Source: an uncultured Hyphomicrobiales bacterium (GTDB lineage: Bacteria; Pseudomonadota; Alphaproteobacteria; Rhizobiales; Beijerinckiaceae). From it: DNA of 64,000 bases. The stretch's first letter is position 1, and every line of letters begins with the position of its first letter. Below are positions 1-64,000 of this stretch, piece after piece. The DNA is taken from contig CAINED010000080.1 in NCBI GenBank assembly GCA_903847605.1, forward strand, positions 62,001-126,000. The letters are read 5' to 3'. Made by a program: the position numbers and the translations under genes. The notes beneath the pieces were generated by a model. It did no database searches, had not been told where the DNA came from, and saw nothing but the letters and a program-made list of their open reading frames with translations.

Positions 1-1130
1 GCCAGCCATTGCGCGAATATGTGGAAGGCGATTTCCCGCTCATGCGTGCGTGCGTGCGCCTGCAAGGCCAGTTGGTCTCGTGACTGAAATTCGGCGCGCC
101 ATGTGCGCCAATGCCATTTCGTGAAATCGCGGGCGAATTCCTGCGTATGCAACACTTCGAATTGCGCATGGGCTTCGAGCGCTTCGCCGCCAGCGCTGCG
201 AAAGCGCGCGAAGTCGCGCGCAATCGGATTGTCGGATTTCGCGAGTTCGTTCTGTGCGAAGGATTCGAACAGCGCGCGCAGCAGCTTGAGCCGCGCTTCG
301 CCCGTGCGTCGCCAGTCGATGAGATCGAGCCCCTCGAGTTCGTGCGCAGTGGTTTCGAGGTCCGCATTTGCGATCGAGCTGCGAATACAAGTTGCGTCGA
401 ATGTCGCGAGCGGATCGGCCAGCATGATGTTGAGAAAGAGCCGGCTCGATGGCGAATAGGGCGAGTAATGTTCGAGGTCGCCGGCAAACAGCGCATGCGC
501 CGGACTGAGCCCAATCGCATCCGCGCCATGTTGTGCGGCAGCGCGCACGAAATCGGCGAGCGCGCCGAAATCGCCGCTGCCCATGCCGCGCATTGAAAGA
601 CAATTTCCCGGATCGCCTTCGGCTGCATGTCGCAATCCATAGATCTGCGCCGCGATACCGTAGATGCGCTTGCCGGGGCTCGCATCGTCGAGCGTGTAAC
701 AGCGCGCCGGCGCGACAGTGAAATCGATCTCCCGCGCACCGATGCGCAGCTTGTGATAACCGGCAATATCGACAGCGGGAATCTCGATGTATCCGTCGCC
801 GCGGTTGCGCGCGATGAAATCGATGCCGCCGCCATTCTCGAAAAGGATGCGTGCAGGACGCTCATCGACATCAGGCAATTTCAGATGCGACGGACGGTGA
901 ACGCGCGTGATCAGGAAGTCGGGCGTTCCTTCACGTTCGCTTCGCAACAAGGCGAGGCTTTCGCGGATTTGGGATTTTGTTGCGCACGGAATGTGCAGCG
1001 CCTGCAGCACATGGCGTTGCGTATCTTCGTTCACGCGCCGCGCAATGCCGTCGTTATTGGTCCAGTCGATTTGAATTCCGGCTGCGCTTGCGAGCTCCTG
1101 CAAGGCGCTATCGCTGGCAGCGGCGTTCAT
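1..1130 (-). CDS. malQ: 4-alpha-glucanotransferase (amylomaltase), N-terminal part, cut by the window start
   Basis: Reading leftward from ATG at 1130 the frame stays open to position 1, giving 376 codons with no stop. The translation shows MalQ features: the segment RIYGIAAQIYGLR, then NCLSMRGMGSGDFGAL and the stretch HYSPYSPSSR, where MalQ proteins bind glucan. The last visible residues (EIAFHIFAQWLA) fall just before the catalytic half, so the acidic residues cannot be checked. The start ATG overlaps the glgB stop as ATGA, so the two are probably translationally coupled. MalQ transfers maltodextrin units between alpha-1,4-glucans in the cytoplasm, which fits processing of glycogen breakdown products. 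The gene is incomplete only because of the window edge. Confidence 0.88.
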   Translation of the reverse strand, partial: MNAAASDSALQELASAAGIQIDWTNNDGIARRVNEDTQRHVLQALHIPCATKSQIRESLALLRSEREGTPDFLITRVHRPSHLKLPDVDERPARILFENGGGIDFIARNRGDGYIEIPAVDIAGYHKLRIGAREIDFTVAPARCYTLDDASPGKRIYGIAAQIYGLRHAAEGDPGNCLSMRGMGSGDFGALADFVRAAAQHGADAIGLSPAHALFAGDLEHYSPYSPSSRLFLNIMLADPLATFDATCIRSSIANADLETTAHELEGLDLIDWRRTGEARLKLLRALFESFAQNELAKSDNPIARDFARFRSAGGEALEAHAQFEVLHTQEFARDFTKWHWRTWRAEFQSRDQLALQAHARTHEREIAFHIFAQWL

Positions 1131-3313
1131 GCGGATTCATGTCGCAGCACGATGGCCGATAGGCCCGGCAATGTCAGGACAAGCGATTGCTCGCATCCAT
1201 GCGCGGCAAATCCTTGCGTTCTCTTGCCGCCGAAGTTGCCATCATTGTTGCCGCCGTAGATTGCTGCATCCGTGTTCAGGATTTCGTGCCAGTAGCCACC
1301 GAGTGATGCACCTATGCGATAATCTTCGCGCGTCACCGGCGTCATGTTGACGGCGACGATCAGCGACGCGCCTGCTTCCGTCCGCCGCTCGTAGCAGAAA
1401 ATGCTTCGATCGCTGTCGTCGACGACGATCCAGCGAAATCCCTGCGGATCGGAATCCGTACCCGCAAGCGCGCGTTCATGGCGGTAGATGCGATTGAGGT
1501 CGCGCACGAGCAACTGAATGCCCTTGTGTTCGGGCAGGGCGAGAAGCCGCCAGTCGATCTCGCCATCGTGGTTCCATTCACGCTGCTGTCCGATCTCCCC
1601 GCCCATGAACAAAAGTTTCTTGCCGGGCATCGTCCACATCAGCACAAAGAGCGCGCGCAGCGCCGCACGCTTTTGTGCGTCGTCCCCGGACATTTTCGAC
1701 AGCAGCGAGCGCTTTTCGTGCACGACTTCATCATGCGATAGCGCGAGAATGAATTTCTCCGACCACGCATACATCATCGCGAAAGTGATCTCGTCATGGT
1801 GCCAGCGGCGATGAATGGGATCGCGCGTCATGTAGCGCAAGGTGTCGTTCATCCAGCCCATGTTCCACTTGAAGGAAAAGCCGAGCCCGCCGTCCTTTGT
1901 GGCGCCTGTCACATGGGGCCAGGACGTCGATTCCTCCGCAATCGTGATCGCGCCGGGGCGGCGTTCTGCGACAAGCGCATTGAGATCGCGGAAGAAGGCG
2001 ATCGCTTCGAGATTTTCGCGCCCGCCATTCCTGTTGGGGGACCATTGGCCGGGTGCGCGGCTATAATCGCGATACAGCATCGACGCGACGGCATCGACGC
2101 GCAGTCCATCGATGTGAAACTCTTCCAGCCAATGCAGCGCGCTCGCGAAGAGATAGGCCCGCACTTCGTTACGGCCGTGATCGTAGTTGAATGTGTTCCA
2201 GTCGGGATGGCGCTTCATCAGGGGATCGGAATGCTCGAAAAGCTCCGTGCCGTCGAAGCAGACGAGGCCATGTGCATCGTCGGGGAAATGCGCCGGCACC
2301 CAGTCGAGGATCACGCCGAGGCCGGCGCGGTGGCACGCATCGACAAAGCGCGCAAAATCCTCGCGCGAGCCGTAGCGCGATGTCGGCGCGAATTGCGATA
2401 ACGGCTGATAGCCCCACGAGCCCGCGAAGGGATGTTCGGCGACCGGCAGCAGTTCGATATGCGTGAATCCAAGAGAGGCCGCATAGGCCACGAGACGATC
2501 TATGGCGGTCTGCCAGACGTTCATGCCCTCGCGCGGGCGCGTCCACGATCCCGCATGCACTTCGTAGATGGAGATGGGTTCGTCGTGCTGTTGACGCGTG
2601 TGACGTGACGCCATCCACTCCTGATCGCGCCACTCGTGCACGAGCGGCAATGTCGTGATCGAGGCCGTTGCAGGCGGCGCTTCGGTGCAGCGCGCGAAAG
2701 GGTCGGCCTTGGCGCGGCGCACGCCATCGCAGCCGAGAATTTCGAATTTGTAGCGCTCGTTCGCGCCAAGGCCCGGAATGAAAATTTCCCACACGCCGGC
2801 TTCATGGCGAAGCCGCATGCCGTGCCGCCTGATGTCCCAATTGTTGAAATCGCCGATGATGGCGGCGCGGCGCGCATTCGGCGCCCAGACCGCAAAGCGC
2901 ATTCCTGCAACGCCATCCACGACATCGAGGTGAGCGCCGAGGCATTGATCGAGACGGCGATGCGTTCCGTCGGCTATCGCCGCCAGATCGTTATCCGGAA
3001 GCAGCAGCCCGAACGCGTAGGGATCTTCGCTTTCGCTGATGCCTTCAGGCCATTCCACGCGCAGCTTGTAGCGGCCCGCGCCGCAATGGGCCGCAAACAG
3101 CCCTGCGATCTGGCGCTCCTCCAGCCCAAGCGGTTCGTTGCCATCGGCGGGGATGAATGTGACGGCTTTTGCGCCGGGCAGAAAGGCGCGTACCACGCGT
3201 CCTCGCGCGCTATCGTGCGGGCCGAGGATTGCGAAAGGGTCAGTGTGGCTCGCGCGCTCGAGCGCGCCAAGCGTGGCCTCGTCCAGCGTGATCGCAGAGC
3301 GCGGTTCGAACAT
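1127..3313 (-). CDS. glgB: 1,4-alpha-glucan branching enzyme (GH13)
   Basis: The 728-aa product matches the usual GlgB length. An N-terminal CBM48-type region (about 25-210) precedes a GH13 barrel. Catalytic residues are visible: nucleophile Asp407 in GLRVDAVASM, acid/base Glu460 in TIAEESTSWP, and His527-Asp528 in ALSHDEVVH. The enzyme cuts alpha-1,4 chains and re-attaches them by alpha-1,6 bonds to branch glycogen in the cytoplasm. It lies 64 bp downstream of glgA and overlaps malQ by 4 bp, which supports a glgA-glgB-malQ transcript. ATG at 3313 is the first start in the frame and fits family alignments. Confidence 0.96.
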   Translation of the reverse strand: MFEPRSAITLDEATLGALERASHTDPFAILGPHDSARGRVVRAFLPGAKAVTFIPADGNEPLGLEERQIAGLFAAHCGAGRYKLRVEWPEGISESEDPYAFGLLLPDNDLAAIADGTHRRLDQCLGAHLDVVDGVAGMRFAVWAPNARRAAIIGDFNNWDIRRHGMRLRHEAGVWEIFIPGLGANERYKFEILGCDGVRRAKADPFARCTEAPPATASITTLPLVHEWRDQEWMASRHTRQQHDEPISIYEVHAGSWTRPREGMNVWQTAIDRLVAYAASLGFTHIELLPVAEHPFAGSWGYQPLSQFAPTSRYGSREDFARFVDACHRAGLGVILDWVPAHFPDDAHGLVCFDGTELFEHSDPLMKRHPDWNTFNYDHGRNEVRAYLFASALHWLEEFHIDGLRVDAVASMLYRDYSRAPGQWSPNRNGGRENLEAIAFFRDLNALVAERRPGAITIAEESTSWPHVTGATKDGGLGFSFKWNMGWMNDTLRYMTRDPIHRRWHHDEITFAMMYAWSEKFILALSHDEVVHEKRSLLSKMSGDDAQKRAALRALFVLMWTMPGKKLLFMGGEIGQQREWNHDGEIDWRLLALPEHKGIQLLVRDLNRIYRHERALAGTDSDPQGFRWIVVDDSDRSIFCYERRTEAGASLIVAVNMTPVTREDYRIGASLGGYWHEILNTDAAIYGGNNDGNFGGKRTQGFAAHGCEQSLVLTLPGLSAIVLRHESA

Positions 3314-3377
3314 GCGGTCTGACCGGGAAGCAGGCGAAAATGATTCGCCGCATCATACATGAGATCGACAGGGCGCC

Positions 3378-4841
3378 TCAGCCAGCCTGCCGGTAAAGCT
3401 CGGTGTATCGCGCGGCCGAGTCGGTCCAGTCGAAGCGCATGGACATGGCCGCCCGGCGCATTTCGCGCAGGCGATGGTCTGCGCCGAAGGTGTCGAAGGC
3501 ACGGCGCACAGCGCTCTTGAGCCCGCCCGAGGTTGGCGCGCCGAAGAGAAAGCCGGTGCGGCCGTCCTCTATCGTATCTGCAAGGCCGCCCGTCTTGTGC
3601 GCAATCGGCAGCGAGCCGAATTTCTGCGCATACATCTGGCTGAGGCCGCAGGGCTCGAAGCGCGAGGGCATCAGCAGGAAATCGCTGCCGGCGAACATGG
3701 CGCGCGCTTCCTCGCCGTCGAAACCGATGCGTACGCCGACCGAGCCGCGATAACGCCGCGCGAGATCGCGCATGTGGTCCTCGAAATGCGCCTCGCCCTT
3801 GCCGGTGACGACGAGTTGGCCGCCGTTCTGCACGATGGTTTCCGCGACATCGAGCGCGAGGTCGACGCCCTTCTGATGCACGAGGCGCGAGACGATGGCG
3901 AAGAGCGGCCCGCGCGACAGGGCAAGTCCGAACGCGCCACGCACATAGTCGGCATGCCGGTCTTTCCAGCGTACGGGATCGAAGGGGGCGTCGGCATCGG
4001 CGTGACGCGGATCCCAGGTTTCGTCGATGCCGTTGAGAATGCCCGTGAGACGCCCTTCCTGCGCGCGCTGTTCCAGCAGCCCGTGCATGCCGCAGCCGAA
4101 TTCCGGGCTGGTGATCTCCCGCGCATAGGTCGAACTGACGGTCGTCAGGTGCGAGGCGTAGAAGACGCCCGCCTTGAGAAAGGAAATCTGCCCGAAGAAT
4201 TCGATGCCGTTGATGTCGAACGCGGAGTCCGGGATGCCGAGCGCGCCGAGACGATGGGGATCGAACTTTCCCTGATAGGCGAGATTATGAATGGTGAGCA
4301 GCGAGGGCGTCCGCACGCCGCGCCAGGAGAGATAACCGCTCGCCAGCGCCGTCGGCCAGTCATTGAGATGGAGATTGTCAGGCGTCCAGCCTTCTTCACC
4401 ACGGCCCGATGCGATGTCGGCAGCGGCGAGCGACAGACGCGCGAAGCGGATGTCGTTGTCAGGCCAGTCCTGCCCCGATGGATCCGCGTACGGGTTGCCC
4501 GGCCGGTCGTAAAGTTCGGGCGCCAGTACGACATAGACGGCGAGCCCGTCCGATGTCGTCACCCGGCCGAGATTGCAGGCGGGCACATCGCCCACGCCCT
4601 CCAGACGCGCCACGACGGGAATGGGGCCGTGTTTTTCCAGCACCTGCCTGTAGCCGGGAATGAGCACGCGCACGTCGCAGAGCCGGCGCAGGGCGCGGGG
4701 CAGGGCGGCCGACACTTCGCCGAGCCCACCCGTCTGCACGTAATCGGTGATTTCCGATGTGACGAACAGAACGCGCCGGCTATAGGCCGGAGTGCTCTCC
4801 GGACTATCGGCATCCCCAGCAATGTGATCGGCCTGACCCAA
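3378..4841 (-). CDS. glgA: Glycogen synthase (GT5, ADP-glucose type)
   Basis: The 487-aa product has the GT5 N-terminal signature region (RRVLFVTSE, then TGGLGEVSAALP) and the C-terminal donor-site segment KTGGLADTIEDG. It extends the alpha-1,4 glucan chain from ADP-glucose. Two features are unusual. The position normally held by Lys in the N-terminal KxGGL motif is Gln36 (codon CAG) in QTGGL. The only start that keeps the whole N terminus is TTG at 4841, with a GGGGA stretch about 6 nt upstream. It heads a leftward unit with glgB and malQ and is divergent from glgP. The KxGGL lysine contacts ADP-glucose in characterised GlgA enzymes, so donor use may be altered. Confidence 0.93.
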   Translation of the reverse strand: MGQADHIAGDADSPESTPAYSRRVLFVTSEITDYVQTGGLGEVSAALPRALRRLCDVRVLIPGYRQVLEKHGPIPVVARLEGVGDVPACNLGRVTTSDGLAVYVVLAPELYDRPGNPYADPSGQDWPDNDIRFARLSLAAADIASGRGEEGWTPDNLHLNDWPTALASGYLSWRGVRTPSLLTIHNLAYQGKFDPHRLGALGIPDSAFDINGIEFFGQISFLKAGVFYASHLTTVSSTYAREITSPEFGCGMHGLLEQRAQEGRLTGILNGIDETWDPRHADADAPFDPVRWKDRHADYVRGAFGLALSRGPLFAIVSRLVHQKGVDLALDVAETIVQNGGQLVVTGKGEAHFEDHMRDLARRYRGSVGVRIGFDGEEARAMFAGSDFLLMPSRFEPCGLSQMYAQKFGSLPIAHKTGGLADTIEDGRTGFLFGAPTSGGLKSAVRRAFDTFGADHRLREMRRAAMSMRFDWTDSAARYTELYRQAG

Positions 4842-4903
4842 GGCGTCCCCAACAAGCGCCGGGCGCTGATGACGAAATGGAAATGACGTTGCGTGAGGAA
4901 GGT

Positions 4904-4921
4904 TTAACCATCGCGGGTTAA
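4904..4921. promoter_or_regulatory. Inverted repeat in the divergent glgA/glgP promoter region
   Basis: TTAACC (4904-4909) and GGTTAA (4916-4921) form perfect 6-bp half-sites separated by 6 nt. They lie between the divergent glgA (start 4841) and glgP (start 5103) genes. The symmetry and position suit a dimeric regulator controlling both directions, but no regulator can be named. The remainder of the 261-bp gap shows no gene. glgP has a good ribosome site (AAGGGGAG) just before its ATG. Confidence 0.35.
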
Positions 4922-5102
4922 GTCGCCGTAAAACAGCAACCTGAACAAAAGTCGCGTTGGCCGTTCAAGTCTGTGAATCAAGGACTTCGCCCGATTAACG
5001 CCTGCTTATCCGTATGAGGCGCAAGCTGTGCGGCCCGCCGCTATTTTGCATTTTATTCATTCGCGTAAGGCGCAATGGCTCCAACGATAAGGGGAGCCCG
5101 TT

Positions 5103-7628
5103 ATGAATATTATTGCCGGTCGCATTGCTGGCGTCGAAACGTCGGCTGTCGAACGCGAACTCTTTCCGGTGGCGACGATCCGCTCGGATCGACGCAACGC
5201 GCCGCATGTGCTGCGTGCGGAAATCGAATCCAAGCTCGTTTATTCCGTCGGCAAGAATCCGTCGGCGGCGCTCCAGCACGACTGGCTGACGGCGGCGATC
5301 CTCGTTCTGCGCGACCGCATCATCGACGGCTGGATGTCCTCGATCCAGGACGCCAAGCGCAGCGGCCGCAAGCGGGTCTATTACCTTTCGCTCGAATTTC
5401 TGATCGGCCGCCTGTTCAAGGATGCGCTCGGCAATCTCGGCCTGAAGGAACAGATGGGCGAAGCGCTCGCAGGCTTTGGCGTCGATATCGAGAAGATTGC
5501 GGGCATGGAGCCGGATGCCGCGCTCGGCAACGGCGGCCTTGGGCGGCTTGCTGCCTGTTTCATGGAAAGCATGGCGACGGTCGGCGTATCGGGTCTCGGC
5601 TACGGCATCCGCTACGATCATGGTCTCTTCAAGCAGAAAATCGTCGATGGCTTCCAGATGGAAGTCGCGGAAGACTGGCTCAACTTCCGCAACCCCTGGG
5701 AATTCCAGCGCCGCGAGATCGTGCACGAGATCGGCTTCGGCGGCTCGGTCTATATGGAAAAGGCGCCCGATGGCGCGATGCGCCCGGTCTGGCAGCCGGA
5801 CGACAAGGTGCTGGCCATCGCCTACGACACGCCTGTCGTCGGTTTCCGCGGCCAGCTTATCAACACGTTGCGCCTGTGGAGCGCGCGCGCGCTCGAACCC
5901 TTCAAGCTTGAAAAATTCAACGCGGGCGATCACGTCGGTGCGCATGTGGACCGCGATCGCGCCGAGACGATTTCGCGCGTGCTTTATCCTTCCGATGCGA
6001 CGGCGCAGGGGCAGGAACTGCGTCTGCGCCAGGAATATTTCTTCACCTCGGCCTCGCTGCAGGATCTGATCCGCAGGCATATGCAGCGCTTCGGCGATAT
6101 CCGCTCGCTCGCCGAAAAGGCCGCGATGCAGCTGAACGATACCCATCCCGCCATCGCCGTTGCAGAACTCATGCGTCTGCTCGTCGATGTGCATGGCCTG
6201 ACCTGGGACGAGGCCTGGGCGATCACGCGCGGCTGCGTCTCTTACACCAATCACACACTGATGCCCGAGGCGCTCGAAAGCTGGCCGGTGACGCTGATGG
6301 AACGGCTGTTGCCGCGCCACATGCAGATCATCTTCGCGATCAACGCGCGCTTTCTCGACGATGTGCGCAAGGGCGGTGCGATCGATGACGCGGCCATCGC
6401 TGCGATCTCGCTGATCGATGAGAACCACGGCCGGCGCGTGCGCATGGGCCATCTCGCCTTTGTCGGCTCTCACCGCATCAACGGCGTTTCGGCGCTCCAC
6501 ACGCGGCTGATGAAGGACACGGTCTTCCATGATCTCGACAAGGTTCTGCCAGGCCGCATCGTCAACAAGACCAACGGCATCACGCCGCGCCGCTGGCTGA
6601 TGCATTGTAATCCCGGCCTGATGGACCTCGTCGCAGAATGTGTCGGCGAACGCGTGCGCGACAACGTGGAGCGCATCAGCGACTTTGCGCGCTTTGCCGA
6701 CGACGCTGCCGCGCGCGAGCGCTTCGCGGAAATCAAGCTCGAGAACAAGGTGCGCCTCGCCGATTACATCCAGCGCGAACTCGGCGTCGCCGTGAACCCG
6801 CACGCGGTCTTCGACGTGCATGTGAAACGCATTCACGAATACAAGCGGCAGTTGCTCAACATCGTCGAAACCGTCGCACTTTACGACGCCATCCGCGCCA
6901 ATCCCAATCGCGACTGGGCGCCGCGCGTCAAGATCTTCGCTGGCAAGGCCGCAGCGAGCTACATCATGGCCAAGAATGTCATCAAGCTTGCCAACGATGT
7001 GGCGCGCGTCGTCAATTCCGATCCTGCCGTGCGCGGCCTGTTGAAGGTGGCCTTCCTGCCGAACTTCAACGTCAGCCTCGCGGAAATGATCGTGCCGGCA
7101 GCAGATATTTCCGAACAGATTTCGACGGCGGGTCTCGAAGCCTCCGGGACCGGCAATATGAAATTCGCCCTCAATGGCGCAATTACCATCGGCACGCTCG
7201 ACGGAGCCAACGTTGAAATTCGCGAACGTGTCGGCGAAGACAATATCGTCATCTTCGGCCTGACAGCCGATCAGGTGCTGCAGGCGCGCCGCGACGGTTA
7301 TACCGGCCGCGCCGTCATCGAGACAAACGACACATTGCGCGATGCGCTGACGGCGATACGCAGCGGCGTATTCTCGCCGGACGACAGGCATCGCTACGTG
7401 CCGATGGTCGAACAGCTCTATGCCAACGACTATTATATGCTGGCGGCCGACTTCCAGTCTTATTTCGATGCGCAGCGCCGCATGGACGCCATCTGGCGCA
7501 CGGACGAGAAGTGGCAGCGCATCGCCATGCTGAACACGGCGAATGTCGGCTGGTTCTCGTCGGATCGCACGATCCGCGAATATGCCGACGACATCTGGAA
7601 AGTGCCCTGCGACTATCAGCCGGCATGA
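5103..7628 (+). CDS. glgP: Glycogen/starch phosphorylase (GT35)
   Basis: The 841-aa product has the normal phosphorylase length. It releases glucose-1-phosphate from the non-reducing ends of glycogen using pyridoxal phosphate. The PLP lysine is visible as Lys687 in the signature EASGTGNMKFALNGA, followed by TIGTLDGANVEI. Other conserved stretches are ALGNGGLGRLAACF near residue 140 and MQLNDTHPAIAVAEL near 343. The ATG at 5103 is preceded by AAGGGGAGCCCGTT, a good ribosome site. glgX follows after 13 bp, so the degradative enzymes probably share a transcript running opposite to the synthetic genes. Confidence 0.97.
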   Translation: MNIIAGRIAGVETSAVERELFPVATIRSDRRNAPHVLRAEIESKLVYSVGKNPSAALQHDWLTAAILVLRDRIIDGWMSSIQDAKRSGRKRVYYLSLEFLIGRLFKDALGNLGLKEQMGEALAGFGVDIEKIAGMEPDAALGNGGLGRLAACFMESMATVGVSGLGYGIRYDHGLFKQKIVDGFQMEVAEDWLNFRNPWEFQRREIVHEIGFGGSVYMEKAPDGAMRPVWQPDDKVLAIAYDTPVVGFRGQLINTLRLWSARALEPFKLEKFNAGDHVGAHVDRDRAETISRVLYPSDATAQGQELRLRQEYFFTSASLQDLIRRHMQRFGDIRSLAEKAAMQLNDTHPAIAVAELMRLLVDVHGLTWDEAWAITRGCVSYTNHTLMPEALESWPVTLMERLLPRHMQIIFAINARFLDDVRKGGAIDDAAIAAISLIDENHGRRVRMGHLAFVGSHRINGVSALHTRLMKDTVFHDLDKVLPGRIVNKTNGITPRRWLMHCNPGLMDLVAECVGERVRDNVERISDFARFADDAAARERFAEIKLENKVRLADYIQRELGVAVNPHAVFDVHVKRIHEYKRQLLNIVETVALYDAIRANPNRDWAPRVKIFAGKAAASYIMAKNVIKLANDVARVVNSDPAVRGLLKVAFLPNFNVSLAEMIVPAADISEQISTAGLEASGTGNMKFALNGAITIGTLDGANVEIRERVGEDNIVIFGLTADQVLQARRDGYTGRAVIETNDTLRDALTAIRSGVFSPDDRHRYVPMVEQLYANDYYMLAADFQSYFDAQRRMDAIWRTDEKWQRIAMLNTANVGWFSSDRTIREYADDIWKVPCDYQPA

Positions 7629-7641
7629 TCGGGTAAACACA

Positions 7642-9666
7642 ATGGAGCGCCGCGCGCTACCGCTATCGCTGACCGCCCCCGCGCATCGTGGCGTGCGGCT
7701 CGTCGATGGCGGCGCGGACGTCTGCATCTTTTCGCGCCATGCCGATAGCATCTGGTTCTGTCTTTTCGACGACGTTGGTGAGCGCGAAATAAGCCGCTGG
7801 CGGCTTTGCGGGCGTGCGGACGATCTGCATTATGGCTTCGTCCCGGCCATACGCGTCGGCGGACGTTACGGATTACGCGCGGACGGGCCGTGGCAGCCGG
7901 AACGCGGCCATCGCTTCGACCCCGCGAAACTGCTGGTCGATCCCCACGCCACACGCATCGACAGACCCTTTCGTCATGGCTTTGAAATCTGCCTGCCCCG
8001 AGATCGCGCTGTCGATACGGCTCCCTACGCGCCGCGCGCGATAGTTGAAGCGAATGTGGCGCAGATTTGCTCGCCGCGCGCCTCTGCAAAACCCCGCTTC
8101 ATTTACGAAGTCGCCGTCAAAGCTTTCACGAAACTGCATCCGGACGTGCCGCTTGAGCAGCGTGACACGCTCGCCGGATTGACGCATCCGAAGACGATCG
8201 AACATCTCGTGCGTCTTGGCGTGAGCCATGTCGAACTTATGCCTGTGGCCGCATGGATCGACGAGCGCCATCTGCCGGCGTTGGGGCTCAGGAATGCCTG
8301 GGGTTATAATCCCGTCTGCTTCATGGCGCTCGATCCGCGCCTCGCGTCAAATGGAATAAGCGACCTTCGCAGTGCAACCGATGCGCTACACGAAGCGAAT
8401 ATCAGCGTCATTCTCGATGTCGTCTTCAATCACACCGGCGAAAGCGATACGCATGGCGCGACCTTGTCGCTACGTGGTCTCGACAATGCCATCTATTATC
8501 GCGCTGACGAGCACGATGCCTCTCTTCTCATCAACGACACCGGTTGCGGCAATACGCTCGCCTGTGATCGTGAACCTGTCATTCGCCTTGTTATGGATAC
8601 GCTCCATCACTTCGTGCGCCATGCGGACATAGATGGATTCAGATTCGATCTCGCGCCAGTGCTCGGCAGAACGCCGGCCGGCTTCGATCCCGCTGCGCCC
8701 CTGTTGCAGGCGATCGAGTGCGATCCTGAGCTTTCAGGAAAGATCCTGATCGCCGAACCGTGGGACGTCGGTCCCGGCGGCTATCGCGTCGGGGAATTCT
8801 CTGCGCGCTGGCGCGAATGGAACGGGAGTTATCGTGATGATGTCAGGCGCTTCTGGCGTGGCGATGCGGCCGCCGCGGGTCCGTTCGCGACGCGCATCGT
8901 GGGCTCATCCGATATCTTTCAATCGTCCGGCCGTTCGCCTTCCGCCAGCGTCAATTTCATAGCGGCGCATGACGGTTTCACCTTGCGCGATCTTGTGAGC
9001 CACGAACAACGGCACAACGAGACCAACGGCGAGAACAATGCCGACGGGCACGCGGACAATGCGGCCTGGAACTGCGGCATCGAAGGCGAAACGAAGGATG
9101 CGCGAGTAAATTCGCTGCGCGATCGCGATATCCGCGCGTTATTGGCGACGCTGTTTCTTTCGCGGGGAACGCCGATGCTGACGGCGGGCGATGAGCTCGG
9201 GCGCACGCAGGGCGGCAACAACAACGCCTATGCGCAGGACAACGAAACGACATGGCTCGACTGGTGTCACGCTGACACAGAGCTTGTGAACTATGTGGCG
9301 CTCTTGACTGCCCTGCGGCGGCAGCTTGCTCCATTTCTGCAGGACAAATTCCTCAGCGGGCAGAGGCCGGGCGACCATCAAAGTCCCGATGCGCAATGGC
9401 TGCATGCGGATGGACGGCCGCTCGCAAGCGACGACTGGCGCGAAGCCGATTACGTGGCTCTCGTCGTCAGCATCGAAATGGACGAAGCAGCCAGGCGATG
9501 CATGATCGCCTTCAATCGGCTCGCTTTACCGGTAACGGCAAACCTGCCGGGGGGCGCATGGCGGAAGCTGTTTTGTTCTGCTGAATCCGGCGAGCCTGCG
9601 TCGACAGGGGCTGCGAATTTTCAAGTGCCCGCGCGCAGCGTGAGCTTATTCATCGGGGACGTCTAA
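7642..9666 (+). CDS. glgX: Glycogen debranching enzyme, isoamylase type (GH13_11)
   Basis: The 674-aa product removes alpha-1,6 branches from phosphorylase limit dextrin. An N-terminal isoamylase domain precedes the barrel. Catalytic residues are Asp336 in GFRFDLAP, Glu372 in LIAEPWDVGPGGY and Asp444 in AAHDGFTL, with the family stretch NGENNADGHADNAAWNCG after them. The frame is open further upstream, inside glgP, but ATG at 7642 is chosen because the codons before it match no GlgX sequence and overlap the glgP 3' end. The ribosome site is weak, so coupling to glgP is likely. Its stop codon overlaps the stop of the convergent gene at 9663-10325. Confidence 0.95.
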   Translation: MERRALPLSLTAPAHRGVRLVDGGADVCIFSRHADSIWFCLFDDVGEREISRWRLCGRADDLHYGFVPAIRVGGRYGLRADGPWQPERGHRFDPAKLLVDPHATRIDRPFRHGFEICLPRDRAVDTAPYAPRAIVEANVAQICSPRASAKPRFIYEVAVKAFTKLHPDVPLEQRDTLAGLTHPKTIEHLVRLGVSHVELMPVAAWIDERHLPALGLRNAWGYNPVCFMALDPRLASNGISDLRSATDALHEANISVILDVVFNHTGESDTHGATLSLRGLDNAIYYRADEHDASLLINDTGCGNTLACDREPVIRLVMDTLHHFVRHADIDGFRFDLAPVLGRTPAGFDPAAPLLQAIECDPELSGKILIAEPWDVGPGGYRVGEFSARWREWNGSYRDDVRRFWRGDAAAAGPFATRIVGSSDIFQSSGRSPSASVNFIAAHDGFTLRDLVSHEQRHNETNGENNADGHADNAAWNCGIEGETKDARVNSLRDRDIRALLATLFLSRGTPMLTAGDELGRTQGGNNNAYAQDNETTWLDWCHADTELVNYVALLTALRRQLAPFLQDKFLSGQRPGDHQSPDAQWLHADGRPLASDDWREADYVALVVSIEMDEAARRCMIAFNRLALPVTANLPGGAWRKLFCSAESGEPASTGAANFQVPARSVSLFIGDV

Positions 9667-10325
9667 AAGGACAGGCCCCACTTCAACTTCATGTCTACGA
9701 CGACCTTGCCGACCGTGTGCGCCTCTTCGGCGAATTTGTACTTGGTCAGAACCTTGTTGAGCCGCTCCAGACGCGGCTGCATGTCGTTATAGGCGCCTTC
9801 GCTGCTGGCGACGAGCGGCGCCGCACGCACGAGCTTGTCGAGGAAATTCTTCAGCACCGGCTGGTACTCCTCCGGCGGCAGTTTCGTGATTTTCGGCACC
9901 TGATGCGCGACATGAGTAATGCCGAGCGCGTCGTTGTATCTGACCAGATTATCCGTCCAGATTTCTATGGCGCGCAGGGACTGGCCTTCGGCGCCGGCTT
10001 GCAGCGCGAGCTCCCGCGCAACGAGGCTTTTATTGTAGTCGAGCTTGCCGAAGAGATCGAGAAGGAAGCGCGCTCCGGCGTGCCGCCCCTTGGTGCGCAG
10101 GTCGCGCATCATCGTGATGAGACGGATACGCATGTCGTTGGAATAGTGCTTCTGAAAACCCGCCGCGAGCACCTCGAGCGCGTGGCCGCGCCGTTCGGGG
10201 CCGAGATCGCCGAGCGCGTCGATCTGGTCAAGGTCGCAGGCAGCGTCCGCGGGGAGAGAGACCGCCGTCAGATAATGGACGAGTGAGAGCGGCGCAGGAC
10301 CTTGTGTCTGCTCGGGCGCGTTCAT
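9663..10325 (-). CDS. Hypothetical protein, soluble and mainly helical
   Basis: I do not recognise this 220-aa protein. It has no signal peptide or membrane segment and is rich in Leu, Ala and Lys/Arg, with amphipathic stretches such as KVLTKYKFAEEAH near the C terminus. The codon pattern and length support a real gene. It is convergent with glgX: the two stop codons overlap (9663-9666), leaving no room for a separate terminator. It is followed by the glycosyltransferase and kps genes on the same strand, but 79 bp separate it from the nearest one upstream. It could belong to either the glycogen or the capsule region. Confidence 0.7.
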   Translation of the reverse strand: MNAPEQTQGPAPLSLVHYLTAVSLPADAACDLDQIDALGDLGPERRGHALEVLAAGFQKHYSNDMRIRLITMMRDLRTKGRHAGARFLLDLFGKLDYNKSLVARELALQAGAEGQSLRAIEIWTDNLVRYNDALGITHVAHQVPKITKLPPEEYQPVLKNFLDKLVRAAPLVASSEGAYNDMQPRLERLNKVLTKYKFAEEAHTVGKVVVDMKLKWGLSF

Positions 10326-10404
10326 CGCTTCCGTCTCCAGTCGAACCTCTCGCTGCCGCCGCAGCCATTCGCGCGGAAATGAAATCCGGCGTCATTCTGA
10401 GCCG

Positions 10405-11655
10405 TCATTTATCAGAGGGTATCGGCCAGTTCCACCCCGGAAATCGCAGCGAGTTTTCCCAGCTTCGCACTGTAGCAGGGCCTATTTCGTGGGCATGGGC
10501 GCGCAGATGCTCGCGCAATTTCGCGCCCATTGTCGCGGGCGCTGCGAGTTCGGCCCGGGATAGCACAATGCCATTGCCGTCGGCGCGCACGATATCTTCG
10601 AGTTGTTGCCCTTCGGCGCACAGCACGGGAATGCCGAACATACGCGACTGATGGAATTTGCTCGGCTCGGCCATGCGGTAGGAGAGGCAGAGATCCTCAA
10701 TGACGCACCATGAAAGGAACGTCGCGTCTGTCTTCATGAGTTCGAGCAGCTTGTCTTCGTAATCGTAGCCGAAATGTACTGTGACGTTTTCGAGGCTGCG
10801 CACCCATTCGAGAGCGGGATGGAAGGGCAGGAAGTCCGGCACGAACATCGTCACGCGCAGGTGATTGCGCGCCCCGGCTGCCGCCTCGCCGAGAATCTGC
10901 AAGCCGCGTCCCAGCGACGGCGCCCCGAAATAGACGATATGAAGAGGTTTTTCCGGATCGATTTTCTCGTCCGGTTTGTGCGACTCCTCGTAGTAGGCAT
11001 TGGGCACGTAATCAATTTTGACCGGCGCGTAGAGATCGGCGCTGCGGGCGCAGATTCCCTGGCTGACGCAGCCCATGCGCCACGACCTCGAGGCAACCCA
11101 GGCTTCGACTGCAAAGTCGACGACGATGCGCGCTGTCGAATTGTTCTCGCGGTTCCGGAACGGGCTGAACTCGTGGGCATCGTAATAGAGTCGCTCCGCC
11201 GCCCTGGCGCCGAGCAGGGCGCGTGCGTACGCACCTGCAAGAAGATCGTTGGCGACGACGAGGTCCGGCTGGCGGGCCATGCTTTGTCGCATGAGGTGGC
11301 CGCGATAGATCGCACCCAGCATGCTCATCGCTTCGTGGGTATAGTGCGTGAACCATGGATAGCGATATTCGCCGATCCGTTCGCTGCGCCACAATTTGCG
11401 CAAACGGCCGATACGTTTCAGCATCTCGAAATAGATCACGATGCTGTCGCGCCATGTGCGAAACGCTGCAATCGATTTTGCTGCGAGATTGGCAGGCATT
11501 CGATCGCGCGCATCGACAATCGACGCCGAATAGCCGCGCTCTTCGATATCGCGAATCATGGCGCGCACGCGGCGATCGGTCTCGACCGGCTCGTCGACGA
11601 CGATCAGGGCATGGCGGACCACGCTTGATTTCTCTGAACTTTGATTATCGGTCAC
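10405..11655 (-). CDS. Glycosyltransferase, GT4/GT-B-like
   Basis: The 416-aa product resembles retaining GT-B glycosyltransferases. It has an N-terminal Rossmann-like strand (HALIVVDEP), the stretch RQPDLVVANDLLAGAYA, and LYYDAHEFSPF, the YDAHE signature common in bacterial capsule GT4 enzymes. The second-domain strand is IVYFGAPSLGRGL. It probably adds a sugar to the capsule repeat on the cytoplasmic side of the membrane. The start at 11655 is GTG with only a weak ribosome site; an internal GTG a dozen codons later is an alternative. It lies 46 bp downstream of kpsS on the same strand. Donor and linkage cannot be told from sequence. Confidence 0.85.
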   Translation of the reverse strand: MTDNQSSEKSSVVRHALIVVDEPVETDRRVRAMIRDIEERGYSASIVDARDRMPANLAAKSIAAFRTWRDSIVIYFEMLKRIGRLRKLWRSERIGEYRYPWFTHYTHEAMSMLGAIYRGHLMRQSMARQPDLVVANDLLAGAYARALLGARAAERLYYDAHEFSPFRNRENNSTARIVVDFAVEAWVASRSWRMGCVSQGICARSADLYAPVKIDYVPNAYYEESHKPDEKIDPEKPLHIVYFGAPSLGRGLQILGEAAAGARNHLRVTMFVPDFLPFHPALEWVRSLENVTVHFGYDYEDKLLELMKTDATFLSWCVIEDLCLSYRMAEPSKFHQSRMFGIPVLCAEGQQLEDIVRADGNGIVLSRAELAAPATMGAKLREHLRAHAHEIGPATVRSWENSLRFPGWNWPIPSDK

Positions 11656-11701
11656 TCGGGCGTCTTTTCGGGCTGGTCCGGAGGGCGAAACGGGCCAGCG
11701 C

Positions 11702-13069
11702 TCAGGCGCGCCTTTGCTCCGATTTCGCCGGGGCCACCGGTAGTATAGCCGCAGGCGGCGATTCGATCTCCCCGCGGTCGCCTGCCGCGGCTCGGTGTTC
11801 GATCCGGGTCAGGAGGTTTTTGAACGTCACAGCAAAACCCGGCTTGAAATAGAATGTGCCGTTGACAAGGCTATGATTTCGGATCGCCAGGAGCATTTTT
11901 TGGGCAACCGTCTCGTCCGGCGCGCGCGGATCGCGCCAGAACGCATTTAGCGCATTTTCGCTGCCATCCCCGCTGACGAGTTGCGGCAGATTGTAGAAAG
12001 CGTTGCCAAGGCAAAGGAGCGGCGTGCCGTGATGCAGAGCCGAGAGCCCTGAAGTGCTGTTGACCGCGATGACGCCCCTGGCGTGACGAATCATCAGGCC
12101 GATCGAACCGTCGTCAATGAAGCGGACGCGATCCTCGATCCCGGCCAGCCGCGCCATTTCCCGGATCAGGGAGCCATGCGCGAAATGCCCGCGATCGAGG
12201 GGATGTCCCTTGAAGACAAGCATTTCACGAGGATCCGCATAGAGTGCAAAGGATTTGATCGTCGCAGTGATGAGCCGCTCCAATGTCCATCCCTTGCCAT
12301 GTGCGACGAGCTGCATGTCGTCGCTGACCTGCAGCGCCACCACGAAGAATTGCTTGTCGTGATGTTCGAGCAAATCCATCAGCGACTTGTGATTTGCGCG
12401 GAAATGCAGCGCCTTACGCCAGGCGTTGCGCGTCCAGAGGAAGAATTCCGAGACGAGGGAACGGTTGCGGTGGTGCTGGAAACGCGGAAAGAACGGCCGT
12501 CCGAAGGCAAGGCCGTACCAGTAAAGCGTGGCATAGGTTGCCATGGCGGCGAAGCCGTTTTTGCGGAACCGGACATGGTCTTCCGTCGCGAAGAGCGCGG
12601 GCTCGTCGGCCTGTTCGATCCGCAATGGCGAATTGGCGTTCACGCCGTAGAGTTCGCAGGTGATGTAGTCGGGCCTGATATAGCCTTCTTCCAGCACCCA
12701 AACGGGAATGCCCGCCTCGCGGGCGATCTTGATGGCGGCTGCATGGCGCGGGCGCTCATCCCCCATCAACACGATGAATTCGGGCTGGACGAAATCGACG
12801 AAATCACGGAACCACGCAGGCCAGCTGTCCTCGCCGCCGCGATAGTTGATCACGCCGTCGCCATGGGCGAACAGCCAGTCGCCGCCGTTGAAGTTGATCT
12901 TGATCGGGTTCAGGCCCGCGGCCTTGAGGTCCTTACGGAACTCGCCGAAAAAAGGGCCAACGGGGCCTTGCAACAGAATGCAGTTGCGCCGGGGCTCCCC
13001 CCCGAAGCGTCGCTGCCATCTGCGCGACAACGTATTTGAGTAGACGATACGACTGTCCTGCGAGGACAT
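11702..13069 (-). CDS. kpsS: Capsule polysaccharide linker transferase KpsS-like
   Basis: The 455-aa product carries the KpsS N-terminal signature LLQGPVGPFF followed by the INFNGGDW region. In characterised systems KpsS is the retaining beta-Kdo transferase that places the first Kdo on lyso-phosphatidylglycerol, starting the poly-Kdo linker of ABC-exported capsules. The N terminus overlaps the 3' end of kpsC by 137 bp in a different frame. ATG at 13069 is preferred over the GTG one codon earlier because GGGAA lies 6-8 nt upstream. The overlap includes codons for the conserved LLQGPVGPFF stretch, so a later start would break the family motif. Not distinguishable by eye from LipB-type homologues. 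Confidence 0.88.
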   Translation of the reverse strand: MSSQDSRIVYSNTLSRRWQRRFGGEPRRNCILLQGPVGPFFGEFRKDLKAAGLNPIKINFNGGDWLFAHGDGVINYRGGEDSWPAWFRDFVDFVQPEFIVLMGDERPRHAAAIKIAREAGIPVWVLEEGYIRPDYITCELYGVNANSPLRIEQADEPALFATEDHVRFRKNGFAAMATYATLYWYGLAFGRPFFPRFQHHRNRSLVSEFFLWTRNAWRKALHFRANHKSLMDLLEHHDKQFFVVALQVSDDMQLVAHGKGWTLERLITATIKSFALYADPREMLVFKGHPLDRGHFAHGSLIREMARLAGIEDRVRFIDDGSIGLMIRHARGVIAVNSTSGLSALHHGTPLLCLGNAFYNLPQLVSGDGSENALNAFWRDPRAPDETVAQKMLLAIRNHSLVNGTFYFKPGFAVTFKNLLTRIEHRAAAGDRGEIESPPAAILPVAPAKSEQRRA

Positions 13070-15107
13070 CACGTGTTCCCAAATGATCGGCCAGGCGCTG
13101 CCGTTGCGAAACGAAAGTTAAAAGCGATTCAGGACTGAGTGGTACGCCTACGCCATCAATTCGAAACAAATTGTAATCAATCAGCGCGCGCGCGACAACC
13201 TCGTCGAGAGATCGGGAGACGCCGCGACGATCCGACTCCACCTTGTCGATTGTGAGGCCCCACCCCGCATAAAACGGCATTCCCCAACATGTAACGGGCT
13301 TTCCGCGCAGCAAAGCCTCGAATCCGGCGAGGGATGTCATGACATGGATGTGATCGCAGGCCGAAATCCATTGCGCAGTGTCGCCTTCTTGCAACACCAG
13401 ATCGGCTAGGCGAGAGAGTTCGGTGGGATCGCTTCGTCCGGGCCGATTGCCGGAAACGACGTCCGGATGCTCCTTGTAGATCAGGAATGCATCGGGATTT
13501 TCAGCGCGCACCCGCGCGAGGAAATCCAAATTGCTCTTCGGCAGGATGCAGCCGAGGCGGATGGAATGATCGTCGGGCACCTGACCGAGCGCGAGCAGGA
13601 GAGGCTTCGCGCCGGCCTTTTCGCGCAAATCGGGCGGGGGCGCGCCGGAAAGGTTGTATTTCGTCAGGCCGAGGGCGACGATCCTTTCGCGCAGGATCCG
13701 CACCCGCTTCACCCTGTCGGCAGGGACGGGCGCTGAAGCAATCAGCGTTTCGAGGTCGCTGGGCCGTGTCGCATCGAAATAGATGCCGCTGTCGTCGATG
13801 CAGAGCGACCAGGGGAAGAGGAAATTCGAGCCGAGGCCGAAGGAACGGATGAAGCCGTCTTCGATGCGGCTGAAGCGCGCGCCGCGCTGGCGCATTTCGT
13901 CCGCAAAGGCGTCGTCGGATTTCATGCCCCACACGACGACATGGTCGCCGGCTTTCACCTCTCGCCGCGCACGGGCTTCGTCGACGAATCGCTGACTCCC
14001 TCCGCCCGTGGCAAGGTAGGCGCGGGCATGCGGCTGCTTCCAGCGGGAAAAGCCGACGCAGACATGGTTGCGGCCAAGCTTGCGCGCCTGTTCGCGCCAG
14101 AGAAGAAGCTGCTCGCAGGCTTCCTCTGGTGTCGTCCGCCGCCCGGTCGCGGGGTCCAGGTAAACCGGATAGGCGATCAAGGCGGCGTGCGCGACATCCG
14201 CGAGGGTTTTTGGGGCTGACCTTCGCCGCGCGAGGGCCGCTTCGGCCTCCGCTCCGTTCGCGCGATCCGCTGTCAGGCCCCATCCCGCATAGAAGGGAGC
14301 ACCGAACGTCGTGACGGGAATGCCGCGCAGGAGAGCCTCGAAGCCGGTCAGGCTCGAGACGGTCCAGACTTCGTCCACCTCCGCCAGAAGACCGGCAGGC
14401 GATGTGCCGGCCGCTACTGTGACAAGGCTTGTATGTCCCGCCGCTTCCGCGGCGCTGCCGGCCAGTCCCGCAGACTGGTCGGGATGGGGACGAAAAACGA
14501 GTTCGGCGTCCAGATGCTCACGCCGCGCTGCCTCGATCATCGTCCGGAAAGTCTCGGGCGAGGCGCAGGCACCCTCGATGGACCGGTCTCCCGCTGTCTG
14601 GTCCACGAGCAGGATGCGGCGCCGGCTGCGTGGCCCGAGCCCGCTTGGGACCGAAACAGGGTCGTTGTACTTGCTCAGCCGGTTGTCGCAGACGAGTTTC
14701 AGCAGGGCGGTGACCCGCTGCTCCTGATCGGCCGTTACTTTGGTTGCCCGGATGATTTCTTCCAGCCGCGAGGGACGGCGGGCGTCGAAATAGACGCCGA
14801 GGTCGTCGACGACATAGGAGATGCCGGGCATCCCGGCCTTGCCGAGACCGACTGAGCGCAGAAATCCATCTTCTACGGACCAATAGGGCAGGCTCCGGCG
14901 CTGTGCGGCGGCCCGCGCGCGGCGAGCCGAGGGGCGGTCTCCCCAGCCAAGCATGCCTTCGACGGCCCGGAAACGGCTGAATGCGAGCGGAATCAGCGCG
15001 CCCGCGCCGATTGCACGGGCCAGTGGGCTGACCTGATCGGCGGCTACGAAAGTCGTGGCCAGCAGCGCGCCTTCCGGGGGCAGATGGTCCTGACGATCGG
15101 CGGACAC
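12933..15107 (-). CDS. kpsC: Capsule polysaccharide linker transferase KpsC-like (two-domain)
   Basis: The 724-aa product has the duplicated KpsC layout. Two capsule-synthesis domains each contain a GFLRS or GFIRS segment (RSVGLG near residue 86; RSFGLG in the second half) and a repeated FEALLRG..T.G.PFYAGWGLT block. In characterised systems KpsC is a dual beta-Kdo transferase that extends the poly-Kdo linker after KpsS. The start at 15107 is GTG. The final 45 codons overlap the start of kpsS, and the last residues (ARPRWPFFRRVP) lie beyond the usual homology. It diverges from kpsM across a short promoter region. Confidence 0.92.
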   Translation of the reverse strand: MSADRQDHLPPEGALLATTFVAADQVSPLARAIGAGALIPLAFSRFRAVEGMLGWGDRPSARRARAAAQRRSLPYWSVEDGFLRSVGLGKAGMPGISYVVDDLGVYFDARRPSRLEEIIRATKVTADQEQRVTALLKLVCDNRLSKYNDPVSVPSGLGPRSRRRILLVDQTAGDRSIEGACASPETFRTMIEAARREHLDAELVFRPHPDQSAGLAGSAAEAAGHTSLVTVAAGTSPAGLLAEVDEVWTVSSLTGFEALLRGIPVTTFGAPFYAGWGLTADRANGAEAEAALARRRSAPKTLADVAHAALIAYPVYLDPATGRRTTPEEACEQLLLWREQARKLGRNHVCVGFSRWKQPHARAYLATGGGSQRFVDEARARREVKAGDHVVVWGMKSDDAFADEMRQRGARFSRIEDGFIRSFGLGSNFLFPWSLCIDDSGIYFDATRPSDLETLIASAPVPADRVKRVRILRERIVALGLTKYNLSGAPPPDLREKAGAKPLLLALGQVPDDHSIRLGCILPKSNLDFLARVRAENPDAFLIYKEHPDVVSGNRPGRSDPTELSRLADLVLQEGDTAQWISACDHIHVMTSLAGFEALLRGKPVTCWGMPFYAGWGLTIDKVESDRRGVSRSLDEVVARALIDYNLFRIDGVGVPLSPESLLTFVSQRQRLADHLGTRDVLAGQSYRLLKYVVAQMAATLRGGAPAQLHSVARPRWPFFRRVP

Positions 15108-15186
15108 GCGGCTCGCAACCTCTCGATATGCAGATTTTCCGCAAACGCGCCGGCCGCGCTGCCCTTCGATGTCTGCAATATTTGAT

Positions 15187-15192
15187 TATAAT
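15187..15192 (+). promoter_or_regulatory. Consensus -10 hexamer upstream of kpsM
   Basis: TATAAT at 15187-15192 is a perfect sigma-70-type -10 hexamer in the gap between divergent kpsC and kpsM. The best -35 candidate, TTCGAT at 15165-15170, is weak at 16-bp spacing. If this promoter is used, transcription starts near 15199, which excludes the upstream ATG at 15169 and supports translation of kpsM from ATG at 15253. Confidence 0.35.
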
Positions 15193-15252
15193 ATGCTACC
15201 CGTGCGCCGGATATTCGAAGCCGCGCGCGATTCACGCGGGAACCCGCAGGCG

Positions 15253-16083
15253 ATGACGGACGAGACGCAGTTCCGGAAAGCACCACTCCGCCCCTTCCAG
15301 GAGCGGCTGGCGGCGGCGATTGCGCTCCAGCAGCGGATTATCGTTGCGCTGTTCATTCGCGAGACACGCACGCGCTTCGGCTATTCGATGCTCGGCTATG
15401 GCTGGGTTCTGCTGGAGCCCGCTTTCAATCTCATCGTTTGGGCGGTGTTGTTCAACATGCTGGAACGGCACCCGCCGCTCGGCGCCAGCATGTTCATTTT
15501 CGTGGCGACCGCTTTTTTTCCATTCAAGCTGTTCCGCAACATGTCGGCGCAGCTTATGCCCTCGATCACTGCGAACCGGAGTCTCCTGTCCTTTCCCATC
15601 GTCCATAACCTCGACGTGATCATGGCGCGGGCGCTTCTGGAAGTCATAACTTTCATCGCCGTCACGGGCTTTTACTTCTCGCTGTTCGGCATTTTCGGCT
15701 TGCAGGCAGTTCCCGCGCAACCCATCGAAGCGATGCTCTGCCTGTCTGCCATTGGACTGTTTGGCTTCGGCATGGGCACAATCAATGCAGTGCTTGCCTG
15801 CCTTTTGCCATCTTGGCCGAGGATATACCCTTGGTATCTGCGGGTTTCCTATGTGAGTTCCGGCATCTTCTTTCTGCCGTCCCATTTGCCGCCCGCCGCA
15901 CAGGACATTCTCTGGTATTTGCCCATGACCCACGCCGTCGAATGGTTCCGTGTCGCTTTCTATGACGGCTACGAATCGACATTTCTGAACACGACCTATC
16001 TCGTCGCCTGGGGCGCACTGCTGACCTTTGTGGGCCTTGCGCTCGAACGCCTTCTGCGGCGCAGTATCAGCATCGCCAAATGA
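15253..16083 (+). CDS. kpsM: Capsule ABC transporter permease (KpsM-like)
   Basis: The 276-aa product is an ABC-2-type permease with about six hydrophobic segments. The N-terminal segment IRETRTRFGYSMLGYGWVLLEP is the typical cytoplasmic lead into the first helix of KpsM/Wzm proteins. It would move the finished capsule chain across the inner membrane together with KpsT. The frame opens at ATG 15169, but 15253 is chosen because it gives the family length and lies below a TATAAT box; 15169 and 15193 remain possible. Its stop overlaps the kpsT start as ATGA. Confidence 0.92.
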   Translation: MTDETQFRKAPLRPFQERLAAAIALQQRIIVALFIRETRTRFGYSMLGYGWVLLEPAFNLIVWAVLFNMLERHPPLGASMFIFVATAFFPFKLFRNMSAQLMPSITANRSLLSFPIVHNLDVIMARALLEVITFIAVTGFYFSLFGIFGLQAVPAQPIEAMLCLSAIGLFGFGMGTINAVLACLLPSWPRIYPWYLRVSYVSSGIFFLPSHLPPAAQDILWYLPMTHAVEWFRVAFYDGYESTFLNTTYLVAWGALLTFVGLALERLLRRSISIAK

Positions 16084-16751
16084 TCCGTTTCAGAAACGTC
16101 AGCAAATCCTATCGCGCGGGAACTTCGCATAAACAGATCCTCACGGATGCGACTTTCACGCTGCCGTGGCGCAACATCGCCATTCTCGGCGTCAACGGCG
16201 CGGGCAAGTCGACATTGATCCGCATGCTCGCCGGCTCTGAATTGCCCGACGATGGCGATATCAGGCGCGACGTCAGCGTGTCATGGCCGCTCGGTTTCGA
16301 TGGCGGCTTTCACGGCAGCCTGAGCGGTATCGAAAACCTGCGATTCATATGCCGCATCTACGATCGCGACATGGAGGAGGTCTCCAACTTCGTCGCCGAA
16401 TTCGCCGAACTTGGCCGCTATCTCTACATGCCCATCAAGACCTATTCGTCCGGCATGCGGGCGCGGCTCGCCTTCGCCCTCAGCATGGCGATCGACTTCG
16501 ATTGCTATCTGATCGACGAATTGACGGCTGTCGGCGACGCGCGCTTCCAGGAGCGTTGCGCCCGCGAGTTCGGACGCAAGCGCGAGCAGTCCCGAATCAT
16601 CATGGTGTCCCACTCCGAATCGACCGTTCGGGAGTATTGTGATATGGGTGGCGTTCTCATCGACGGTCGACTCGATCTTTATGACGATCTCGATTCGGCC
16701 ATCCTCGCCTATCGCGAAGTGCTGATGACAGTGCAGGAATTGCCTGAATGA
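16080..16751 (+). CDS. kpsT: Capsule ABC transporter ATPase (KpsT-like)
   Basis: The 223-aa product is a compact ABC ATPase of KpsT length. Walker A is NGAGKSTLIRML, the ABC signature is YSSGMRARLAFALSMA, and Walker B is FDCYLIDE, with the switch His in MVSHSE. It powers capsule export through KpsM. Four-base overlaps with kpsM upstream (ATGA) and kpsE downstream (ATGA) show a tightly coupled kpsM-kpsT-kpsE operon. Wzt-type ATPases of O-antigen export are larger because of a C-terminal carbohydrate-binding domain, which is absent here. Confidence 0.94.
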   Translation: MIRFRNVSKSYRAGTSHKQILTDATFTLPWRNIAILGVNGAGKSTLIRMLAGSELPDDGDIRRDVSVSWPLGFDGGFHGSLSGIENLRFICRIYDRDMEEVSNFVAEFAELGRYLYMPIKTYSSGMRARLAFALSMAIDFDCYLIDELTAVGDARFQERCAREFGRKREQSRIIMVSHSESTVREYCDMGGVLIDGRLDLYDDLDSAILAYREVLMTVQELPE

Positions 16752-18016
16752 GCCCAGCGACCTTGCGAAATGGTTTGACGGCCGCCCTCAATCGGCTGCG
16801 CGGCGGCGATGCGCCGCAACAGCGAGCAGCGGCGCCGGGGGCCTCCGTGATCCGGCCGGAGCGGTTTCAGGGCGCGGGCGAGCCCGCGCCGCAGCCGCGC
16901 AAGATCGCCAAGCCGAAATATTCTTTCGCCCGCATGTCGGCGATCGTGATGATATTGATCCCGACACTGCTGGGCGCGCTTTATTACGGACTCATCGCCT
17001 CGGATCAGTATTCGGCGAATTTTCAGCTTGCCGTTCGCAGCAACGACCGGCCGCTGATGGAGGCGATGGCGCCGGCAATGGCGGGGCTCAATTCGTCGCC
17101 TGTCGCCTCCGATTCCTACATCCTGGTTGAATACCTGCGCAGCCGTCAGCTTGTCGAGGATATCGCCAAGACCGTCGATTTGCGCGGCATGTACAGCCGC
17201 AGCGATCACGATTTTGTCTCGCGCCTGTCGTCGAACGCCTCGATCGAGGATCTCGTCGATTACTGGAAGAAGAAGATCGACGTGCGCTTCGAGAGTCAGT
17301 CGGGCATTGTCACAGCTTCGATCCGCGGCTTCCGGCCGGACGATGCGCTGATCATCAGTCAGTCCGCGCTGAAGTTGAGCGAAGGCCTCGTCAACCAGTT
17401 GTCGAAAAAGGCGCGCGAGGAGGCCGTGTCGGCAGCCGAAGACGATGTGAGGCGAATGGAAATCCGTCTCGCAACATCCATCGCCATGCTGAAGAAATTC
17501 CGCGACCGTACCGGCGTGATCGATCCTGCCAAGGGCGCTGGCGCCGGGCTTCAGGTGCTTGGCAAGTTGCAGGAAGAACTTGTCCGCCTTCGTACGCAAT
17601 TGTCGATCTTGTCGAAGAACATGCAGCCAACTGCGCCGCCGATCATCAATCTCAAGCAACGTATCGCTGCGACGGAAGAACAGGTCACCAATGCGAGATC
17701 CGAAGTCGGACGCAACGCCGCAGATGCGCAGACGCCGGAGCTGACCTCGCAGCTTCTGTCGGAATTCGAGTCGCTGGAACTCGAACGGCAATTCGCGGAA
17801 AAGGCTTATACAGCGACCCTTACGTCGCTGGAACGCGCGAGAAGCGACGCCATCCGCAACCAGCGCTACCTGTCGGTATTCGTCGAACCGCATATGCCGC
17901 AGGAGTCTTCGCATCCCAAGCGCATCATTATGATCCTGACGGTGCTGGGCTTTGCATTCCTCGCATGGGCTGTCTTCCTCCTCGTCTATCTGACGGTGAA
18001 GGAACACATCACCTGA
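16748..18016 (+). CDS. kpsE: Capsule export inner-membrane protein (KpsE-like, PCP family)
   Basis: The 422-aa product has the polysaccharide co-polymerase layout. A membrane segment follows the N-terminal cytoplasmic region (IVMILIPTLLGALYYGLI, near residues 62-80), then a long periplasmic region with coiled-coil character, and a C-terminal membrane segment (IIMILTVLGFAFLAWAVF). KpsE bridges the inner-membrane ABC transporter and the outer-membrane exporter. The N-terminal 55 residues are Pro/Ala/Arg-rich. It overlaps kpsT by 4 bp and ends 13 bp from a convergent gene. Confidence 0.9.
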   Translation: MSPATLRNGLTAALNRLRGGDAPQQRAAAPGASVIRPERFQGAGEPAPQPRKIAKPKYSFARMSAIVMILIPTLLGALYYGLIASDQYSANFQLAVRSNDRPLMEAMAPAMAGLNSSPVASDSYILVEYLRSRQLVEDIAKTVDLRGMYSRSDHDFVSRLSSNASIEDLVDYWKKKIDVRFESQSGIVTASIRGFRPDDALIISQSALKLSEGLVNQLSKKAREEAVSAAEDDVRRMEIRLATSIAMLKKFRDRTGVIDPAKGAGAGLQVLGKLQEELVRLRTQLSILSKNMQPTAPPIINLKQRIAATEEQVTNARSEVGRNAADAQTPELTSQLLSEFESLELERQFAEKAYTATLTSLERARSDAIRNQRYLSVFVEPHMPQESSHPKRIIMILTVLGFAFLAWAVFLLVYLTVKEHIT

Positions 18017-18029
18017 GGCAGCGGCGCCT

Positions 18030-19070
18030 CTATTTGCCGTCGGATTTGAGTTTCACGGTCGGAATGGTGACGACTGGTGTCGCGCCGCTTTCCAGACGCA
18101 GAGAGATGACGAATTCCTCCGCGCGCGACAGCAATGCATCGTTGACGATGGCTTCCTTCGGCACATTGGAGAAGACGAAGGCATGGCCGTAGCCGGCGGT
18201 GCGGATCACGACGCCCTCGGGCTCGACGGCGTCGCCCTGGCCTATGCCGATCTTGACCGACTGCACGACGGCGACGCCAAGCTTTGGATCGTCGTCGAAT
18301 CGCAGTTCGAGGAAATGTGTCGCCTTGAAACCGTCGTCTCCGGCAGGAACGAAATAGATTCGCACAGGCGGCGCGAGAGGCGTCAGATCGGCGCGACCGA
18401 CCAGAACCTGCCGGGTCGTGCGGCGCGGGGCGAACGAGGATGAATCGGCTTCCATCGTCCAGCTAACCGTGCCCTTTGCGCCGCCGGTTCCGGTCCATTG
18501 CAAGGTCTGCAACTTGATCACGGGGCTGCGGGCAGGCGGCGACGGCTGAATGGGTGGGGGCAGTGGCACGCGTGGCGCACTCAGGAAATCGGGTCGCACC
18601 AGAAAAAATAATCCAGCCGCCCCGACGAAAAGCAGAAGACCGAGAACCCGAACGCGAAGGGGCAGCGATGTTTCGTCCTCTTCGACATCGCGTGACGGAC
18701 TTGCGCGCAGGGGCGCACGTCCTTGGGCGAAGAGCGAGCCGCCAGGCACGGTCGGGGTGCCAGCGACTTCTCGCGTTGGGGTGATCGGGGCCGCTTGCGC
18801 GGCCTGTTCCGCTGCCGGCGGAGCGGAGAGGGGGGCGGCCGCAATCTCGTCCCGGATCGGAAAGCGGCCCTGCGCGATCCGCTCCTCGATGTTCTCGATC
18901 GATTCCTCGAGAAGACGAAACTCTTCCGCTCGCGTATCGACATTTTCGGGGCCCGCGAACGTTTCGTAGATGGCGTTGCGGGCCTGCTCGTAAACGCTCT
19001 GCCTTTCATCCAGCCGGCCTGGCGGCAGCTTCGAAACGGCCCTCTCGAGCAGAGCGATGTATCGGTTCAT
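18030..19070 (-). CDS. Unrecognised one-helix membrane protein with an N-terminal helical domain
   Basis: The 346-aa product is not a family I can name. Visible parts are a helical N-terminal domain (1-70, MNRYIALLERAV then RQSVYEQARNAI), a Pro/Ala-rich linker (75-135), one membrane helix (about 141-159) and a beta-rich, probably periplasmic C-terminal domain. The N-terminal domain closely resembles that of the type I secretion adaptor at 35989-37830, down to the Y..L..RA, R..VY..AR.AI and IE..IA positions. ATG at 19070 is chosen over GTG at 19085 because GGGGGAA lies before it. It is downstream of the kpsD-like gene on the same strand and convergent with kpsE, which suggests a capsule export role. 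Confidence 0.75.
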   Translation of the reverse strand: MNRYIALLERAVSKLPPGRLDERQSVYEQARNAIYETFAGPENVDTRAEEFRLLEESIENIEERIAQGRFPIRDEIAAAPLSAPPAAEQAAQAAPITPTREVAGTPTVPGGSLFAQGRAPLRASPSRDVEEDETSLPLRVRVLGLLLFVGAAGLFFLVRPDFLSAPRVPLPPPIQPSPPARSPVIKLQTLQWTGTGGAKGTVSWTMEADSSSFAPRRTTRQVLVGRADLTPLAPPVRIYFVPAGDDGFKATHFLELRFDDDPKLGVAVVQSVKIGIGQGDAVEPEGVVIRTAGYGHAFVFSNVPKEAIVNDALLSRAEEFVISLRLESGATPVVTIPTVKLKSDGK

Positions 19071-19091
19071 GCCGGGTTCCCCCACCCGCCT

Positions 19092-19118
19092 CGCTGACGC
19101 TGCCTGTTTGCGTCAGCG
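19092..19118. terminator. Perfect 9-bp stem-loop between the kpsD-like gene and the next gene
   Basis: CGCTGACGC (19092-19100) pairs perfectly with GCGTCAGCG (19110-19118) around a 9-nt loop. It lies in the 84-bp gap after the kpsD-like gene on the minus strand. No T-run follows on either strand, so it may protect or attenuate the transcript rather than end it as a classic intrinsic terminator. Confidence 0.4.
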
Positions 19119-19154
19119 CAATTGGCCGGAACGTCAGGCCCCGTCGCCTTCCGG

Positions 19155-20330
19155 CTAGTTGCCGGCGACCTTCGCAATGCCGACGGCGCTTCCCGCATTG
19201 CCCAGAGCCGTACCGACAAGCTGGAACATCTTGAGCAATTGTGTGGCGTCGGCATTCGATACGTAAAGCAAATCCTGATTGCGCATCTGGAAGCGTTGGG
19301 CAAGCAGATAGCCGTTCGCCACCTTGAGATCGAGTTTGTAGATCGTCGGCACGCGCGGACCATGTTGCGTGTCGCTCCAGCCGGGACGCAGTCGCCGCAC
19401 GACTTCCGGACGCTCCCAGCGGAAAATGAAGACGCCGCGCGGATCTGCGCGGTAGTCCATGAGGCCGCCGGCCTGACCGATTGCGGTCGAAAGGTTCATC
19501 TTGTCGTTTTCGAATTTCAGCTCGGCGTTACGCGAGGCAGCGCCCAGCACGATCACGGCGCGCGGCTCTTTCTGCAAAAGGACCGTATCGCCCGTCCGGA
19601 TGAAGACGTTTTCACGGGGATCCTCGAATATGGTTTTCAAATTGACTGTGGCGGACCGATCGCCGCGCACCAGTTTGACCATCGTTTCGTGCGGCGGCGC
19701 GACGGAGCCGCCAGCCTGGGCGATCACGTCGAGCAGGCGTTCGTTGGCGATGCCAATGGGAAAACGGTTCGGCTGACGAACGTCGCCCGAAACCGTGACC
19801 ATGGCGCTGCGGTTCGTGGTCAGCGAGACGATCACCTGCGGATCGATGGCGCGGCCCTTGAGGCGTTCCTCGATGGCGCGCTCGATTTCGCGCGGCGAAC
19901 GACCGGCAGCGCGGATGTTTTCCGCGAAGGGGATGCGAATGAAGCCTGAGGGGTCGACGACCACCTGCGGCATGACGACGTTCTTGGAACCCGCGCCCAT
20001 GGAGGTTTCCGGCGCCGTAAAGAGACCGCCCAGCGCCGATTCGAAAATCGTCACGGAGAGAACGTCGCCTATTCCAACGGGCACGTTGGCGGGCGACCCA
20101 CGTCCGCCGAAACGACCGGCAAATGTCTCGTTGATCGGGCCGCCGGCTGCGCGCACGACGTCTTCGGTGATCTCAAAAACCTGGTAGTCGATCTGAGGCG
20201 CTGCTGTTTCCGAGGCAGCGAAAAGCTCGCCCGTCGTCGGCGCTCCCGATGGCAGGGACGAGCATCCCCCCAGCGCCAGAGCAAGCGCCAGAAAGAGTTG
20301 CTGTTTCAATATATTATGCCGCCTTACCAT
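19155..20330 (-). CDS. Polysaccharide export outer-membrane lipoprotein (Wza/KpsD family)
   Basis: The 391-aa product begins with a lipoprotein signal peptide ending in the lipobox LGGCSS. A poly-export domain (VGIGDVLSVTIFE) follows, then SLBB-like repeats (VTVSGDVRQPNRFPI and VIVLGAASRNAEL). These proteins form the outer-membrane channel for capsule. It fits here as the outer-membrane partner of KpsE/KpsM/KpsT. It is transcribed away from the deacetylase-like gene at 20561. A KpsD-type name is plausible, but full KpsD proteins are longer, so the symbol is left open. Confidence 0.9.
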   Translation of the reverse strand: MVRRHNILKQQLFLALALALGGCSSLPSGAPTTGELFAASETAAPQIDYQVFEITEDVVRAAGGPINETFAGRFGGRGSPANVPVGIGDVLSVTIFESALGGLFTAPETSMGAGSKNVVMPQVVVDPSGFIRIPFAENIRAAGRSPREIERAIEERLKGRAIDPQVIVSLTTNRSAMVTVSGDVRQPNRFPIGIANERLLDVIAQAGGSVAPPHETMVKLVRGDRSATVNLKTIFEDPRENVFIRTGDTVLLQKEPRAVIVLGAASRNAELKFENDKMNLSTAIGQAGGLMDYRADPRGVFIFRWERPEVVRRLRPGWSDTQHGPRVPTIYKLDLKVANGYLLAQRFQMRNQDLLYVSNADATQLLKMFQLVGTALGNAGSAVGIAKVAGN

Positions 20331-20421
20331 GTGCCGTCCCGTTTAACCGATTTGAGCCCTGCGGGCAATGCTGAGCCGCCCGGCGGGTCTTGTTGGCGGC
20401 ACTATCCGGCGCTTCGTGTCG

Positions 20422-20447
20422 AAAATGCCACATCGTTAAGGCATTTT
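20422..20447. promoter_or_regulatory. Perfect 8-bp inverted repeat between divergent capsule genes
   Basis: AAAATGCC (20422-20429) and GGCATTTT (20440-20447) are perfect inverted half-sites with a 10-nt spacer, in the 230-bp gap between the divergent kpsD-like and deacetylase-like genes. A TTGACG (20460-20465) just downstream could be a rightward -35 box, with only a poor -10 after it. The repeat may be an operator. The lack of a convergent gene argues against a terminator. Confidence 0.4.
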
Positions 20448-20560
20448 AGCGCAATCAGGTTGACGGAATTCTTGTTGTCTTGGAATGGAGTACGGATTCA
20501 AGCCAACAGGGTTAACGGCTTCCTCGCGGACAGCCGAAGCTTCACCTTAGCGAGGGATAC

Positions 20561-21466
20561 GTGACCGTTAAACATGACGCCGAAATGAAAGGCGTTTCTA
20601 CCGTCGAGAGCTTCCGCAAGCTTGTGGGATTCGTGCGCGACGATCTCGGGTTGAAGCCGGTCCTCTACCGGGATTATTGCAAGGATCCTGCCGAGGCCGG
20701 GATCGTTCTCGTGCGGCACGACGTAGACCACTCGATCGACAACGCCCTCATGCTGGCCCGGATCGAGGCCGATATGGGCCTGCGCTCGACCTATTTCATG
20801 CTTCACCCCGGCGACTACGACAACGACGAGAATTACTACGGCCGGATCGAGAATGGCCGCATCGTCCACCAGCCCGACTTTTTCGCCCGCTGCCGGGAGA
20901 TTGCCGCGATGGGCCACGAAATCGGCATCCACAATGACTTCTTCCAGCTTTCCTTCCTGACCGGACGCCCGATCCGCGAACTGCTTCTCGCGGAGGTCGA
21001 GGCCTTCCACGCGGCGGGCATCCCCGTCGCCGGATCGGCCTCGCACGGCAGTACATTCGTGCGCGAAATCGAGGCTGTGAACTACGAGATTTTCGCCGAA
21101 TGTGTTTCGAGCGGAAAACAGCGCAGCCGTATCGTGAAGTCCGGCACCTGGGAGGCGGAAACCCATACGATTTCGCTGGCCGATGTGGGGCTCGATTACG
21201 AGGCCTATTTCGTTCCGCGCAACATGGACATCAGCGATACCGGCTCGGCGGTGGCCCTTGCTTCGCGCACGTTCCGCGCCGACAACATGAACCTCACCTC
21301 GGACGAGGCCTACGATCTTATCCGCAAGACGGTGGCGGAAATCGACGGCGTGCGCCTCGTCATGCTCATACATCCCTGCTGGTGGAACGAAATCGTGCCG
21401 CCATTCTGGGCGATGGATGGTATATTGCCATCCGGTCTGAAACGGATGTTCCGGCGGGCGGGCTAA
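20561..21466 (+). CDS. NodB-like polysaccharide deacetylase homologue
   Basis: The 301-aa product shows the altered NodB motif VLVRHDVDHSIDNAL, then GHEIGIHND, in which the His residues would bind metal, and a late LIHPCWW segment. HDVDH-type members of the carbohydrate esterase 4 superfamily occur in O-antigen and capsule loci, and their substrates are mostly unknown. There is no signal peptide, so it probably acts on a cytoplasmic or nucleotide/lipid-linked sugar. The start is GTG at 20561 with GAGGGA in front; ATG at 20585 is an alternative. The next gene starts 8 bp after its stop, so the two form a pair. Confidence 0.8.
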   Translation: MTVKHDAEMKGVSTVESFRKLVGFVRDDLGLKPVLYRDYCKDPAEAGIVLVRHDVDHSIDNALMLARIEADMGLRSTYFMLHPGDYDNDENYYGRIENGRIVHQPDFFARCREIAAMGHEIGIHNDFFQLSFLTGRPIRELLLAEVEAFHAAGIPVAGSASHGSTFVREIEAVNYEIFAECVSSGKQRSRIVKSGTWEAETHTISLADVGLDYEAYFVPRNMDISDTGSAVALASRTFRADNMNLTSDEAYDLIRKTVAEIDGVRLVMLIHPCWWNEIVPPFWAMDGILPSGLKRMFRRAG

Positions 21467-21474
21467 TATTAGTC

Positions 21475-22509
21475 ATGAAAAAGTATTTCCTTGCCTGGTT
21501 GGCTTTGAACGGGCGGCTTTATCGCTACATGCGCAAGCGTCTGCGGCGGCGCGCGGCCGGGAGCGTCGGCGCGCCCGCGTCATCGCGAACGGCAGCGCAG
21601 CCGCTTTCCGGCAGTCCGCAAGGCCCAATGGCAGGAGGCGCAAAGCCCGTTCCGACCAAGAAGAAGGAGGAGCCGCGCGGCATCGATTATCTCGGCGCAT
21701 TCGGGCTCCCCTCGGTCGACGATATTCCCGTCGCTGAAATCGTCCACGGCGTTTCGTCGGACTGCAAGAATTACTGCACGATCTGGGCTGGCCGCGTGCA
21801 AACAAGCTTCAAGGAATATTTTTCGTTCGAGCCCGTGGCGAAAGGCTGGAGCCTGCGGCACACGCCGATGCTCATAGATCTTGAAGACTATGCCGACTAC
21901 GAAGCCTTCGAAAATTACATCAAGAAATTTTCGGACGGCGAGCGCATTCGCATGGCGAAACGGGCGCAGGCGAAGGGGTATGTCGTTAAAACCTTCAACT
22001 GGAACCTGTTCATTCCCGACATTCACGCCATCAATACGTCCGAGAAAACCCGTTCCGGCGGCGACATGCGCGGCGGCTATTTGCGCACAGTCGAGGAAAT
22101 GGGCGGCCCGCCCAAGACCTATCTTTTGCCGCCGGCCGCGCCGTGCCGAGACTACTGGCAACATTGCTTCGGCGTCTTTGCGCCGACGCCCGGCTACAAG
22201 CAGGGCGAAATCATTACGGATGAAAGACTGCTTGCCTATTTCGCGCCGCGCCGCTTCGGCAATGTCGTCGTCTATTCCATGCTGCTGGGGCATGGCGATC
22301 ATCTCGCCGAAGGCATCATGGATTTTGGCCACCAGCACATCACGCGCTGGATTTTCGAGCGCAAGTCGCCCGATCTCCAAGGTTTGCGATACGTGATGTA
22401 TGGCGGGATGGAAAATGGTGGCGAGGGACTTTTCCAGTGGAAGCGCCGCTCGGGCTTCAAACCTTATCGAGTCTATAGCCGGCAAACAGAGTGTATGGTG
22501 AAGGCCTGA
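21475..22509 (+). CDS. Unrecognised protein, possible acyltransferase-like enzyme
   Basis: I cannot assign this 344-aa protein. The frame is open far upstream inside the preceding gene, but ATG at 21475, 8 bp after that gene's stop, gives the plausible start. A basic N terminus with a short hydrophobic stretch is followed by a low-complexity segment (about 30-65) and a compact domain from residue 75. Conserved-looking blocks are FNWNLFIPDIHAINTS, RSGGDMRGGY and YSMLLGHGDH. The DIHAINTS..R.G pattern reminds me of GNAT/FemAB-like acyltransferases, which is a guess. Its pairing with the deacetylase-like gene suggests joint work on a capsule sugar substituent. Confidence 0.65.
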   Translation: MKKYFLAWLALNGRLYRYMRKRLRRRAAGSVGAPASSRTAAQPLSGSPQGPMAGGAKPVPTKKKEEPRGIDYLGAFGLPSVDDIPVAEIVHGVSSDCKNYCTIWAGRVQTSFKEYFSFEPVAKGWSLRHTPMLIDLEDYADYEAFENYIKKFSDGERIRMAKRAQAKGYVVKTFNWNLFIPDIHAINTSEKTRSGGDMRGGYLRTVEEMGGPPKTYLLPPAAPCRDYWQHCFGVFAPTPGYKQGEIITDERLLAYFAPRRFGNVVVYSMLLGHGDHLAEGIMDFGHQHITRWIFERKSPDLQGLRYVMYGGMENGGEGLFQWKRRSGFKPYRVYSRQTECMVKA

Positions 22510-22529
22510 GCCGTCATCCGCTGCCGCAC

Positions 22530-23654
22530 TTACTTCTCCTTGAGTCCACTGATCCAATCGGCAAGATAGCGCGCGACGAAGCCAGCGGCGTCGCCGTCGC
22601 CATAGAGATGTCCGGCGGCTGAAAAATCGGGCTTGGATGCCAGCGCCGCTTCGCATGCTTCAAGAATACTTGTGATAGCGGTCGGCGGCGCGAGGCGGTT
22701 GAATCCGCCTTCGACAAGCTCCATCCATTCCGTATCCGTGCGCAGCGTGACGCAGGGAACCCTGTGAAAGAAGGCTTCCTTCTGCACGCCGCCGGAATCC
22801 GTGACGATCAGTTGCGCCGCAGATTCGAGACGATACATGTCGAAAATGCCGACGGGATCGATGATTGTGAGGTTTTTGGGCGTCTCGAACGTCCAGCGCC
22901 CGCGCGTGCGTGGATGCAACGGCAAGACAACTGGCATTTTCTGCGAAAGAGCGGCGAGCGCACCGGCTATGTTTCGCAACGCGGCTTCATCGTCCACATT
23001 CGAAGCGCGGTGAACGGTCGCCAGCGCGTAGGATTTTCCTTGCAGATCAAGTTGCTTGAGTATTGTGCTGCGCGTCTTCGCGATCTCGGTAAATTTTAGC
23101 GCGGCGTCGAACATCACGTCGCCCGTGCGCACGATCGAGTCTCGCGCGAAACCTTCTTGCAGCAAATTCGCAACAGCTGTGTCAGTCGGCGCGAACAATA
23201 CGTCGGAGACGCGATCAGTCACCATCCGGTTGATCTCTTCGGGCATCGTCCGGTTGAACGAACGCAGACCCGCTTCGACATGCGCCAGGGGAATATGGAG
23301 TTTCGCCGAAACGAGCGCTGCGGCAAGCGTCGAATTGGTGTCGCCATAAACCAGCATCATATCCGGCTGCGCATTGATGCAGACCTCTTCGAGCGCGATC
23401 ATGATCTCGCCGGTCTGGCGCGCATGGCTGCCCGAGCCTATCCCCAAGTTGAACTGCGCCGCTGGGATCTGCAATTCTTCGAAAAAAATGCCGGACATGT
23501 TGTCGTCGTAATGCTGGCCGGTATGCACAAGCACTTCTTCCAGCCGTGCGTCCTTTGCGATGGCGTGCGACACCACGGCCGCTTTCACGAATTGCGGCCG
23601 TGCGCCGATCACGGTCAGAAGTTTGGGGCGCGCTGCGCCGGGATTCGATGTCAT
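22530..23654 (-). CDS. Non-hydrolysing UDP-N-acetylglucosamine 2-epimerase family (WecB/WbpI)
   Basis: The 374-aa product has the family hallmarks TVIGARPQFVKAA at the N terminus, HVEAGLRSFNRTMPEEINR in the middle and VTDSGGVQKEAFF near residue 290. Enzymes of this group invert C2 of UDP-GlcNAc (WecB) or of UDP-2,3-diacetamido-2,3-dideoxy-glucuronic acid (WbpI). The neighbouring wbpA-wbpB-wbpD-wbpE set makes the WbpI role attractive, because it would finish a UDP-ManNAc3NAcA route. Sequence alone does not decide the substrate. It is convergent with the gene at 21475-22509 (20-bp gap) and lies 76 bp downstream of a glycosyltransferase gene. Confidence 0.9.
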   Translation of the reverse strand: MTSNPGAARPKLLTVIGARPQFVKAAVVSHAIAKDARLEEVLVHTGQHYDDNMSGIFFEELQIPAAQFNLGIGSGSHARQTGEIMIALEEVCINAQPDMMLVYGDTNSTLAAALVSAKLHIPLAHVEAGLRSFNRTMPEEINRMVTDRVSDVLFAPTDTAVANLLQEGFARDSIVRTGDVMFDAALKFTEIAKTRSTILKQLDLQGKSYALATVHRASNVDDEAALRNIAGALAALSQKMPVVLPLHPRTRGRWTFETPKNLTIIDPVGIFDMYRLESAAQLIVTDSGGVQKEAFFHRVPCVTLRTDTEWMELVEGGFNRLAPPTAITSILEACEAALASKPDFSAAGHLYGDGDAAGFVARYLADWISGLKEK

Positions 23655-23730
23655 GCGTCAGCGTACAATCGGTGAGGGCGCACAACAACGTGCGACCGGT
23701 TGAAAGCGGTTGGCGAAGACGTTTCCTGGA

Positions 23731-25455
23731 TCAGGCGGCAGGCGCCGGATCGAAGGCGATGTTGCGCGGCGTGCCAGCAAGAACGATATCCGAACCGGCA
23801 ACCCTGAGTGTGACGCGCCGCGCCTTCTTGTCCAGAAAATACATGGGAAGCGTGAGACGGAAGCCGGCGATCTCGCCACCCTCTTTCGATGCGTCTTCGT
23901 TTGGAAGGCCTGTACGCCCCTCGCCGATTTTTTCCTCGCGATAAAACGCTTCGATCTTCAATTTGCGGCCGGGATGATTGAAGTCGGCGGCCCATCCCAC
24001 AATATCCAGCCCGTCGACACGAACGAGAGCGCCACGGTAATCCGCCGGGCCCTCGTAAACGGGTTCCGGCGCCTCGGGCGGCGAAGCCGGGGCTGAAGGA
24101 AAAGTGCTGGATGCGGTTGGACGCGGTGCGCCCGCGACGACGGCCAAAGAGAAAGCCGCAGCCGGTCTGGCTACAGGACGAACTGGCGCAGTCGTTTCAC
24201 GAGCCTTGCCATCCGGCGTGAGTCCGGCCCAATTGTCCTGTTCGAGGCCGCGCCGGATTTCGCTGCGTGCGCGTTCGTAAAGTTCGGCTAGCCGCTGGCA
24301 TTGGCTTTCCCAGGCTACAGCTTTGACGAAAGACGACTCGCTATCGAGCCGCGCCGTATAGGCGATGCGCTTGGTGAAGACAGTCCTCAACGCCCGTGCG
24401 AGATCTTCGACATCCTCAGCGCAGAAAACCTCGCCGATTCCCCAGTCCCGCACGAAATCGCCCATCGCCTTGCAATCGCTGACGACGCAAGGCACGCGCG
24501 CGATACAATAGTCGAACAGTTTGTTGGGCAGCGCGACTTCGGCATTCTCGAAATGCACCATGGGATGAACGCCGACAGTCGCATCCTGAATGAAGCTCGG
24601 AACTTCGTCGGGCGGGACGTAAGGTGTAATATGCAGGCGGCTGGCGCAGCCGTTCCGTTCGGCGAAGTATTTCAGAGAATTGACGTAATCGCCGGAGTTG
24701 TTGGTGACGAGCGCAACATGCATCTCGGGGATCAGCGGCAGCGTTTCGACCAGCGTATGCACGCCGCGCGGCGGCGCGACCCCGCCGGTATAGACCGCCA
24801 GTGGGACCTGGTCGGACAGCCCCAGCTTTTTGCGGATGGTTTCCGGATAATGTGGATTGTAGCTGTCGGAGCCATTCGAATTGAGGATTACGGCAGGGCC
24901 GATGCGCAGACGATAATCGCGCCTGATCGCATCGGCGAGATGCGGCGAGACCGTGATCAATTGGTCGGGAATACGAATGCACTCGTCCTGATGCTGGACG
25001 CCGCGCTTGCGAATTTCGTCGTCGATGGAAGTGAGACCGGCGACATATTCGTGCAGATCGTGAACCCAGTAGATGTGTCTGCCCTGCTCTCGGGCCCGGA
25101 AGAGGAGTTCCCGACCGATTTTCAGCGTGTTGAAATCGTGCGTGTGCAGGATGGCCGGCGCGTTCTGATCGAACTGTCCGGACATGGCTGCGGCGAGCAT
25201 GGCAATATGGGCTTCCCAATTGAGAGCGCGTGAAGGCGCATTCCGGATTTGAAATCGCGGATTGGGAAAAAGGATCGCCAGAACGCCGTCGATCATTTTT
25301 GGCGCGGGTTGATCGACGCCGCGGTCGGAGGACACGCCGAAAATCGTCAGGGGATGGCCAAGACTGCGCAGTTGTTTGGCGCATTTCAGCACACGATTGT
25401 CGTGCTCGACATCGTTGAGGACGATCATCAGCACCGGACAATCGGCCGGAGTCAT
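23731..25455 (-). CDS. GT4-like glycosyltransferase with a C-terminal accessory domain
   Basis: The 574-aa product has a GT-B catalytic part (about 1-380): LMIVLNDVEHDNRVLK at the start, YWVHDLHEYVAG, and the donor-side LFDYCIARVPCV. A Pro/Ala-rich linker (about 415-460) joins it to a C-terminal beta-rich domain with the pattern VDGLDIVGWAADFNHPGR and a late GFRLTLP. Such DG...GWA.D domains occur on other alphaproteobacterial surface-polysaccharide enzymes and may bind glycan. The frame opens at TTG 25500; ATG at 25455 is chosen because AGAGGG precedes it and it sits just before the first conserved strand. ATG at 25476 is an alternative. Confidence 0.85.
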   Translation of the reverse strand: MTPADCPVLMIVLNDVEHDNRVLKCAKQLRSLGHPLTIFGVSSDRGVDQPAPKMIDGVLAILFPNPRFQIRNAPSRALNWEAHIAMLAAAMSGQFDQNAPAILHTHDFNTLKIGRELLFRAREQGRHIYWVHDLHEYVAGLTSIDDEIRKRGVQHQDECIRIPDQLITVSPHLADAIRRDYRLRIGPAVILNSNGSDSYNPHYPETIRKKLGLSDQVPLAVYTGGVAPPRGVHTLVETLPLIPEMHVALVTNNSGDYVNSLKYFAERNGCASRLHITPYVPPDEVPSFIQDATVGVHPMVHFENAEVALPNKLFDYCIARVPCVVSDCKAMGDFVRDWGIGEVFCAEDVEDLARALRTVFTKRIAYTARLDSESSFVKAVAWESQCQRLAELYERARSEIRRGLEQDNWAGLTPDGKARETTAPVRPVARPAAAFSLAVVAGAPRPTASSTFPSAPASPPEAPEPVYEGPADYRGALVRVDGLDIVGWAADFNHPGRKLKIEAFYREEKIGEGRTGLPNEDASKEGGEIAGFRLTLPMYFLDKKARRVTLRVAGSDIVLAGTPRNIAFDPAPAA

Positions 25456-26222
25456 GCCCTCTTTGCGCGATTCCATCCTTTGCACCCGTTCGTCAGGCAA
25501 ACATCTTCAGGAGAAAATTCTTACCCCTGCGTGCATGGCGGCTTTCGGGGTTCGAAGGGCCGATAACAACTCGGCTAAGCGATGTCCATATCACCGGGCG
25601 TCCGCCGCGCCATGCGGAGGGGCGGGGAAGTCCGCAGGCGGAATTTTTCCTGCTGTCGGGTATTTGTCGCGCAGGTTGAAATTTAGCCTTCGTTGTCATC
25701 CATTTGCCCACAAATCGGGGTGCCGGGCGGGGGCCGCCCACAAAGTAGTTGCTTGCATCTTATTGACTCCAAGCGGGATTTTTGAGAAGGCCTGCCCCGG
25801 TTGGGTGCGGCGCAGCGAAGCGCCGCCGAGCCCGCAGGACGCCAGGCGTGGGGCCAGTAATGTCGGTACCCCTTGCAAGGGGCATGTCCACCGGATTGGC
25901 TGAAGGCCGCGCTTTTAAAGCCGGTCGGGACGTCCCGCCGGAGAAGCCGGAAGAACTCGTGGATGGGGAACCCGTTTCCCACCACGCCAGGAAACGGAGA
26001 GAAGCCGAGTTTTCGATCGCCAGCGTTTGGCGCCGCCGCCGAAGAATTCGATCCTGCGCAAGCGGATGGAAGTTTCGCGTGCGGGTCCTTTGCTGCTGAA
26101 ATAAGCCGGGCAATTGGCTATTCAGGAACGGTGATCGAATTCCGATTCTCGAAAGATGCCCGCCGGGAGGCCCTGATTAAGGAGCCTCGCCATCTTTCCG
26201 GCGCACCGTTGTGGAGAAGACA
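25456..26222. other. 767-bp gene-free region with several strong hairpins upstream of wbpA
   Basis: No convincing gene is present on either strand; open frames here are short and lack family features. Several palindromes cluster in the middle. A 7-bp stem GCGGCGC/GCGCCGC at 25807-25826 has a loop of AGCGAA. CCCCTTGCAAGGGG at 25869-25882 is a perfect palindrome. GGGACGTCCC at 25926-25935 lies inside a longer imperfect CCGG-bounded palindrome (25921-25941). A GGGGAA/TTTCCC hairpin lies near 25960-25985. They could be folded leader RNA, a small RNA, a repetitive element or regulator sites. The wbpA ribosome site GGAGA is at the right end. Confidence 0.5.
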
Positions 26223-27638
26223 ATGAACAGGTCGAATTTGCATCTCGTTTCAGGGGATCATGGGGCAAAGAGTATGAAACCCGGAACAGTCAGCGGTGCA
26301 GTCGACGAAGCGCTGGTCAACAGCCTTTTGGGGCGGATCAATGCCCGGCAGGCGAAGATCGGCATCATCGGCCTCGGTTACGTCGGCATTCCCCTGGCGC
26401 TGGTCGCCGTCCGCCGCGATCTGAGTGTCCTCGGCTTCGATGTGAATCGCGAACGCGTCGCTGAATTGAACGAGGGCCGCTGCTCCATCGCTCATATTTC
26501 CGAGACCGATATCGCCAACGCGCGCGACCGCGGGCTGTTAGAGGCGACGGCGGAGTTTGCCCGCCTCGGCGATATGGACGCGATCATCATCTGCGTGCCG
26601 ACGCCACTGACCAAGCATCAGGAGCCCGATCTCTCCTATGTCGAGCAGACCGCGCAGACGATCGCCAGAACCTTGCGACGCGGGCAACTCATCGTGCTGG
26701 AATCGACGACCTGGCCTGGCACAGTCGACGAAGTGATGCGTCCGATCCTCGAAAGGACCGGCATGCGCAGCGGCGTCGATTTCTTCCTCGCCTTCTCGCC
26801 CGAACGTGAAGACCCCGGAAACGAGAAATTCGAAATGGCGGGCATTCCCAAGGTTGTCGGCGGCGACGGCAAACATGCGCTCGAACTCGCCAACGCACTC
26901 TACAGCGTGCTCGTGACGCGCACTGTCCCGGTCTCGTCGGCGGCTACAGCTGAAGCCGTCAAACTCACCGAAAACATTTTCCGCGCCGTCAACATCGCGC
27001 TGGTGAACGAACTCAAGGTGATCTATTCGGCGATGGGTGTGGATGTCTGGGAAGTCATCGAAGCTGCCAAGACCAAGCCGTTCGGCTACATGCCATTCTA
27101 CCCCGGTCCCGGCCTCGGCGGACACTGCATTCCCATCGATCCCTTCTATCTCACATGGAAGGCGCGCGAATACGGCATCAGCACGCGCTTCATCGAACTG
27201 GCCGGCCAGATCAACCGCGCCATGCCACGGCTCGTGGTGGCCGAACTCGCCAAGGCGCTCGACCGCCGTTTCCGCTGTGGCCTGAACGGTTCGAAGATTC
27301 TGATGATGGGCGTTGCTTACAAAAAGAATGTCGACGACATGCGCGAGAGCCCCTCGCTCGTACTGATCGAAATTCTCGAAGAGCGGGGCGCGATCGTTGA
27401 ATTTCACGATCCCTTCATTCCCGTCATTCCCGAGACCCGTGAGCATGCAGCGCTCGCAGGCCGCAAGTCGGTACCTCTGACTGCGGAAGAACTGAAGAAA
27501 TACGACGCGGTGCTGATTTCGACTGATCACGATTCCGTCGACTACGGCCTTCTCGTCAAGAATTCCAAACTTGTCGTCGATACCCGCAATGTCGTCGAAC
27601 GACGCGGGGTATCGGCCGACAATGTCATCAAGGCCTGA
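26223..27638 (+). CDS. wbpA: UDP-N-acetyl-D-glucosamine 6-dehydrogenase (WbpA type)
   Basis: The 471-aa product has an N-terminal NAD-binding motif IGIIGLGYVGIPLA and the catalytic-cysteine block GLGGHCIPIDPFYL with Cys302, followed by LTWKARE as in WbpA. It oxidises UDP-GlcNAc to UDP-GlcNAcA using NAD. The GTG at 26211 is in frame, but ATG at 26223 is preferred with GGAGA 7 nt before it. The residues before the nucleotide-binding motif form a longer N terminus than usual (about 45). It leads the operon wbpA-wbpB-wbpD-wbpE. WecC-type ManNAc dehydrogenases are the main alternative; the downstream genes favour WbpA. Confidence 0.92.
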   Translation: MNRSNLHLVSGDHGAKSMKPGTVSGAVDEALVNSLLGRINARQAKIGIIGLGYVGIPLALVAVRRDLSVLGFDVNRERVAELNEGRCSIAHISETDIANARDRGLLEATAEFARLGDMDAIIICVPTPLTKHQEPDLSYVEQTAQTIARTLRRGQLIVLESTTWPGTVDEVMRPILERTGMRSGVDFFLAFSPEREDPGNEKFEMAGIPKVVGGDGKHALELANALYSVLVTRTVPVSSAATAEAVKLTENIFRAVNIALVNELKVIYSAMGVDVWEVIEAAKTKPFGYMPFYPGPGLGGHCIPIDPFYLTWKAREYGISTRFIELAGQINRAMPRLVVAELAKALDRRFRCGLNGSKILMMGVAYKKNVDDMRESPSLVLIEILEERGAIVEFHDPFIPVIPETREHAALAGRKSVPLTAEELKKYDAVLISTDHDSVDYGLLVKNSKLVVDTRNVVERRGVSADNVIKA

Positions 27639-27660
27639 GACGAGCGGTGGCGGCGCGCAT

Positions 27661-28608
27661 GTGAGAGATACATTGGGGAACTTTGCATTGATCGGCGCGG
27701 GCGGTTACATCGCGCCCCGCCACCTCGCCGCCATCAGGGCGGTCGGGGGCGATCTGGTTGCCGCCGTCGATCCGAGCGATTCTGTCGGCGTGATCGACAG
27801 CTATTTTCCCGATGCCCATTTTTTCACGCGCTTCGAACGGTTCGACGCGCATATTGCTGATATGATCCGTGGCGGCAGCAATCTCGATTACGTTTCGATT
27901 TGCTCGCCGAACCATCTGCACAACGAACACCTGCATTTCGCGCTGAACCATGGCGCCGACGCAATCTGCGAAAAGCCGCTGGTGATCGACCCGCGCGATC
28001 TCGACGAACTTTCTGCGCTCGAACGGGCAAGCGGCAAGAAAATCTCGACCATCCTGCAATTGCGCCTTCACGAAGCCGTCAACAGGCTGCGCGAGAAGTT
28101 TTCGGGCATCAACAAAAGACATCAGGTCGATCTGACCTACGTCACTTCGCGTGGGCGCTGGTATCACGAATCCTGGAAAGGCGACGAGGCGAAATCCGGC
28201 GGCGTCGTGACCAATATCGGCATTCATCTCTTCGACATGCTGAACTATCTGTTCGGACCCGTCGAACATCAGGTTGCGCATCTGCACGACGACAAGCGCG
28301 CTGCTGGCTATCTCGCATTCAAACATGCTGACGTGCGCTGGTTCCTGTCGATCGATCGCAACGATCTGCCAGAGGCCGTCAAAGGAAAGCAGAACACATT
28401 CAGGGCCATCGAAATCGATGGCGAGGATGTGGAATTTTCCGATGGCTTTACCGAGCTGCACAGCGACAGCTATCGGGAGATCGTCGCAGGCAGGGGCTTC
28501 AGCATCGAGGACGTGCGTCCCTCGGTGGAACTGGTGGCGGGGTTCCGCTTCCTGCCGCTGACGCCCGGCAATGGCGAGCGCCATCCGCTTGCTGCGCAAT
28601 ATCTGTGA
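27661..28608 (+). CDS. wbpB: UDP-GlcNAcA 3-dehydrogenase (WbpB type, Gfo/Idh/MocA family)
   Basis: With GTG at 27661 the product is 315 aa, close to WbpB of Pseudomonas, and begins [20 protein letters not shown], the expected Rossmann start. Other motifs are [12 protein letters not shown], the CEKPL segment of Gfo/Idh/MocA enzymes, and the [15 protein letters not shown] stretch before GIHLFDML. WbpB oxidises C3 of UDP-GlcNAcA and is coupled to the WbpE aminotransferase. The frame is open upstream, and ATG at 27622 or 27571 would overlap wbpA; these give residues that do not match the family. Confidence 0.9.
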
Positions 28609-28615
28609 GCGGACG

Positions 28616-29233
28616 ATGAGTGCGCCATCTGACGGAGCCTCCGGCCAGATGAAATCCGATCCCCGTTTTCCAGGCGCGCTGATTCATGAAAGCGCCTATG
28701 TGGACGCCGGCGCGAAAATCGGAGCGGGTACGAAAATCTGGCATTTCGCGCATGTGCTCGCGGAAACGACGATCGGAGAGCGCTGTGTCCTCGGCCAGAA
28801 TGTCATGGCTGGCCCCCGCGTCGCCATCGGGAACAATTGCAAGATTCAAAACAATGTCGCGCTCTACGAAGGCGTTACTCTCGAGGACGACGTGTTCTGC
28901 GGGCCGTCCTGCGTCTTTACCAATGTCAATAATCCCCGCGCCTTCGTCGAACGCAAGGCGGAATTTCGGCACACGCGCGTCGGGCGCGGCGCGACCATCG
29001 GGGCAAACGCCACCATCGTCTGCGGCCACAGCATCGGCGCCTATGCTTTCATTGCGGCCGGGGCGGTTGTCACGCATGATGTTCCCGACTATGCGCTGAT
29101 GGTGGGCGTACCCGCGCGGCGGACCGGTTGGGTCAGCCGCACGGGAGAAATTCTCGGCAGGGATCTCGTCTGCCCGCGCACGGGCGAGGCCTATCGCGAG
29201 ACGCCGGATGGGCGGCTCGAGCCCATAAACTGA
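28616..29233 (+). CDS. wbpD: UDP-GlcNAc3NA N-acetyltransferase (WbpD type, left-handed beta-helix)
   Basis: The 205-aa product is a hexapeptide-repeat acetyltransferase with turns such as [27 protein letters not shown] and [11 protein letters not shown], and a late [17 protein letters not shown] typical of WbpD. It acetylates the 3-amino group made by WbpB and WbpE, giving UDP-GlcNAc3NAcA. ATG at 28616 lies 7 bp after the wbpB stop. An open frame from 28571 is a less likely extension. The C-terminal tail with [10 protein letters not shown] is typical of this group. Confidence 0.92.
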
Positions 29234-29262
29234 TGCTGTCGCGAACGTAGTCGGGGTAGTGG

Positions 29263-30399
29263 GTGAGCGAGCCGGAAAAGTTGCCTTTCATCGATCTCGG
29301 CGCACAACGCCGCCGCCTGGGCGCGGCGATCGATCGTGCGGTGCTCGATGTCGTCAATCACGGCAGCTACATCATGGGCCCGGAGGTCGCGCAACTCGAG
29401 GACGAACTGTCGAAGTTCTGCGGCGCCGGTCAGACAGTCTCCTGTTCAAACGGCACCGACGCATTGGCGCTCGTTCTGATGGCAAAGGGCGTGAAGCCCG
29501 GCGACGCCGTGATTTGCCCGAGTTTCACCTTCGCCGCGACGGCTGAGGTTGTTGCCTGGACCGGTGCCACGCCGGTCTTCGCCGATGTTCTCGAGGATAC
29601 GTTCAACCTTGATTCCGCGAGCGTCGAGGCCGGAGTCGCGCGTGCGCGCGAACGCGGGTTGCGTCCCGTGGCGCTGATCAGCGTCGACCTCTTTGGCCAG
29701 CCCGCCGATTACGATGCGCTCGAGCCGATCTGCATCCGCGAAGGCATGTTTCTTTTGTCTGACGCCGCGCAAAGTTTCGGCGCGACCTATCGCAGCCGCA
29801 AGGTCGGAACGATCGGCGCGGCGACGGCCACGAGCTTTTTTCCCGCCAAACCGCTGGGCTGTTACGGCGACGGCGGCGCGGTTTTCACGGATGACGCCGA
29901 ACTCGCGGAGATCATGCGCTCGATCCGCGTGCATGGGCAGGGCAGCGACAAATACGACAATGTGCGTATCGGCATCAATGGACGGCTCGACACGATTCAG
30001 GCCGCCGTGCTCATCGAGAAGCTGAAAATTTTTCCGCAGGAAATCGAAGCGCGCGAGCGCATTGCGCGACGCTATGACGAAGCCTTGAGAGATCTCTGCG
30101 TCATCCCCGCGCGCACGTCTGGCACGCAATCGGTCTGGGCGCAATATACATTACGCGTCGATGCAAATCGCCGGGACGCCTTGCGCGATACGCTTGCAGC
30201 GCAGGGCATTCCAACGGCCATCTATTATGCGAAGCCGCTGCATTGCCAGCAGGCCTATGCGCATTATCCCGTCGCGGGAAATGGCCTGCCGGTTTCGGAA
30301 CGGCTCGCTGGCGAAGTCGCCAGCTTGCCGATGCATCCCTATCTGGAAGTACCGACGCAGGATCGCATTATTGCATCGGTGCGAAGGGCGCTTGCCTGA
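29263..30399 (+). CDS. wbpE: UDP-3-keto sugar aminotransferase (WbpE type, DegT/DnrJ/EryC1 family)
   Basis: The 378-aa product is a PLP aminotransferase. The N terminus has GSYIMGPEVAQLE, and the PLP lysine is Lys196 in FFPAKPLGCYGDGGA, preceded by DAAQSFGATY. It transfers an amino group to C3 of the keto intermediate formed by WbpB. The start is GTG at 29263 after a 29-bp gap, with a poor ribosome site, so coupling to wbpD is likely. It is the last gene of the wbpA-B-D-E unit, and the epimerase that would complete the pathway lies at 22530-23654 on the other strand. Confidence 0.93.
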   Translation: MSEPEKLPFIDLGAQRRRLGAAIDRAVLDVVNHGSYIMGPEVAQLEDELSKFCGAGQTVSCSNGTDALALVLMAKGVKPGDAVICPSFTFAATAEVVAWTGATPVFADVLEDTFNLDSASVEAGVARARERGLRPVALISVDLFGQPADYDALEPICIREGMFLLSDAAQSFGATYRSRKVGTIGAATATSFFPAKPLGCYGDGGAVFTDDAELAEIMRSIRVHGQGSDKYDNVRIGINGRLDTIQAAVLIEKLKIFPQEIEARERIARRYDEALRDLCVIPARTSGTQSVWAQYTLRVDANRRDALRDTLAAQGIPTAIYYAKPLHCQQAYAHYPVAGNGLPVSERLAGEVASLPMHPYLEVPTQDRIIASVRRALA

Positions 30400-30410
30400 A
30401 ATTGCGCGCA

Positions 30411-30460
30411 AGAGCATCGTGCGAAAAAGTGGATCCGGTTTTCGCGAGAACGATCCTCTG
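30411..30460. repeat. Short intergenic repeat resembling a common Hyphomicrobiales element
   Basis: Between the convergent wbpE and glycosyltransferase genes lies AGAGCATCGTGCGAAAAAGT, followed by GGATCCGGTTTTCGCG and AACGATC. The pattern GCATC..GCGAAAAAGTGGATCCGGTTTTCGCG with a central inverted repeat (CGAAAA/TTTTCG) matches, from memory, a multi-copy short element found between genes in many rhizobial relatives. The copy number in this genome cannot be seen here. Confidence 0.6.
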
Positions 30461-30519
30461 CATTATAAAATCGATCCGCTTTTGTGCGATTGGCTAATTC
30501 CAGCTCATCGCATGCTGAT

Positions 30520-31758
30520 CTAGGCTGAAACTTTAGGCGCGACGGCTTTCTTGTCGGCCGGCAGAATGTGATCGTAGATTTTCACGAGCTTTTCGGCCTG
30601 TGCGCTCCACGAATAATTTTTTTCGAGATGCGCGCGCCGCGCACCGTTGAAGCGGTAGGTCTGCTTTTCGTTGAACAGGCGGAATATGCTGTAAACGAGG
30701 TCCGTCTGGTTCTCGAAGTCGACGATGATGCCGTTGCCGTTCTCCGCCAGAAATTCTTCGATCTCGTCGAGCTGGTTCGAGATGATCGGAACATCTGCGA
30801 AAGAGAGCTCGAACAGCTTGTTCGGCATGCAATAGCGGTAAGAGAGCGTGATCGGCTCGACTGAAATGACGCCGGCATCCGCGCCCGCAATATAGTCGAC
30901 GACTTGTTCGAAGGGCACCGGCGGCAGAATTCGAAAGCGCGCCGAAACGCCCTGTTCCGAGGCTTGCGTCATCAGCGCTTCGCGTTGCACCGCGTCACAG
31001 GGGCCGACCGTGGCGAAGACCACGCCCTTGAGATTGCGCAGCAGCGAAAGAATTTCGCTGACGCCGCGCCCCACTGCGACCTTGCCGACATAAACTACCA
31101 GTGGCGTCGTCTCCGGCAATGCGAGATCGCTGCGCACATGACGCGGGCAAGTCTCGACAGGCGGGCTGTTGAAGAGGACGTTCACATCCTTGCGGCCCAA
31201 TTCTTCGCCAAGAATTTCTGCGATCTTGCGGCCGACCGTGATGACGGCGGCAGCTTTCGAGCCGTACTGTTTTTCGACCTTGCCGACATACCATTTCTGC
31301 AGACGTGGTAGCGGCGGATTACGATGCACCTCGAGTTCGTGGGCGTCGTAAACGACTTTTGCGCCGCAGGCTTCAGCGGCTTCCATGCCGGCGCGCAGGC
31401 AGATCAGATCGTGCGCGTGGATGATATCCGGCTTCAGGTTGACGACATGTTTGCCGAAAACGTGGCTGAAAAGCCTGTACTTGAGGAACGGCACGAATTT
31501 CCGTGCAATGCGAATGGCCAGCGGCCGGCCCTTTTTGCCCCATAGACGCATGGGAGAATTGTCGACGATGATCTGCGCAGGCCGCCATTCGAGGCGGTGA
31601 AAGGTAATGCCATCGACAGTCTGATAGGGGACCGTATCGGCGCTCAGCGTGCCGAAGACATGCACTTCGTGGCCGGCGTCGCGCGCGCCGCGCGCCATTT
31701 TGAGAACGCGCGCATCGATGGTGCAGGGATTTGAGACGAGAACGGCAACGCGGGCCAT
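30520..31758 (-). CDS. GT4-like glycosyltransferase
   Basis: The 412-aa product has a GT-B fold pattern: VAVLVSNPCTIDARVLKMA at the N terminus, KPDIIHAHDLICL, VVYDAHELEVHRNPP and a second-domain LVVYVGKVAVGRGVSEIL, with MPNKLFELSFADVPII in the donor site. The YDAHE motif is shared with the enzyme at 10405-11655. It probably contributes a sugar to the capsule repeat. The ATG at 31758 directly abuts the stop of the pentapeptide-repeat gene upstream, so the two are likely translationally coupled. Sugar specificity cannot be deduced. Confidence 0.88.
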   Translation of the reverse strand: MARVAVLVSNPCTIDARVLKMARGARDAGHEVHVFGTLSADTVPYQTVDGITFHRLEWRPAQIIVDNSPMRLWGKKGRPLAIRIARKFVPFLKYRLFSHVFGKHVVNLKPDIIHAHDLICLRAGMEAAEACGAKVVYDAHELEVHRNPPLPRLQKWYVGKVEKQYGSKAAAVITVGRKIAEILGEELGRKDVNVLFNSPPVETCPRHVRSDLALPETTPLVVYVGKVAVGRGVSEILSLLRNLKGVVFATVGPCDAVQREALMTQASEQGVSARFRILPPVPFEQVVDYIAGADAGVISVEPITLSYRYCMPNKLFELSFADVPIISNQLDEIEEFLAENGNGIIVDFENQTDLVYSIFRLFNEKQTYRFNGARRAHLEKNYSWSAQAEKLVKIYDHILPADKKAVAPKVSA

Positions 31759-33159
31759 TTAGCGTTGCTCCCCGTTACGTTCTTGACCGAGTATCTTGTC
31801 GCGTGCGGTTTCGAATGTCGTAGTGACATTGCGTTGGTTGGTTTCGACATCGGCGGACAGACGCTGCGCTGCATTGAGAGAGGCGATGACGTCATCGACG
31901 CGGTCGCGCCGCTCGATCAACGGCTGCCTGAACCGCGTGTTGAAATGATCGAGGATGAGAAGAGCGAAGCCAGCGCCAAAGAAGACAAGCGCTATGGCAA
32001 GCCAGCCGCTTTCACCGCCGACAGCGCCGCCCGTGTAATAGACAACGGCGACGAGCCAGAATCCTCCGAGCGCGAGAAGGCTCAGCCCCCACACCTTGCA
32101 GACGACGCTCCAGATGTGTGCTCGCTGCAATTGGCGGTTCGTAAATTCGACGCCTGTGCGCAATGCGCGTGTTGCGTAGTCCACGCGCCCCTGCAATTCG
32201 GCTTGCGCGCTGCGGCCATATTCTTCGCCGCGTCGCACTTCCTGACGCAACACGCGCTGCTGGGCTTCTATGTCTTCCAGCGCGGCGCGCAATTCGGAAA
32301 GCTTCGCCTGATGCGCCTCGTCGTCCGGCCGGCCTTGCAGCACAAATGCGCGCAACTCCTGCTGCAGTTCGTCTCGCCGGCGGAGCAATTGCGCCATGCT
32401 GACATTCGGCGCGAGCGCCGTACCTGAGAAAGGCAGCGCGCCGCCCTTTGCATCTTTGGATTTGTCGCCTTTCTCTGCTTCGGCATTCTGCGCGCCGCCG
32501 GCCATCGCATTGCGATCCATGCGCGCGCCTTCGATGTTCGATGTCTCGAAACTGACGCCCACCAGGATGGCGTTGATCAGGTTCGCATCGCGAAGGGATG
32601 TTCCGTCGACCTGCGCGCCACTCAGCACGGCGCTCCTCAGGTTTGCGCGGTCGAGCACGGCCTCTCGCAGGGATGCCTGGGTGAGATTGGCGCTCGTGAA
32701 TTGCGCCTCCTCGAAGCTGGCGGCATCGAGATCGGCGGAACTGAGATCGCTGCGGTTGAACGTGGCGCGCGCGCCGCGCACGCCGATCAGGCTCGCATTC
32801 TTGAGCGAGGCCGAGTCGCATTGCACGTCTTCGAACAGCGCCTCGCGAAGCTCTGCATTGTCGAGTACCGCGCCTTCCATCAACGCGCCCGAGAGATTCG
32901 CGCCCGAGAGATTCGCACCCGACAGATTGGCATAGGCGAGGTTGGCCTTGCGCAAGTCCGCTCCAGCCAGTGAAACTCCGCTGAGGTCGGCGCGTTCGAG
33001 ATTCGAACCGGCGAGCACGCATTCGTTGAGGCGCTTTCCGGCAAGGGAGGCAAAGCGCAGATCCTGGCCGCGGAAGACGGCCTGCGTACCCTGCAGGCGG
33101 CGGGATTCCAGCCAGAGCCGATGCTCCTCGATCTGGCGTTCCAGCTTCCGGGAATCCAT
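31759..33159 (-). CDS. Pentapeptide-repeat membrane protein with coiled coil
   Basis: The 466-aa product has about thirty A(D/N)Lxx-type repeats (roughly residues 30-215, for example LSGANLSGANLSGAL), expected to fold as a right-handed quadrilateral beta helix. A charged coiled coil follows (about 250-325), then two membrane helices near 335-390 (VWGLSLLALGGFWLVAVV and WLAIALVFFGAGFALLIL) and a polar tail. Function is unknown; such proteins often act as scaffolds. It is unusual as a partner for a capsule glycosyltransferase, which starts immediately at its stop. ATG at 33159 is the first start in frame. Confidence 0.85.
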   Translation of the reverse strand: MDSRKLERQIEEHRLWLESRRLQGTQAVFRGQDLRFASLAGKRLNECVLAGSNLERADLSGVSLAGADLRKANLAYANLSGANLSGANLSGALMEGAVLDNAELREALFEDVQCDSASLKNASLIGVRGARATFNRSDLSSADLDAASFEEAQFTSANLTQASLREAVLDRANLRSAVLSGAQVDGTSLRDANLINAILVGVSFETSNIEGARMDRNAMAGGAQNAEAEKGDKSKDAKGGALPFSGTALAPNVSMAQLLRRRDELQQELRAFVLQGRPDDEAHQAKLSELRAALEDIEAQQRVLRQEVRRGEEYGRSAQAELQGRVDYATRALRTGVEFTNRQLQRAHIWSVVCKVWGLSLLALGGFWLVAVVYYTGGAVGGESGWLAIALVFFGAGFALLILDHFNTRFRQPLIERRDRVDDVIASLNAAQRLSADVETNQRNVTTTFETARDKILGQERNGEQR

Positions 33160-33358
33160 GCAATGCCCCTTCCCACGCTGCCCTGGCAGGCGAATCCATT
33201 CAAAATCATGCTACCGGCCGCCGGGCCGTGATACTCCCCAAGGCCGGACCTGCGCAACTCGCAGCCGGCGAAAGGAACCGAGTTGGGGCGGTGACTTACC
33301 CGCCGCCTTGGGCGATAAGAACACGCGCGTCGGCCTCGCGCACCTCTGGATCGGCTTG

Positions 33359-34582
33359 ATGCGCAAGGTATCGAAGAGGCTTGTTTTTTATATCAGCGGC
33401 TTCGATCCTCGCGGCGCTGCTTACTACCATGGCCTCTACCAGCGCGAGGGCGCCAAGCAGGCAGGGTTGACGGGCGTGCGCATCGAGACGGGGCCTCGCC
33501 ATCGCGAGGGCGACCTGGTCAGCGCCTGGGATATCGAGGCTGACGACGGGCAGGGGTCGGTGCACACGACCTTCCGCTTCCTGCGATGGGATGACATTGT
33601 CCGCGCCAACTGGACGCGCGACCGTGCAAAACTCATCGGCGAAATCTACCGCACCTTCTGGAATTCGCTGCGCAGCGGCCATCTTGGCCGGATGCGAGCC
33701 CTCTCCTGGCCCTTCGCCGCGACGGCGCTTGTTCCGGTCGCGCAGGTCTCCGGATCGATTCTGGCGGGGCTGCTGCTCATGCTGCTGATCGGCCTGATCG
33801 GCGCGAAAATTGCGGCCCTGCCGCTCTGGGTGGCCTGGGCCTTGGCTGGCGCTTGCGGCGGGCTGGCGCTTCTGGCGCTTCTGAACCTGTGCGAGAAAAC
33901 CAATGCCTTCTGGCTCGCGCGGCTGTTGTCGGCATCGATGCGTTACGCCGAAGGGAAATTGCCGCAGATCGACGCGCGTTGCCGCGAGTTCGCGGAAATC
34001 ATCGCGAATTGCCTCGCGCGCGAAAATTGCGACGAGGTGATCCTCGTCGGCCATTCCGTGGGTTCCGAACTTGCGGTGCAGACCGTAGCGCGCCTGATCG
34101 AGCGCGATGCAGCCCTGGGCAGGGACGGCGCCAAATTCGGCCTGCTTACGCTGGGCCAGACGATTCCCGGCCACGGACAATTGCCGGAGGCCTCGAGCTT
34201 TCGCGCCGCCCTCCTCGCTGTCGCCACGGCGCCGCATGTCGACTGGATCGATTTCAGCGCTCCGCCCGATCCCGCTTGCTTTGCACTTGTGGATCCCGTT
34301 GCGGCTTGCAGTCTCAATCGCCCTGAAGGCGTGGACGAAAAGCCGAAACTGCTCTCGCCACGCTTCGCGCGCCTCTTCGACCAAGCGCATTACTCCGAAC
34401 TCAAGCGCAGCAAGATGACCATGCATTTCATGTATCTGCTGGCGAGCGACAAGCCCGGCGACTATGACTATTTCGCGATTACTGCCGGATCGAAAACTCT
34501 GGCGAAACGCTATGCGCATCTGGAAACCGTGCGCGATTTCGGGCGGCTGAAGGGCGGACGCAAACGTGGCGGAAGCGAGTGA
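33359..34582 (+). CDS. Membrane-associated alpha/beta-hydrolase-like protein
   Basis: The 407-aa product begins KRLVFYISGFDPRGAAYYH and has two central hydrophobic helices (near 125-180). A nucleophile-elbow motif EVILVGHSVGSELAVQ places the likely catalytic Ser at residue 233. The acid and His are less clear; HxxM near the C terminus could contribute. The substrate is unknown. The open frame extends about 139 codons further left, antisense to the pentapeptide gene, and was discarded in favour of ATG at 33359. The P450 gene follows after 1 bp, so the two probably act on the same compound. Confidence 0.72.
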   Translation: MRKVSKRLVFYISGFDPRGAAYYHGLYQREGAKQAGLTGVRIETGPRHREGDLVSAWDIEADDGQGSVHTTFRFLRWDDIVRANWTRDRAKLIGEIYRTFWNSLRSGHLGRMRALSWPFAATALVPVAQVSGSILAGLLLMLLIGLIGAKIAALPLWVAWALAGACGGLALLALLNLCEKTNAFWLARLLSASMRYAEGKLPQIDARCREFAEIIANCLARENCDEVILVGHSVGSELAVQTVARLIERDAALGRDGAKFGLLTLGQTIPGHGQLPEASSFRAALLAVATAPHVDWIDFSAPPDPACFALVDPVAACSLNRPEGVDEKPKLLSPRFARLFDQAHYSELKRSKMTMHFMYLLASDKPGDYDYFAITAGSKTLAKRYAHLETVRDFGRLKGGRKRGGSE

Positions 34583-34583
34583 C

Positions 34584-35984
34584 ATGAGCGACGACGCGCA
34601 GGACTTCGTGCCGCCCTATCCCAAGCCGCTGGCGGAAAAGCCGGGCTGGTGGCGCTTGTGGCGCGAGGGACAGCGCTGCCCGCTGCGCGTCTTCACCGGC
34701 AGCGCCTACCGCATGAAGCTGGGCGAATCCGGCTTCCTGAGCCGCAAGCGGTACTTGCTCGTCGAGCCGTCGCTCGTCAAAAAAGTGCTTGAGGATCGCG
34801 AGGGCATTTATCCCAAGAGCGTCCTCGTCCGGCGCATGCTTTATCCCGTGATCGGCAACAGCATCTTCGTTTCAAACGGCGACGTGTGGCAGCGACAGCG
34901 ACGCTTGCTTGAGCCGGCCTTCGCGCAGACGCGTATACAGGCCGTGTTCGAGCGTATGAACGAAGCGGTCGACGACATGATCGCACGCATCTCGACAGTG
35001 CGCGATGGCGAAGTCTTCGATGTCGAACCGGAAATGACCCATGTCACGGCCGACGTCATATTCCGTACGATTTGTTCCGTCTCGCTCGACCAGTCCGGCG
35101 CGAAAGAGACCTACGAAGCTTTTCTAGAGTATCAGGCGCGCGCATACGGCGACATGTTGCTGGGATTGTTGCGGATGCCGACTTTCCTGTCACCGCGCTG
35201 GTGGCGCGCGAAAAAGGCGGCAAGACGCATTCGCGCCGTCATGGACCCGATGGTGCGCCACCGCTACGACATGCACGCGCGTGGCGAGCATGGTGGATAT
35301 AACGACATCTTGTCTGCTATGCTGAATGCAACGGATACGCAGTCAGGCGAGCACTTGCATTTCGAGTATGACGAACTCGTCGAACAGATCGCCATGCTGT
35401 TCCTTGCGGGACATGAGACTTCGGCGGCGGCGTTGTCCTGGGCGCTATATCTGATCGCCGCGCATCCTGAAATTCAGGAGCGCATGTATCGTGAGACTGT
35501 GGATGTCCTCGGCACGCGCGCTCCTCAATTCTCGGACATGAGGCGCTTGGCCCTCACGCGGAACGTCTTCCGGGAAACGCTGCGCCTCTATCCTTCCGTA
35601 CCTTTCTTCGCGCGCGATGCGACGCGTACCGAAATCATGCGCAAGAAAGTCATCAAGCCCGGCTCGATTCTATTGCTCTGTCCCTGGCTCAGCCACCGCA
35701 GCGAAATCATGTGGCAAAAGCCGCACGTATTCGACCCCGACCGCTTCGAGCGCGAAGAGACGCAGGAAAGCGTTCGCGACGCTTACTTTCCTTTCAGCTT
35801 CGGCCCGCGAGTCTGTCTCGGTGCGGCCTTCGCCTTGCAGGAGGCGACGCTGATCCTCGCGGCAATCGTGCGGGATTTCCATCTCGAAACGATTGCCGAC
35901 GACACGCCCGAGCCCGTTGCGCGCGCGACCTTGCGTTCGAGTGGCGGCACACGTTTGCGCATAACGCGGCGTGCAGCAGACTAA
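34584..35984 (+). CDS. Cytochrome P450
   Basis: The 466-aa product has the full P450 signature set: the I-helix oxygen-binding motif FLAGHETS, the K-helix ExxR in FRETLRLYP, and the heme loop FSFGPRVCLG with heme-ligand Cys411. It has no membrane anchor, so it is soluble and needs separate electron donors; no ferredoxin or reductase gene is nearby. The substrate is unknown. ATG at 34584 follows the hydrolase stop by 1 bp, with GGAAG about 8 nt upstream; GTG at 34566 is an alternative. It is convergent with the secretion adaptor gene, with 4 bp between stops. Confidence 0.95.
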   Translation: MSDDAQDFVPPYPKPLAEKPGWWRLWREGQRCPLRVFTGSAYRMKLGESGFLSRKRYLLVEPSLVKKVLEDREGIYPKSVLVRRMLYPVIGNSIFVSNGDVWQRQRRLLEPAFAQTRIQAVFERMNEAVDDMIARISTVRDGEVFDVEPEMTHVTADVIFRTICSVSLDQSGAKETYEAFLEYQARAYGDMLLGLLRMPTFLSPRWWRAKKAARRIRAVMDPMVRHRYDMHARGEHGGYNDILSAMLNATDTQSGEHLHFEYDELVEQIAMLFLAGHETSAAALSWALYLIAAHPEIQERMYRETVDVLGTRAPQFSDMRRLALTRNVFRETLRLYPSVPFFARDATRTEIMRKKVIKPGSILLLCPWLSHRSEIMWQKPHVFDPDRFEREETQESVRDAYFPFSFGPRVCLGAAFALQEATLILAAIVRDFHLETIADDTPEPVARATLRSSGGTRLRITRRAAD

Positions 35985-35988
35985 TCGC

Positions 35989-37830
35989 TCAGCGCTCGCG
36001 CATGGCCGCTGAGCCAACTTCGACAAGCGGCGTAAAGAGATAGGAGATGATCCGGCGGCTGCCGGTCTTGACCTCTATGGTCACGGCCATGCCCGGCAAG
36101 AGTTGAATACGGTCGTTCTCCGGGCCGATCTTGTCCTGCAGAGGTTTCAGCGTCACCTGATAGACGAGATTCTGCACACGCTGCGCGCCGCCTGTGCCTG
36201 TCGCACGTTGGGCCTGCGCCGGGTTGCCTTCCTGCAAGCTGGCCTCCGGCAGCGGTATCGCATCGCGCGCGATTTTCACGACTTTCGCTTCGATCATTCC
36301 CCACTTCGTAAAGGGGAAGGATTCGACCTTGATCGTCGCGTCCTGGCCTTCCTTGATGAAGCCGATGTCCTTGTTGGAAACATAGCCTTCGATTTCGAGG
36401 CCGAGACCCTCGGGCACGACGCGCATGATCTGCTCGCCCGCGGCCACCACCTGCCCGACATTAATGATGGACAATGCCTGAACGATTCCGGCGTTCGGCG
36501 CGCGCAAGAATGTGTTTTTTAGTCGCACATTGGCTTTGGCGAGGCGCTGCTCGACCTCGTCGCGCTGGCGTTGCGCTTGCAGCAGGCGCTGATTGTTGTC
36601 GGCTTCCGCATTCTGGAAATTCTTTTCGACTTCCCTGCCGAGAACGAGAAGACTTGCTTGTACTTCCTTGAGCTGGCCGCGCTGGATCGCCAGTTGCGTC
36701 TGTTGTTCGTTCAGCTTTTCGAGAGCGTCGATCACATTGGCGCGGGCGCCGGCGGCGCGCGCAACGAGCGTCTCGCGCATGTCGACACGCTCTTTCAGGG
36801 TAACGACGAATTGCTCCTGCGCCTCGATCGTTCCGCTGACGCGCGCCTCCTCTGCGTTCTTCTGTACGCGCTGCGCCTCAAGCGCTGCGACGATAGCGCG
36901 AAGCTGCGCGATGTCGCTGTCGAAAACGCGTTGCTCGCGCTGGCGGGCTTCTTCAGGCACATCGCCCGGCCAGTTTATCTTGACGACTTTTGAAAGGTTT
37001 TGCGTTCGATAAATTTCGTCCGCAGCCTGCCGCCGCGCGATCTCGGCTGAAAGCGAGGCGAGCAGCGCGCTTTGCGCGGTAACATCGGATTGCGCGTCGG
37101 ACGAGTCCATCTCGATCAGGACTTGTCCTTCCGTGACCCGCACGCCGTTCGCGACGTTGATGGCGCGCACCTTTCCGGTTTCGACGGGCTGCACGACATT
37201 GACGCGGCCGGTCGGCTGGAACTTGCCCTGCGCCACCGCCACGATGTCGATATGTCCGAAATAGGACCACGCCAAAGCGACCACGACGAAGAGGCAGATC
37301 GCCCCGAGCATGCGTATGCGCACGGGCGAAGGCGGCGTCTCCAGAATTTCGAGCGCCGCCGGCAGAAACTCCTGATCGCCGTCGACGATTTTTCTTTTCG
37401 CAGGCGCTTGCGGCGGCTTGGGCGCCTGTGCGCCATTCGCAGGGCTAGCTGTCGCAGGTGTCGGGCCAGCCGCCGTCGCAGCAGCGGGAGTATCGGAAAC
37501 GGAAGATGTGGTTGCGCCGCCGCCAGGGGTCGCGCTGACTGATGTTCCCTGTTGCGCCGTGCCGCCAACGACAGTCAGTTGCGGTGGTTGCGGTGGCGGC
37601 CCTGCGGCCTTTTGAGCGGCGGCCGCAATCTCCTTTTCGATGCGGGCGACGGTTTCGCGAAAGAGTTGCGTTTCGCGCTGAACGTCGCTTTCGGAAACGG
37701 GAGGCTCGATCGACTTGAGTTTGGCGAGAATGGCGCGATGCGCGCGATTGTAGATCTCGTTGCGCGTCTGCGGCGAAGGATCCTTCGCCTCCTGCAGCGC
37801 GCGCATGAGAATTTGATAATAGTCGACCAT
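35989..37830 (-). CDS. Type I secretion membrane-fusion (HlyD-family) adaptor with extended N terminus
   Basis: The 613-aa product contains a HlyD-type core. A membrane helix near 175-195 (MLGAICLFVVVALAWSYFG) is followed by GRVNVVQPVETGKVRAI, long coiled coils, and LQDKIGPENDRIQLLPGM with a C-terminal VEVKTGSRRIISYLFTPL. It joins the inner-membrane ABC exporter to an outer-membrane TolC-like channel. It is about 150 residues longer than usual. The extra N terminus has a helical domain (1-72) like that of the protein at 18030-19070, then a Pro/Ala-rich linker. The exporter gene lies 63 bp upstream on the same strand. Confidence 0.93.
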   Translation of the reverse strand: MVDYYQILMRALQEAKDPSPQTRNEIYNRAHRAILAKLKSIEPPVSESDVQRETQLFRETVARIEKEIAAAAQKAAGPPPQPPQLTVVGGTAQQGTSVSATPGGGATTSSVSDTPAAATAAGPTPATASPANGAQAPKPPQAPAKRKIVDGDQEFLPAALEILETPPSPVRIRMLGAICLFVVVALAWSYFGHIDIVAVAQGKFQPTGRVNVVQPVETGKVRAINVANGVRVTEGQVLIEMDSSDAQSDVTAQSALLASLSAEIARRQAADEIYRTQNLSKVVKINWPGDVPEEARQREQRVFDSDIAQLRAIVAALEAQRVQKNAEEARVSGTIEAQEQFVVTLKERVDMRETLVARAAGARANVIDALEKLNEQQTQLAIQRGQLKEVQASLLVLGREVEKNFQNAEADNNQRLLQAQRQRDEVEQRLAKANVRLKNTFLRAPNAGIVQALSIINVGQVVAAGEQIMRVVPEGLGLEIEGYVSNKDIGFIKEGQDATIKVESFPFTKWGMIEAKVVKIARDAIPLPEASLQEGNPAQAQRATGTGGAQRVQNLVYQVTLKPLQDKIGPENDRIQLLPGMAVTIEVKTGSRRIISYLFTPLVEVGSAAMRER

Positions 37831-37893
37831 GTTACAATCCGCTCCTCGGCGGATCGCCGACGCGTTGCCCGTTTCGCGAGTAAACCGGCGAAA

Positions 37894-40095
37894 TCATACT
37901 TCGCTCCGGTCGTTTTGCAGCGACCAGAGCCGCGCATAAAGCCCGTTTGGACGCGCCAGCAATTCGTCGTGGGTGCCCTGTTCGACGATGCGCCCGTCCG
38001 CCATTCCGATGATACGATTGCAGATGCGAACGGCGGCGAGCCGGTGCGCGATGATGATGACGGTGCGGTTGCGAACGATGTGCCTCATGTTGTTCTGGAT
38101 GATGCGCTCGCTTTCGTAATCGAGCGCCGAGGTCGCCTCGTCGAAAATCAGGATCGGCGGATTGGTCGCGAGCGCGCGGGCGATGGCGATGCGCTGACGC
38201 TGGCCGCCGGAAAGATTCGAGCCGCGTTCCTCGATGATCGTGTCGTAGCCATGCGGCATCTTGGCGATGAATTCGTCCGCGCCGGCGAGGCGCGCGACAT
38301 GGATCACCTGCGCGCGGGGCATGGCGGGATTGGCGAGTGCGATGTTGTCGTGGATCGAGCGATTGAAGAGCAGATTTTCCTGCAGGACGACGCCGATATT
38401 GCTGCGCAGCCATGACGGATTGACCTGGCTGAGATCGACGCCGTCGAGCATCACCTGGCCCTCGTTCGGCATGTAGAGGCGTTGCACGAGTTTCGTGAGC
38501 GTCGACTTGCCGGAGCCGGAGGGCCCGACAATGCCGATGACTTCGCCGGGCCGGATGTTGAGCCCGACGTTTTTGAGCACATCGGGCGTCTCGCTGGTGT
38601 AGCGGAACGTAACGTTGCGAAAGTCGATCATGCCCTTGGGCGGGGGCAGGGTGAGGCTGATCGCGGGGCGGGGCTCTTGCGGATGGTTAAGCACGTCGCC
38701 GAGGCGTTCTACCGAGACCTGCACCTGCTGGAAATCCTGCCAGAGTTGCGACAGTCGCAGGATAGGCTGCGTCACCTGATTGGCGATCATGTTGAAGGCG
38801 ATAAGTTCGCCGACGCTGAGTTCGCGATCGAGCACGGCTTTCGCACCGAAGAGAAGCAGCGCCGCTGTCGTCAGTTTTTGCACATATTGGATGGCGTTCT
38901 GGCCCATCGCACTGAGCATGGTCGCGTCGAAGGCGGTGCGCACGTAGGCGGCAAGGCGCTCTTCCCACTGCACCTGCATCACGGGCTCGACGGCAGCAGC
39001 TTTAACTGTCTGCACGCCGATCACGGTTTCCACGAGAAACTGCTGCGAAAGCGCGCCGCGATTGAACTTTTCCTTGATGGCGTCGCGCAGGCTTGGCCGG
39101 ATCAGCGTGGCGATGCCGAGATAAAGCGGGATCGAGGCTAGGACGATCAGCGTCAGCTTCCACGAGTAGAAGAAGAGCACGCCGATGAAGACGAAGGTGA
39201 AGAAGAGATCGAGCGCGGAAAACAAACCTTGCCCGGTGAGGAAGGCGCGGATGTTCTCAAGCTCACGGATGCGCGCGACTGTCTGGCCCGCGGCGCGGGT
39301 TTCGAAATAGCCGAGCGGCAGTCGCAAGAGATGATGAAACAGGCGCTGGCCCAGTTCGACGTCGATCCGGTTCGTCGTATGCGAGAGCGCATAGGTGCGC
39401 AGATATTGCAGCACCACATCGAACATGCCGAGGATGACGAGACCGATTACGATCACATAAAGCGTGTCGTAGCTCTGGTGCTGCAAAACCTTGTCGATGA
39501 CGACCTGGAAGAAGAGCGGCGTCACCAGCGCGAAGATCTGCACGAAGAAGGAGGCCAGCAGCACATGCAGCAGCGGCTTGCGGTAGCGCCAGATCGACGG
39601 CAGGAACCAGCGGAAGCCGAAGGTGCGCGGGTCTGCGCCGGGGCCGCCCCACTTGCGAGCGATGAGGATGGCGCGCGGCTCGAGCCGTTCGAAGACCTCC
39701 GCATCGTCCAATTCTTCGTCGCGGCGCGTGACCGGGTTGACGATGCGATGCTTGCCGGATGGCTGCACGCCGCCATAGACGACGTAATGCCCGCCGTGTT
39801 CTTCCTTCAGCTTGCCGATGGCGGGCGTCGGGATTTCCGACAGGCGTTCCAGCGTTTTCACGGGCACGGCGCGCGCTTTTACGCCGATAAGATTGGCCGC
39901 GCGTAAAATATCCCGCTCGTCCGATTGCTTTTCGCCGAGCGCGAGTTCCCGCCCCACTGCGATCGGGTCGGCGGCGATGCGATAGAAGCCGGCAATGCCG
40001 GTGAGAGCGCGCAAGCCGAAATCGAGTTTCGGCTTGACGATATCCTCGGGCTTCTCGGCGTCCTCCGGCGAACCGGTCGTCGGCGCATCTGTCAT
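37894..40095 (-). CDS. Type I secretion ABC exporter (HlyB/LapB-like)
   Basis: The 733-aa product has three parts. An N-terminal C39-like domain (about 45-135) shows no obvious catalytic Cys, as in RTX exporters. A six-helix membrane domain follows, starting near 175. The C-terminal ATPase has Walker A GPSGSGKSTLTKL, signature NLSGGQRQRIAIARAL and Walker B ILIFDEATSALDYES. It exports proteins directly to the outside with the adaptor encoded downstream. The RTX proteins at 57405-60077 and 61391-64000 are natural candidate substrates, although they are about 20 kb away. No tolC-like gene is present in the window. Confidence 0.94.
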   Translation of the reverse strand: MTDAPTTGSPEDAEKPEDIVKPKLDFGLRALTGIAGFYRIAADPIAVGRELALGEKQSDERDILRAANLIGVKARAVPVKTLERLSEIPTPAIGKLKEEHGGHYVVYGGVQPSGKHRIVNPVTRRDEELDDAEVFERLEPRAILIARKWGGPGADPRTFGFRWFLPSIWRYRKPLLHVLLASFFVQIFALVTPLFFQVVIDKVLQHQSYDTLYVIVIGLVILGMFDVVLQYLRTYALSHTTNRIDVELGQRLFHHLLRLPLGYFETRAAGQTVARIRELENIRAFLTGQGLFSALDLFFTFVFIGVLFFYSWKLTLIVLASIPLYLGIATLIRPSLRDAIKEKFNRGALSQQFLVETVIGVQTVKAAAVEPVMQVQWEERLAAYVRTAFDATMLSAMGQNAIQYVQKLTTAALLLFGAKAVLDRELSVGELIAFNMIANQVTQPILRLSQLWQDFQQVQVSVERLGDVLNHPQEPRPAISLTLPPPKGMIDFRNVTFRYTSETPDVLKNVGLNIRPGEVIGIVGPSGSGKSTLTKLVQRLYMPNEGQVMLDGVDLSQVNPSWLRSNIGVVLQENLLFNRSIHDNIALANPAMPRAQVIHVARLAGADEFIAKMPHGYDTIIEERGSNLSGGQRQRIAIARALATNPPILIFDEATSALDYESERIIQNNMRHIVRNRTVIIIAHRLAAVRICNRIIGMADGRIVEQGTHDELLARPNGLYARLWSLQNDRSEV

Positions 40096-40297
40096 GGTGG
40101 CGGCTGAAAGTCCTTGGGGGCGAATTGGAGCGCCGGGCGCTTTAGCGTCCCGCTTAGCACACCAGTGTTACAGCAGGAACGGCGCAGGCGCGACAGTCGT
40201 TAAAATGCAGATCAACCTCTCGGCATTAAGCCTAATTCTGGGTCGTTTGTCACAAGAGCGGGTGGTTTGCGCCGCCTTCGCGCTGTAAGTTGCGAAT

Positions 40298-41671
40298 ATG
40301 TACTGGCGGTGCGAATCCATTGCGAAAGTCGGGCTTTTCGCCCTGTTGCTCGCGATTGCGCCTTTTGGGGTGTGGGCTCAGTCGCTGCCGGGCAGCGATG
40401 CCCAGACGGCGTTTGATGCCGGCGATTACGCGCGCGCGCTCGAACTCTCCCTGCCGCTGGCGCAGAAGGGCGATCCGGCCGCCAATTACCGGATCGGGCT
40501 GATTCGAGACCGGGGATTGGCCGGACCGGCCGATCCCGTGGATGCCCGGCGCTTTTTGAGAGTGGCGGCGGAAGCCGGAGATGCGAGGGCGCAGGTGGCG
40601 CTGGGCGCAAACTTCGTCAATGCGGAGGGCGAGGCGCGCGACCCGAAGGCCGCACTCGACTGGTTCCGGCAGGCGGCGGAGGCGGGCGACCGCGAGGGGC
40701 AGGCTTGGCTCGGCCATGTCTATCAGAACGGCATCGGCGTCGATCAGGACTATGGCGCCGCGCTCCGCTTCTACCGGCTTGCGGCTGCGCAGGGCCATGC
40801 CGCCGCGCAGAACAATCTCGGCTATCTCTATCACCACGGCCTTGGCGTCGAGCGCGATCATGTTCAGGCGCTGCGCTGGTATCTCGGAGCTGCCGATGCA
40901 GGCGACGCCGTTGCACGCTTCAATGTCGGCGTGCTCTTCGAGCACGGGCTCGGTGTGAAGCAGAGTTATGCGGAGGCGCTCAAGCACTACAGGCAGGCGG
41001 CGGAGGAGGGACTTGCGCGCGCGCAGGCCGCCGTCGGGAATTTCTACGCCAAGGGTCTCGGCGTCGCCCGCGACTTTCCCCAAGCCTTGAAATGGTACAC
41101 CGCGGCGGCGGAGCAGGGCGATGCTTCCGCCATCAATGGCCTTGCCTCCTTTCACCTTTATGGACTTGGCGTGAAACGCGATGCTGCCGTCGCCGCCGAA
41201 CAATATCGCAAGGCCGCCGAACTGGGGCTTGCGGAAGCGCAGAACAATCTCGGCTTCTTCTATCAGCAGGGCACGGGCGTGAAGCAGGACTTTGGCGAAG
41301 CGCTCAAATGGTATCGCCTCGCAGCCGGGCAAGGTTACGCCATCGCCCATTACAACATCGCAGTCCTCTTCATGCGCGGGCAAGGCGTGAAGCGCGATGT
41401 GGGCGAAGCGCTCAAATGGTATCGCTCGTCGGCGGCGCTCGGCCATTTCGCCGCGCAATATGCGCTCAGCGGCATTTACGCGGAGGGGCAGGGCGTAGCG
41501 AAAGATTTGCCGAAGGCGAAGATGTGGGCGGAAATCGCGATGCGCAGCGGCTTTGACGCTGCCAAAGCCCGCCACGACGCGATCATCGCGCAGATGAATC
41601 CTGCGCAATTGGAACGCTCGCAAAAGCTCGTGCAGAAATGCATCGAGAGCGAGTTGAAGGAGTGCGGGTAA
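40298..41671 (+). CDS. Exported Sel1-repeat protein
   Basis: The 457-aa product begins with a signal peptide (LFALLLAIAPFGVWAQ, cleavage near 28) and then consists of about ten Sel1/TPR-like repeats of roughly 36 residues, with the pattern A..LG..Y..G.GV..D...A..WY..AA. Such proteins act as periplasmic or surface scaffolds. The C-terminal 30 residues after the repeats contain Cys residues. The gene diverges from the type I exporter gene across 202 bp and ends 10 bp before the 3' end of the convergent tRNA gene. No specific partner can be named. Confidence 0.9.
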   Translation: MYWRCESIAKVGLFALLLAIAPFGVWAQSLPGSDAQTAFDAGDYARALELSLPLAQKGDPAANYRIGLIRDRGLAGPADPVDARRFLRVAAEAGDARAQVALGANFVNAEGEARDPKAALDWFRQAAEAGDREGQAWLGHVYQNGIGVDQDYGAALRFYRLAAAQGHAAAQNNLGYLYHHGLGVERDHVQALRWYLGAADAGDAVARFNVGVLFEHGLGVKQSYAEALKHYRQAAEEGLARAQAAVGNFYAKGLGVARDFPQALKWYTAAAEQGDASAINGLASFHLYGLGVKRDAAVAAEQYRKAAELGLAEAQNNLGFFYQQGTGVKQDFGEALKWYRLAAGQGYAIAHYNIAVLFMRGQGVKRDVGEALKWYRSSAALGHFAAQYALSGIYAEGQGVAKDLPKAKMWAEIAMRSGFDAAKARHDAIIAQMNPAQLERSQKLVQKCIESELKECG

Positions 41672-41680
41672 GCGCTGGAA

Positions 41681-41755
41681 TGGTGGGCGCGACAGGGATT
41701 GAACCTGTGACCCCTCCCGTGTGAAGGGAGTGCTCTCCCGCTGAGCTACGCGCCC
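41681..41755 (-). tRNA. tRNA-Val (anticodon CAC), CCA encoded
   Basis: The minus strand folds as a standard 75-nt cloverleaf. The acceptor stem GGGCGCG pairs with CGCGCCC, the D stem GCTC pairs with GAGC, and the anticodon stem CTCCC/GGGAG encloses loop TTCACAC with anticodon CAC. The T arm is ACAGG/CCTGT with loop TTCAATC. A discriminator A and CCA end at 41681. CAC reads the valine codon GUG. Confidence 0.96.
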
Positions 41756-42151
41756 GGGGCGTCGACCGCCGGAAGCGCCGTATATCCCGGCAGTCCCCCT
41801 GCAAGTCAAGCCGCCCCTGCAAATCGGCGCATATTCCCTGCTTGCCCGGAAGGCCCGCAAAGCGCTGCATTCCCCCGGGTTTCCGTCGGCATGGCTGACG
41901 GAAAAATTTAGCGTCAGTGGTTTCTGAACGGAAGCGGCGAAAATCCCGGCAAATTCTCCAAATCCTGAAAAATGAGGCGATTAGTCAGCGCTTTACCCAG
42001 GGGCAGTGTGACAGATGCCTAACGCGCATTAACGTTCGAACGTGGGCCGAAGCGTAATTTCGTTAGGAATTACAGGATTATAAAGATCGGCAGCGAGTTT
42101 GGATAAAATGCCGCGAAAGCCCGTGGTGATCCAGATTCCGGGAGCCGTACC
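41756..42151. other. 396-bp intergenic region between tRNA-Val and the TadG-like gene
   Basis: No gene is seen. The right half holds likely regulatory sequence for the TadG-like gene. There is a perfect 12-bp palindrome ACGTTCGAACGT (42032-42043), an inverted repeat GTAATT/AATTAC (42054-42059, 42068-42073), and a TATAAA -10-like box at 42079-42084, about 70 bp before the start codon. The left half would contain the leftward tRNA promoter, but no convincing boxes were picked out. Confidence 0.4.
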
Positions 42152-43399
42152 ATGCAGTCGCCCAGACAGCCGGAAGGAAGCAGCTTCATTTCCCGCACAC
42201 GCACGACCTTGCGCCGCTTCGCGCGCTGCGAGGGTGGCAATGTCGCGATGATGCTGGGCCTCGCGACCATCGGCATCATGGGCGCGACAGGCCTCGCCGT
42301 CGATTTCACCCGTCAGAGCAATGCCAGCTCCGCCCTGCAATCGGCAGTGGACAGCGTGGCGCTTGGCGTCGCCAAGGAAATCGACACGCTGAACGCCGCG
42401 CAACTATCGGCGCGCGCAGAAGCTATTTTTGCCGCGATCACCGCCAGCGGTCCGCTTGCGGGCTTGCCGATCTCGGCGGTCTATACCACCTCGCCGTCGA
42501 AGTCGTTGCGGGTCACCGTCAATTCCACGATGCCATCGATGTTCGGCGGACTCTTTGGCATCGGCAATCTGCCGCTGAATGCGCAGGCGGTGATTCCAAT
42601 TTCCACCAAGCCGGCAGAAATCGCGCTCGTCATGGACAATACCGGCTCGATGAGCGGCCGGAGCAAGATGACCGAACTGAAAAAGGCCGCGACCAATCTC
42701 GTCAACGCCATGCAGACGGCTTCAACCACAAGCGCCAACGAGATCAAGATTTCGCTCGTGCCGTTTGGGAAAGAAGTAAATATCGGAGCCGGCGCTGCAT
42801 CGCAGCCGTGGATCGACTGGTCCAGCTATTCTGGCCGCAAGTCGGACTGGGAAGGGTGTGTGGCGGATCGCGACCAGCCGAACGATACCAATGCGAGCAA
42901 GCCGACCGACGACAGCGACACATGGTATCCTGCCAAGTCGAATTGCGGCCTCGCGCCGATCATGCCGATGACGACCGACTGGAGCGCGCTGAAAACCCGC
43001 ATCGGCGAAATGAAGCCTTCCGGCACGACGAACCTGACCATCGGCCTTGCCTGGGGCTTCAACATGATGACGCCCGGCGCGCCGCTCTCGACCGCCAGCG
43101 CGACACCGGAAAAGTACAATCACTACATGATCCTGCTGACGGACGGCGTGAACACGCAGAATCGCTGGACTTCAAGTTCGGTCTCCATCGACGCACGCAC
43201 TCTGGAAGCCTGTTCCAAGGTCAAGGCGGCGGGCATCCAGCTCTTCACCGTGCGCGTGATCGACGGCAACGCCAATCTCCTGAGAACCTGCGCCAGCTCG
43301 CCGGACATGTTCTACGACGTCAGTGACGCCTCGCAGCTTTCCGCGGTCTTCGACAAGATCGGCACTGCCGTGAAAAACGCGCTGTACCTCCAGCGCTGA
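42152..43399 (+). CDS. TadG-like pilus-assembly protein with von Willebrand factor A domain
   Basis: The 415-aa product has an N-terminal TadE/TadG-type segment (GGNVAMMLGLATIGIMGATGLAVDF) that anchors it in the membrane. A von Willebrand A domain has its metal-site motif VMDNTGSMSG near residue 160 and a second element LTDGVNTQ near 328. Cys residues between these may form disulfides outside the cytoplasm. TadG proteins contribute to Flp/Tad pilus assembly, but no other tad gene is in the window, so this may be a solitary paralogue. A strong terminator follows the stop codon. Confidence 0.88.
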   Translation: MQSPRQPEGSSFISRTRTTLRRFARCEGGNVAMMLGLATIGIMGATGLAVDFTRQSNASSALQSAVDSVALGVAKEIDTLNAAQLSARAEAIFAAITASGPLAGLPISAVYTTSPSKSLRVTVNSTMPSMFGGLFGIGNLPLNAQAVIPISTKPAEIALVMDNTGSMSGRSKMTELKKAATNLVNAMQTASTTSANEIKISLVPFGKEVNIGAGAASQPWIDWSSYSGRKSDWEGCVADRDQPNDTNASKPTDDSDTWYPAKSNCGLAPIMPMTTDWSALKTRIGEMKPSGTTNLTIGLAWGFNMMTPGAPLSTASATPEKYNHYMILLTDGVNTQNRWTSSSVSIDARTLEACSKVKAAGIQLFTVRVIDGNANLLRTCASSPDMFYDVSDASQLSAVFDKIGTAVKNALYLQR

Positions 43400-43422
43400 G
43401 TAATTGCTGGCTCCCAGCTCGA

Positions 43423-43448
43423 AGGCGGCGTCGCAAGCGCCGCCTTTT
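43423..43448 (+). terminator. Intrinsic terminator after the TadG-like gene
   Basis: AGGCGGCG (43423-43430) pairs with CGCCGCCT (43438-43445) around the loop TCGCAAG and is followed by TTTT. It lies 24 bp after the stop codon of the TadG-like gene and separates it from the tetR unit. Confidence 0.85.
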
Positions 43449-43516
43449 CCATTTTCGGGCGCATTCTGCGAATGGACGCCAAAAGTAAGCGTAACGGGAA
43501 CATTTGCCTTGCATAA

Positions 43517-43534
43517 ATACCAACTGGTTGGTAT
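43517..43534. promoter_or_regulatory. Probable TetR-family operator upstream of tetR
   Basis: ATACCAAC-TG-GTTGGTAT (43517-43534) is a perfect inverted repeat with 8-bp half-sites and a 2-bp centre. It lies 23 bp before the ATG of the TetR-family gene, in the likely core promoter. Its position and symmetry suggest autorepression of the whole unit. Confidence 0.7.
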
Positions 43535-43557
43535 GTAGAAAGCATTGGAGATTGCAA

Positions 43558-44178
43558 ATGCCCCCCAAGGACCACGGCACGGCCCGGCAGAAAATTCTCG
43601 ACGCGGCGCTGCATCTGATCCGCGCTCAGGGATTTTCGGCCACCTCGGTGGACGAACTTTGCGCCGCCGCGGGCGTTACCAAGGGAGCCTTTTTCCATCA
43701 CTTTCACAGCAAGGAGGATCTCGGCGTGGCCGCCGCCGCCTATTTCTCCGCTTTCGCTGACAAGATTTTCGCCGAGGCGCCGTATCGCGCGCGCAAAAGT
43801 CCGCTCGATCGGCTGCTGGGCTATGTCGATTTCCGCAAGGCGATCCTGCAGGGCGAACTGCCCAATTTCACCTGTCTTGTCGGCACGATGGTTCAGGAAG
43901 CCTACGACTCTCATCCGGCCATCCGCGAAGCCTGCAACCGCTCGATCAGCGATCACGCCGCCATGGTTGAGCAGGATATCGCTCTGGCCATTGAAGAGCG
44001 TGGCCTGAAGCCGGAATGGAGCTCGCAAAGCCTCGCCCTTCACACGCAGGCTGTTCTGCAGGGCGCGTTCGTTCTCGCCAAGGCGAAACACGGCGCGGAC
44101 GTCGCCGCATCAAGCCTCGATCATCTGCGCCGCTACATCGAACTGCTGTTCGGCGTGAAACAGTCCCAAGCCACTTAA
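43558..44178 (+). CDS. TetR-family transcriptional regulator
   Basis: The 206-aa product has an N-terminal helix-turn-helix (TARQKILDAALHLIRAQGF, then TSVDELCAAAGVTKGAFFHHFHSKEDL) and a C-terminal ligand domain with the GTMVQEAYDSHPAIREAC region. The F(F/Y)HHF motif is typical of the family. ATG at 43558 is chosen; an in-frame TTG at 43504 would place the operator within the coding region. It is the first gene of a seven-gene unit of small enzymes, which it probably represses together with itself through the repeat at 43517-43534. The inducer is unknown. Confidence 0.92.
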   Translation: MPPKDHGTARQKILDAALHLIRAQGFSATSVDELCAAAGVTKGAFFHHFHSKEDLGVAAAAYFSAFADKIFAEAPYRARKSPLDRLLGYVDFRKAILQGELPNFTCLVGTMVQEAYDSHPAIREACNRSISDHAAMVEQDIALAIEERGLKPEWSSQSLALHTQAVLQGAFVLAKAKHGADVAASSLDHLRRYIELLFGVKQSQAT

Positions 44179-44198
44179 TCAAGAGAGAAGGACAGGCC

Positions 44199-44672
44199 AT
44201 GACCGCGTCTGAAAATAAAGCGATGCCGGAACATACACAAACGGTGACGGCGCATCTTGTCATCGCGGATGCTGCAAAAGCCATCGACTTTTATAAAAGA
44301 GCGTTCGGCGCCGAGCAGATGTTTCTGCTCGACGGGCCCGGCGGCAAGGTGATGCACGCCTGTCTGCGCATCGGAAATTCCAACGTGTTTCTCGCCGACG
44401 AATTTCCGGACTGGGGTTCGGTAGGCCCGCTTGCGCGTGGCGGGACGACAGTGTCGATGCATATCTACGCGGAGAATCCCGACGCGATATTCGACAAGGC
44501 TGTTGCAGCCGGCGCGAAACCGGTCATGCCCATGGGGGACGCCTTCTGGGGCGATCGCTACGGACAGGTGGAAGATCCCTTTGGCCATCGTTGGGCCATC
44601 GCCTTTCATCAACGCGACGTTTCCGTCGAGGAAATGCGCGAAGCGATGAAAAACATGCCCGAATGCGCGTGA
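44199..44672 (+). CDS. VOC-superfamily protein (PhnB/glyoxalase-like)
   Basis: The 157-aa product has the VOC fold pattern seen in PhnB-like proteins: VTAHLVIADAAKAIDFYKRAFGA, then FLADEFPDWG, and the late stretch GDRYGQVEDPFGHRWAIA. Metal-ligand positions typical of the superfamily are partly recognisable (the early His and the FGHRW segment). ATG at 44199, with AAGGACAGG upstream, is chosen; an upstream open frame inside tetR is discarded. Second gene of the TetR-led unit. Substrate unknown; dioxygenase, glyoxalase or binding roles are all possible. Confidence 0.85.
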   Translation: MTASENKAMPEHTQTVTAHLVIADAAKAIDFYKRAFGAEQMFLLDGPGGKVMHACLRIGNSNVFLADEFPDWGSVGPLARGGTTVSMHIYAENPDAIFDKAVAAGAKPVMPMGDAFWGDRYGQVEDPFGHRWAIAFHQRDVSVEEMREAMKNMPECA

Positions 44673-44720
44673 AGCGCTTTCGTACATCCCTGCAAAATTT
44701 TAGCTCAAGGAGAAAGCGCC

Positions 44721-45206
44721 ATGCAGACGCCCGCTGCAACGCCAAATGAACTGTCCTTTACCCGCACTCTCGACGCGCCGCGCGAAAAGATTTTTCGCTG
44801 CTGGACCGAACCGGAACTGCTCAAGCCGTGGTTTTGTCCAAAACCGTGGAGCGTGTCGCATGCGGAGATCGATGCGCGCACCGGTGGCTCCTCCTACATC
44901 GTGATGAACGGGCCCAATGGCGAAGTAGCGCCCAATCATGGCATTTATCTTGAAATTGTGGCGAACGAGAAGATCGTTTTCTCCAACGTCTTCACGGCGG
45001 GATGGAAGCCTCAGGCCATCGCCAATCCGGGATTTTTGTTCGTCGGCCTTATCGAACTCGCCGATGCCGGTGAGGGCAAGACGCGTTACACCGCAACCGT
45101 GCGCCACTTCAATGAAGAGGATTGCAAGGCGCACGAGCAGATGGGCTTTTATGAAGGCTGGGGCAAGGCGACAGACCAGCTCGTCGAATTCGCACAGACG
45201 ATCTGA
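44721..45206 (+). CDS. SRPBCC / AHSA1-like protein
   Basis: The 161-aa product has the AHSA1-domain opening FTRTLDAPREKIFRCWTEPELLKPWF and the central IYLEIVANEKIVFSN and GFYEGWGKATDQL segments near the end. These helix-grip proteins bind hydrophobic ligands, and family members are often paired with VOC and TetR or ArsR genes. No catalytic function can be deduced. A good ribosome site (AAGGAGAAAG) precedes ATG at 44721. Third gene of the unit, 13 bp from the next gene. Confidence 0.87.
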   Translation: MQTPAATPNELSFTRTLDAPREKIFRCWTEPELLKPWFCPKPWSVSHAEIDARTGGSSYIVMNGPNGEVAPNHGIYLEIVANEKIVFSNVFTAGWKPQAIANPGFLFVGLIELADAGEGKTRYTATVRHFNEEDCKAHEQMGFYEGWGKATDQLVEFAQTI

Positions 45207-45218
45207 CGGGAGGCCCTC

Positions 45219-45752
45219 ATGCTGAAGTTCCTGATGTGGACCGCTGTTATCGTCGCTGTGGGCATCGGCGGCGTCCTTGTCTATGCCTCGACGTTGCCAG
45301 ACGAATTCCGCATCTCGCGCACGGTGCGTGTCAACGCGCCGGCGGAACGCATCTTTCCGCTGATCGACGATCTCAAAGCATTCAACACATGGAATCCATT
45401 TCTGAAAATGGATCCCGACAGCAAGCTCGATTATGCGGCGATCACGGCAGGCAGGGGCGCATCCTACACTTTTGCCGGCGGCAAGGCGGGCACAGGGCGC
45501 ATCGAATTGACCGATGATGCAAGACCATCGCGTGTCGATATGATGCTGCACATGGAAAAGCCGATGGAAGCGCACAACCGCATCGTATTCGACCTGCAAC
45601 CGCGAGAGAATGGCACTGATGTGTCGTGGACGATGTCAGGTTCGCGTCCCTTCATCGGCAAGGTTTTCGACGCCGTCATCGGCATGGAACGAATGGTCGG
45701 AAAGCCCTTCGAGCAGGGCCTGTCGGATCTCAAGGCGCTGGCAGAGAAATAA
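45219..45752 (+). CDS. SRPBCC-superfamily protein with N-terminal membrane anchor
   Basis: The 177-aa product starts with one hydrophobic helix (MWTAVIVAVGIGGVLVYA), followed by a polyketide cyclase/START-like helix-grip domain: FRISRTVRVNAPAERIFPLI, FNTWNPFLKMD and VSWTMSGSRPFIGKVF. Similar anchored SRPBCC proteins are common next to AHSA1 and VOC genes. The ligand is unknown. ATG at 45219 has GACGGGAGG before it. Fourth gene of the TetR unit. Confidence 0.85.
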   Translation: MLKFLMWTAVIVAVGIGGVLVYASTLPDEFRISRTVRVNAPAERIFPLIDDLKAFNTWNPFLKMDPDSKLDYAAITAGRGASYTFAGGKAGTGRIELTDDARPSRVDMMLHMEKPMEAHNRIVFDLQPRENGTDVSWTMSGSRPFIGKVFDAVIGMERMVGKPFEQGLSDLKALAEK

Positions 45753-45778
45753 CACGTATCATGGCAAGGAGAGCGCAC

Positions 45779-46186
45779 ATGTCGCGCATGATGTTCGTCA
45801 ATCTTCCCGTCAAGGATCTTGATAGGTCCATGGCTTTCTTCAAGGCTCTCGGATTCGAGTTCAACCCGCAATTCACCGACGAGACCGCCGCCTGCATGAT
45901 CGTGTCGGACACCAGTTTCGCGATGCTGCTCACGCATCCGAAATTTGCGAAATTCACGCCCAAGCCCGTGGCCGACGCGAAAGCCGCAACTGAAGTACTG
46001 ACGGCGATATCTTTCGAAAGCCGCGAGAAGGTTGATGCGATCGTTGACGCCGCTGTGAAGGCCGGCGGTCGAGAGTTCCGCGAACCCGAGGATCACGGGT
46101 TCATGTATCAACGCTCCATCGAGGATCTCGACGGCCACATCTGGGAAGTGTTCTGGTTCAATCCCGATGCTGTCGCGGCTGCGTGA
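45779..46186 (+). CDS. VOC-superfamily (glyoxalase/bleomycin-resistance-like) protein
   Basis: The 135-aa product has a single VOC domain: MMFVNLPVKDLDRSMAFFK, FAMLLTHPKFAKF and the C-terminal DGHIWEVFWFNP with a Glu in the usual metal-ligand position. The family includes lactoylglutathione lyases, dioxygenases and antibiotic-binding proteins; the exact role is not clear. ATG at 45779, with AAGGAGAG 8 nt upstream, is chosen over ATG at 45761 in the same frame. Fifth gene of the unit. Confidence 0.86.
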   Translation: MSRMMFVNLPVKDLDRSMAFFKALGFEFNPQFTDETAACMIVSDTSFAMLLTHPKFAKFTPKPVADAKAATEVLTAISFESREKVDAIVDAAVKAGGREFREPEDHGFMYQRSIEDLDGHIWEVFWFNPDAVAAA

Positions 46187-46197
46187 GGAGGAATGAG

Positions 46198-46680
46198 ATG
46201 CCTGACATATCCCGCATTGCAACGCATCTTTGGTTCCGCGGCGACGCGAAAGAAGCGGCGGATTTCTACGTGTCTCTCATTCCGGATTCGCGGATCGTGG
46301 ACTGTTTCACCTTCCATAATGCTGGCCCGGACCAGAACTCTTCCTATACGTCCGTGACATTCGACCTGGCAGGGCAACGCTACATGGGGCTGGACAAATG
46401 TCCTGTCGATCTGAACTTCGCAACGTCGATATCGGTGATCTGTGAAACCCAAAGCGAGATCGACCGTTTGTGGAATGGGCTGCTCGACGGCGGTGCGCCG
46501 CAGCAATGCGGCTGGTTGACGGATAAATATGGACTGAGCTGGCAAATCGTGCCGTCGATCTTGCCAGGGTTGTTCCGCGACAACAGCGAGAGCGGCCGCA
46601 GGGCCATGGATGCGATGTTGTCGATGGTGAAGCTGGATATAGCAGCGCTTCAGGCAGCCTACGACGGCATAAGAGACTAA
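46198..46680 (+). CDS. VOC-superfamily protein (PhnB-like, 3-demethylubiquinone methyltransferase-like domain)
   Basis: The 160-aa product matches the PhnB-like VOC group by HLWFRGDAKEAADFYVSLIPDSR at the start, the central YMGLDKC, and GWLTDKYGLSWQIVPSIL near residue 105, with a C-terminal helix. The old domain name refers to 3-demethylubiquinone methyltransferase, but methyltransferase activity is not implied. AGGAGG precedes ATG at 46198; GTG at 46183 overlaps the previous gene and is less likely. Sixth gene of the unit. Confidence 0.87.
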   Translation: MPDISRIATHLWFRGDAKEAADFYVSLIPDSRIVDCFTFHNAGPDQNSSYTSVTFDLAGQRYMGLDKCPVDLNFATSISVICETQSEIDRLWNGLLDGGAPQQCGWLTDKYGLSWQIVPSILPGLFRDNSESGRRAMDAMLSMVKLDIAALQAAYDGIRD

Positions 46681-46694
46681 TAAGGAGACGGCAG

Positions 46695-47042
46695 ATGAAT
46701 TACGTTGATGGATTTGTTCTGGCTGTGCCAAACGACAAGCGTGATGATTATAAAAAGCTGGCCGAGACGGCTGCCGCCATATTCAAGGAATATGGCGCTA
46801 TATCCGTGGTGGAGTGCTGGGCGGACGATGTGCCCGATGGCAAGCTCACGTCCTTCCCTATGGCAGTGAAGAAGGAAGACAACGAGAGCGTCGTCTTTTC
46901 GTGGATCGCCTGGCCCTCGAAATCCGTGCGGAACGAAGGCATGAAGAAATCCATGGAAGATCCACGCATGAAGCCTGATAACATGCCGTTCGATGGCAAG
47001 CGCATGATCTACGGCGGCTTCGAAGTGCTGGTTTATTCGTGA
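46695..47042 (+). CDS. DUF1428 family protein
   Basis: The 115-aa product is a DUF1428 (YbaA-like) protein. The N terminus is NYVDGFVLAVPNDKRDDY, a central segment reads VVECWADDVPDGKLTSFP, and the C terminus has FDGKRMIYGGFEVLV. The fold is a ferredoxin-like dimer; function is unknown. It has a strong ribosome site (AAGGAGA) and closes the TetR-led unit, ending 7 bp before a convergent gene stop. The family commonly neighbours VOC and AHSA1 genes. Confidence 0.9.
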   Translation: MNYVDGFVLAVPNDKRDDYKKLAETAAAIFKEYGAISVVECWADDVPDGKLTSFPMAVKKEDNESVVFSWIAWPSKSVRNEGMKKSMEDPRMKPDNMPFDGKRMIYGGFEVLVYS

Positions 47043-47049
47043 GTCGCCG

Positions 47050-47322
47050 TCAGAACGACGACTCTACAATCCGGCAACCCGGCCGCCCCATGCGGCGGCA
47101 TTCGTTCAACGCGTTGCGCTGGCTGTCGGCCATCGTGCGTGCGCCATGCCACCATCCGCATGTTCCATAACTCGTGATCGCGAAGGCCTTCGGGCCGTTC
47201 GCCGACAGATATTGGCGATAGACGATCTGGCACGAGTGAGAGAGGGATTGCGCGGACGCTTCCTGAACGGTTCCGACTAGGGCTGTGCCCAATACGAATG
47301 CTCCTACAATCCTTTTCATCAT
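47050..47322 (-). CDS. Small exported cysteine-containing protein
   Basis: The 90-aa product has a signal peptide (KRIVGAFVLGTALVGTVQEASAQS, cleavage after ASA) and a short mature part with Cys residues, ending in SQRNALNECRRMGRPGC. The pattern of Trp-Trp and a late A-L-x-x-C is reminiscent of DUF4189-like secreted proteins, which is a weak resemblance. The open frame extends upstream, but ATG at 47322 (or 47319) has AAGGGAGAG in front. It lies between convergent DUF1428 and a phosphatase gene on the same strand. Confidence 0.72.
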   Translation of the reverse strand: MMKRIVGAFVLGTALVGTVQEASAQSLSHSCQIVYRQYLSANGPKAFAITSYGTCGWWHGARTMADSQRNALNECRRMGRPGCRIVESSF

Positions 47323-47374
47323 GCTCTCCCTTCCTTGGTGACAAAGCAACGATACAGTTTCAGCGGAAACTTGA

Positions 47375-47713
47375 CTACTGCGCTTTAGACGATCCGAGGT
47401 GCTTTCCCGCCCGCAGCTCGATGAGGGCCACAAGCTCGGGGTCCATGAATTGATACTTGTCGGGGATGTCGAGGCAAACGATCCGCTTGCCATTGAGGCG
47501 ACGTCCAAATTCCCGTTGCAGCTTCGCGCGATGGCGCTTTTCCATCACGAAGACGATGTCGGCCCATTGGACCTGTTCGGCGGAAAGCCTGGTCTCGGCG
47601 TCGTCCGCCAGTCCGGCGGAGTCGGTCTCCATGTCATTCCGATCCGCGAAAACGGCTTCCGCCGTAGGGCTGCGCCACCGGTTGCGGCTGCAAATGAAAA
47701 GTGCGCGGATCAA
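47375..47713 (-). CDS. Predicted low-molecular-weight protein tyrosine phosphatase (COG4551-like)
   Basis: The 112-aa product starts IRALFICSRNRWRSPTAEA, which carries the phosphatase loop C-x5-R (Cys8 to Arg14), followed by DSAGLADDAETRLS, WADIVFVMEK and VCLDIPDKYQFMDPELV, all typical of this small family. The start is TTG at 47713, overlapping the gph stop codon by 3 bases. The longer upstream frame is antisense-like sequence within gph and was discarded. Translation is probably coupled to gph. The cellular target is unknown. Confidence 0.85.
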   Translation of the reverse strand: MIRALFICSRNRWRSPTAEAVFADRNDMETDSAGLADDAETRLSAEQVQWADIVFVMEKRHRAKLQREFGRRLNGKRIVCLDIPDKYQFMDPELVALIELRAGKHLGSSKAQ

Positions 47714-48405
47714 GCCCGCGCCCTGAGCGTCTCGACGGCATCCCAGAGCGCGTCGAAATGCGAGATGACGATATCGGGCGCGAAGGTCGAAACATGCTGC
47801 TCGGTATAGCCGAAGTCGACCGCGACGACGGGCACTTTCGCGGCCTGCGCCGTGCGGATGTCGGTCACGGAATCGCCCACCATGATCGTTTTCTCGGGCG
47901 CGCCGCCAGCCTTTTCGATGGTCGCGATCAGGACGCGCGGATCGGGCTTCGCAATGGCCTTGCCGTCGATGAAGATTGAATCCTGCCCGCAAATGAAGGC
48001 GAAGCGGTCCGCAATCCCTAGCTTTTGGAGCAGGTGAATGGCGGGCTTCTCCACCTTGTTGGTGCAGACGGCAAAACGCCAGCCGGCCGCCGCGAAGCGG
48101 TCGAGCGAAGCCGACACGCCCTCGAAGAGATGCGAGTGATCGGCAATATGCGCTTCGTAGTAGTCGATGAAGTCGCCAAACAGCTTTTCCAGCCGTTCAC
48201 CGTTTACCGACTGGCTGGCCTTGGCAAAGCCGGCCTGAATAAGCGCCCGCGCGCCCGCGCCGACCATGTTGCGGCCTTCCGCGAGGCTAATCGGAGGCAG
48301 GCTTTCCCGGGCGAGAATGACATTCAGCGTGGCGATGAGATCGCCGGCGGTTTCCGCCAGCGTGCCGTCGAGATCGAATACGAGAAGCGGCTGCATGATT
48401 TCCAA
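47710..48405 (-). CDS. gph: Phosphoglycolate phosphatase (HAD family)
   Basis: The 231-aa product is a HAD hydrolase with motif I LVFDLDGTLAETAGDL (nucleophile Asp11), a motif II Thr in AVCTNKVEKPAIH, and motif IV VGDSVTDIRTA. It removes phosphate from 2-phosphoglycolate, which forms from DNA repair or from oxygenase activity of Rubisco. Its genomic closeness to rpiA and gor is common in related bacteria. The gene overlaps the phosphatase downstream by 4 bp. Other HAD substrates cannot be excluded. Confidence 0.87.
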   Translation of the reverse strand: MEIMQPLLVFDLDGTLAETAGDLIATLNVILARESLPPISLAEGRNMVGAGARALIQAGFAKASQSVNGERLEKLFGDFIDYYEAHIADHSHLFEGVSASLDRFAAAGWRFAVCTNKVEKPAIHLLQKLGIADRFAFICGQDSIFIDGKAIAKPDPRVLIATIEKAGGAPEKTIMVGDSVTDIRTAQAAKVPVVAVDFGYTEQHVSTFAPDIVISHFDALWDAVETLRARA

Positions 48406-48561
48406 AGTAGTTGCGGCCCGGACGGGCCCGTCGCGCTGTCCCTACATGAAATGGCCGCGAGCCCCAAGCCTCGCATCCGGTGCGCCGGCAGCAGGCCCTC
48501 AAGACTTCGTTAAGGATCGCCGCCTAAACATGGTTAACGCTTTCTCTCCCGCGAGGCCTCG

Positions 48562-48921
48562 ATGTCCGCCCTTCGCCCGATCCTGTGCGCCGCCCTTGGA
48601 TTTGCCGCAGCCCCAGCCCTGGCGGGCAGCTATGAATTTCTGGCCGCGCCGGAAGTCACGCTCAACCGGGTCTATCGCCTCGACAAGGTGACCGGCGAGG
48701 TCGGCGCCTGCCAATATGGGCTCAAGGACAATTCGGTCGGCGTGACGCTCTGCTATGCGCCGGGAGAGGGCGCGACGGGCCAGCCGCCGGCTGAATATGC
48801 ACTGGTTTCCTCACGGCACGAGAAAGAAGGCGGAGTCTTCCGCGTCAACCTGCGCGATGGCACCATGTCGATCTGCTACGTGCTCAGCGATCAGGTCGTC
48901 TGCACCCCGCCGGGAAAGTAA
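48562..48921 (+). CDS. Small exported protein of unknown function
   Basis: The 119-aa product has a signal peptide (RPILCAALGFAAAPALAGS, cleavage after ALA) and a mature part with four cysteines that could form two disulfides (VGACQYG, TLCYAPG, ISICYVL, VVCTPPG). I recognise no family. The start has only a weak ribosome site (CGAGGCC). It ends 1 bp before the convergent amidohydrolase stop codon. The gap to gph upstream (156 bp) contains its promoter region without obvious motifs. Confidence 0.72.
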   Translation: MSALRPILCAALGFAAAPALAGSYEFLAAPEVTLNRVYRLDKVTGEVGACQYGLKDNSVGVTLCYAPGEGATGQPPAEYALVSSRHEKEGGVFRVNLRDGTMSICYVLSDQVVCTPPGK

Positions 48922-48922
48922 T

Positions 48923-50605
48923 TCACTTCCCCTCCATCGCCGTAAATGGCCCGGCCGCATAAACGGCCTTGCCGCCGACCATGGTGAGCACGGACTCCGT
49001 CGATGCGATTTCGCCGATCGGCACTGACAGATAGTCCTTCGTGAGCACCGCCAGATCGGCATATTTGCCGGGCTCCAGCGAGCCGCGCCGGTCCTCCTGA
49101 TGCACCAGCCACACGGAATTGATCGTGTACATGCGCAGCGCCTGTTCCCGCGTCGGCCGCTCGTCCTCGCCCGTGATGGTCTTGCCATCGATAGCCTTGC
49201 CGTCGAGATACCATTGCAGCGCTACGAACGGATTGTAGGAGGAGACGCGATGCGCATCCGTGCCGCCCGCGACATGGAGGCCCAGCTTCCACGCGGTCAC
49301 GATCGGCGGCGAGAAGCGCGAAATCTCCACGCCGAAGATCTTCTTGTACTGATCTGCGGAAAAATAGAGTGAGTCCTGAACGCTCCAGGAAATGCCGAGG
49401 TCGCGCAGTTTCTTCAGGTTTTCTTCGGTCGCATCGTGCAGGTGGTTCACCCACCAGCGCAATTCCCTGACCGAAGTGCGCTTGCCGATATCTTCCACGA
49501 TGTCGATGAGATGGCGGATGGTCTGGTTGGGATTCCAGTGAATTTGCATGTTGACGCGATTGTCCGCCGCCCAGTTGAGAACGTCGGACAATTGCTTCTT
49601 CACCTCGGGCGAGATGTCGTTGTTCGTCCACGCGCCCCAGGTCACGATTTCGCCGATACCGCCGAAGCGCAGCATGTCGTCGCCGAAATTCGAGGGCACG
49701 AGTTGCAGCAGGTTCTTGTAGTCTTCGAGTTCCTTGCCGCGGTTCTGCGACGAGATGAAATAGGACACGCGCATCGTGAGCTGCTTGTCGCGCCACAGCG
49801 TGTTGATGGGCCGGTAGTTGACGGGAAAGACGCTCACGCCAGCGGGATCGACGAGGCCCGTGAGACCGAGCCGATTCAACTCGCGGAAGAACTGTTTCGT
49901 GCCTTCGATTTCCTGCACGAAAGTCGGGCGCGGCAATCTCTCGAAGAGGATGCTGTAGACGAGCGCGCCGCCGAGGATCTCGCCGGTCGGCTTTCCCTCG
50001 CCGGTCATGACGAGCTTGCCGCCGCGCGGCAGATCGCTTTCCGTCTTGATGCCAAGCGCATCGAGCCCTTTTGGGGTCAGGATCAGCCAGTCGTAGAGAT
50101 GCTGCACGAAGACCGGGTGGTCGGGCGCAGCCGCGATCAATTCCGCCTGCGTCGGCTTGCGGCCCTCCGAGAACTGGGAATCGCGCCAGCCGCCGGCAAC
50201 GATGATCCATTGGCCCGGCTTTGCCTTCGCGGCGGCTTCGCGGATTTTCGCGAGGCCCTCGTTCAGCGAGCGTAAGCCGGTCCAGTTCACCTCGATGGAA
50301 TAGGTGAGCGCGGCCCGCACCGCGTGCATGTGCGAATCGGTCAGGCCGGGAATGACGGTACGCCCGCCGAGATCGACAACCTGGGCATCCGGTTTCGCGA
50401 GCTTCCGCATGGCCTCGGATGTGCCCGTGGCAAGAATGCGATCGCCGGCGATTGCGATGGCCTCGCGGATCGCGAATGCCATATCGACCGTCACGATCTT
50501 GCCGTTGACGAGGACTTTGTCGGCAAGGAGTTGCGCAGGAGCGACCGTCGAAAATCCGATTGACGCTACGGCCGCCAGCGTCGCAACCAGAATTCGCGCG
50601 CGCAT
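48923..50605 (-). CDS. Exported amidohydrolase (YtcJ-like)
   Basis: The 560-aa product starts with a signal peptide (ILVATLAAVASIGFSTVAPAQ). Metal-ligand motifs of amidohydrolase family 3 are visible: DSHMHAV (HxH), NHLHDA and GGTDAHRVSSYNP, whose Asp is catalytic. Conserved ends are LVNGKIVTVD and LEPGKYADLAVL. The substrate is unknown, with N-acyl or formamide bonds likely. ATG at 50605 is strongly supported by AAAGGAGG upstream. The frame stays open to 51367, but that extension is antisense to rpiA. It diverges from rpiA across 225 bp. Confidence 0.88.
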   Translation of the reverse strand: MRARILVATLAAVASIGFSTVAPAQLLADKVLVNGKIVTVDMAFAIREAIAIAGDRILATGTSEAMRKLAKPDAQVVDLGGRTVIPGLTDSHMHAVRAALTYSIEVNWTGLRSLNEGLAKIREAAAKAKPGQWIIVAGGWRDSQFSEGRKPTQAELIAAAPDHPVFVQHLYDWLILTPKGLDALGIKTESDLPRGGKLVMTGEGKPTGEILGGALVYSILFERLPRPTFVQEIEGTKQFFRELNRLGLTGLVDPAGVSVFPVNYRPINTLWRDKQLTMRVSYFISSQNRGKELEDYKNLLQLVPSNFGDDMLRFGGIGEIVTWGAWTNNDISPEVKKQLSDVLNWAADNRVNMQIHWNPNQTIRHLIDIVEDIGKRTSVRELRWWVNHLHDATEENLKKLRDLGISWSVQDSLYFSADQYKKIFGVEISRFSPPIVTAWKLGLHVAGGTDAHRVSSYNPFVALQWYLDGKAIDGKTITGEDERPTREQALRMYTINSVWLVHQEDRRGSLEPGKYADLAVLTKDYLSVPIGEIASTESVLTMVGGKAVYAAGPFTAMEGK

Positions 50606-50830
50606 GTCATCCTCCTTTGCCCCTAATCGATGGGGGGCGATCCTGCCACGCTTGCTGGCGGCGGTCGAGGCGTCGGGGCAGGCTGTTCGGGGTCGGAATA
50701 GGCGCTTCGCCCTGCTCCCGTGCGAAGGCTCAAACCCCGGATCTATACCCAGACCTTGCGCCGGGGCCTCGCGCCCTTTACCAGCGAGCGTCCAGTCCCG
50801 CCGCCATTCACTCCAGTGTCCCGGATCGTC

Positions 50831-51532
50831 ATGACCGCCGACGAAGCCAAGAAAGCCGCCGCCGTCCGCGCCGCCGCGATGGTCCGCGATGGCATGCGCC
50901 TTGGGCTCGGCACGGGTTCGACTGCCGCGTTCTTCGTCGACGAGGTCGGCGCGCTGGTGAAACAGGGCATGAAGCTCATCTGCGTGCCGACGTCCGAGCG
51001 AACCCGCGTGCAGGCGGAAGGCCTCGGTATCCCGCTGACGACGCTTGACGAGACCCCCGAGCTCGACCTCACCGTGGACGGCGCGGATGAATTCGACCCG
51101 CACCTGCGACTGATCAAGGGCGGGGGCGGCGCGCTGTTGCGCGAAAAGATCGTCGCCGCTGCATCTGCGCGCATGGTCGTCATCACCGACGCATCGAAAC
51201 GGGTGGAAGCGCTTGGCCGTTTCCCGCTTCCGGTGGAAGTCAACGCTTTTGGCCTCGGCGCCACCCGCCGCGCGGTCGAGAAAGTCATTGCGGCTTCGGG
51301 CTGCGCCGGGCCTGCGACACTGCGCAAGGACGGCCAATGCCATGTTTTCGTCACCGATGGCGGCCACTACATTCTCGATTGCGCGCTCGGCCGCATCCCC
51401 GATCCCGATACGCTCTCGGCGGCGCTGAATGCCGTGCCCGGCGTCGTGGAAACCGGGCTTTTCATTGGGCTTGCATCTGCAATCATCGTCGCCGGCAGCG
51501 GCGGTATAGAGGTTTTAGGACATCCCGGCTGA
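50831..51532 (+). CDS. rpiA: Ribose-5-phosphate isomerase A
   Basis: The 233-aa product has the RpiA landmarks [34 protein letters not shown] and REKIVAAAS, with the Asp and Lys residues of the active site in these blocks. It interconverts ribose-5-phosphate and ribulose-5-phosphate in the pentose phosphate pathway. ATG at 50831 matches the family start; an in-frame ATG at 50720 would add 37 residues with no similarity. A DUF2059 gene and gor follow on the same strand, a common order in Hyphomicrobiales. Confidence 0.95.
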
Positions 51533-51563
51533 GCGAATTCGGCCCGACGACAGGAGACTGGTT

Positions 51564-52103
51564 TTGGCTTTCATCACGACAACCCGCGCGCTGGCCGTGG
51601 CCGCTGCGCTCATGTCCGCAAGTTTCGCGCAGGCGCAGGCCCAGGTCGCGCCTGCGCCCGTCACGCAGGCGCAGATCGATAAACTGACGCCGGCGCAAAT
51701 TGCGCTCGGCCGCGATGTGGTGATGCTCTCGGGCATCCATCGCACCTTTAATGCGTTCGTACCCTCGATCATGCAGCAGATATTCAACACCGTGACGCCG
51801 ACGCGTCCCGAAATCCGGAAGGATCTTGAGGAAACGCTCAAGGCGCTCATTCCTGAATATGAAAAACGAACGTCCGAAATGGTGGATCACACCGCTCGCC
51901 TTTTCGCAGCGTCGATGGCCGAACCCGCATTGAAGGCGACCGTCGATTTCTTCAAGAGCGACGCCGGCAAGGCCTATGTCGAAATGCAGCCGCGCGTAAT
52001 CGACCAAATGGTCGTCGCTGTCGACGAATGGAACCGCAAGCTGACGGAGGAAATCCTGGCGCGCGCCCGAGTCGAGATGAAGAAAAAAGGCAAGGATATG
52101 TAA
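51564..52103 (+). CDS. DUF2059 exported protein
   Basis: The 179-aa product has a signal peptide (LAVAAALMSASFAQAQAQ), then a DUF2059 domain (YEKRTSEMVDHTARLFAA and KATVDFFKSDAGKAYVEMQP). These proteins are periplasmic with unknown function. The start is TTG at 51564 with CAGGAGA upstream, an unusual but well-placed start. It lies 31 bp after rpiA and 18 bp before gor, so the three form a likely operon. Confidence 0.88.
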   Translation: MAFITTTRALAVAAALMSASFAQAQAQVAPAPVTQAQIDKLTPAQIALGRDVVMLSGIHRTFNAFVPSIMQQIFNTVTPTRPEIRKDLEETLKALIPEYEKRTSEMVDHTARLFAASMAEPALKATVDFFKSDAGKAYVEMQPRVIDQMVVAVDEWNRKLTEEILARARVEMKKKGKDM

Positions 52104-52121
52104 TTCGTTTCGGGGGCGCGC

Positions 52122-53498
52122 GTGTCTGGTTTCGACGTAGATCTATTTGTCATCGGCGCTGGCTCGGGCGGCGTACGCGCTGCGCGCATTGCGGCGGGAT
52201 ATGGCGCGAAAGTGATGGTGGCCGAGGAGTTCCGCGTCGGCGGCACCTGCGTCATCCGCGGCTGCGTTCCCAAGAAGCTCTATGTCTATGCCAGCCGCTT
52301 CGCCGACGATTTTGAAGATGCGGCCGGCTTTGGTTGGACCCTGCCGGGCAAGCCGACGTTCGACTGGCGCACGCTCGTCGAAGCCAAGGAAAAAGAAATC
52401 ACGCGTCTGTCCGGAATCTACAATGCCAACCTCGCCAAGGCCGGCGTTGAGATCGTCATGTCTCGCGCGGTTGTGGAAGACGAACATCACGTTCGCCTCC
52501 TCGCCGACGACAGACGGATCAGCGCGAAATATATATTGGTCGCGACGGGCGGCTCGCCGGCGCTTGAACCCGATGTGCCCGGCCTCGAACATGCGATTTC
52601 GTCGAACGAAGTGTTCGATCTCGCCGAATTCCCCAAGCGCCTGCTCGTGGTCGGCGGCGGTTATATCGCCGTCGAATTCGCCAGCGTCTTTGCGCGTCTC
52701 GGCTCGAAGGTGACGCAATGTTTCCGTGCCGATAACGTCCTGCGCGGTTTCGATGTCGATATGCGCATTGGTCTTGCCGACGCCATGAAACATGCGGGCA
52801 TCGATTTGAAGTCCGGCGCCTTGCCATCAAAGATCGAGAAGATTGCGGACGGCCTGCGCGTGACGCTCACCAATGGCGAGACCGTAGAGGCCGATCAGGT
52901 ATTGGTGGCGACGGGACGTCATGCGCATACTAGGGGGCTTGGCCTCGAACAGGCCGGCGTCGACCTCAAGCCCAATGGCGCGGTGAAGGTGGACTACGCC
53001 TCTCGCTCCAACCTCTCGTCGATCTATGCCGTCGGCGATGTGACCGATCGCATCAATCTCACCCCCGTCGCGATCCGCGAAGGTCACGCCTTCGCCGACA
53101 ATGTGTTCGGGGGCAAGGATATTCACGTCGATCACAGGGATGTGCCGAGCGCGGTCTTCACGACGCCGGAGATCGGCACGGTCGGCATTACCGAAGAGGA
53201 AGCGCGCGCGACCTGCGATGTCGTCGATATCTATCGCGCGGCTTTCCGGCCGATGAAGGCGACGCTTTCCGGCCGCGCCGAGCGCACGATCATGAAAATC
53301 GTCGTCGACGCCAAGACGGACCGCGTATTGGGCGTTCATATTCTCGGTCACGAAGCCGGGGAAATGGCGCAATTGCTCGGCATCGCCGTGAAGATGGGCG
53401 CGAAGAAATCCGACTTCGATGCGACCATGGCATTGCATCCGAGCGCCGCGGAAGAACTCGTCACCATGCGCACGCGCACCGCGCGGTATGAAAAGTAA
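52122..53498 (+). CDS. gor: Glutathione-disulfide reductase
   Basis: The 458-aa product is a class I pyridine nucleotide-disulfide oxidoreductase. It has an FAD motif GAGSGGVRAARIAA, the redox pair Cys43/Cys48 in GGTCVIRGCVPKKLYVYA, an NADPH motif VVGGGYIAVEFA, and the C-terminal LHPSAAEELVTM with the active-site His. It keeps glutathione reduced using NADPH. The RGCVPKKLYVYA form favours glutathione reductase over mercuric reductase or dihydrolipoamide dehydrogenase. The start is GTG at 52122. It is the third gene of the rpiA unit. Confidence 0.95.
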   Translation: MSGFDVDLFVIGAGSGGVRAARIAAGYGAKVMVAEEFRVGGTCVIRGCVPKKLYVYASRFADDFEDAAGFGWTLPGKPTFDWRTLVEAKEKEITRLSGIYNANLAKAGVEIVMSRAVVEDEHHVRLLADDRRISAKYILVATGGSPALEPDVPGLEHAISSNEVFDLAEFPKRLLVVGGGYIAVEFASVFARLGSKVTQCFRADNVLRGFDVDMRIGLADAMKHAGIDLKSGALPSKIEKIADGLRVTLTNGETVEADQVLVATGRHAHTRGLGLEQAGVDLKPNGAVKVDYASRSNLSSIYAVGDVTDRINLTPVAIREGHAFADNVFGGKDIHVDHRDVPSAVFTTPEIGTVGITEEEARATCDVVDIYRAAFRPMKATLSGRAERTIMKIVVDAKTDRVLGVHILGHEAGEMAQLLGIAVKMGAKKSDFDATMALHPSAAEELVTMRTRTARYEK

Positions 53499-53557
53499 GT
53501 TGTTATCCCGGATGCCAAAGGCGATCCGGGATCGCATTGTAATTTGAATACGACACA

Positions 53558-53587
53558 ATCCCGGCTCTCGCTACGCTCGGCCGGGAT
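53558..53587. repeat. REP-like palindromic intergenic element
   Basis: ATCCCGGC (53558-53565) pairs perfectly with GCCGGGAT (53580-53587), closing a 14-nt loop, in the 156-bp gap after gor. A related unit CCCGGATGCC...GATCCGGGAT lies just before it (around 53505-53532). Arrays of such CCCGG hairpins are common between genes in this group. It may also end the gor transcript, although no T-run follows. Confidence 0.55.
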
Positions 53588-53654
53588 GACATCAGAGCCC
53601 TTGCACTCCGCCTTCCCCGCCTCCATCATGTGCGCAAACAAGAGGGGGAGACGC

Positions 53655-54416
53655 ATGTACGAGGATCTCAAGCAAAAACTCATCGACGCTGGCCGGGTTC
53701 TCTATTCCGAGGGTCTCGGCGATTATGTCGCAGGCCATGTCAGCCTGCGTCTGCCGGACAATCCCGGTCGCTTTTTGATGAAACCCGCCGGTATCGGCCT
53801 CGAAGAAATGAACCAGAACAACATCATCACTGTCGATCTCGACGGGATGAAGGTCGAGGGCGTTTCCAACCGCCACAATGAAGTTTTCATTCATTCGGAA
53901 ATCCTGCGCGCGCGGCCGGACGTGAACTCGGTTGTGCATGCCCATCCCCTGCACACCGTCGCTTTTTCGACACTCGGCAAGGAATTGCGCGCGGTCGGCA
54001 ACGACGCCACCGTCTTTCATGGCGGCGTGCCCGTGTTCTCAGAAACGACCGATCTGATCACGACGAAAGAGCGCGGCAAGGCGCTGGCGGAGACGCTTGG
54101 CAAGCGGCCCGTGGCGATCCTGCGCAATCATGGCATTGCGGCGACGGGCGCCAGCGTGCAGGAATCCGTGTGGATGTCGCTGAAGATCGAACGCGCCTGC
54201 CAGATGCAGTTGCTGGCGGAAAATGCCGGCGGGCCGAAACTCTTCGTCAAGGACGAGGATGTCGCCGACAAGCAGAAGAAATCGCTGCGGCAGGACCTCT
54301 ACGACAACGCCTTCGATTACGCGCTGCGCAAGTTCAGGCGCACCTACTGCGCATGTTGCCTCGACAAGGAAGATGTCGTCGCGCCATCGACCTTCAAGGC
54401 GAGCCCCGGAGGTTGA
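53655..54416 (+). CDS. Class II aldolase/adducin family protein
   Basis: The 253-aa product has the class II aldolase zinc-site pattern with HNEVFIHSEIL, VVHAHPLHTVAF (HxH) and a later His in RNHGIAATG. Members include fuculose-phosphate and ribulose-phosphate aldolases and epimerases; the reaction is not clear. The C terminus has a Cys cluster CACCLDKED. ATG at 53655 with GGGGGAG upstream is chosen; an upstream extension from 53544 lies in the REP-like repeat and is unlikely. No partner gene indicates the substrate. Confidence 0.87.
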   Translation: MYEDLKQKLIDAGRVLYSEGLGDYVAGHVSLRLPDNPGRFLMKPAGIGLEEMNQNNIITVDLDGMKVEGVSNRHNEVFIHSEILRARPDVNSVVHAHPLHTVAFSTLGKELRAVGNDATVFHGGVPVFSETTDLITTKERGKALAETLGKRPVAILRNHGIAATGASVQESVWMSLKIERACQMQLLAENAGGPKLFVKDEDVADKQKKSLRQDLYDNAFDYALRKFRRTYCACCLDKEDVVAPSTFKASPGG

Positions 54417-54497
54417 GTGGAGAGCGCGATGAGGAAGCTCCCCCTTCGTGTCGCAGCGGTGGCGCTGGCTATACCGCTGGCCGTTCCAAGCGGCGAG

Positions 54498-55040
54498 CTA
54501 TTGCGCCGAAGGCGCGTCTTCTTCGCGCACTTCCTTCACGCCGCCGATCATCGCGGCGACCAGGTTTTCCCGTTGCCGCCATGATGTGAAGACCACCCCC
54601 GCAACATGCAGCGCCACGAGCGGCAAAATCAGCGTGCCGAGGGCGGCATGCAAGTCTTCGAGCCACTCCTCGCCCCAGAAGCGATCGGTCGTGTAGAGCC
54701 AGCCTGTGACACCGGTTGCCAGAACCGTGCCCAGCAGCGCGACGATCATCCAGCCGCCGAGCGGATTATGTCCGAGGTGGCGTTTCTCACGCCCCGCAAG
54801 GACATCGCGCGCATAGGCGATTGTTTCGCCGGGCGAACGGATGAAGTCGACGAAACGCGCATGCGCCGAACCTGTGAAGCCCCAGACCACACGAATTGCA
54901 ACGACAGCGAGGACGAGATAGCCGAAATAATCGTGGACCCGCCCAAAACCTTCACGAGTGAACCAGGAAGCGAAGACGGCGACGACCAAAGTCCAATGGC
55001 CGATCCGCACCAGCGGATCCCACACGCGGACCGTTTTCAC
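54498..55040 (-). CDS. Cytochrome b561
   Basis: The 180-aa product is a four-helix diheme b-type cytochrome. Likely heme ligands are in RIGHWTLVVAVFA, RVHDYFGYLVLA, EDLHAALGTLIL and LVALHVAGVVF. It transfers electrons in the inner membrane. The gene starts 4 bp after the stop of the PepSY protein gene, and such pairs are frequent, with the small periplasmic protein as partner. The C-terminal tail is short and charged. Confidence 0.92.
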   Translation of the reverse strand: MKTVRVWDPLVRIGHWTLVVAVFASWFTREGFGRVHDYFGYLVLAVVAIRVVWGFTGSAHARFVDFIRSPGETIAYARDVLAGREKRHLGHNPLGGWMIVALLGTVLATGVTGWLYTTDRFWGEEWLEDLHAALGTLILPLVALHVAGVVFTSWRQRENLVAAMIGGVKEVREEDAPSAQ

Positions 55041-55044
55041 GGCG

Positions 55045-55326
55045 TTATCTCGTGCTGGTGAGGATGTGCTCGAAGGTCACGGGGTGAAAGTAGGATTCGA
55101 CCCGTTGGCCCTTTTCGTTCACGGCATAGACTTCGTAACAACCGCCGTCCTCCTTGATGCGGCGGATGTTCCAGCCTTTCGCAGTGAGATTGGCTTTCAG
55201 CGCATCCATCGTCTTCCAGCCTGATTTCGGGCCGGACTTGCAGGTGGCGAGGCCAGTCGCGTCAGCCGACTGTACCGCGACTAACGCTGCAATGGCGAAA
55301 GATGCAGCGAGCGCAATTATTCTCAT
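55045..55326 (-). CDS. Exported PepSY-domain protein
   Basis: The 93-aa product has a signal peptide (IIALAASFAIAALVAVQSADA) followed by a PepSY-like domain: LKANLTAKGWNIRRIKEDGG, CYEVYAVNEKGQRVESY and FHPVTFEHI. Such proteins are commonly encoded beside cytochrome b561 genes. ATG at 55326 has TGGAGG upstream; longer frames reaching 55557 are not needed. Two cysteines in the mature protein may pair. Confidence 0.88.
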   Translation of the reverse strand: MRIIALAASFAIAALVAVQSADATGLATCKSGPKSGWKTMDALKANLTAKGWNIRRIKEDGGCYEVYAVNEKGQRVESYFHPVTFEHILTSTR

Positions 55327-55436
55327 GGCAAACCTCCAGCGCAGTTCGTACGATACTTGCAAAGATTGCCGCGTCGTGCGCGCGACACAAGTTAACTTTC
55401 GGCAATCTTGGCGGAAGGCTGTCGGCCTCTCATCAA

Positions 55437-55769
55437 CTATTCGAGAGCGCCGGACTCCTCGAGCAATTTTTCGGCTTCCGCAATTTTTTCCATCGCGGCT
55501 TTGTTGCCTTTGAATTTTGTCTTGAGCGCTGTTAGGCGGCGCTTGTTGCCGCTGCACAATTCCCTGATTTTCTTTGCGACTTCGGCTGCCCGTTGCTTCT
55601 CGGCGCGAGTCTTTGGATTTTCCGGAACCTCGCCGCCGAAATGCACGCAGCCCTCCGCCCGTTCCAGAAAATCCGATGCTTCTTTCGGCGCTGCGGTCTG
55701 CGCATGAACGCCAGCCGAAATCAAAGCTGCAATTGCAATCGAGACCAGTCGAATTTTCATACCGTTCAT
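55437..55769 (-). CDS. Small exported, highly charged protein
   Basis: The 110-aa product has a signal peptide (IRLVSIAIAALISAGVHAQ) and a Lys/Glu-rich helical mature part with two Cys residues (EGCVHFGGE and RELCSGNKRR). The family is unknown to me. AAGGAATT lies before ATG at 55769; ATG at 55793 and 55760 are in frame too. It sits between the flavin monooxygenase gene (20 bp upstream) and the PepSY gene (110 bp downstream) on the same strand. Confidence 0.7.
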   Translation of the reverse strand: MNGMKIRLVSIAIAALISAGVHAQTAAPKEASDFLERAEGCVHFGGEVPENPKTRAEKQRAAEVAKKIRELCSGNKRRLTALKTKFKGNKAAMEKIAEAEKLLEESGALE

Positions 55770-55789
55770 TCCAATTCCTTCTCTTGCGT

Positions 55790-57142
55790 TCACTGCGCCG
55801 CCTGTTGCTTGTGTGCGCCCGAGAAAAAGCGATTCTCCGGCCTTGGCAACCCCAAATTTTCCCTGAGCGTTACACCCTCATATTCCCTGCGGAAAATGCC
55901 GCGCCGCTGCAATTCCGGCACGAGATTGTCGACGAAATCATAGAGCCCGCCGGGGTGATAGGGGAACTGGATGGTGAAACCATCCGAGCCTTCCATCGTC
56001 AGCCATTCCTCCATTTCGTCGGCGACGCTTTTCACTGTGCCAACCATCGCGAGACTCGCATAACCGCCGATGCGCTGCGCAAGCTGGCGCACGGTGAGAT
56101 TGTCGCGTTTGGCGATCATGATGGCGCGTTCGCGCGAGGTCTTGCCATGCTCGGTCTCGGGAATATCGGGCAGCGGCGCATCGAGATCGAAGGTCGAAGC
56201 GTCGACGCCCAGCGCGATCGACAATGAAGGCAGGCAGGAATCCTCATGCACGAGAGAGTCGAGGATGGCGCGCTTCTTCTTCGCTTCGTCGATGGTGTCG
56301 CCGAGTATGACCATGCAGGCCGGCAATATCTTGATGTGATCGCGATTGCGTCCGAGCCGTTCGGCGCGGCCTTTCACGTCGGCGAAGAATTCGCGTGCGA
56401 CTGTGAGATTGGGCAGCGATGTGAACACCATTTCGGCAGTTTCGGCCGCCAGTTGCCGGCCCGGCTCCGAAGCGCCCGCCTGCACGATGACAGGCCAACC
56501 CTGCACGGGACGGGCTATGTTCAGGGGGCCCCGCACGTCCAAAAATTCGCCGTGATGATCGAGCACATGGATCTTGTCGGGATCGGAGAAAATGCCGCTC
56601 TCGACATCGCGGACGATGGCGTCGTCGGCGAAGGAATCCCATAGACCTGTGACCACATCGTAGAACTCGCGCGCGCGGCGATAGCGCACGGCGTGCTCCA
56701 TATGTCCCTTCATGCCAAAATTCAGCGCGGCGTCGGGGTTGGAGGTCGTGACGATGTTCCAGGCCGCGCGGCCGTTGCTGATGTGATCGAGCGAGGCGAA
56801 GCGCCGCGCGATATGATAGGCGGCGTCGTAAGTCGTCGACGCCGTCGCCGCAAGGCCGATGCGCTGCGTCGACACCGCCAGCGCCGAGAGCAGCGTGAAC
56901 GGTTCGAACGAAGTGACCGTATGGCTGCGGCGCAGCGCCTTGAAGGGCATGTTCAGCACGGCCATGTGATCGGCCATGAAGAAGGAATCGAATTTCCCCG
57001 CTTCAAGCTTTTGCGCCAGCGTCTGCAGCTTGGCGAAATTGAAGTTCACGTCCGGCCAAGCGCCGGGATAACGCCACGCGCCGGTATGTATTGTGGCGGG
57101 GCGCATGAAGGCGCCGAGATGAAGCTGCTTCTTGCCGGACAT
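55790..57142 (-). CDS. NtaA/SnaA/DszA-type FMN-dependent monooxygenase
   Basis: The 450-aa product belongs to the luciferase-like two-component flavin monooxygenase group by its length and by FFMADHMAVL, ISNGRAAWNIVTTSNPDAALNFG, and WPVIVQAGASEPGRQLAA. Such enzymes use FMNH2 from a separate reductase to oxidise chelators, sulfones or similar compounds. No reductase gene is adjacent. The start chosen, ATG at 57142, has GAAGG upstream; the frame remains open to 57268. It diverges from the RTX gene at 57405 across a 262-bp region with two AATGCCGG direct repeats (57312-57319, 57329-57336). Confidence 0.9.
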   Translation of the reverse strand: MSGKKQLHLGAFMRPATIHTGAWRYPGAWPDVNFNFAKLQTLAQKLEAGKFDSFFMADHMAVLNMPFKALRRSHTVTSFEPFTLLSALAVSTQRIGLAATASTTYDAAYHIARRFASLDHISNGRAAWNIVTTSNPDAALNFGMKGHMEHAVRYRRAREFYDVVTGLWDSFADDAIVRDVESGIFSDPDKIHVLDHHGEFLDVRGPLNIARPVQGWPVIVQAGASEPGRQLAAETAEMVFTSLPNLTVAREFFADVKGRAERLGRNRDHIKILPACMVILGDTIDEAKKKRAILDSLVHEDSCLPSLSIALGVDASTFDLDAPLPDIPETEHGKTSRERAIMIAKRDNLTVRQLAQRIGGYASLAMVGTVKSVADEMEEWLTMEGSDGFTIQFPYHPGGLYDFVDNLVPELQRRGIFRREYEGVTLRENLGLPRPENRFFSGAHKQQAAQ

Positions 57143-57404
57143 GATCAGACCTTCGCTTGATGTGCAGGTTGAAGCTAAACCTTCCTGCCGGGGAGGGGAA
57201 GTCCGGCTGGCAAGGAAGGGCGTTGGCGCCGGGCATTGCCTGTCCGAAAAACTCGATTTATTATGCATAGTTAGACGGCAAAGCGCGCATCATAACAGCG
57301 ACGCCGTCCGGAATGCCGGAATTCCCGAAATGCCGGTTGCCCCAGACGCATACCGGTCTCAACCGCAATTTTAATTCGTTCTGCGAAGGCGGAAGGAGTG
57401 CATC

Positions 57405-60077
57405 ATGGCCGGACCCGGTGGCACCGTCATTTTGACCGACGGCGACGATTTCTTTCCTGGTGGCGGCGACGACAACTCGGGTAACGAAACGATATACGCG
57501 CAAGGCGGTGACGATACCGTCCATGGCGGTCTTGGCAACGATGCGATCCTAGGTGGATCAGGCAACGATACACTCTACGGCGACGACGGCGACGATTCGC
57601 TGGGCGGCTACGAGGGCGACGATTATCTCTACGGCGGAATTGGCAACGACCATCTCATCGGCTTCGAGGGCAACGACACGCTCGACGGCGGCGAGGGCAA
57701 CGATTCTCTCGTGGATCTCGGTGAAGGCGACCATATTTTTCATGGCGGCAGTGGCGACGACTATATTGAAAGCGCTCAGGCCGGGAACGATCAGCTCTTC
57801 GGCGATTCCGGCAACGATACCCTTCTGGGACGCGCCGGCGATCTGCTGGATGGCGGCAGTGGCATAGATTATCTCAGCCTCGACCTCTCCGCATCGTCCC
57901 TCGATTTCAATATCGACTATCTCGATCAGGTCGGATCGGCATTAATCCTCGCCGACGGCACAAGCATCCAGGATATCGAAAGCTACCAACTCTCTACGGG
58001 CAGCGGCAACGATACCTTCGATTTTCGCGGAAATAACAGCGGTGCGTCTGTCCAGATCACGTCCGGGGCCGGAGATGACGTATTTTATGTCAACGAGGCG
58101 ACGATCGGAAGTTTCATGGCCTTTATGGGAGGCGGATACGATACTTTGATCGGCGAATTCGGGACAGTTTCAGTTTCGGTTATTGTTTCGGAGGCCAGTA
58201 TCAACGCTGGTGGGAACGGCATCAGCACAAGCGGCGTGGAGCGTAGCATAGTAACATCCGGTTCCGGCGACGATCAGCTTTACGGAGCATCAGGCAACGA
58301 CTGGTTCAGCGCCGGCGCAGGCAACGATATTCTGCACGGCGGCGGCGGCGAAGATCATCTCGAAGCAGGCGATGGCAACGACACGATCACCGACGAAGGC
58401 TCGGTCGCGGATATCGATGCGGGAGCCGGGAACGACACGATCAACATTGCCTTCTTCACGTCGGGGGCGATCAACGGCGGAAGCGACACGGACCGGCTCG
58501 TTCTCTTGAATTCAGTCAATCTGTCTCAACTGACTTTGAGTGGCGTCGAATATCTTGTGACGAACACCAACGTCGGCATTGGCCGAGCTGCGGATTTTCA
58601 AAGCTTTTCCAGAATTTATGGCTCGACGGTCAACACGACATGGCCCGTGGTGCTGCAACTAGTAGCGACGGGTGCCAGCACGACGCTCGATCTTTCAGCC
58701 GCCTTGGCGAGCGAAGGCGGGCGGGCCGTCCAGGTCACGGGAACATTGGACGACGAGACCATCACCAGTTTCGATCGAGACGACATACTCGAAGGCATGG
58801 GCGGCAACGATGTGCTCAACGGCGGCCTCGGCAGCGACACGCTCGATGGTGGCGCAGGCAACGATCACCTCGTCGGCGGGACGGAAGGAGATACGCTTAT
58901 CGGCGGCGCAGGCAACGATCTGCTTGATGGCGGCGGCGATGCCGACACGGCCAGTTACGCAAACGCGACAGGCAGCGTGACCGTCAACCTGCTCCTCGCC
59001 GGTGCGCAGAATACACTGGGAGCGGGCACGGATACGCTCGTGAGCATCGAATATCTGACAGGCTCGCAATACGGCGATACGCTGACAGGAAATAACGGTA
59101 CGAATATCATCAATGGCGGCGGCGGCAACGATATCATAAACGGCCGCGGAAACATCGACTTCATGACCGGCGGCACGGGCGACGATCGGTACTATGTCGA
59201 CGATGCCAGTGATGTGGTGACAGAGATCGCAGGCCAGGGCAGCGATCGCGTCTACGCGAGCGTGAATTATACATTGGGAACAGGACAGTCGATCGAGTTC
59301 CTGCTGGCCAACGCCGGCGCCACTTCATTGACGCTGCGCGGCAACGAACTCGCCAACAATATCCAGGGTAATTCCGGCAACGATACCCTTGAGGGACGCG
59401 ACGGCGCCGACATTCTGGACGGCCGCGGAGGCATCGACGATATGTCCGGCGGTAACGGAAACGACAAATATTATGTCGACAACGCCAATGACGTTCTTCA
59501 CGAGGGCGCCAGTGAAGGCACGCTCGACATTGTCTATGCCAGCGTCGATTACACGTTGGCGTCAGGCGAGTATGTCGAGCGTCTCTACGCCAACGTGAAC
59601 ACGGCGCTGACATTGACCGGCAACGAATTTGCCAACGGCATTTTTGGCGCGGCCGGCAACGACACGCTGAATGGCGGCGCGGGCGCAGACACGCTCACCG
59701 GCAACGGTGGCGCCGACCGTCTCGTCGGCGGGGCGGGCATCGACACGCTGTTCGGCAATGCCGGCGGGGATGTCTTCGTGCTCTCCAACCTCGCCGCTGA
59801 CCGCGACGGCATCCGCGACTGGGCCACGGAGGACCAGATCGAGATATCCGCGTCGCTGTTCGGCGGTGGACTTGTCGCGGGCTCTCTGGCAGGCGGACAG
59901 TTCGCGACGAACGGAACCGGCGTTGCAGGCGATGCGGATGATCGCTTCGTCTACAACACTTCGAACGGCGCGCTATATTTCGACATCGACGGCAGTGGCG
60001 ATGACGCGCGCGTGCAGATCGCAAGCCTGACGGGAATACCGGCGTTGACGGCTGCGGATTTCAATATCGTCGCCTGA
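57405..60077 (+). CDS. RTX calcium-binding repeat protein (predicted type I secretion substrate)
   Basis: The 890-aa product is filled with GGxGxDxLx nonapeptide repeats, for example GGLGNDAILGGSGNDTLYG near residue 40 and more blocks near 300 and 460-520. It has no N-terminal signal peptide, as expected for type I secretion. Two 80-90-residue modules (residues about 586-667 and 680-765) share a YYVDDASDVV opening and a YASV.YTL core. The C-terminal 100 residues (FVLSNLAADRDGIRDW onward, with ALYFDIDGSGDDA) would hold the export signal. No enzyme domain is visible. The first residues are low-complexity. Ca2+ would fold the repeats outside the cell. Confidence 0.93.
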   Translation: MAGPGGTVILTDGDDFFPGGGDDNSGNETIYAQGGDDTVHGGLGNDAILGGSGNDTLYGDDGDDSLGGYEGDDYLYGGIGNDHLIGFEGNDTLDGGEGNDSLVDLGEGDHIFHGGSGDDYIESAQAGNDQLFGDSGNDTLLGRAGDLLDGGSGIDYLSLDLSASSLDFNIDYLDQVGSALILADGTSIQDIESYQLSTGSGNDTFDFRGNNSGASVQITSGAGDDVFYVNEATIGSFMAFMGGGYDTLIGEFGTVSVSVIVSEASINAGGNGISTSGVERSIVTSGSGDDQLYGASGNDWFSAGAGNDILHGGGGEDHLEAGDGNDTITDEGSVADIDAGAGNDTINIAFFTSGAINGGSDTDRLVLLNSVNLSQLTLSGVEYLVTNTNVGIGRAADFQSFSRIYGSTVNTTWPVVLQLVATGASTTLDLSAALASEGGRAVQVTGTLDDETITSFDRDDILEGMGGNDVLNGGLGSDTLDGGAGNDHLVGGTEGDTLIGGAGNDLLDGGGDADTASYANATGSVTVNLLLAGAQNTLGAGTDTLVSIEYLTGSQYGDTLTGNNGTNIINGGGGNDIINGRGNIDFMTGGTGDDRYYVDDASDVVTEIAGQGSDRVYASVNYTLGTGQSIEFLLANAGATSLTLRGNELANNIQGNSGNDTLEGRDGADILDGRGGIDDMSGGNGNDKYYVDNANDVLHEGASEGTLDIVYASVDYTLASGEYVERLYANVNTALTLTGNEFANGIFGAAGNDTLNGGAGADTLTGNGGADRLVGGAGIDTLFGNAGGDVFVLSNLAADRDGIRDWATEDQIEISASLFGGGLVAGSLAGGQFATNGTGVAGDADDRFVYNTSNGALYFDIDGSGDDARVQIASLTGIPALTAADFNIVA

Positions 60078-60159
60078 CCCGCGCTCCGGTGCAGATTTCG
60101 CCTCTCCTCTTGGCCCGGCATTCATGTATGATCGGGTCAAGGGAGACAGGGAGGACTGC

Positions 60160-61134
60160 ATGTTTGCGAAGTTTGGCCGCAGTTTCACATTGCTTGGCGT
60201 CGTGCTCATGGCATTGCCCGCGCAGGCCCAGCAATGGCCGGACAAATCCATCCGTCTATACGTCGCGCAGGGGCCCGGCGGCGGGCAGGATACGATCGCG
60301 CGCTATCTCTCAGAGAAGGTCTCGGGCGTTCTCAAGCAGCAGATCATCGTCGAGAACCGCGCAGGCGCTGGCGCCATCATCGGCATGCAGGCGGCGGCGC
60401 GCGCGCCGGCGGACGGCTATAATTTCGCGATGACGTCATCGGCAGGCATGGCGTCGAACCCGCATCTGGTAAAGGCGTTGCCCTACGATCCGCTCATGGA
60501 TTTCACGCCCGTGGCGATGATCAGCCGTCCCGGCTTTCTCATCTCCATCAATGCGAAGTCGCCGCACAAGACGCTGGCCGATGTCATCGCGCATGAGAAG
60601 GCCAATCCCGGCTCTCTCTCCGTCGTCATCGACGGCCCGCGCAACGCGACGGGGCTCACCGCTGCCTATCTCAACAAGATCGCGGGCATCAACATACGTC
60701 TTGTGCCCTATACATCGCCTGCACAGGGCCTGCAGGACGTGATCGGCGGCAATGTCGATCTCTTTGTGCAGGCAGTGGGACTGCAACTGCCGCAGATCGA
60801 GGCGGGCAGGCTTCGCCCGCTGGCCGTATCGAGCGTGCAACGCGAGCCTGCATTGCCTGATGTCCAGACCGTGGGCGAAACCTATCCGGGCTTCGCCCTG
60901 GTCGGCTGGCTGATGATCTCGGCGCCAACGGGTACGCCGAAGGAAGCTGTCGAGGGCATGAACCGCGCATTCGATACGGTACTCAAGATGCCCGACGTGC
61001 AGGCCTGGATGACGCGCAACGGCTCGCATAACAGGACGGGCGCGGGCACGCTGGCCGAACTCGATTCATTCGTGAAGAACGAGATCGAGATATGGGGCAA
61101 GGCCGTGAAGGCGATTGGCCTCGAGCCGATGTAG
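60160..61134 (+). CDS. Tripartite tricarboxylate transporter solute-binding protein (Bug/TctC family)
   Basis: The 324-aa product has a signal peptide (SFTLLGVVLMALPAQAQ) and the Bug-family layout: WPDKSIRLYVAQGPGGGQDTIARYL, ENRAGAGAIIGMQAAARAPADGY and VALVGWLM-like C-terminal segments. It binds a small organic acid in the periplasm. The ligand is unknown, and the TctA/TctB membrane parts are not in the window, so it may be an orphan. ATG at 60160 with GGGAGG upstream is chosen; ATG at 60124 is in frame but less likely. It lies between two RTX genes on the same strand. Confidence 0.9.
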   Translation: MFAKFGRSFTLLGVVLMALPAQAQQWPDKSIRLYVAQGPGGGQDTIARYLSEKVSGVLKQQIIVENRAGAGAIIGMQAAARAPADGYNFAMTSSAGMASNPHLVKALPYDPLMDFTPVAMISRPGFLISINAKSPHKTLADVIAHEKANPGSLSVVIDGPRNATGLTAAYLNKIAGINIRLVPYTSPAQGLQDVIGGNVDLFVQAVGLQLPQIEAGRLRPLAVSSVQREPALPDVQTVGETYPGFALVGWLMISAPTGTPKEAVEGMNRAFDTVLKMPDVQAWMTRNGSHNRTGAGTLAELDSFVKNEIEIWGKAVKAIGLEPM

Positions 61135-61272
61135 CCTGTGGTTGCGGGACTTATTCGCTTAGTTATGGAGATTCGCGCGCTGTTTCGCCCGGTGTATTGT
61201 GTCTTTTGCGCAACGCGTCGGGAAGGAGACCTAGCGCCTCCGTAAGCATTCGAAAGACGTGCGCCGCCAATA

Positions 61273-61321
61273 AGTTGCAAAGTTGCAACAGCTTGACAGT
61301 TTAGTGGAAGGCCGCGAGATT
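61273..61321 (+). promoter_or_regulatory. Candidate promoter and tandem repeat upstream of the second RTX gene
   Basis: TTGACA at 61293-61298 is a perfect -35 hexamer; at 17-bp spacing the -10 position reads GAGATT (61316-61321), a weak match. Directly upstream two tandem copies of AGTTGCAA (61273-61280, 61281-61288) may be an activator or repressor site. The gap before the second RTX gene is 256 bp. Confidence 0.4.
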
Positions 61322-61390
61322 TCCGCGCGGAATGCCGCCGCATGCCGGCGATGTGTTTGATCCACACCCGATTTTCGCCGGAGCTCTCCC

Positions 61391-64000
61391 ATGCCCATCA
61401 ACGTCATCTCCACCAACCAGTTCGCGACTGTAACGGCTAATACCGCCAACGATATTTGGGTCCTCACGAACAACACGCTGATCGCGGCGGGTACTGGTCC
61501 GGGATTCGACGGGTTCGGAGTGAACGGCAACAAATCTTTCCTAGTCTATGGAAATCTTATTTCCGAGGGAAACGGTATACAATTGGGGGATGAGCCATCC
61601 GAATCGGGCGGCAATAATTTCGTTCGCGTCTACGCATCCGGGACGCTTTTTTCGAATTCCGGCTATGGCGTCCTCAGTTATGGCGGCAGTCTCGATTTGA
61701 TAAACGATGGTTCGATCGATTCATTATACGGAATCGCTTCGATTGGAGGCAATGATACGATCACGAACAACGGTACGATCTCCTCGTCGACGAATGGCGT
61801 TTATCTGCAAGGCAGCAACTCTGCTATCGACAACCATGGTGTAATTTCTGCGGAAATATACGGAATATACAGTTTCGTTGGCAACGCCGTCCGCATTTCA
61901 AATACCGGCCTGATTCAGCTTAGCGGCGAGGCGGGCATTGCCGGCATCCGGATGGACGGGGCAGATAATTCCGAAATTGTAAATTCTGGTGAGATCATCG
62001 TGTCATCCGAATTTACGAATGGAGCCCGCGGCGTCTGGATAAACACAGTTGGAGGAACTTTTGCGAGTTTCATCAATTATGGAACGGTGACTGGTCAATA
62101 TGCGTTTGACGGCGGAGATGGCCAGGACACTGTAACCAACGCGGCGACGGGGGTTCTTTTTGGTTTCGTTAGCCTGGGTAATGGATCGGATAGGCTTTCC
62201 AATCTGGGCGCCATCTACGGCGAGATCACTGCCGGCGCCGGCGACGACATTCTCGATCTGCGCGGCGGCATCGTCACAGGCGGCATACACGGCGGGGCAG
62301 GCAACGACGTCTATTATATCGATCGGTCGGATATCTCCCTTCACGAAGATACCGGTTATGGCCACGATCGGATTTACAGTTCCGTCAGCTACGAGCTTGA
62401 TGTATTTGACGGCGAGATCGAAGAATTGTGGCTGTTGGATGGCGGCATAAATGCGTCGGGCAATGCGCTGGATAATGAAATTTACGGCAACAGCGCCAAC
62501 AATCTGCTTCAGGGTAATGGAGGAAACGACACCATCTCCGGATTTGATGGCAACGATATTCTGCTGGGCGGCTCCGGCAACGACGATATCGATGGCGGTG
62601 CTGGCAACGATACTTTCTTGGGTGATTCGGGTAACGACATCATCGACGGCGGACTTGATACGGACACATATGACGCGGAAGCCGGACTGACCGGCGGCGT
62701 CTTCTTCAACTACGAAGGCACGGCCATCGGAAATGGCATCGGTACGGATACGATTTCGAGCATCGAGCGTTTCCTCGGCAGCAGTTACGGCGACCTCATC
62801 TGGACGTCATCCGATACATTTTCTTACGGCCGTGGAGGCGATGACACGCTCAATCTTTACGGAGGAAACGCCTATTTCGACGGCGGCGATGGCAACGACA
62901 CCGTGTCCTTCGGCAATTTCGAGTTCGGAATTGCGGCCAGCCTTGCGAACACATCGGCGCAGTCGGTTGGCGGCGGAAGCATCATCATGGTCAATGTCGA
63001 AAGCCTCATCGGTTCGCTCGGCAACGACACGCTGACTGGCAATTCCGGCGACAACCTCCTGTCTGGAGGCTTTGGCGACGATACGCTTCTGGGCGGCGTG
63101 GGTAACGATTTCCTGATCGGCAATTCCGGCAACGATCTCATCGATGGTGGCGATGGAATAGATACAGTCAGTTATGAGGGGTCGTCAAACGCTGTAACCG
63201 TCAGGCTGTGGTCGCGCAATTCGCAAAATTTCGGGCTCGCGGGCAACGATACACTTCTGCGCATCGAAAATATCATAGGTTCGCAATTCAACGACACGCT
63301 GGTCGGCACCAATGGCGTGAATGAAATCTGGGGCGGGGATGGCGACGACGTCATCAATGGCTACGCAGGCGCCGACGCCATGCATGGCGGCGCAGGAGAC
63401 GACCGGTTCATCGTCGACAACACGGATGATGAAGTTTACGAGGCAAGCAGCCCGGCCGGTGGCCTGGATCGCGTCTATTCCAGCGTCAGCTATGAACTGA
63501 TCGGCGGTCAGAATATCGAATATCTCTATGCCGACGCGGGACTGACGGGCCTTACCCTCACCGGGAACGAATTCGCCAACCGTATTTATGGTTCCAATGG
63601 GGGAAACGATGTGCTCACCGGCAATGAGGGGAACGATTTCCACTACGGTCAGGCCGGCAACGATTATCTCAACGGCGGAACGGGCATCGACAATCTCTAC
63701 GGCGGCTCCGGCAACGATGTCTTCGTGCTCCAGAACACATCGGCCGATTTCGACTATGTTCGCGATTTCGTCGTCGCCGACGATCAGATCGAAATCTCCG
63801 CCGCCCTGTTCGGCGCGGGTCTGGCGGCCGGCAATCCGCTGACAGGCCTTCAGTTCATAGCGAATGCGACAGGCGTGGCTTCGAACGGTGGCGACGCCAC
63901 GACGCGCTTTGTCTATCGCACGACGGACGGCGCGCTTTATTTCGACAGCAACGGTTCAGCGGCAGGAGGTTCCGTCGCCATCGGCCGCGTTCTCGACGCC
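61391..64000 (+). CDS. RTX calcium-binding protein with N-terminal beta-helix-like region, 3' end beyond window
   Basis: From ATG 61391 the frame is open to the last base (870 codons). Residues 1-230 show a repeat of I.N.G.I/V type (NNGTISS, NHGVISA, NTGLIQL, NSGEIIV), as in parallel beta helices of passenger-like proteins. RTX nonapeptides follow (GNDTISGFDGNDILLGGSG near 380). Two YxxV/YSSVSYEL modules (about 298-375 and 663-745) and a C-terminal FVLQNTSADFDYV block match the first RTX protein, so only about a dozen residues are probably missing. The N-terminal region uses more AT-rich codons than its neighbours. A type I secretion substrate is likely. Confidence 0.9.
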   Translation, partial: MPINVISTNQFATVTANTANDIWVLTNNTLIAAGTGPGFDGFGVNGNKSFLVYGNLISEGNGIQLGDEPSESGGNNFVRVYASGTLFSNSGYGVLSYGGSLDLINDGSIDSLYGIASIGGNDTITNNGTISSSTNGVYLQGSNSAIDNHGVISAEIYGIYSFVGNAVRISNTGLIQLSGEAGIAGIRMDGADNSEIVNSGEIIVSSEFTNGARGVWINTVGGTFASFINYGTVTGQYAFDGGDGQDTVTNAATGVLFGFVSLGNGSDRLSNLGAIYGEITAGAGDDILDLRGGIVTGGIHGGAGNDVYYIDRSDISLHEDTGYGHDRIYSSVSYELDVFDGEIEELWLLDGGINASGNALDNEIYGNSANNLLQGNGGNDTISGFDGNDILLGGSGNDDIDGGAGNDTFLGDSGNDIIDGGLDTDTYDAEAGLTGGVFFNYEGTAIGNGIGTDTISSIERFLGSSYGDLIWTSSDTFSYGRGGDDTLNLYGGNAYFDGGDGNDTVSFGNFEFGIAASLANTSAQSVGGGSIIMVNVESLIGSLGNDTLTGNSGDNLLSGGFGDDTLLGGVGNDFLIGNSGNDLIDGGDGIDTVSYEGSSNAVTVRLWSRNSQNFGLAGNDTLLRIENIIGSQFNDTLVGTNGVNEIWGGDGDDVINGYAGADAMHGGAGDDRFIVDNTDDEVYEASSPAGGLDRVYSSVSYELIGGQNIEYLYADAGLTGLTLTGNEFANRIYGSNGGNDVLTGNEGNDFHYGQAGNDYLNGGTGIDNLYGGSGNDVFVLQNTSADFDYVRDFVVADDQIEISAALFGAGLAAGNPLTGLQFIANATGVASNGGDATTRFVYRTTDGALYFDSNGSAAGGSVAIGRVLDA

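Follow-up and report, generated by a model that had tools for sequence, protein, structure and literature searches.

A Wbp-type gene set with a predicted UDP-ManNAc3NAcA product beside KpsCS-type capsule genes in an uncultured Hyphomicrobiales bacterium

Which sugar nucleotide would a Wbp-type gene set in an uncultured Hyphomicrobiales bacterium provide, and would this sugar enter the capsule whose putative synthesis and export genes lie next to it? The original prediction had read this locus as a complete route to a UDP-diacetamido-uronic acid inside a capsule locus, with the manno or gluco form of the sugar depending on the epimerase. Here, we follow up this reading in the window, which denotes the entire analyzed stretch of 64,000 nucleotides (positions 62001-126000 of contig C80) from a source genome of 5.34 Mb in 92 contigs.

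Gene content and predicted chemistry

The genes considered are as follows; we infer every enzyme activity of the Wbp set from sequence.

10405-11655, minus strand: probable GT4-like glycosyltransferase, divergent (weak, sub-threshold match to PF13439 only)
11702-13072, minus strand: kpsS-type Kdo transferase (PF05159; NF050054 (KpsS), 289 bits, under the curated cut-off)
12933-15107, minus strand: kpsC-type double Kdo transferase (both halves match solved KpsC, 6mgd and 6mgb, with 199 and 193 bits)
15169-16083, plus strand: kpsM, ABC permease (PF01061; NF050053, 129 bits, under the cut-off)
16080-16751, plus strand: kpsT, ABC ATPase (PF00005)
16748-18016, plus strand: kpsE/ctrB/bexC-type export protein (TIGR01010, 246 bits, under the cut-off)
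19155-20330, minus strand: kpsD/wza-type outer-membrane export protein (PF02563, PF22461)
20561-21466, plus strand: putative polysaccharide deacetylase-like protein (assigned by eye)
21475-22509, plus strand: unclassified protein, possible modification enzyme (no family match)
22530-23654, minus strand: wbpI, predicted non-hydrolysing UDP-GlcNAc3NAcA 2-epimerase (best solved-structure match 8sxv, 400 bits by phmmer; residue set; tree)
23731-25500, minus strand: GT4-type glycosyltransferase carrying an additional C-terminal domain (PF13692, PF00534)
26211-27638, plus strand: wbpA, predicted UDP-GlcNAc 6-dehydrogenase, substrate by context (TIGR03026, 416 bits; 4r16, 237 bits)
27661-28608, plus strand: wbpB, predicted UDP-GlcNAcA 3-dehydrogenase of the 2-ketoglutarate-recycling kind (3oa2, 357 bits, and 3o9z, 324 bits, both labelled WbpB; start uncertain)
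28616-29233, plus strand: wbpD, predicted hexapeptide-repeat N-acetyltransferase (3mqg, 232 bits; start uncertain)
29263-30399, plus strand: wbpE, predicted PLP aminotransferase with Lys196 (4qgr, 437 bits; 3nyu, named WbpE, 339 bits)
30520-31758, minus strand: GT4-type glycosyltransferase (PF13579, PF13439)

All five Wbp enzyme families are encoded together at the locus, in agreement with the original prediction, and each member has a strong relative of solved structure, with matches far above chance. The genes wbpA-B-D-E form a closely packed run on the plus strand (26211-30399), whereas wbpI lies outside this run, on the opposite strand and beyond the glycosyltransferase gene 23731-25500, which is separated from wbpA by a gap of 710 bp; at the other end of the locus, the 5' end of kpsS, as called, overlaps the kpsC ORF by 140 bp. 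Since gene orientation is mixed across the locus, it does not represent one operon, and the even GC content (0.58-0.64 in 2-kb steps) means that composition gives no sign of a foreign island. The region 25300-30700 showed no sigma-70-like promoter pattern, PHROGs gave no match for six locus proteins, and Rfam matched nothing inside the locus. The Rfam scan also placed a tRNA at 41684-41755.

The diagnostic residues that had been named beforehand were recovered as well: the PLP-binding Lys196 of WbpE, the CEKPL segment of WbpB (residues 133-137 of the longest ORF) and the catalytic cysteine of WbpA, which is residue 306 when counted from the GTG at 26211 and Cys302 when counted from the ATG four codons further on. 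Homology to the solved chains sets in at codon 35 of the longest wbpB ORF and at codon 36 of the longest wbpD ORF, and this late onset points to probable starts near 27661-27673 and 28616-28649, respectively. WbpB is single-copy in the genome, the three other matches all scoring below 30 bits. WbpA would act on UDP-GlcNAc, an assignment made from gene context; the protein is 51% identical to the annotated wbpA product of a Pseudomonas plasmid cluster, 51-52% identical to two WbpB-linked dehydrogenases and 34% identical to E. coli WecC, and in 32 of the 45 loci that have a WbpA-family match in the stretch covered (among the best 80 WbpB loci), the best such match is less than 45% identical to the window protein.

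The five enzymes would convert UDP-GlcNAc to UDP-2,3-diacetamido-2,3-dideoxy-D-mannuronic acid (UDP-ManNAc3NAcA). In the proposed scheme, WbpA would oxidize C6 and WbpB C3, the resulting NADH being re-oxidized on the enzyme by 2-ketoglutarate; WbpE would aminate C3 from glutamate, yielding 2-ketoglutarate again, WbpD would acetylate the new amine, and WbpI would invert C2 with UDP-GlcNAc as its allosteric activator. The 3-acetamidino form, as carried by P. aeruginosa O5, is not expected, since the genome gave no match to a WbpG-type amidotransferase (TIGR03573).

The pathway had been likened to those of both Pseudomonas and Bordetella, and here the two halves of the parallel part ways: WbpB is of the Pseudomonas/Thermus type (3oa2 and 3o9z, the latter presumably of Thermus origin), but not of the Bordetella type, as it scores a mere 31 bits to 3q2i and 3q2k, which we take to be the Chromobacterium and Bordetella WlbA chains. 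In the P. aeruginosa O:3a,d enzyme, 2-ketoglutarate oxidizes the NADH in a ping-pong mechanism, as opposed to the sequential one described for the Bordetella and Chromobacterium enzymes (PMC10622841), and WbpB of strain PAO1 reduces 2-ketoglutarate to D-2-hydroxyglutarate (PMC8651671). From its similarity to the Pseudomonas/Thermus type, use of 2-ketoglutarate is predicted for the window enzyme too, with WbpE returning 2-ketoglutarate from glutamate. If this type assignment is right, capsule synthesis would be tied to 2-ketoglutarate and hence to the formation and removal of D-2-hydroxyglutarate, a tie already documented for WbpB and LPS in P. aeruginosa PAO1 (PMC8651671).

Destination of the predicted sugar

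KpsS, C, M, T, E and D are all present between 11702 and 20330, as in an ABC-transporter-dependent, group 2-type capsule locus. The KpsC that the anticipated KpsCS-type Kdo linker would require is borne out, as both its halves match the solved protein; the matches of KpsS, KpsM and KpsE fall under the NCBIfam curated cut-offs, marking them as divergent members. The glycosyltransferases encoded at the locus would incorporate the sugar into a polymer carried by a KpsS/KpsC poly-Kdo lipid, to be exported as a capsule by KpsM/T/E/D. We consider it likely that the Wbp set makes UDP-ManNAc3NAcA and that this sugar is polymerized on the KpsS/KpsC lipid and exported as capsule, its entry into the capsule being what we infer from gene linkage.

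The same sugar nucleotide could instead be made for another glycan, such as an LPS O-antigen, a glycoprotein or an exopolysaccharide, with the kps neighborhood being incidental. ManNAc3NAcA has indeed been described from O-antigens and LPS (PMC10622841), and WbpB and KpsC behave independently of each other on the larger scale. Among 397 genomes of the order, WbpB was detected in 29 and KpsC in 85; 4 genomes, among them that of the window, have both, against 6.2 expected. The two are thus not associated beyond chance, in a count that scored at most two candidates per genome and may miss extra copies. In two of the other double-positive genomes (G077, G136), WbpB lies close to the end of its contig, which may hide a linkage, and in the third (G417), it lies mid-contig with KpsC on another contig. 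In the best 80 WbpB loci from named genomes, KpsC and KpsS were absent from flanks of up to 10 kb a side, an incomplete test given the WbpB-KpsC distance of about 13 kb in the window. A whole-genome search of 49 genomes from among these named WbpB loci detected KpsC in five, in all five on a contig that differs in length from the WbpB contig (contig breaks being possible). In sum, WbpB-KpsC linkage was seen in no other genome examined, within a view limited by contig ends and short flanks, and the order-wide and named-genome counts together mark it as uncommon, with support confined to this lineage.

The sugar cassette itself is widespread, as the best 80 WbpB loci span Pseudomonadota, Bacteroidota, Planctomycetota and further phyla according to record titles; at thresholds of 35% identity and 60% coverage, WbpD was found near WbpB in 59 of them, WbpE in 49 and WbpI in 19. 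By title, the nearest named WbpB matches are alphaproteobacterial (Bosea, 'Hyphomicrobiales bacterium' and Bradyrhizobium records), and we take them to belong to the Hyphomicrobiales. Three plasmid cassettes sit alongside genes that would suit other glycans, namely another ABC exporter (Pseudomonas), an O-antigen-ligase-family gene (Deinococcus) and a flippase-family gene (Limimaricola).

Within the genus, the picture differs from that of independent occurrence and speaks against another destination. WbpB occurs in two of 51 genomes, the window genome and G012, and KpsC in three; the two genomes with full-length KpsC are exactly those with WbpB. The probability of such an overlap at random is 0.0008 (2 and 2) or 0.002 (2 and 3) if the kinship of the genomes is ignored, and the two may simply share descent. 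In the window, moreover, the cassette sits between the kps genes and more glycosyltransferases, and none of the ORFs scanned in 9663-33159 matched a flippase or polymerase family. We regard synthesis for a different glycan as unlikely.

The congener G012 has counterparts of these genes in three groups. On one contig, the kps gene order is as in the window, with a KpsC match containing one stop codon, the probable glycosyltransferase of 10405-11655 kept beside kpsS, and counterparts of both proteins of 20561-22509 (65% identity for the 20561-21466 protein; 73% for the 21475-22509 protein, whose gene is inverted). A second contig has wbpI adjoining the same glycosyltransferase as in the window (23731-25500), and a third has wbpA-B-D-E, with identities of 83, 72, 79 and 80%. 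As the three groups are spread over as many short contigs, their linkage in G012 is unproven. The more specific proposal that a KpsCS poly-Kdo-anchored, ABC-transporter-dependent capsule with ManNAc3NAcA exists in this small lineage (2 of 51 genomes), possibly edited by the proteins of 20561-22509, strikes us as evenly poised.

Such editing, by which the 20561-21466 and 21475-22509 proteins would remove or replace an acyl group after synthesis, is compatible with the capsule reading. Both genes have conserved counterparts among the G012 kps genes, and in the window they occupy the interval from kpsD to wbpI, but neither protein has a family assignment: the deacetylase-like reading of the first was made by eye, with no Pfam match, and the second matched no family in searches including Pfam and PHROGs. 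The latter protein comprises 344 aa (structure model pLDDT 86.7) and matches 40 database entries, counting itself, at E <= 1e-10. Taken together, we deem it improbable that the two proteins act in this way and so leave a modified 2,3-diamino-uronic acid in the finished polymer.

Epimerase specificity: WbpI or WecB

The form of the sugar hinges on the epimerase, for which a phylogenetic comparison with WbpI and WecB had been proposed. Thoden et al. (2023) solved the UDP-GlcNAc3NAcA 2-epimerase of Thermus thermophilus, in which three changes fit the substrate: Trp307 replaces the Arg of UDP-GlcNAc epimerases, which in WecB-type enzymes is conserved and contacts the C3 hydroxyl, Ala18 replaces Leu/Met, and Tyr96 replaces His/Gln (PMC10622841). 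In our alignment, the window epimerase has Ala/Tyr/Trp at Thermus positions 18/96/307 and lacks the WecB residue set (Arg; Leu/Met; His/Gln), which is represented as Met/His/Arg in E. coli WecB and in an Epimerase_2 gene elsewhere in the window genome (C76:39011-40048). The remaining catalytic and allosteric residues that were checked are conserved, except for Lys245, which is replaced by Gly at a position that varies among relatives of the window epimerase.

The comparison was extended to 33 distinct epimerases, with loci of identical gene counted once and matches of E weaker than 1e-15 or shorter than 250 residues excluded (e.g., the cut one of L024). Site 307 is Trp in 26, Arg in 6 and a gap in one, and the full Ala/Tyr/Trp set occurs in 22 of the 33, Thermus and window enzymes counted in. 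The 20 rows that derive from the best 80 WbpB loci comprise 15 with Ala/Tyr/Trp, one cut before site 307 and four that deviate (L048, L058, L062 and the second epimerase of L092); L178 deviates too. The signature is hence not absolute. In the tree of the 33 rows, a set of seven (support 99/97) unites the window epimerase with its counterpart in G012 and with the Thermus enzyme; L048 (Leu/Phe/Trp) and L178 (Val/Tyr/Trp) belong to this set as well, and three WecB-type rows are set apart (support 100/100). The window epimerase thus groups with the biochemically tested Thermus WbpI-type enzyme, not with WecB, and residue set and tree position together favor the diacetamido-mannuronic over the gluco form.

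That the epimerase is instead a WecB acting on UDP-GlcNAc, with the gluco form GlcNAc3NAcA (and ManNAc or ManNAcA) in the capsule, might be read from its NCBIfam name (wecB, TIGR00236, 300 bits versus a cut-off of 210) and from the wecB annotation of the epimerase genes in the three plasmid clusters, but we consider this very improbable in view of the Ala/Tyr/Trp set, the tree, scores of 400 bits to the Thermus enzyme (phmmer) versus 130 bits to E. coli WecB (BLAST), and the WecB-type gene that this genome carries at another site. That gene, on contig C76, encodes a protein with 58% identity to E. coli WecB and adjoins a dehydrogenase gene whose product is 51% identical to E. coli WecC; with this pair, UDP-ManNAcA appears to have a route of its own in the genome, and the window epimerase would be unneeded for UDP-ManNAc. 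We therefore treat the question of WbpI or WecB as settled in favor of a predicted UDP-GlcNAc3NAcA 2-epimerase (WbpI). Beyond this locus, the published Ala/Tyr/Trp set, applied here to 33 sequences, helps to correct the common 'WecB' label of such epimerases.

Relation to known systems

All five enzyme families are common to the window and the Wbp system of P. aeruginosa PAO1 (WbpA, B, E, D and I), and the order A-B-D-E of the window is shared with the Pseudomonas plasmid cluster, there followed by I. Relative to PAO1, the window is without a TIGR03573 match, has wbpI apart on the opposite strand, and has kps genes instead of O-antigen assembly genes. Another point of comparison is the KL3 capsule of Acinetobacter baumannii, a capsule of the Wzx/Wzy type that, unlike the window, has no poly-Kdo ABC export. 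Its locus (dga) shares with the window the wbpB/D/E homologues for UDP-GlcNAc3NAcA, but differs in the gluco form proposed (PMC3628348).

Further parallels are the capsules of Haemophilus influenzae types d and e and Pasteurella multocida B and E, which contain an N-acetylated mannuronic acid in the backbone; there, however, it is ManNAcA with one N-acetyl group, as opposed to the ManNAc3NAcA predicted for the window (PMC10627249). H. influenzae HcsA and HcsB have been named as KpsC and KpsS homologues (PMC10299916). The H. influenzae type e capsule was considered as a ManNAc3NAcA precedent and rejected, as it has ManNAcA with a fructose branch (PMC10627249). Thermus thermophilus HB27 has the same epimerase residue set, the best-scoring solved epimerase and a WbpB of the 3o9z type, but differs in having glycolipids in place of LPS, and the excerpts of PMC10622841 name no capsule for it.

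Among openly licensed papers, a search that gives weak evidence of absence, none was found to describe ManNAc3NAcA in a KpsCS capsule. The idea of a distinctive capsule is supported in part: the WbpB-KpsC linkage was not seen elsewhere among the genomes examined, whereas the sugar and each machinery were already known. Set against these systems, each enzyme is an unremarkable representative of a known family, and what looks uncommon is solely the combination with capsule machinery of the KpsCS type; the locus suggests that the Wbp cassette can be coupled to machinery of this kind.

Probable amino-uronic acid genes on a second contig

On C76, another contig of the window's own genome (G000), lies the following pair, assigned by identity to E. 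coli WecB and WecC:

G000:C76:37631-40048, WecB and adjoining dehydrogenase

The epimerase is 58% identical to E. coli WecB and carries the WecB-type residues Met/His/Arg, and the adjoining dehydrogenase is 51% identical to E. coli WecC. Judged by sequence, the pair would probably provide a second amino-uronic acid route, leading to UDP-ManNAcA.

Proteins and extensions around wbpI

21475-22509, + strand, 344-aa protein between kpsD and wbpI
23734-24090, - strand, extra C-terminal stretch (~119 residues) of the GT4-type glycosyltransferase, beyond its Pfam matches

Searches of Pfam, NCBIfam and PHROGs returned no match for the 344-aa protein, for which the AlphaFold model has a mean pLDDT of 86.7. 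Its relatives, drawn from 1863 candidates out of 5.8 billion proteins, amount to 40 database entries at E <= 1e-10 (its own entry included), several of them with an extra N-terminal domain. Among the loci compared, the glycosyltransferase stretch has a clear match (46%) only in the counterpart from G012, another genome of the same genus.

Neighbouring genes

18030-19085, - strand, small kps-locus protein
31759-33159, - strand, pentapeptide-repeat protein
35989-37830, - strand, HlyD-type protein

By eye, the N-terminal stretches of the small kps-locus and HlyD-type proteins look somewhat alike and may be similar, and the pentapeptide-repeat protein has coiled-coil-like and membrane stretches. 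The gene for the latter directly adjoins a glycosyltransferase gene (30520-31758), and that for the HlyD-type protein adjoins a C39-like ABC transporter gene (37894-40095). A cytochrome P450 gene (34566-35984, + strand) lies just past the capsule region, and an RTX-repeat protein is encoded at 57405-60077.

Comparison with the Limimaricola plasmid cluster

The Limimaricola plasmid cluster (L182) additionally carries an N-acetyl sugar amidotransferase gene together with hisH and hisF-like genes, probably as a set for an acetamidino form. An amidotransferase of this kind was looked for in the window's genome and not found.
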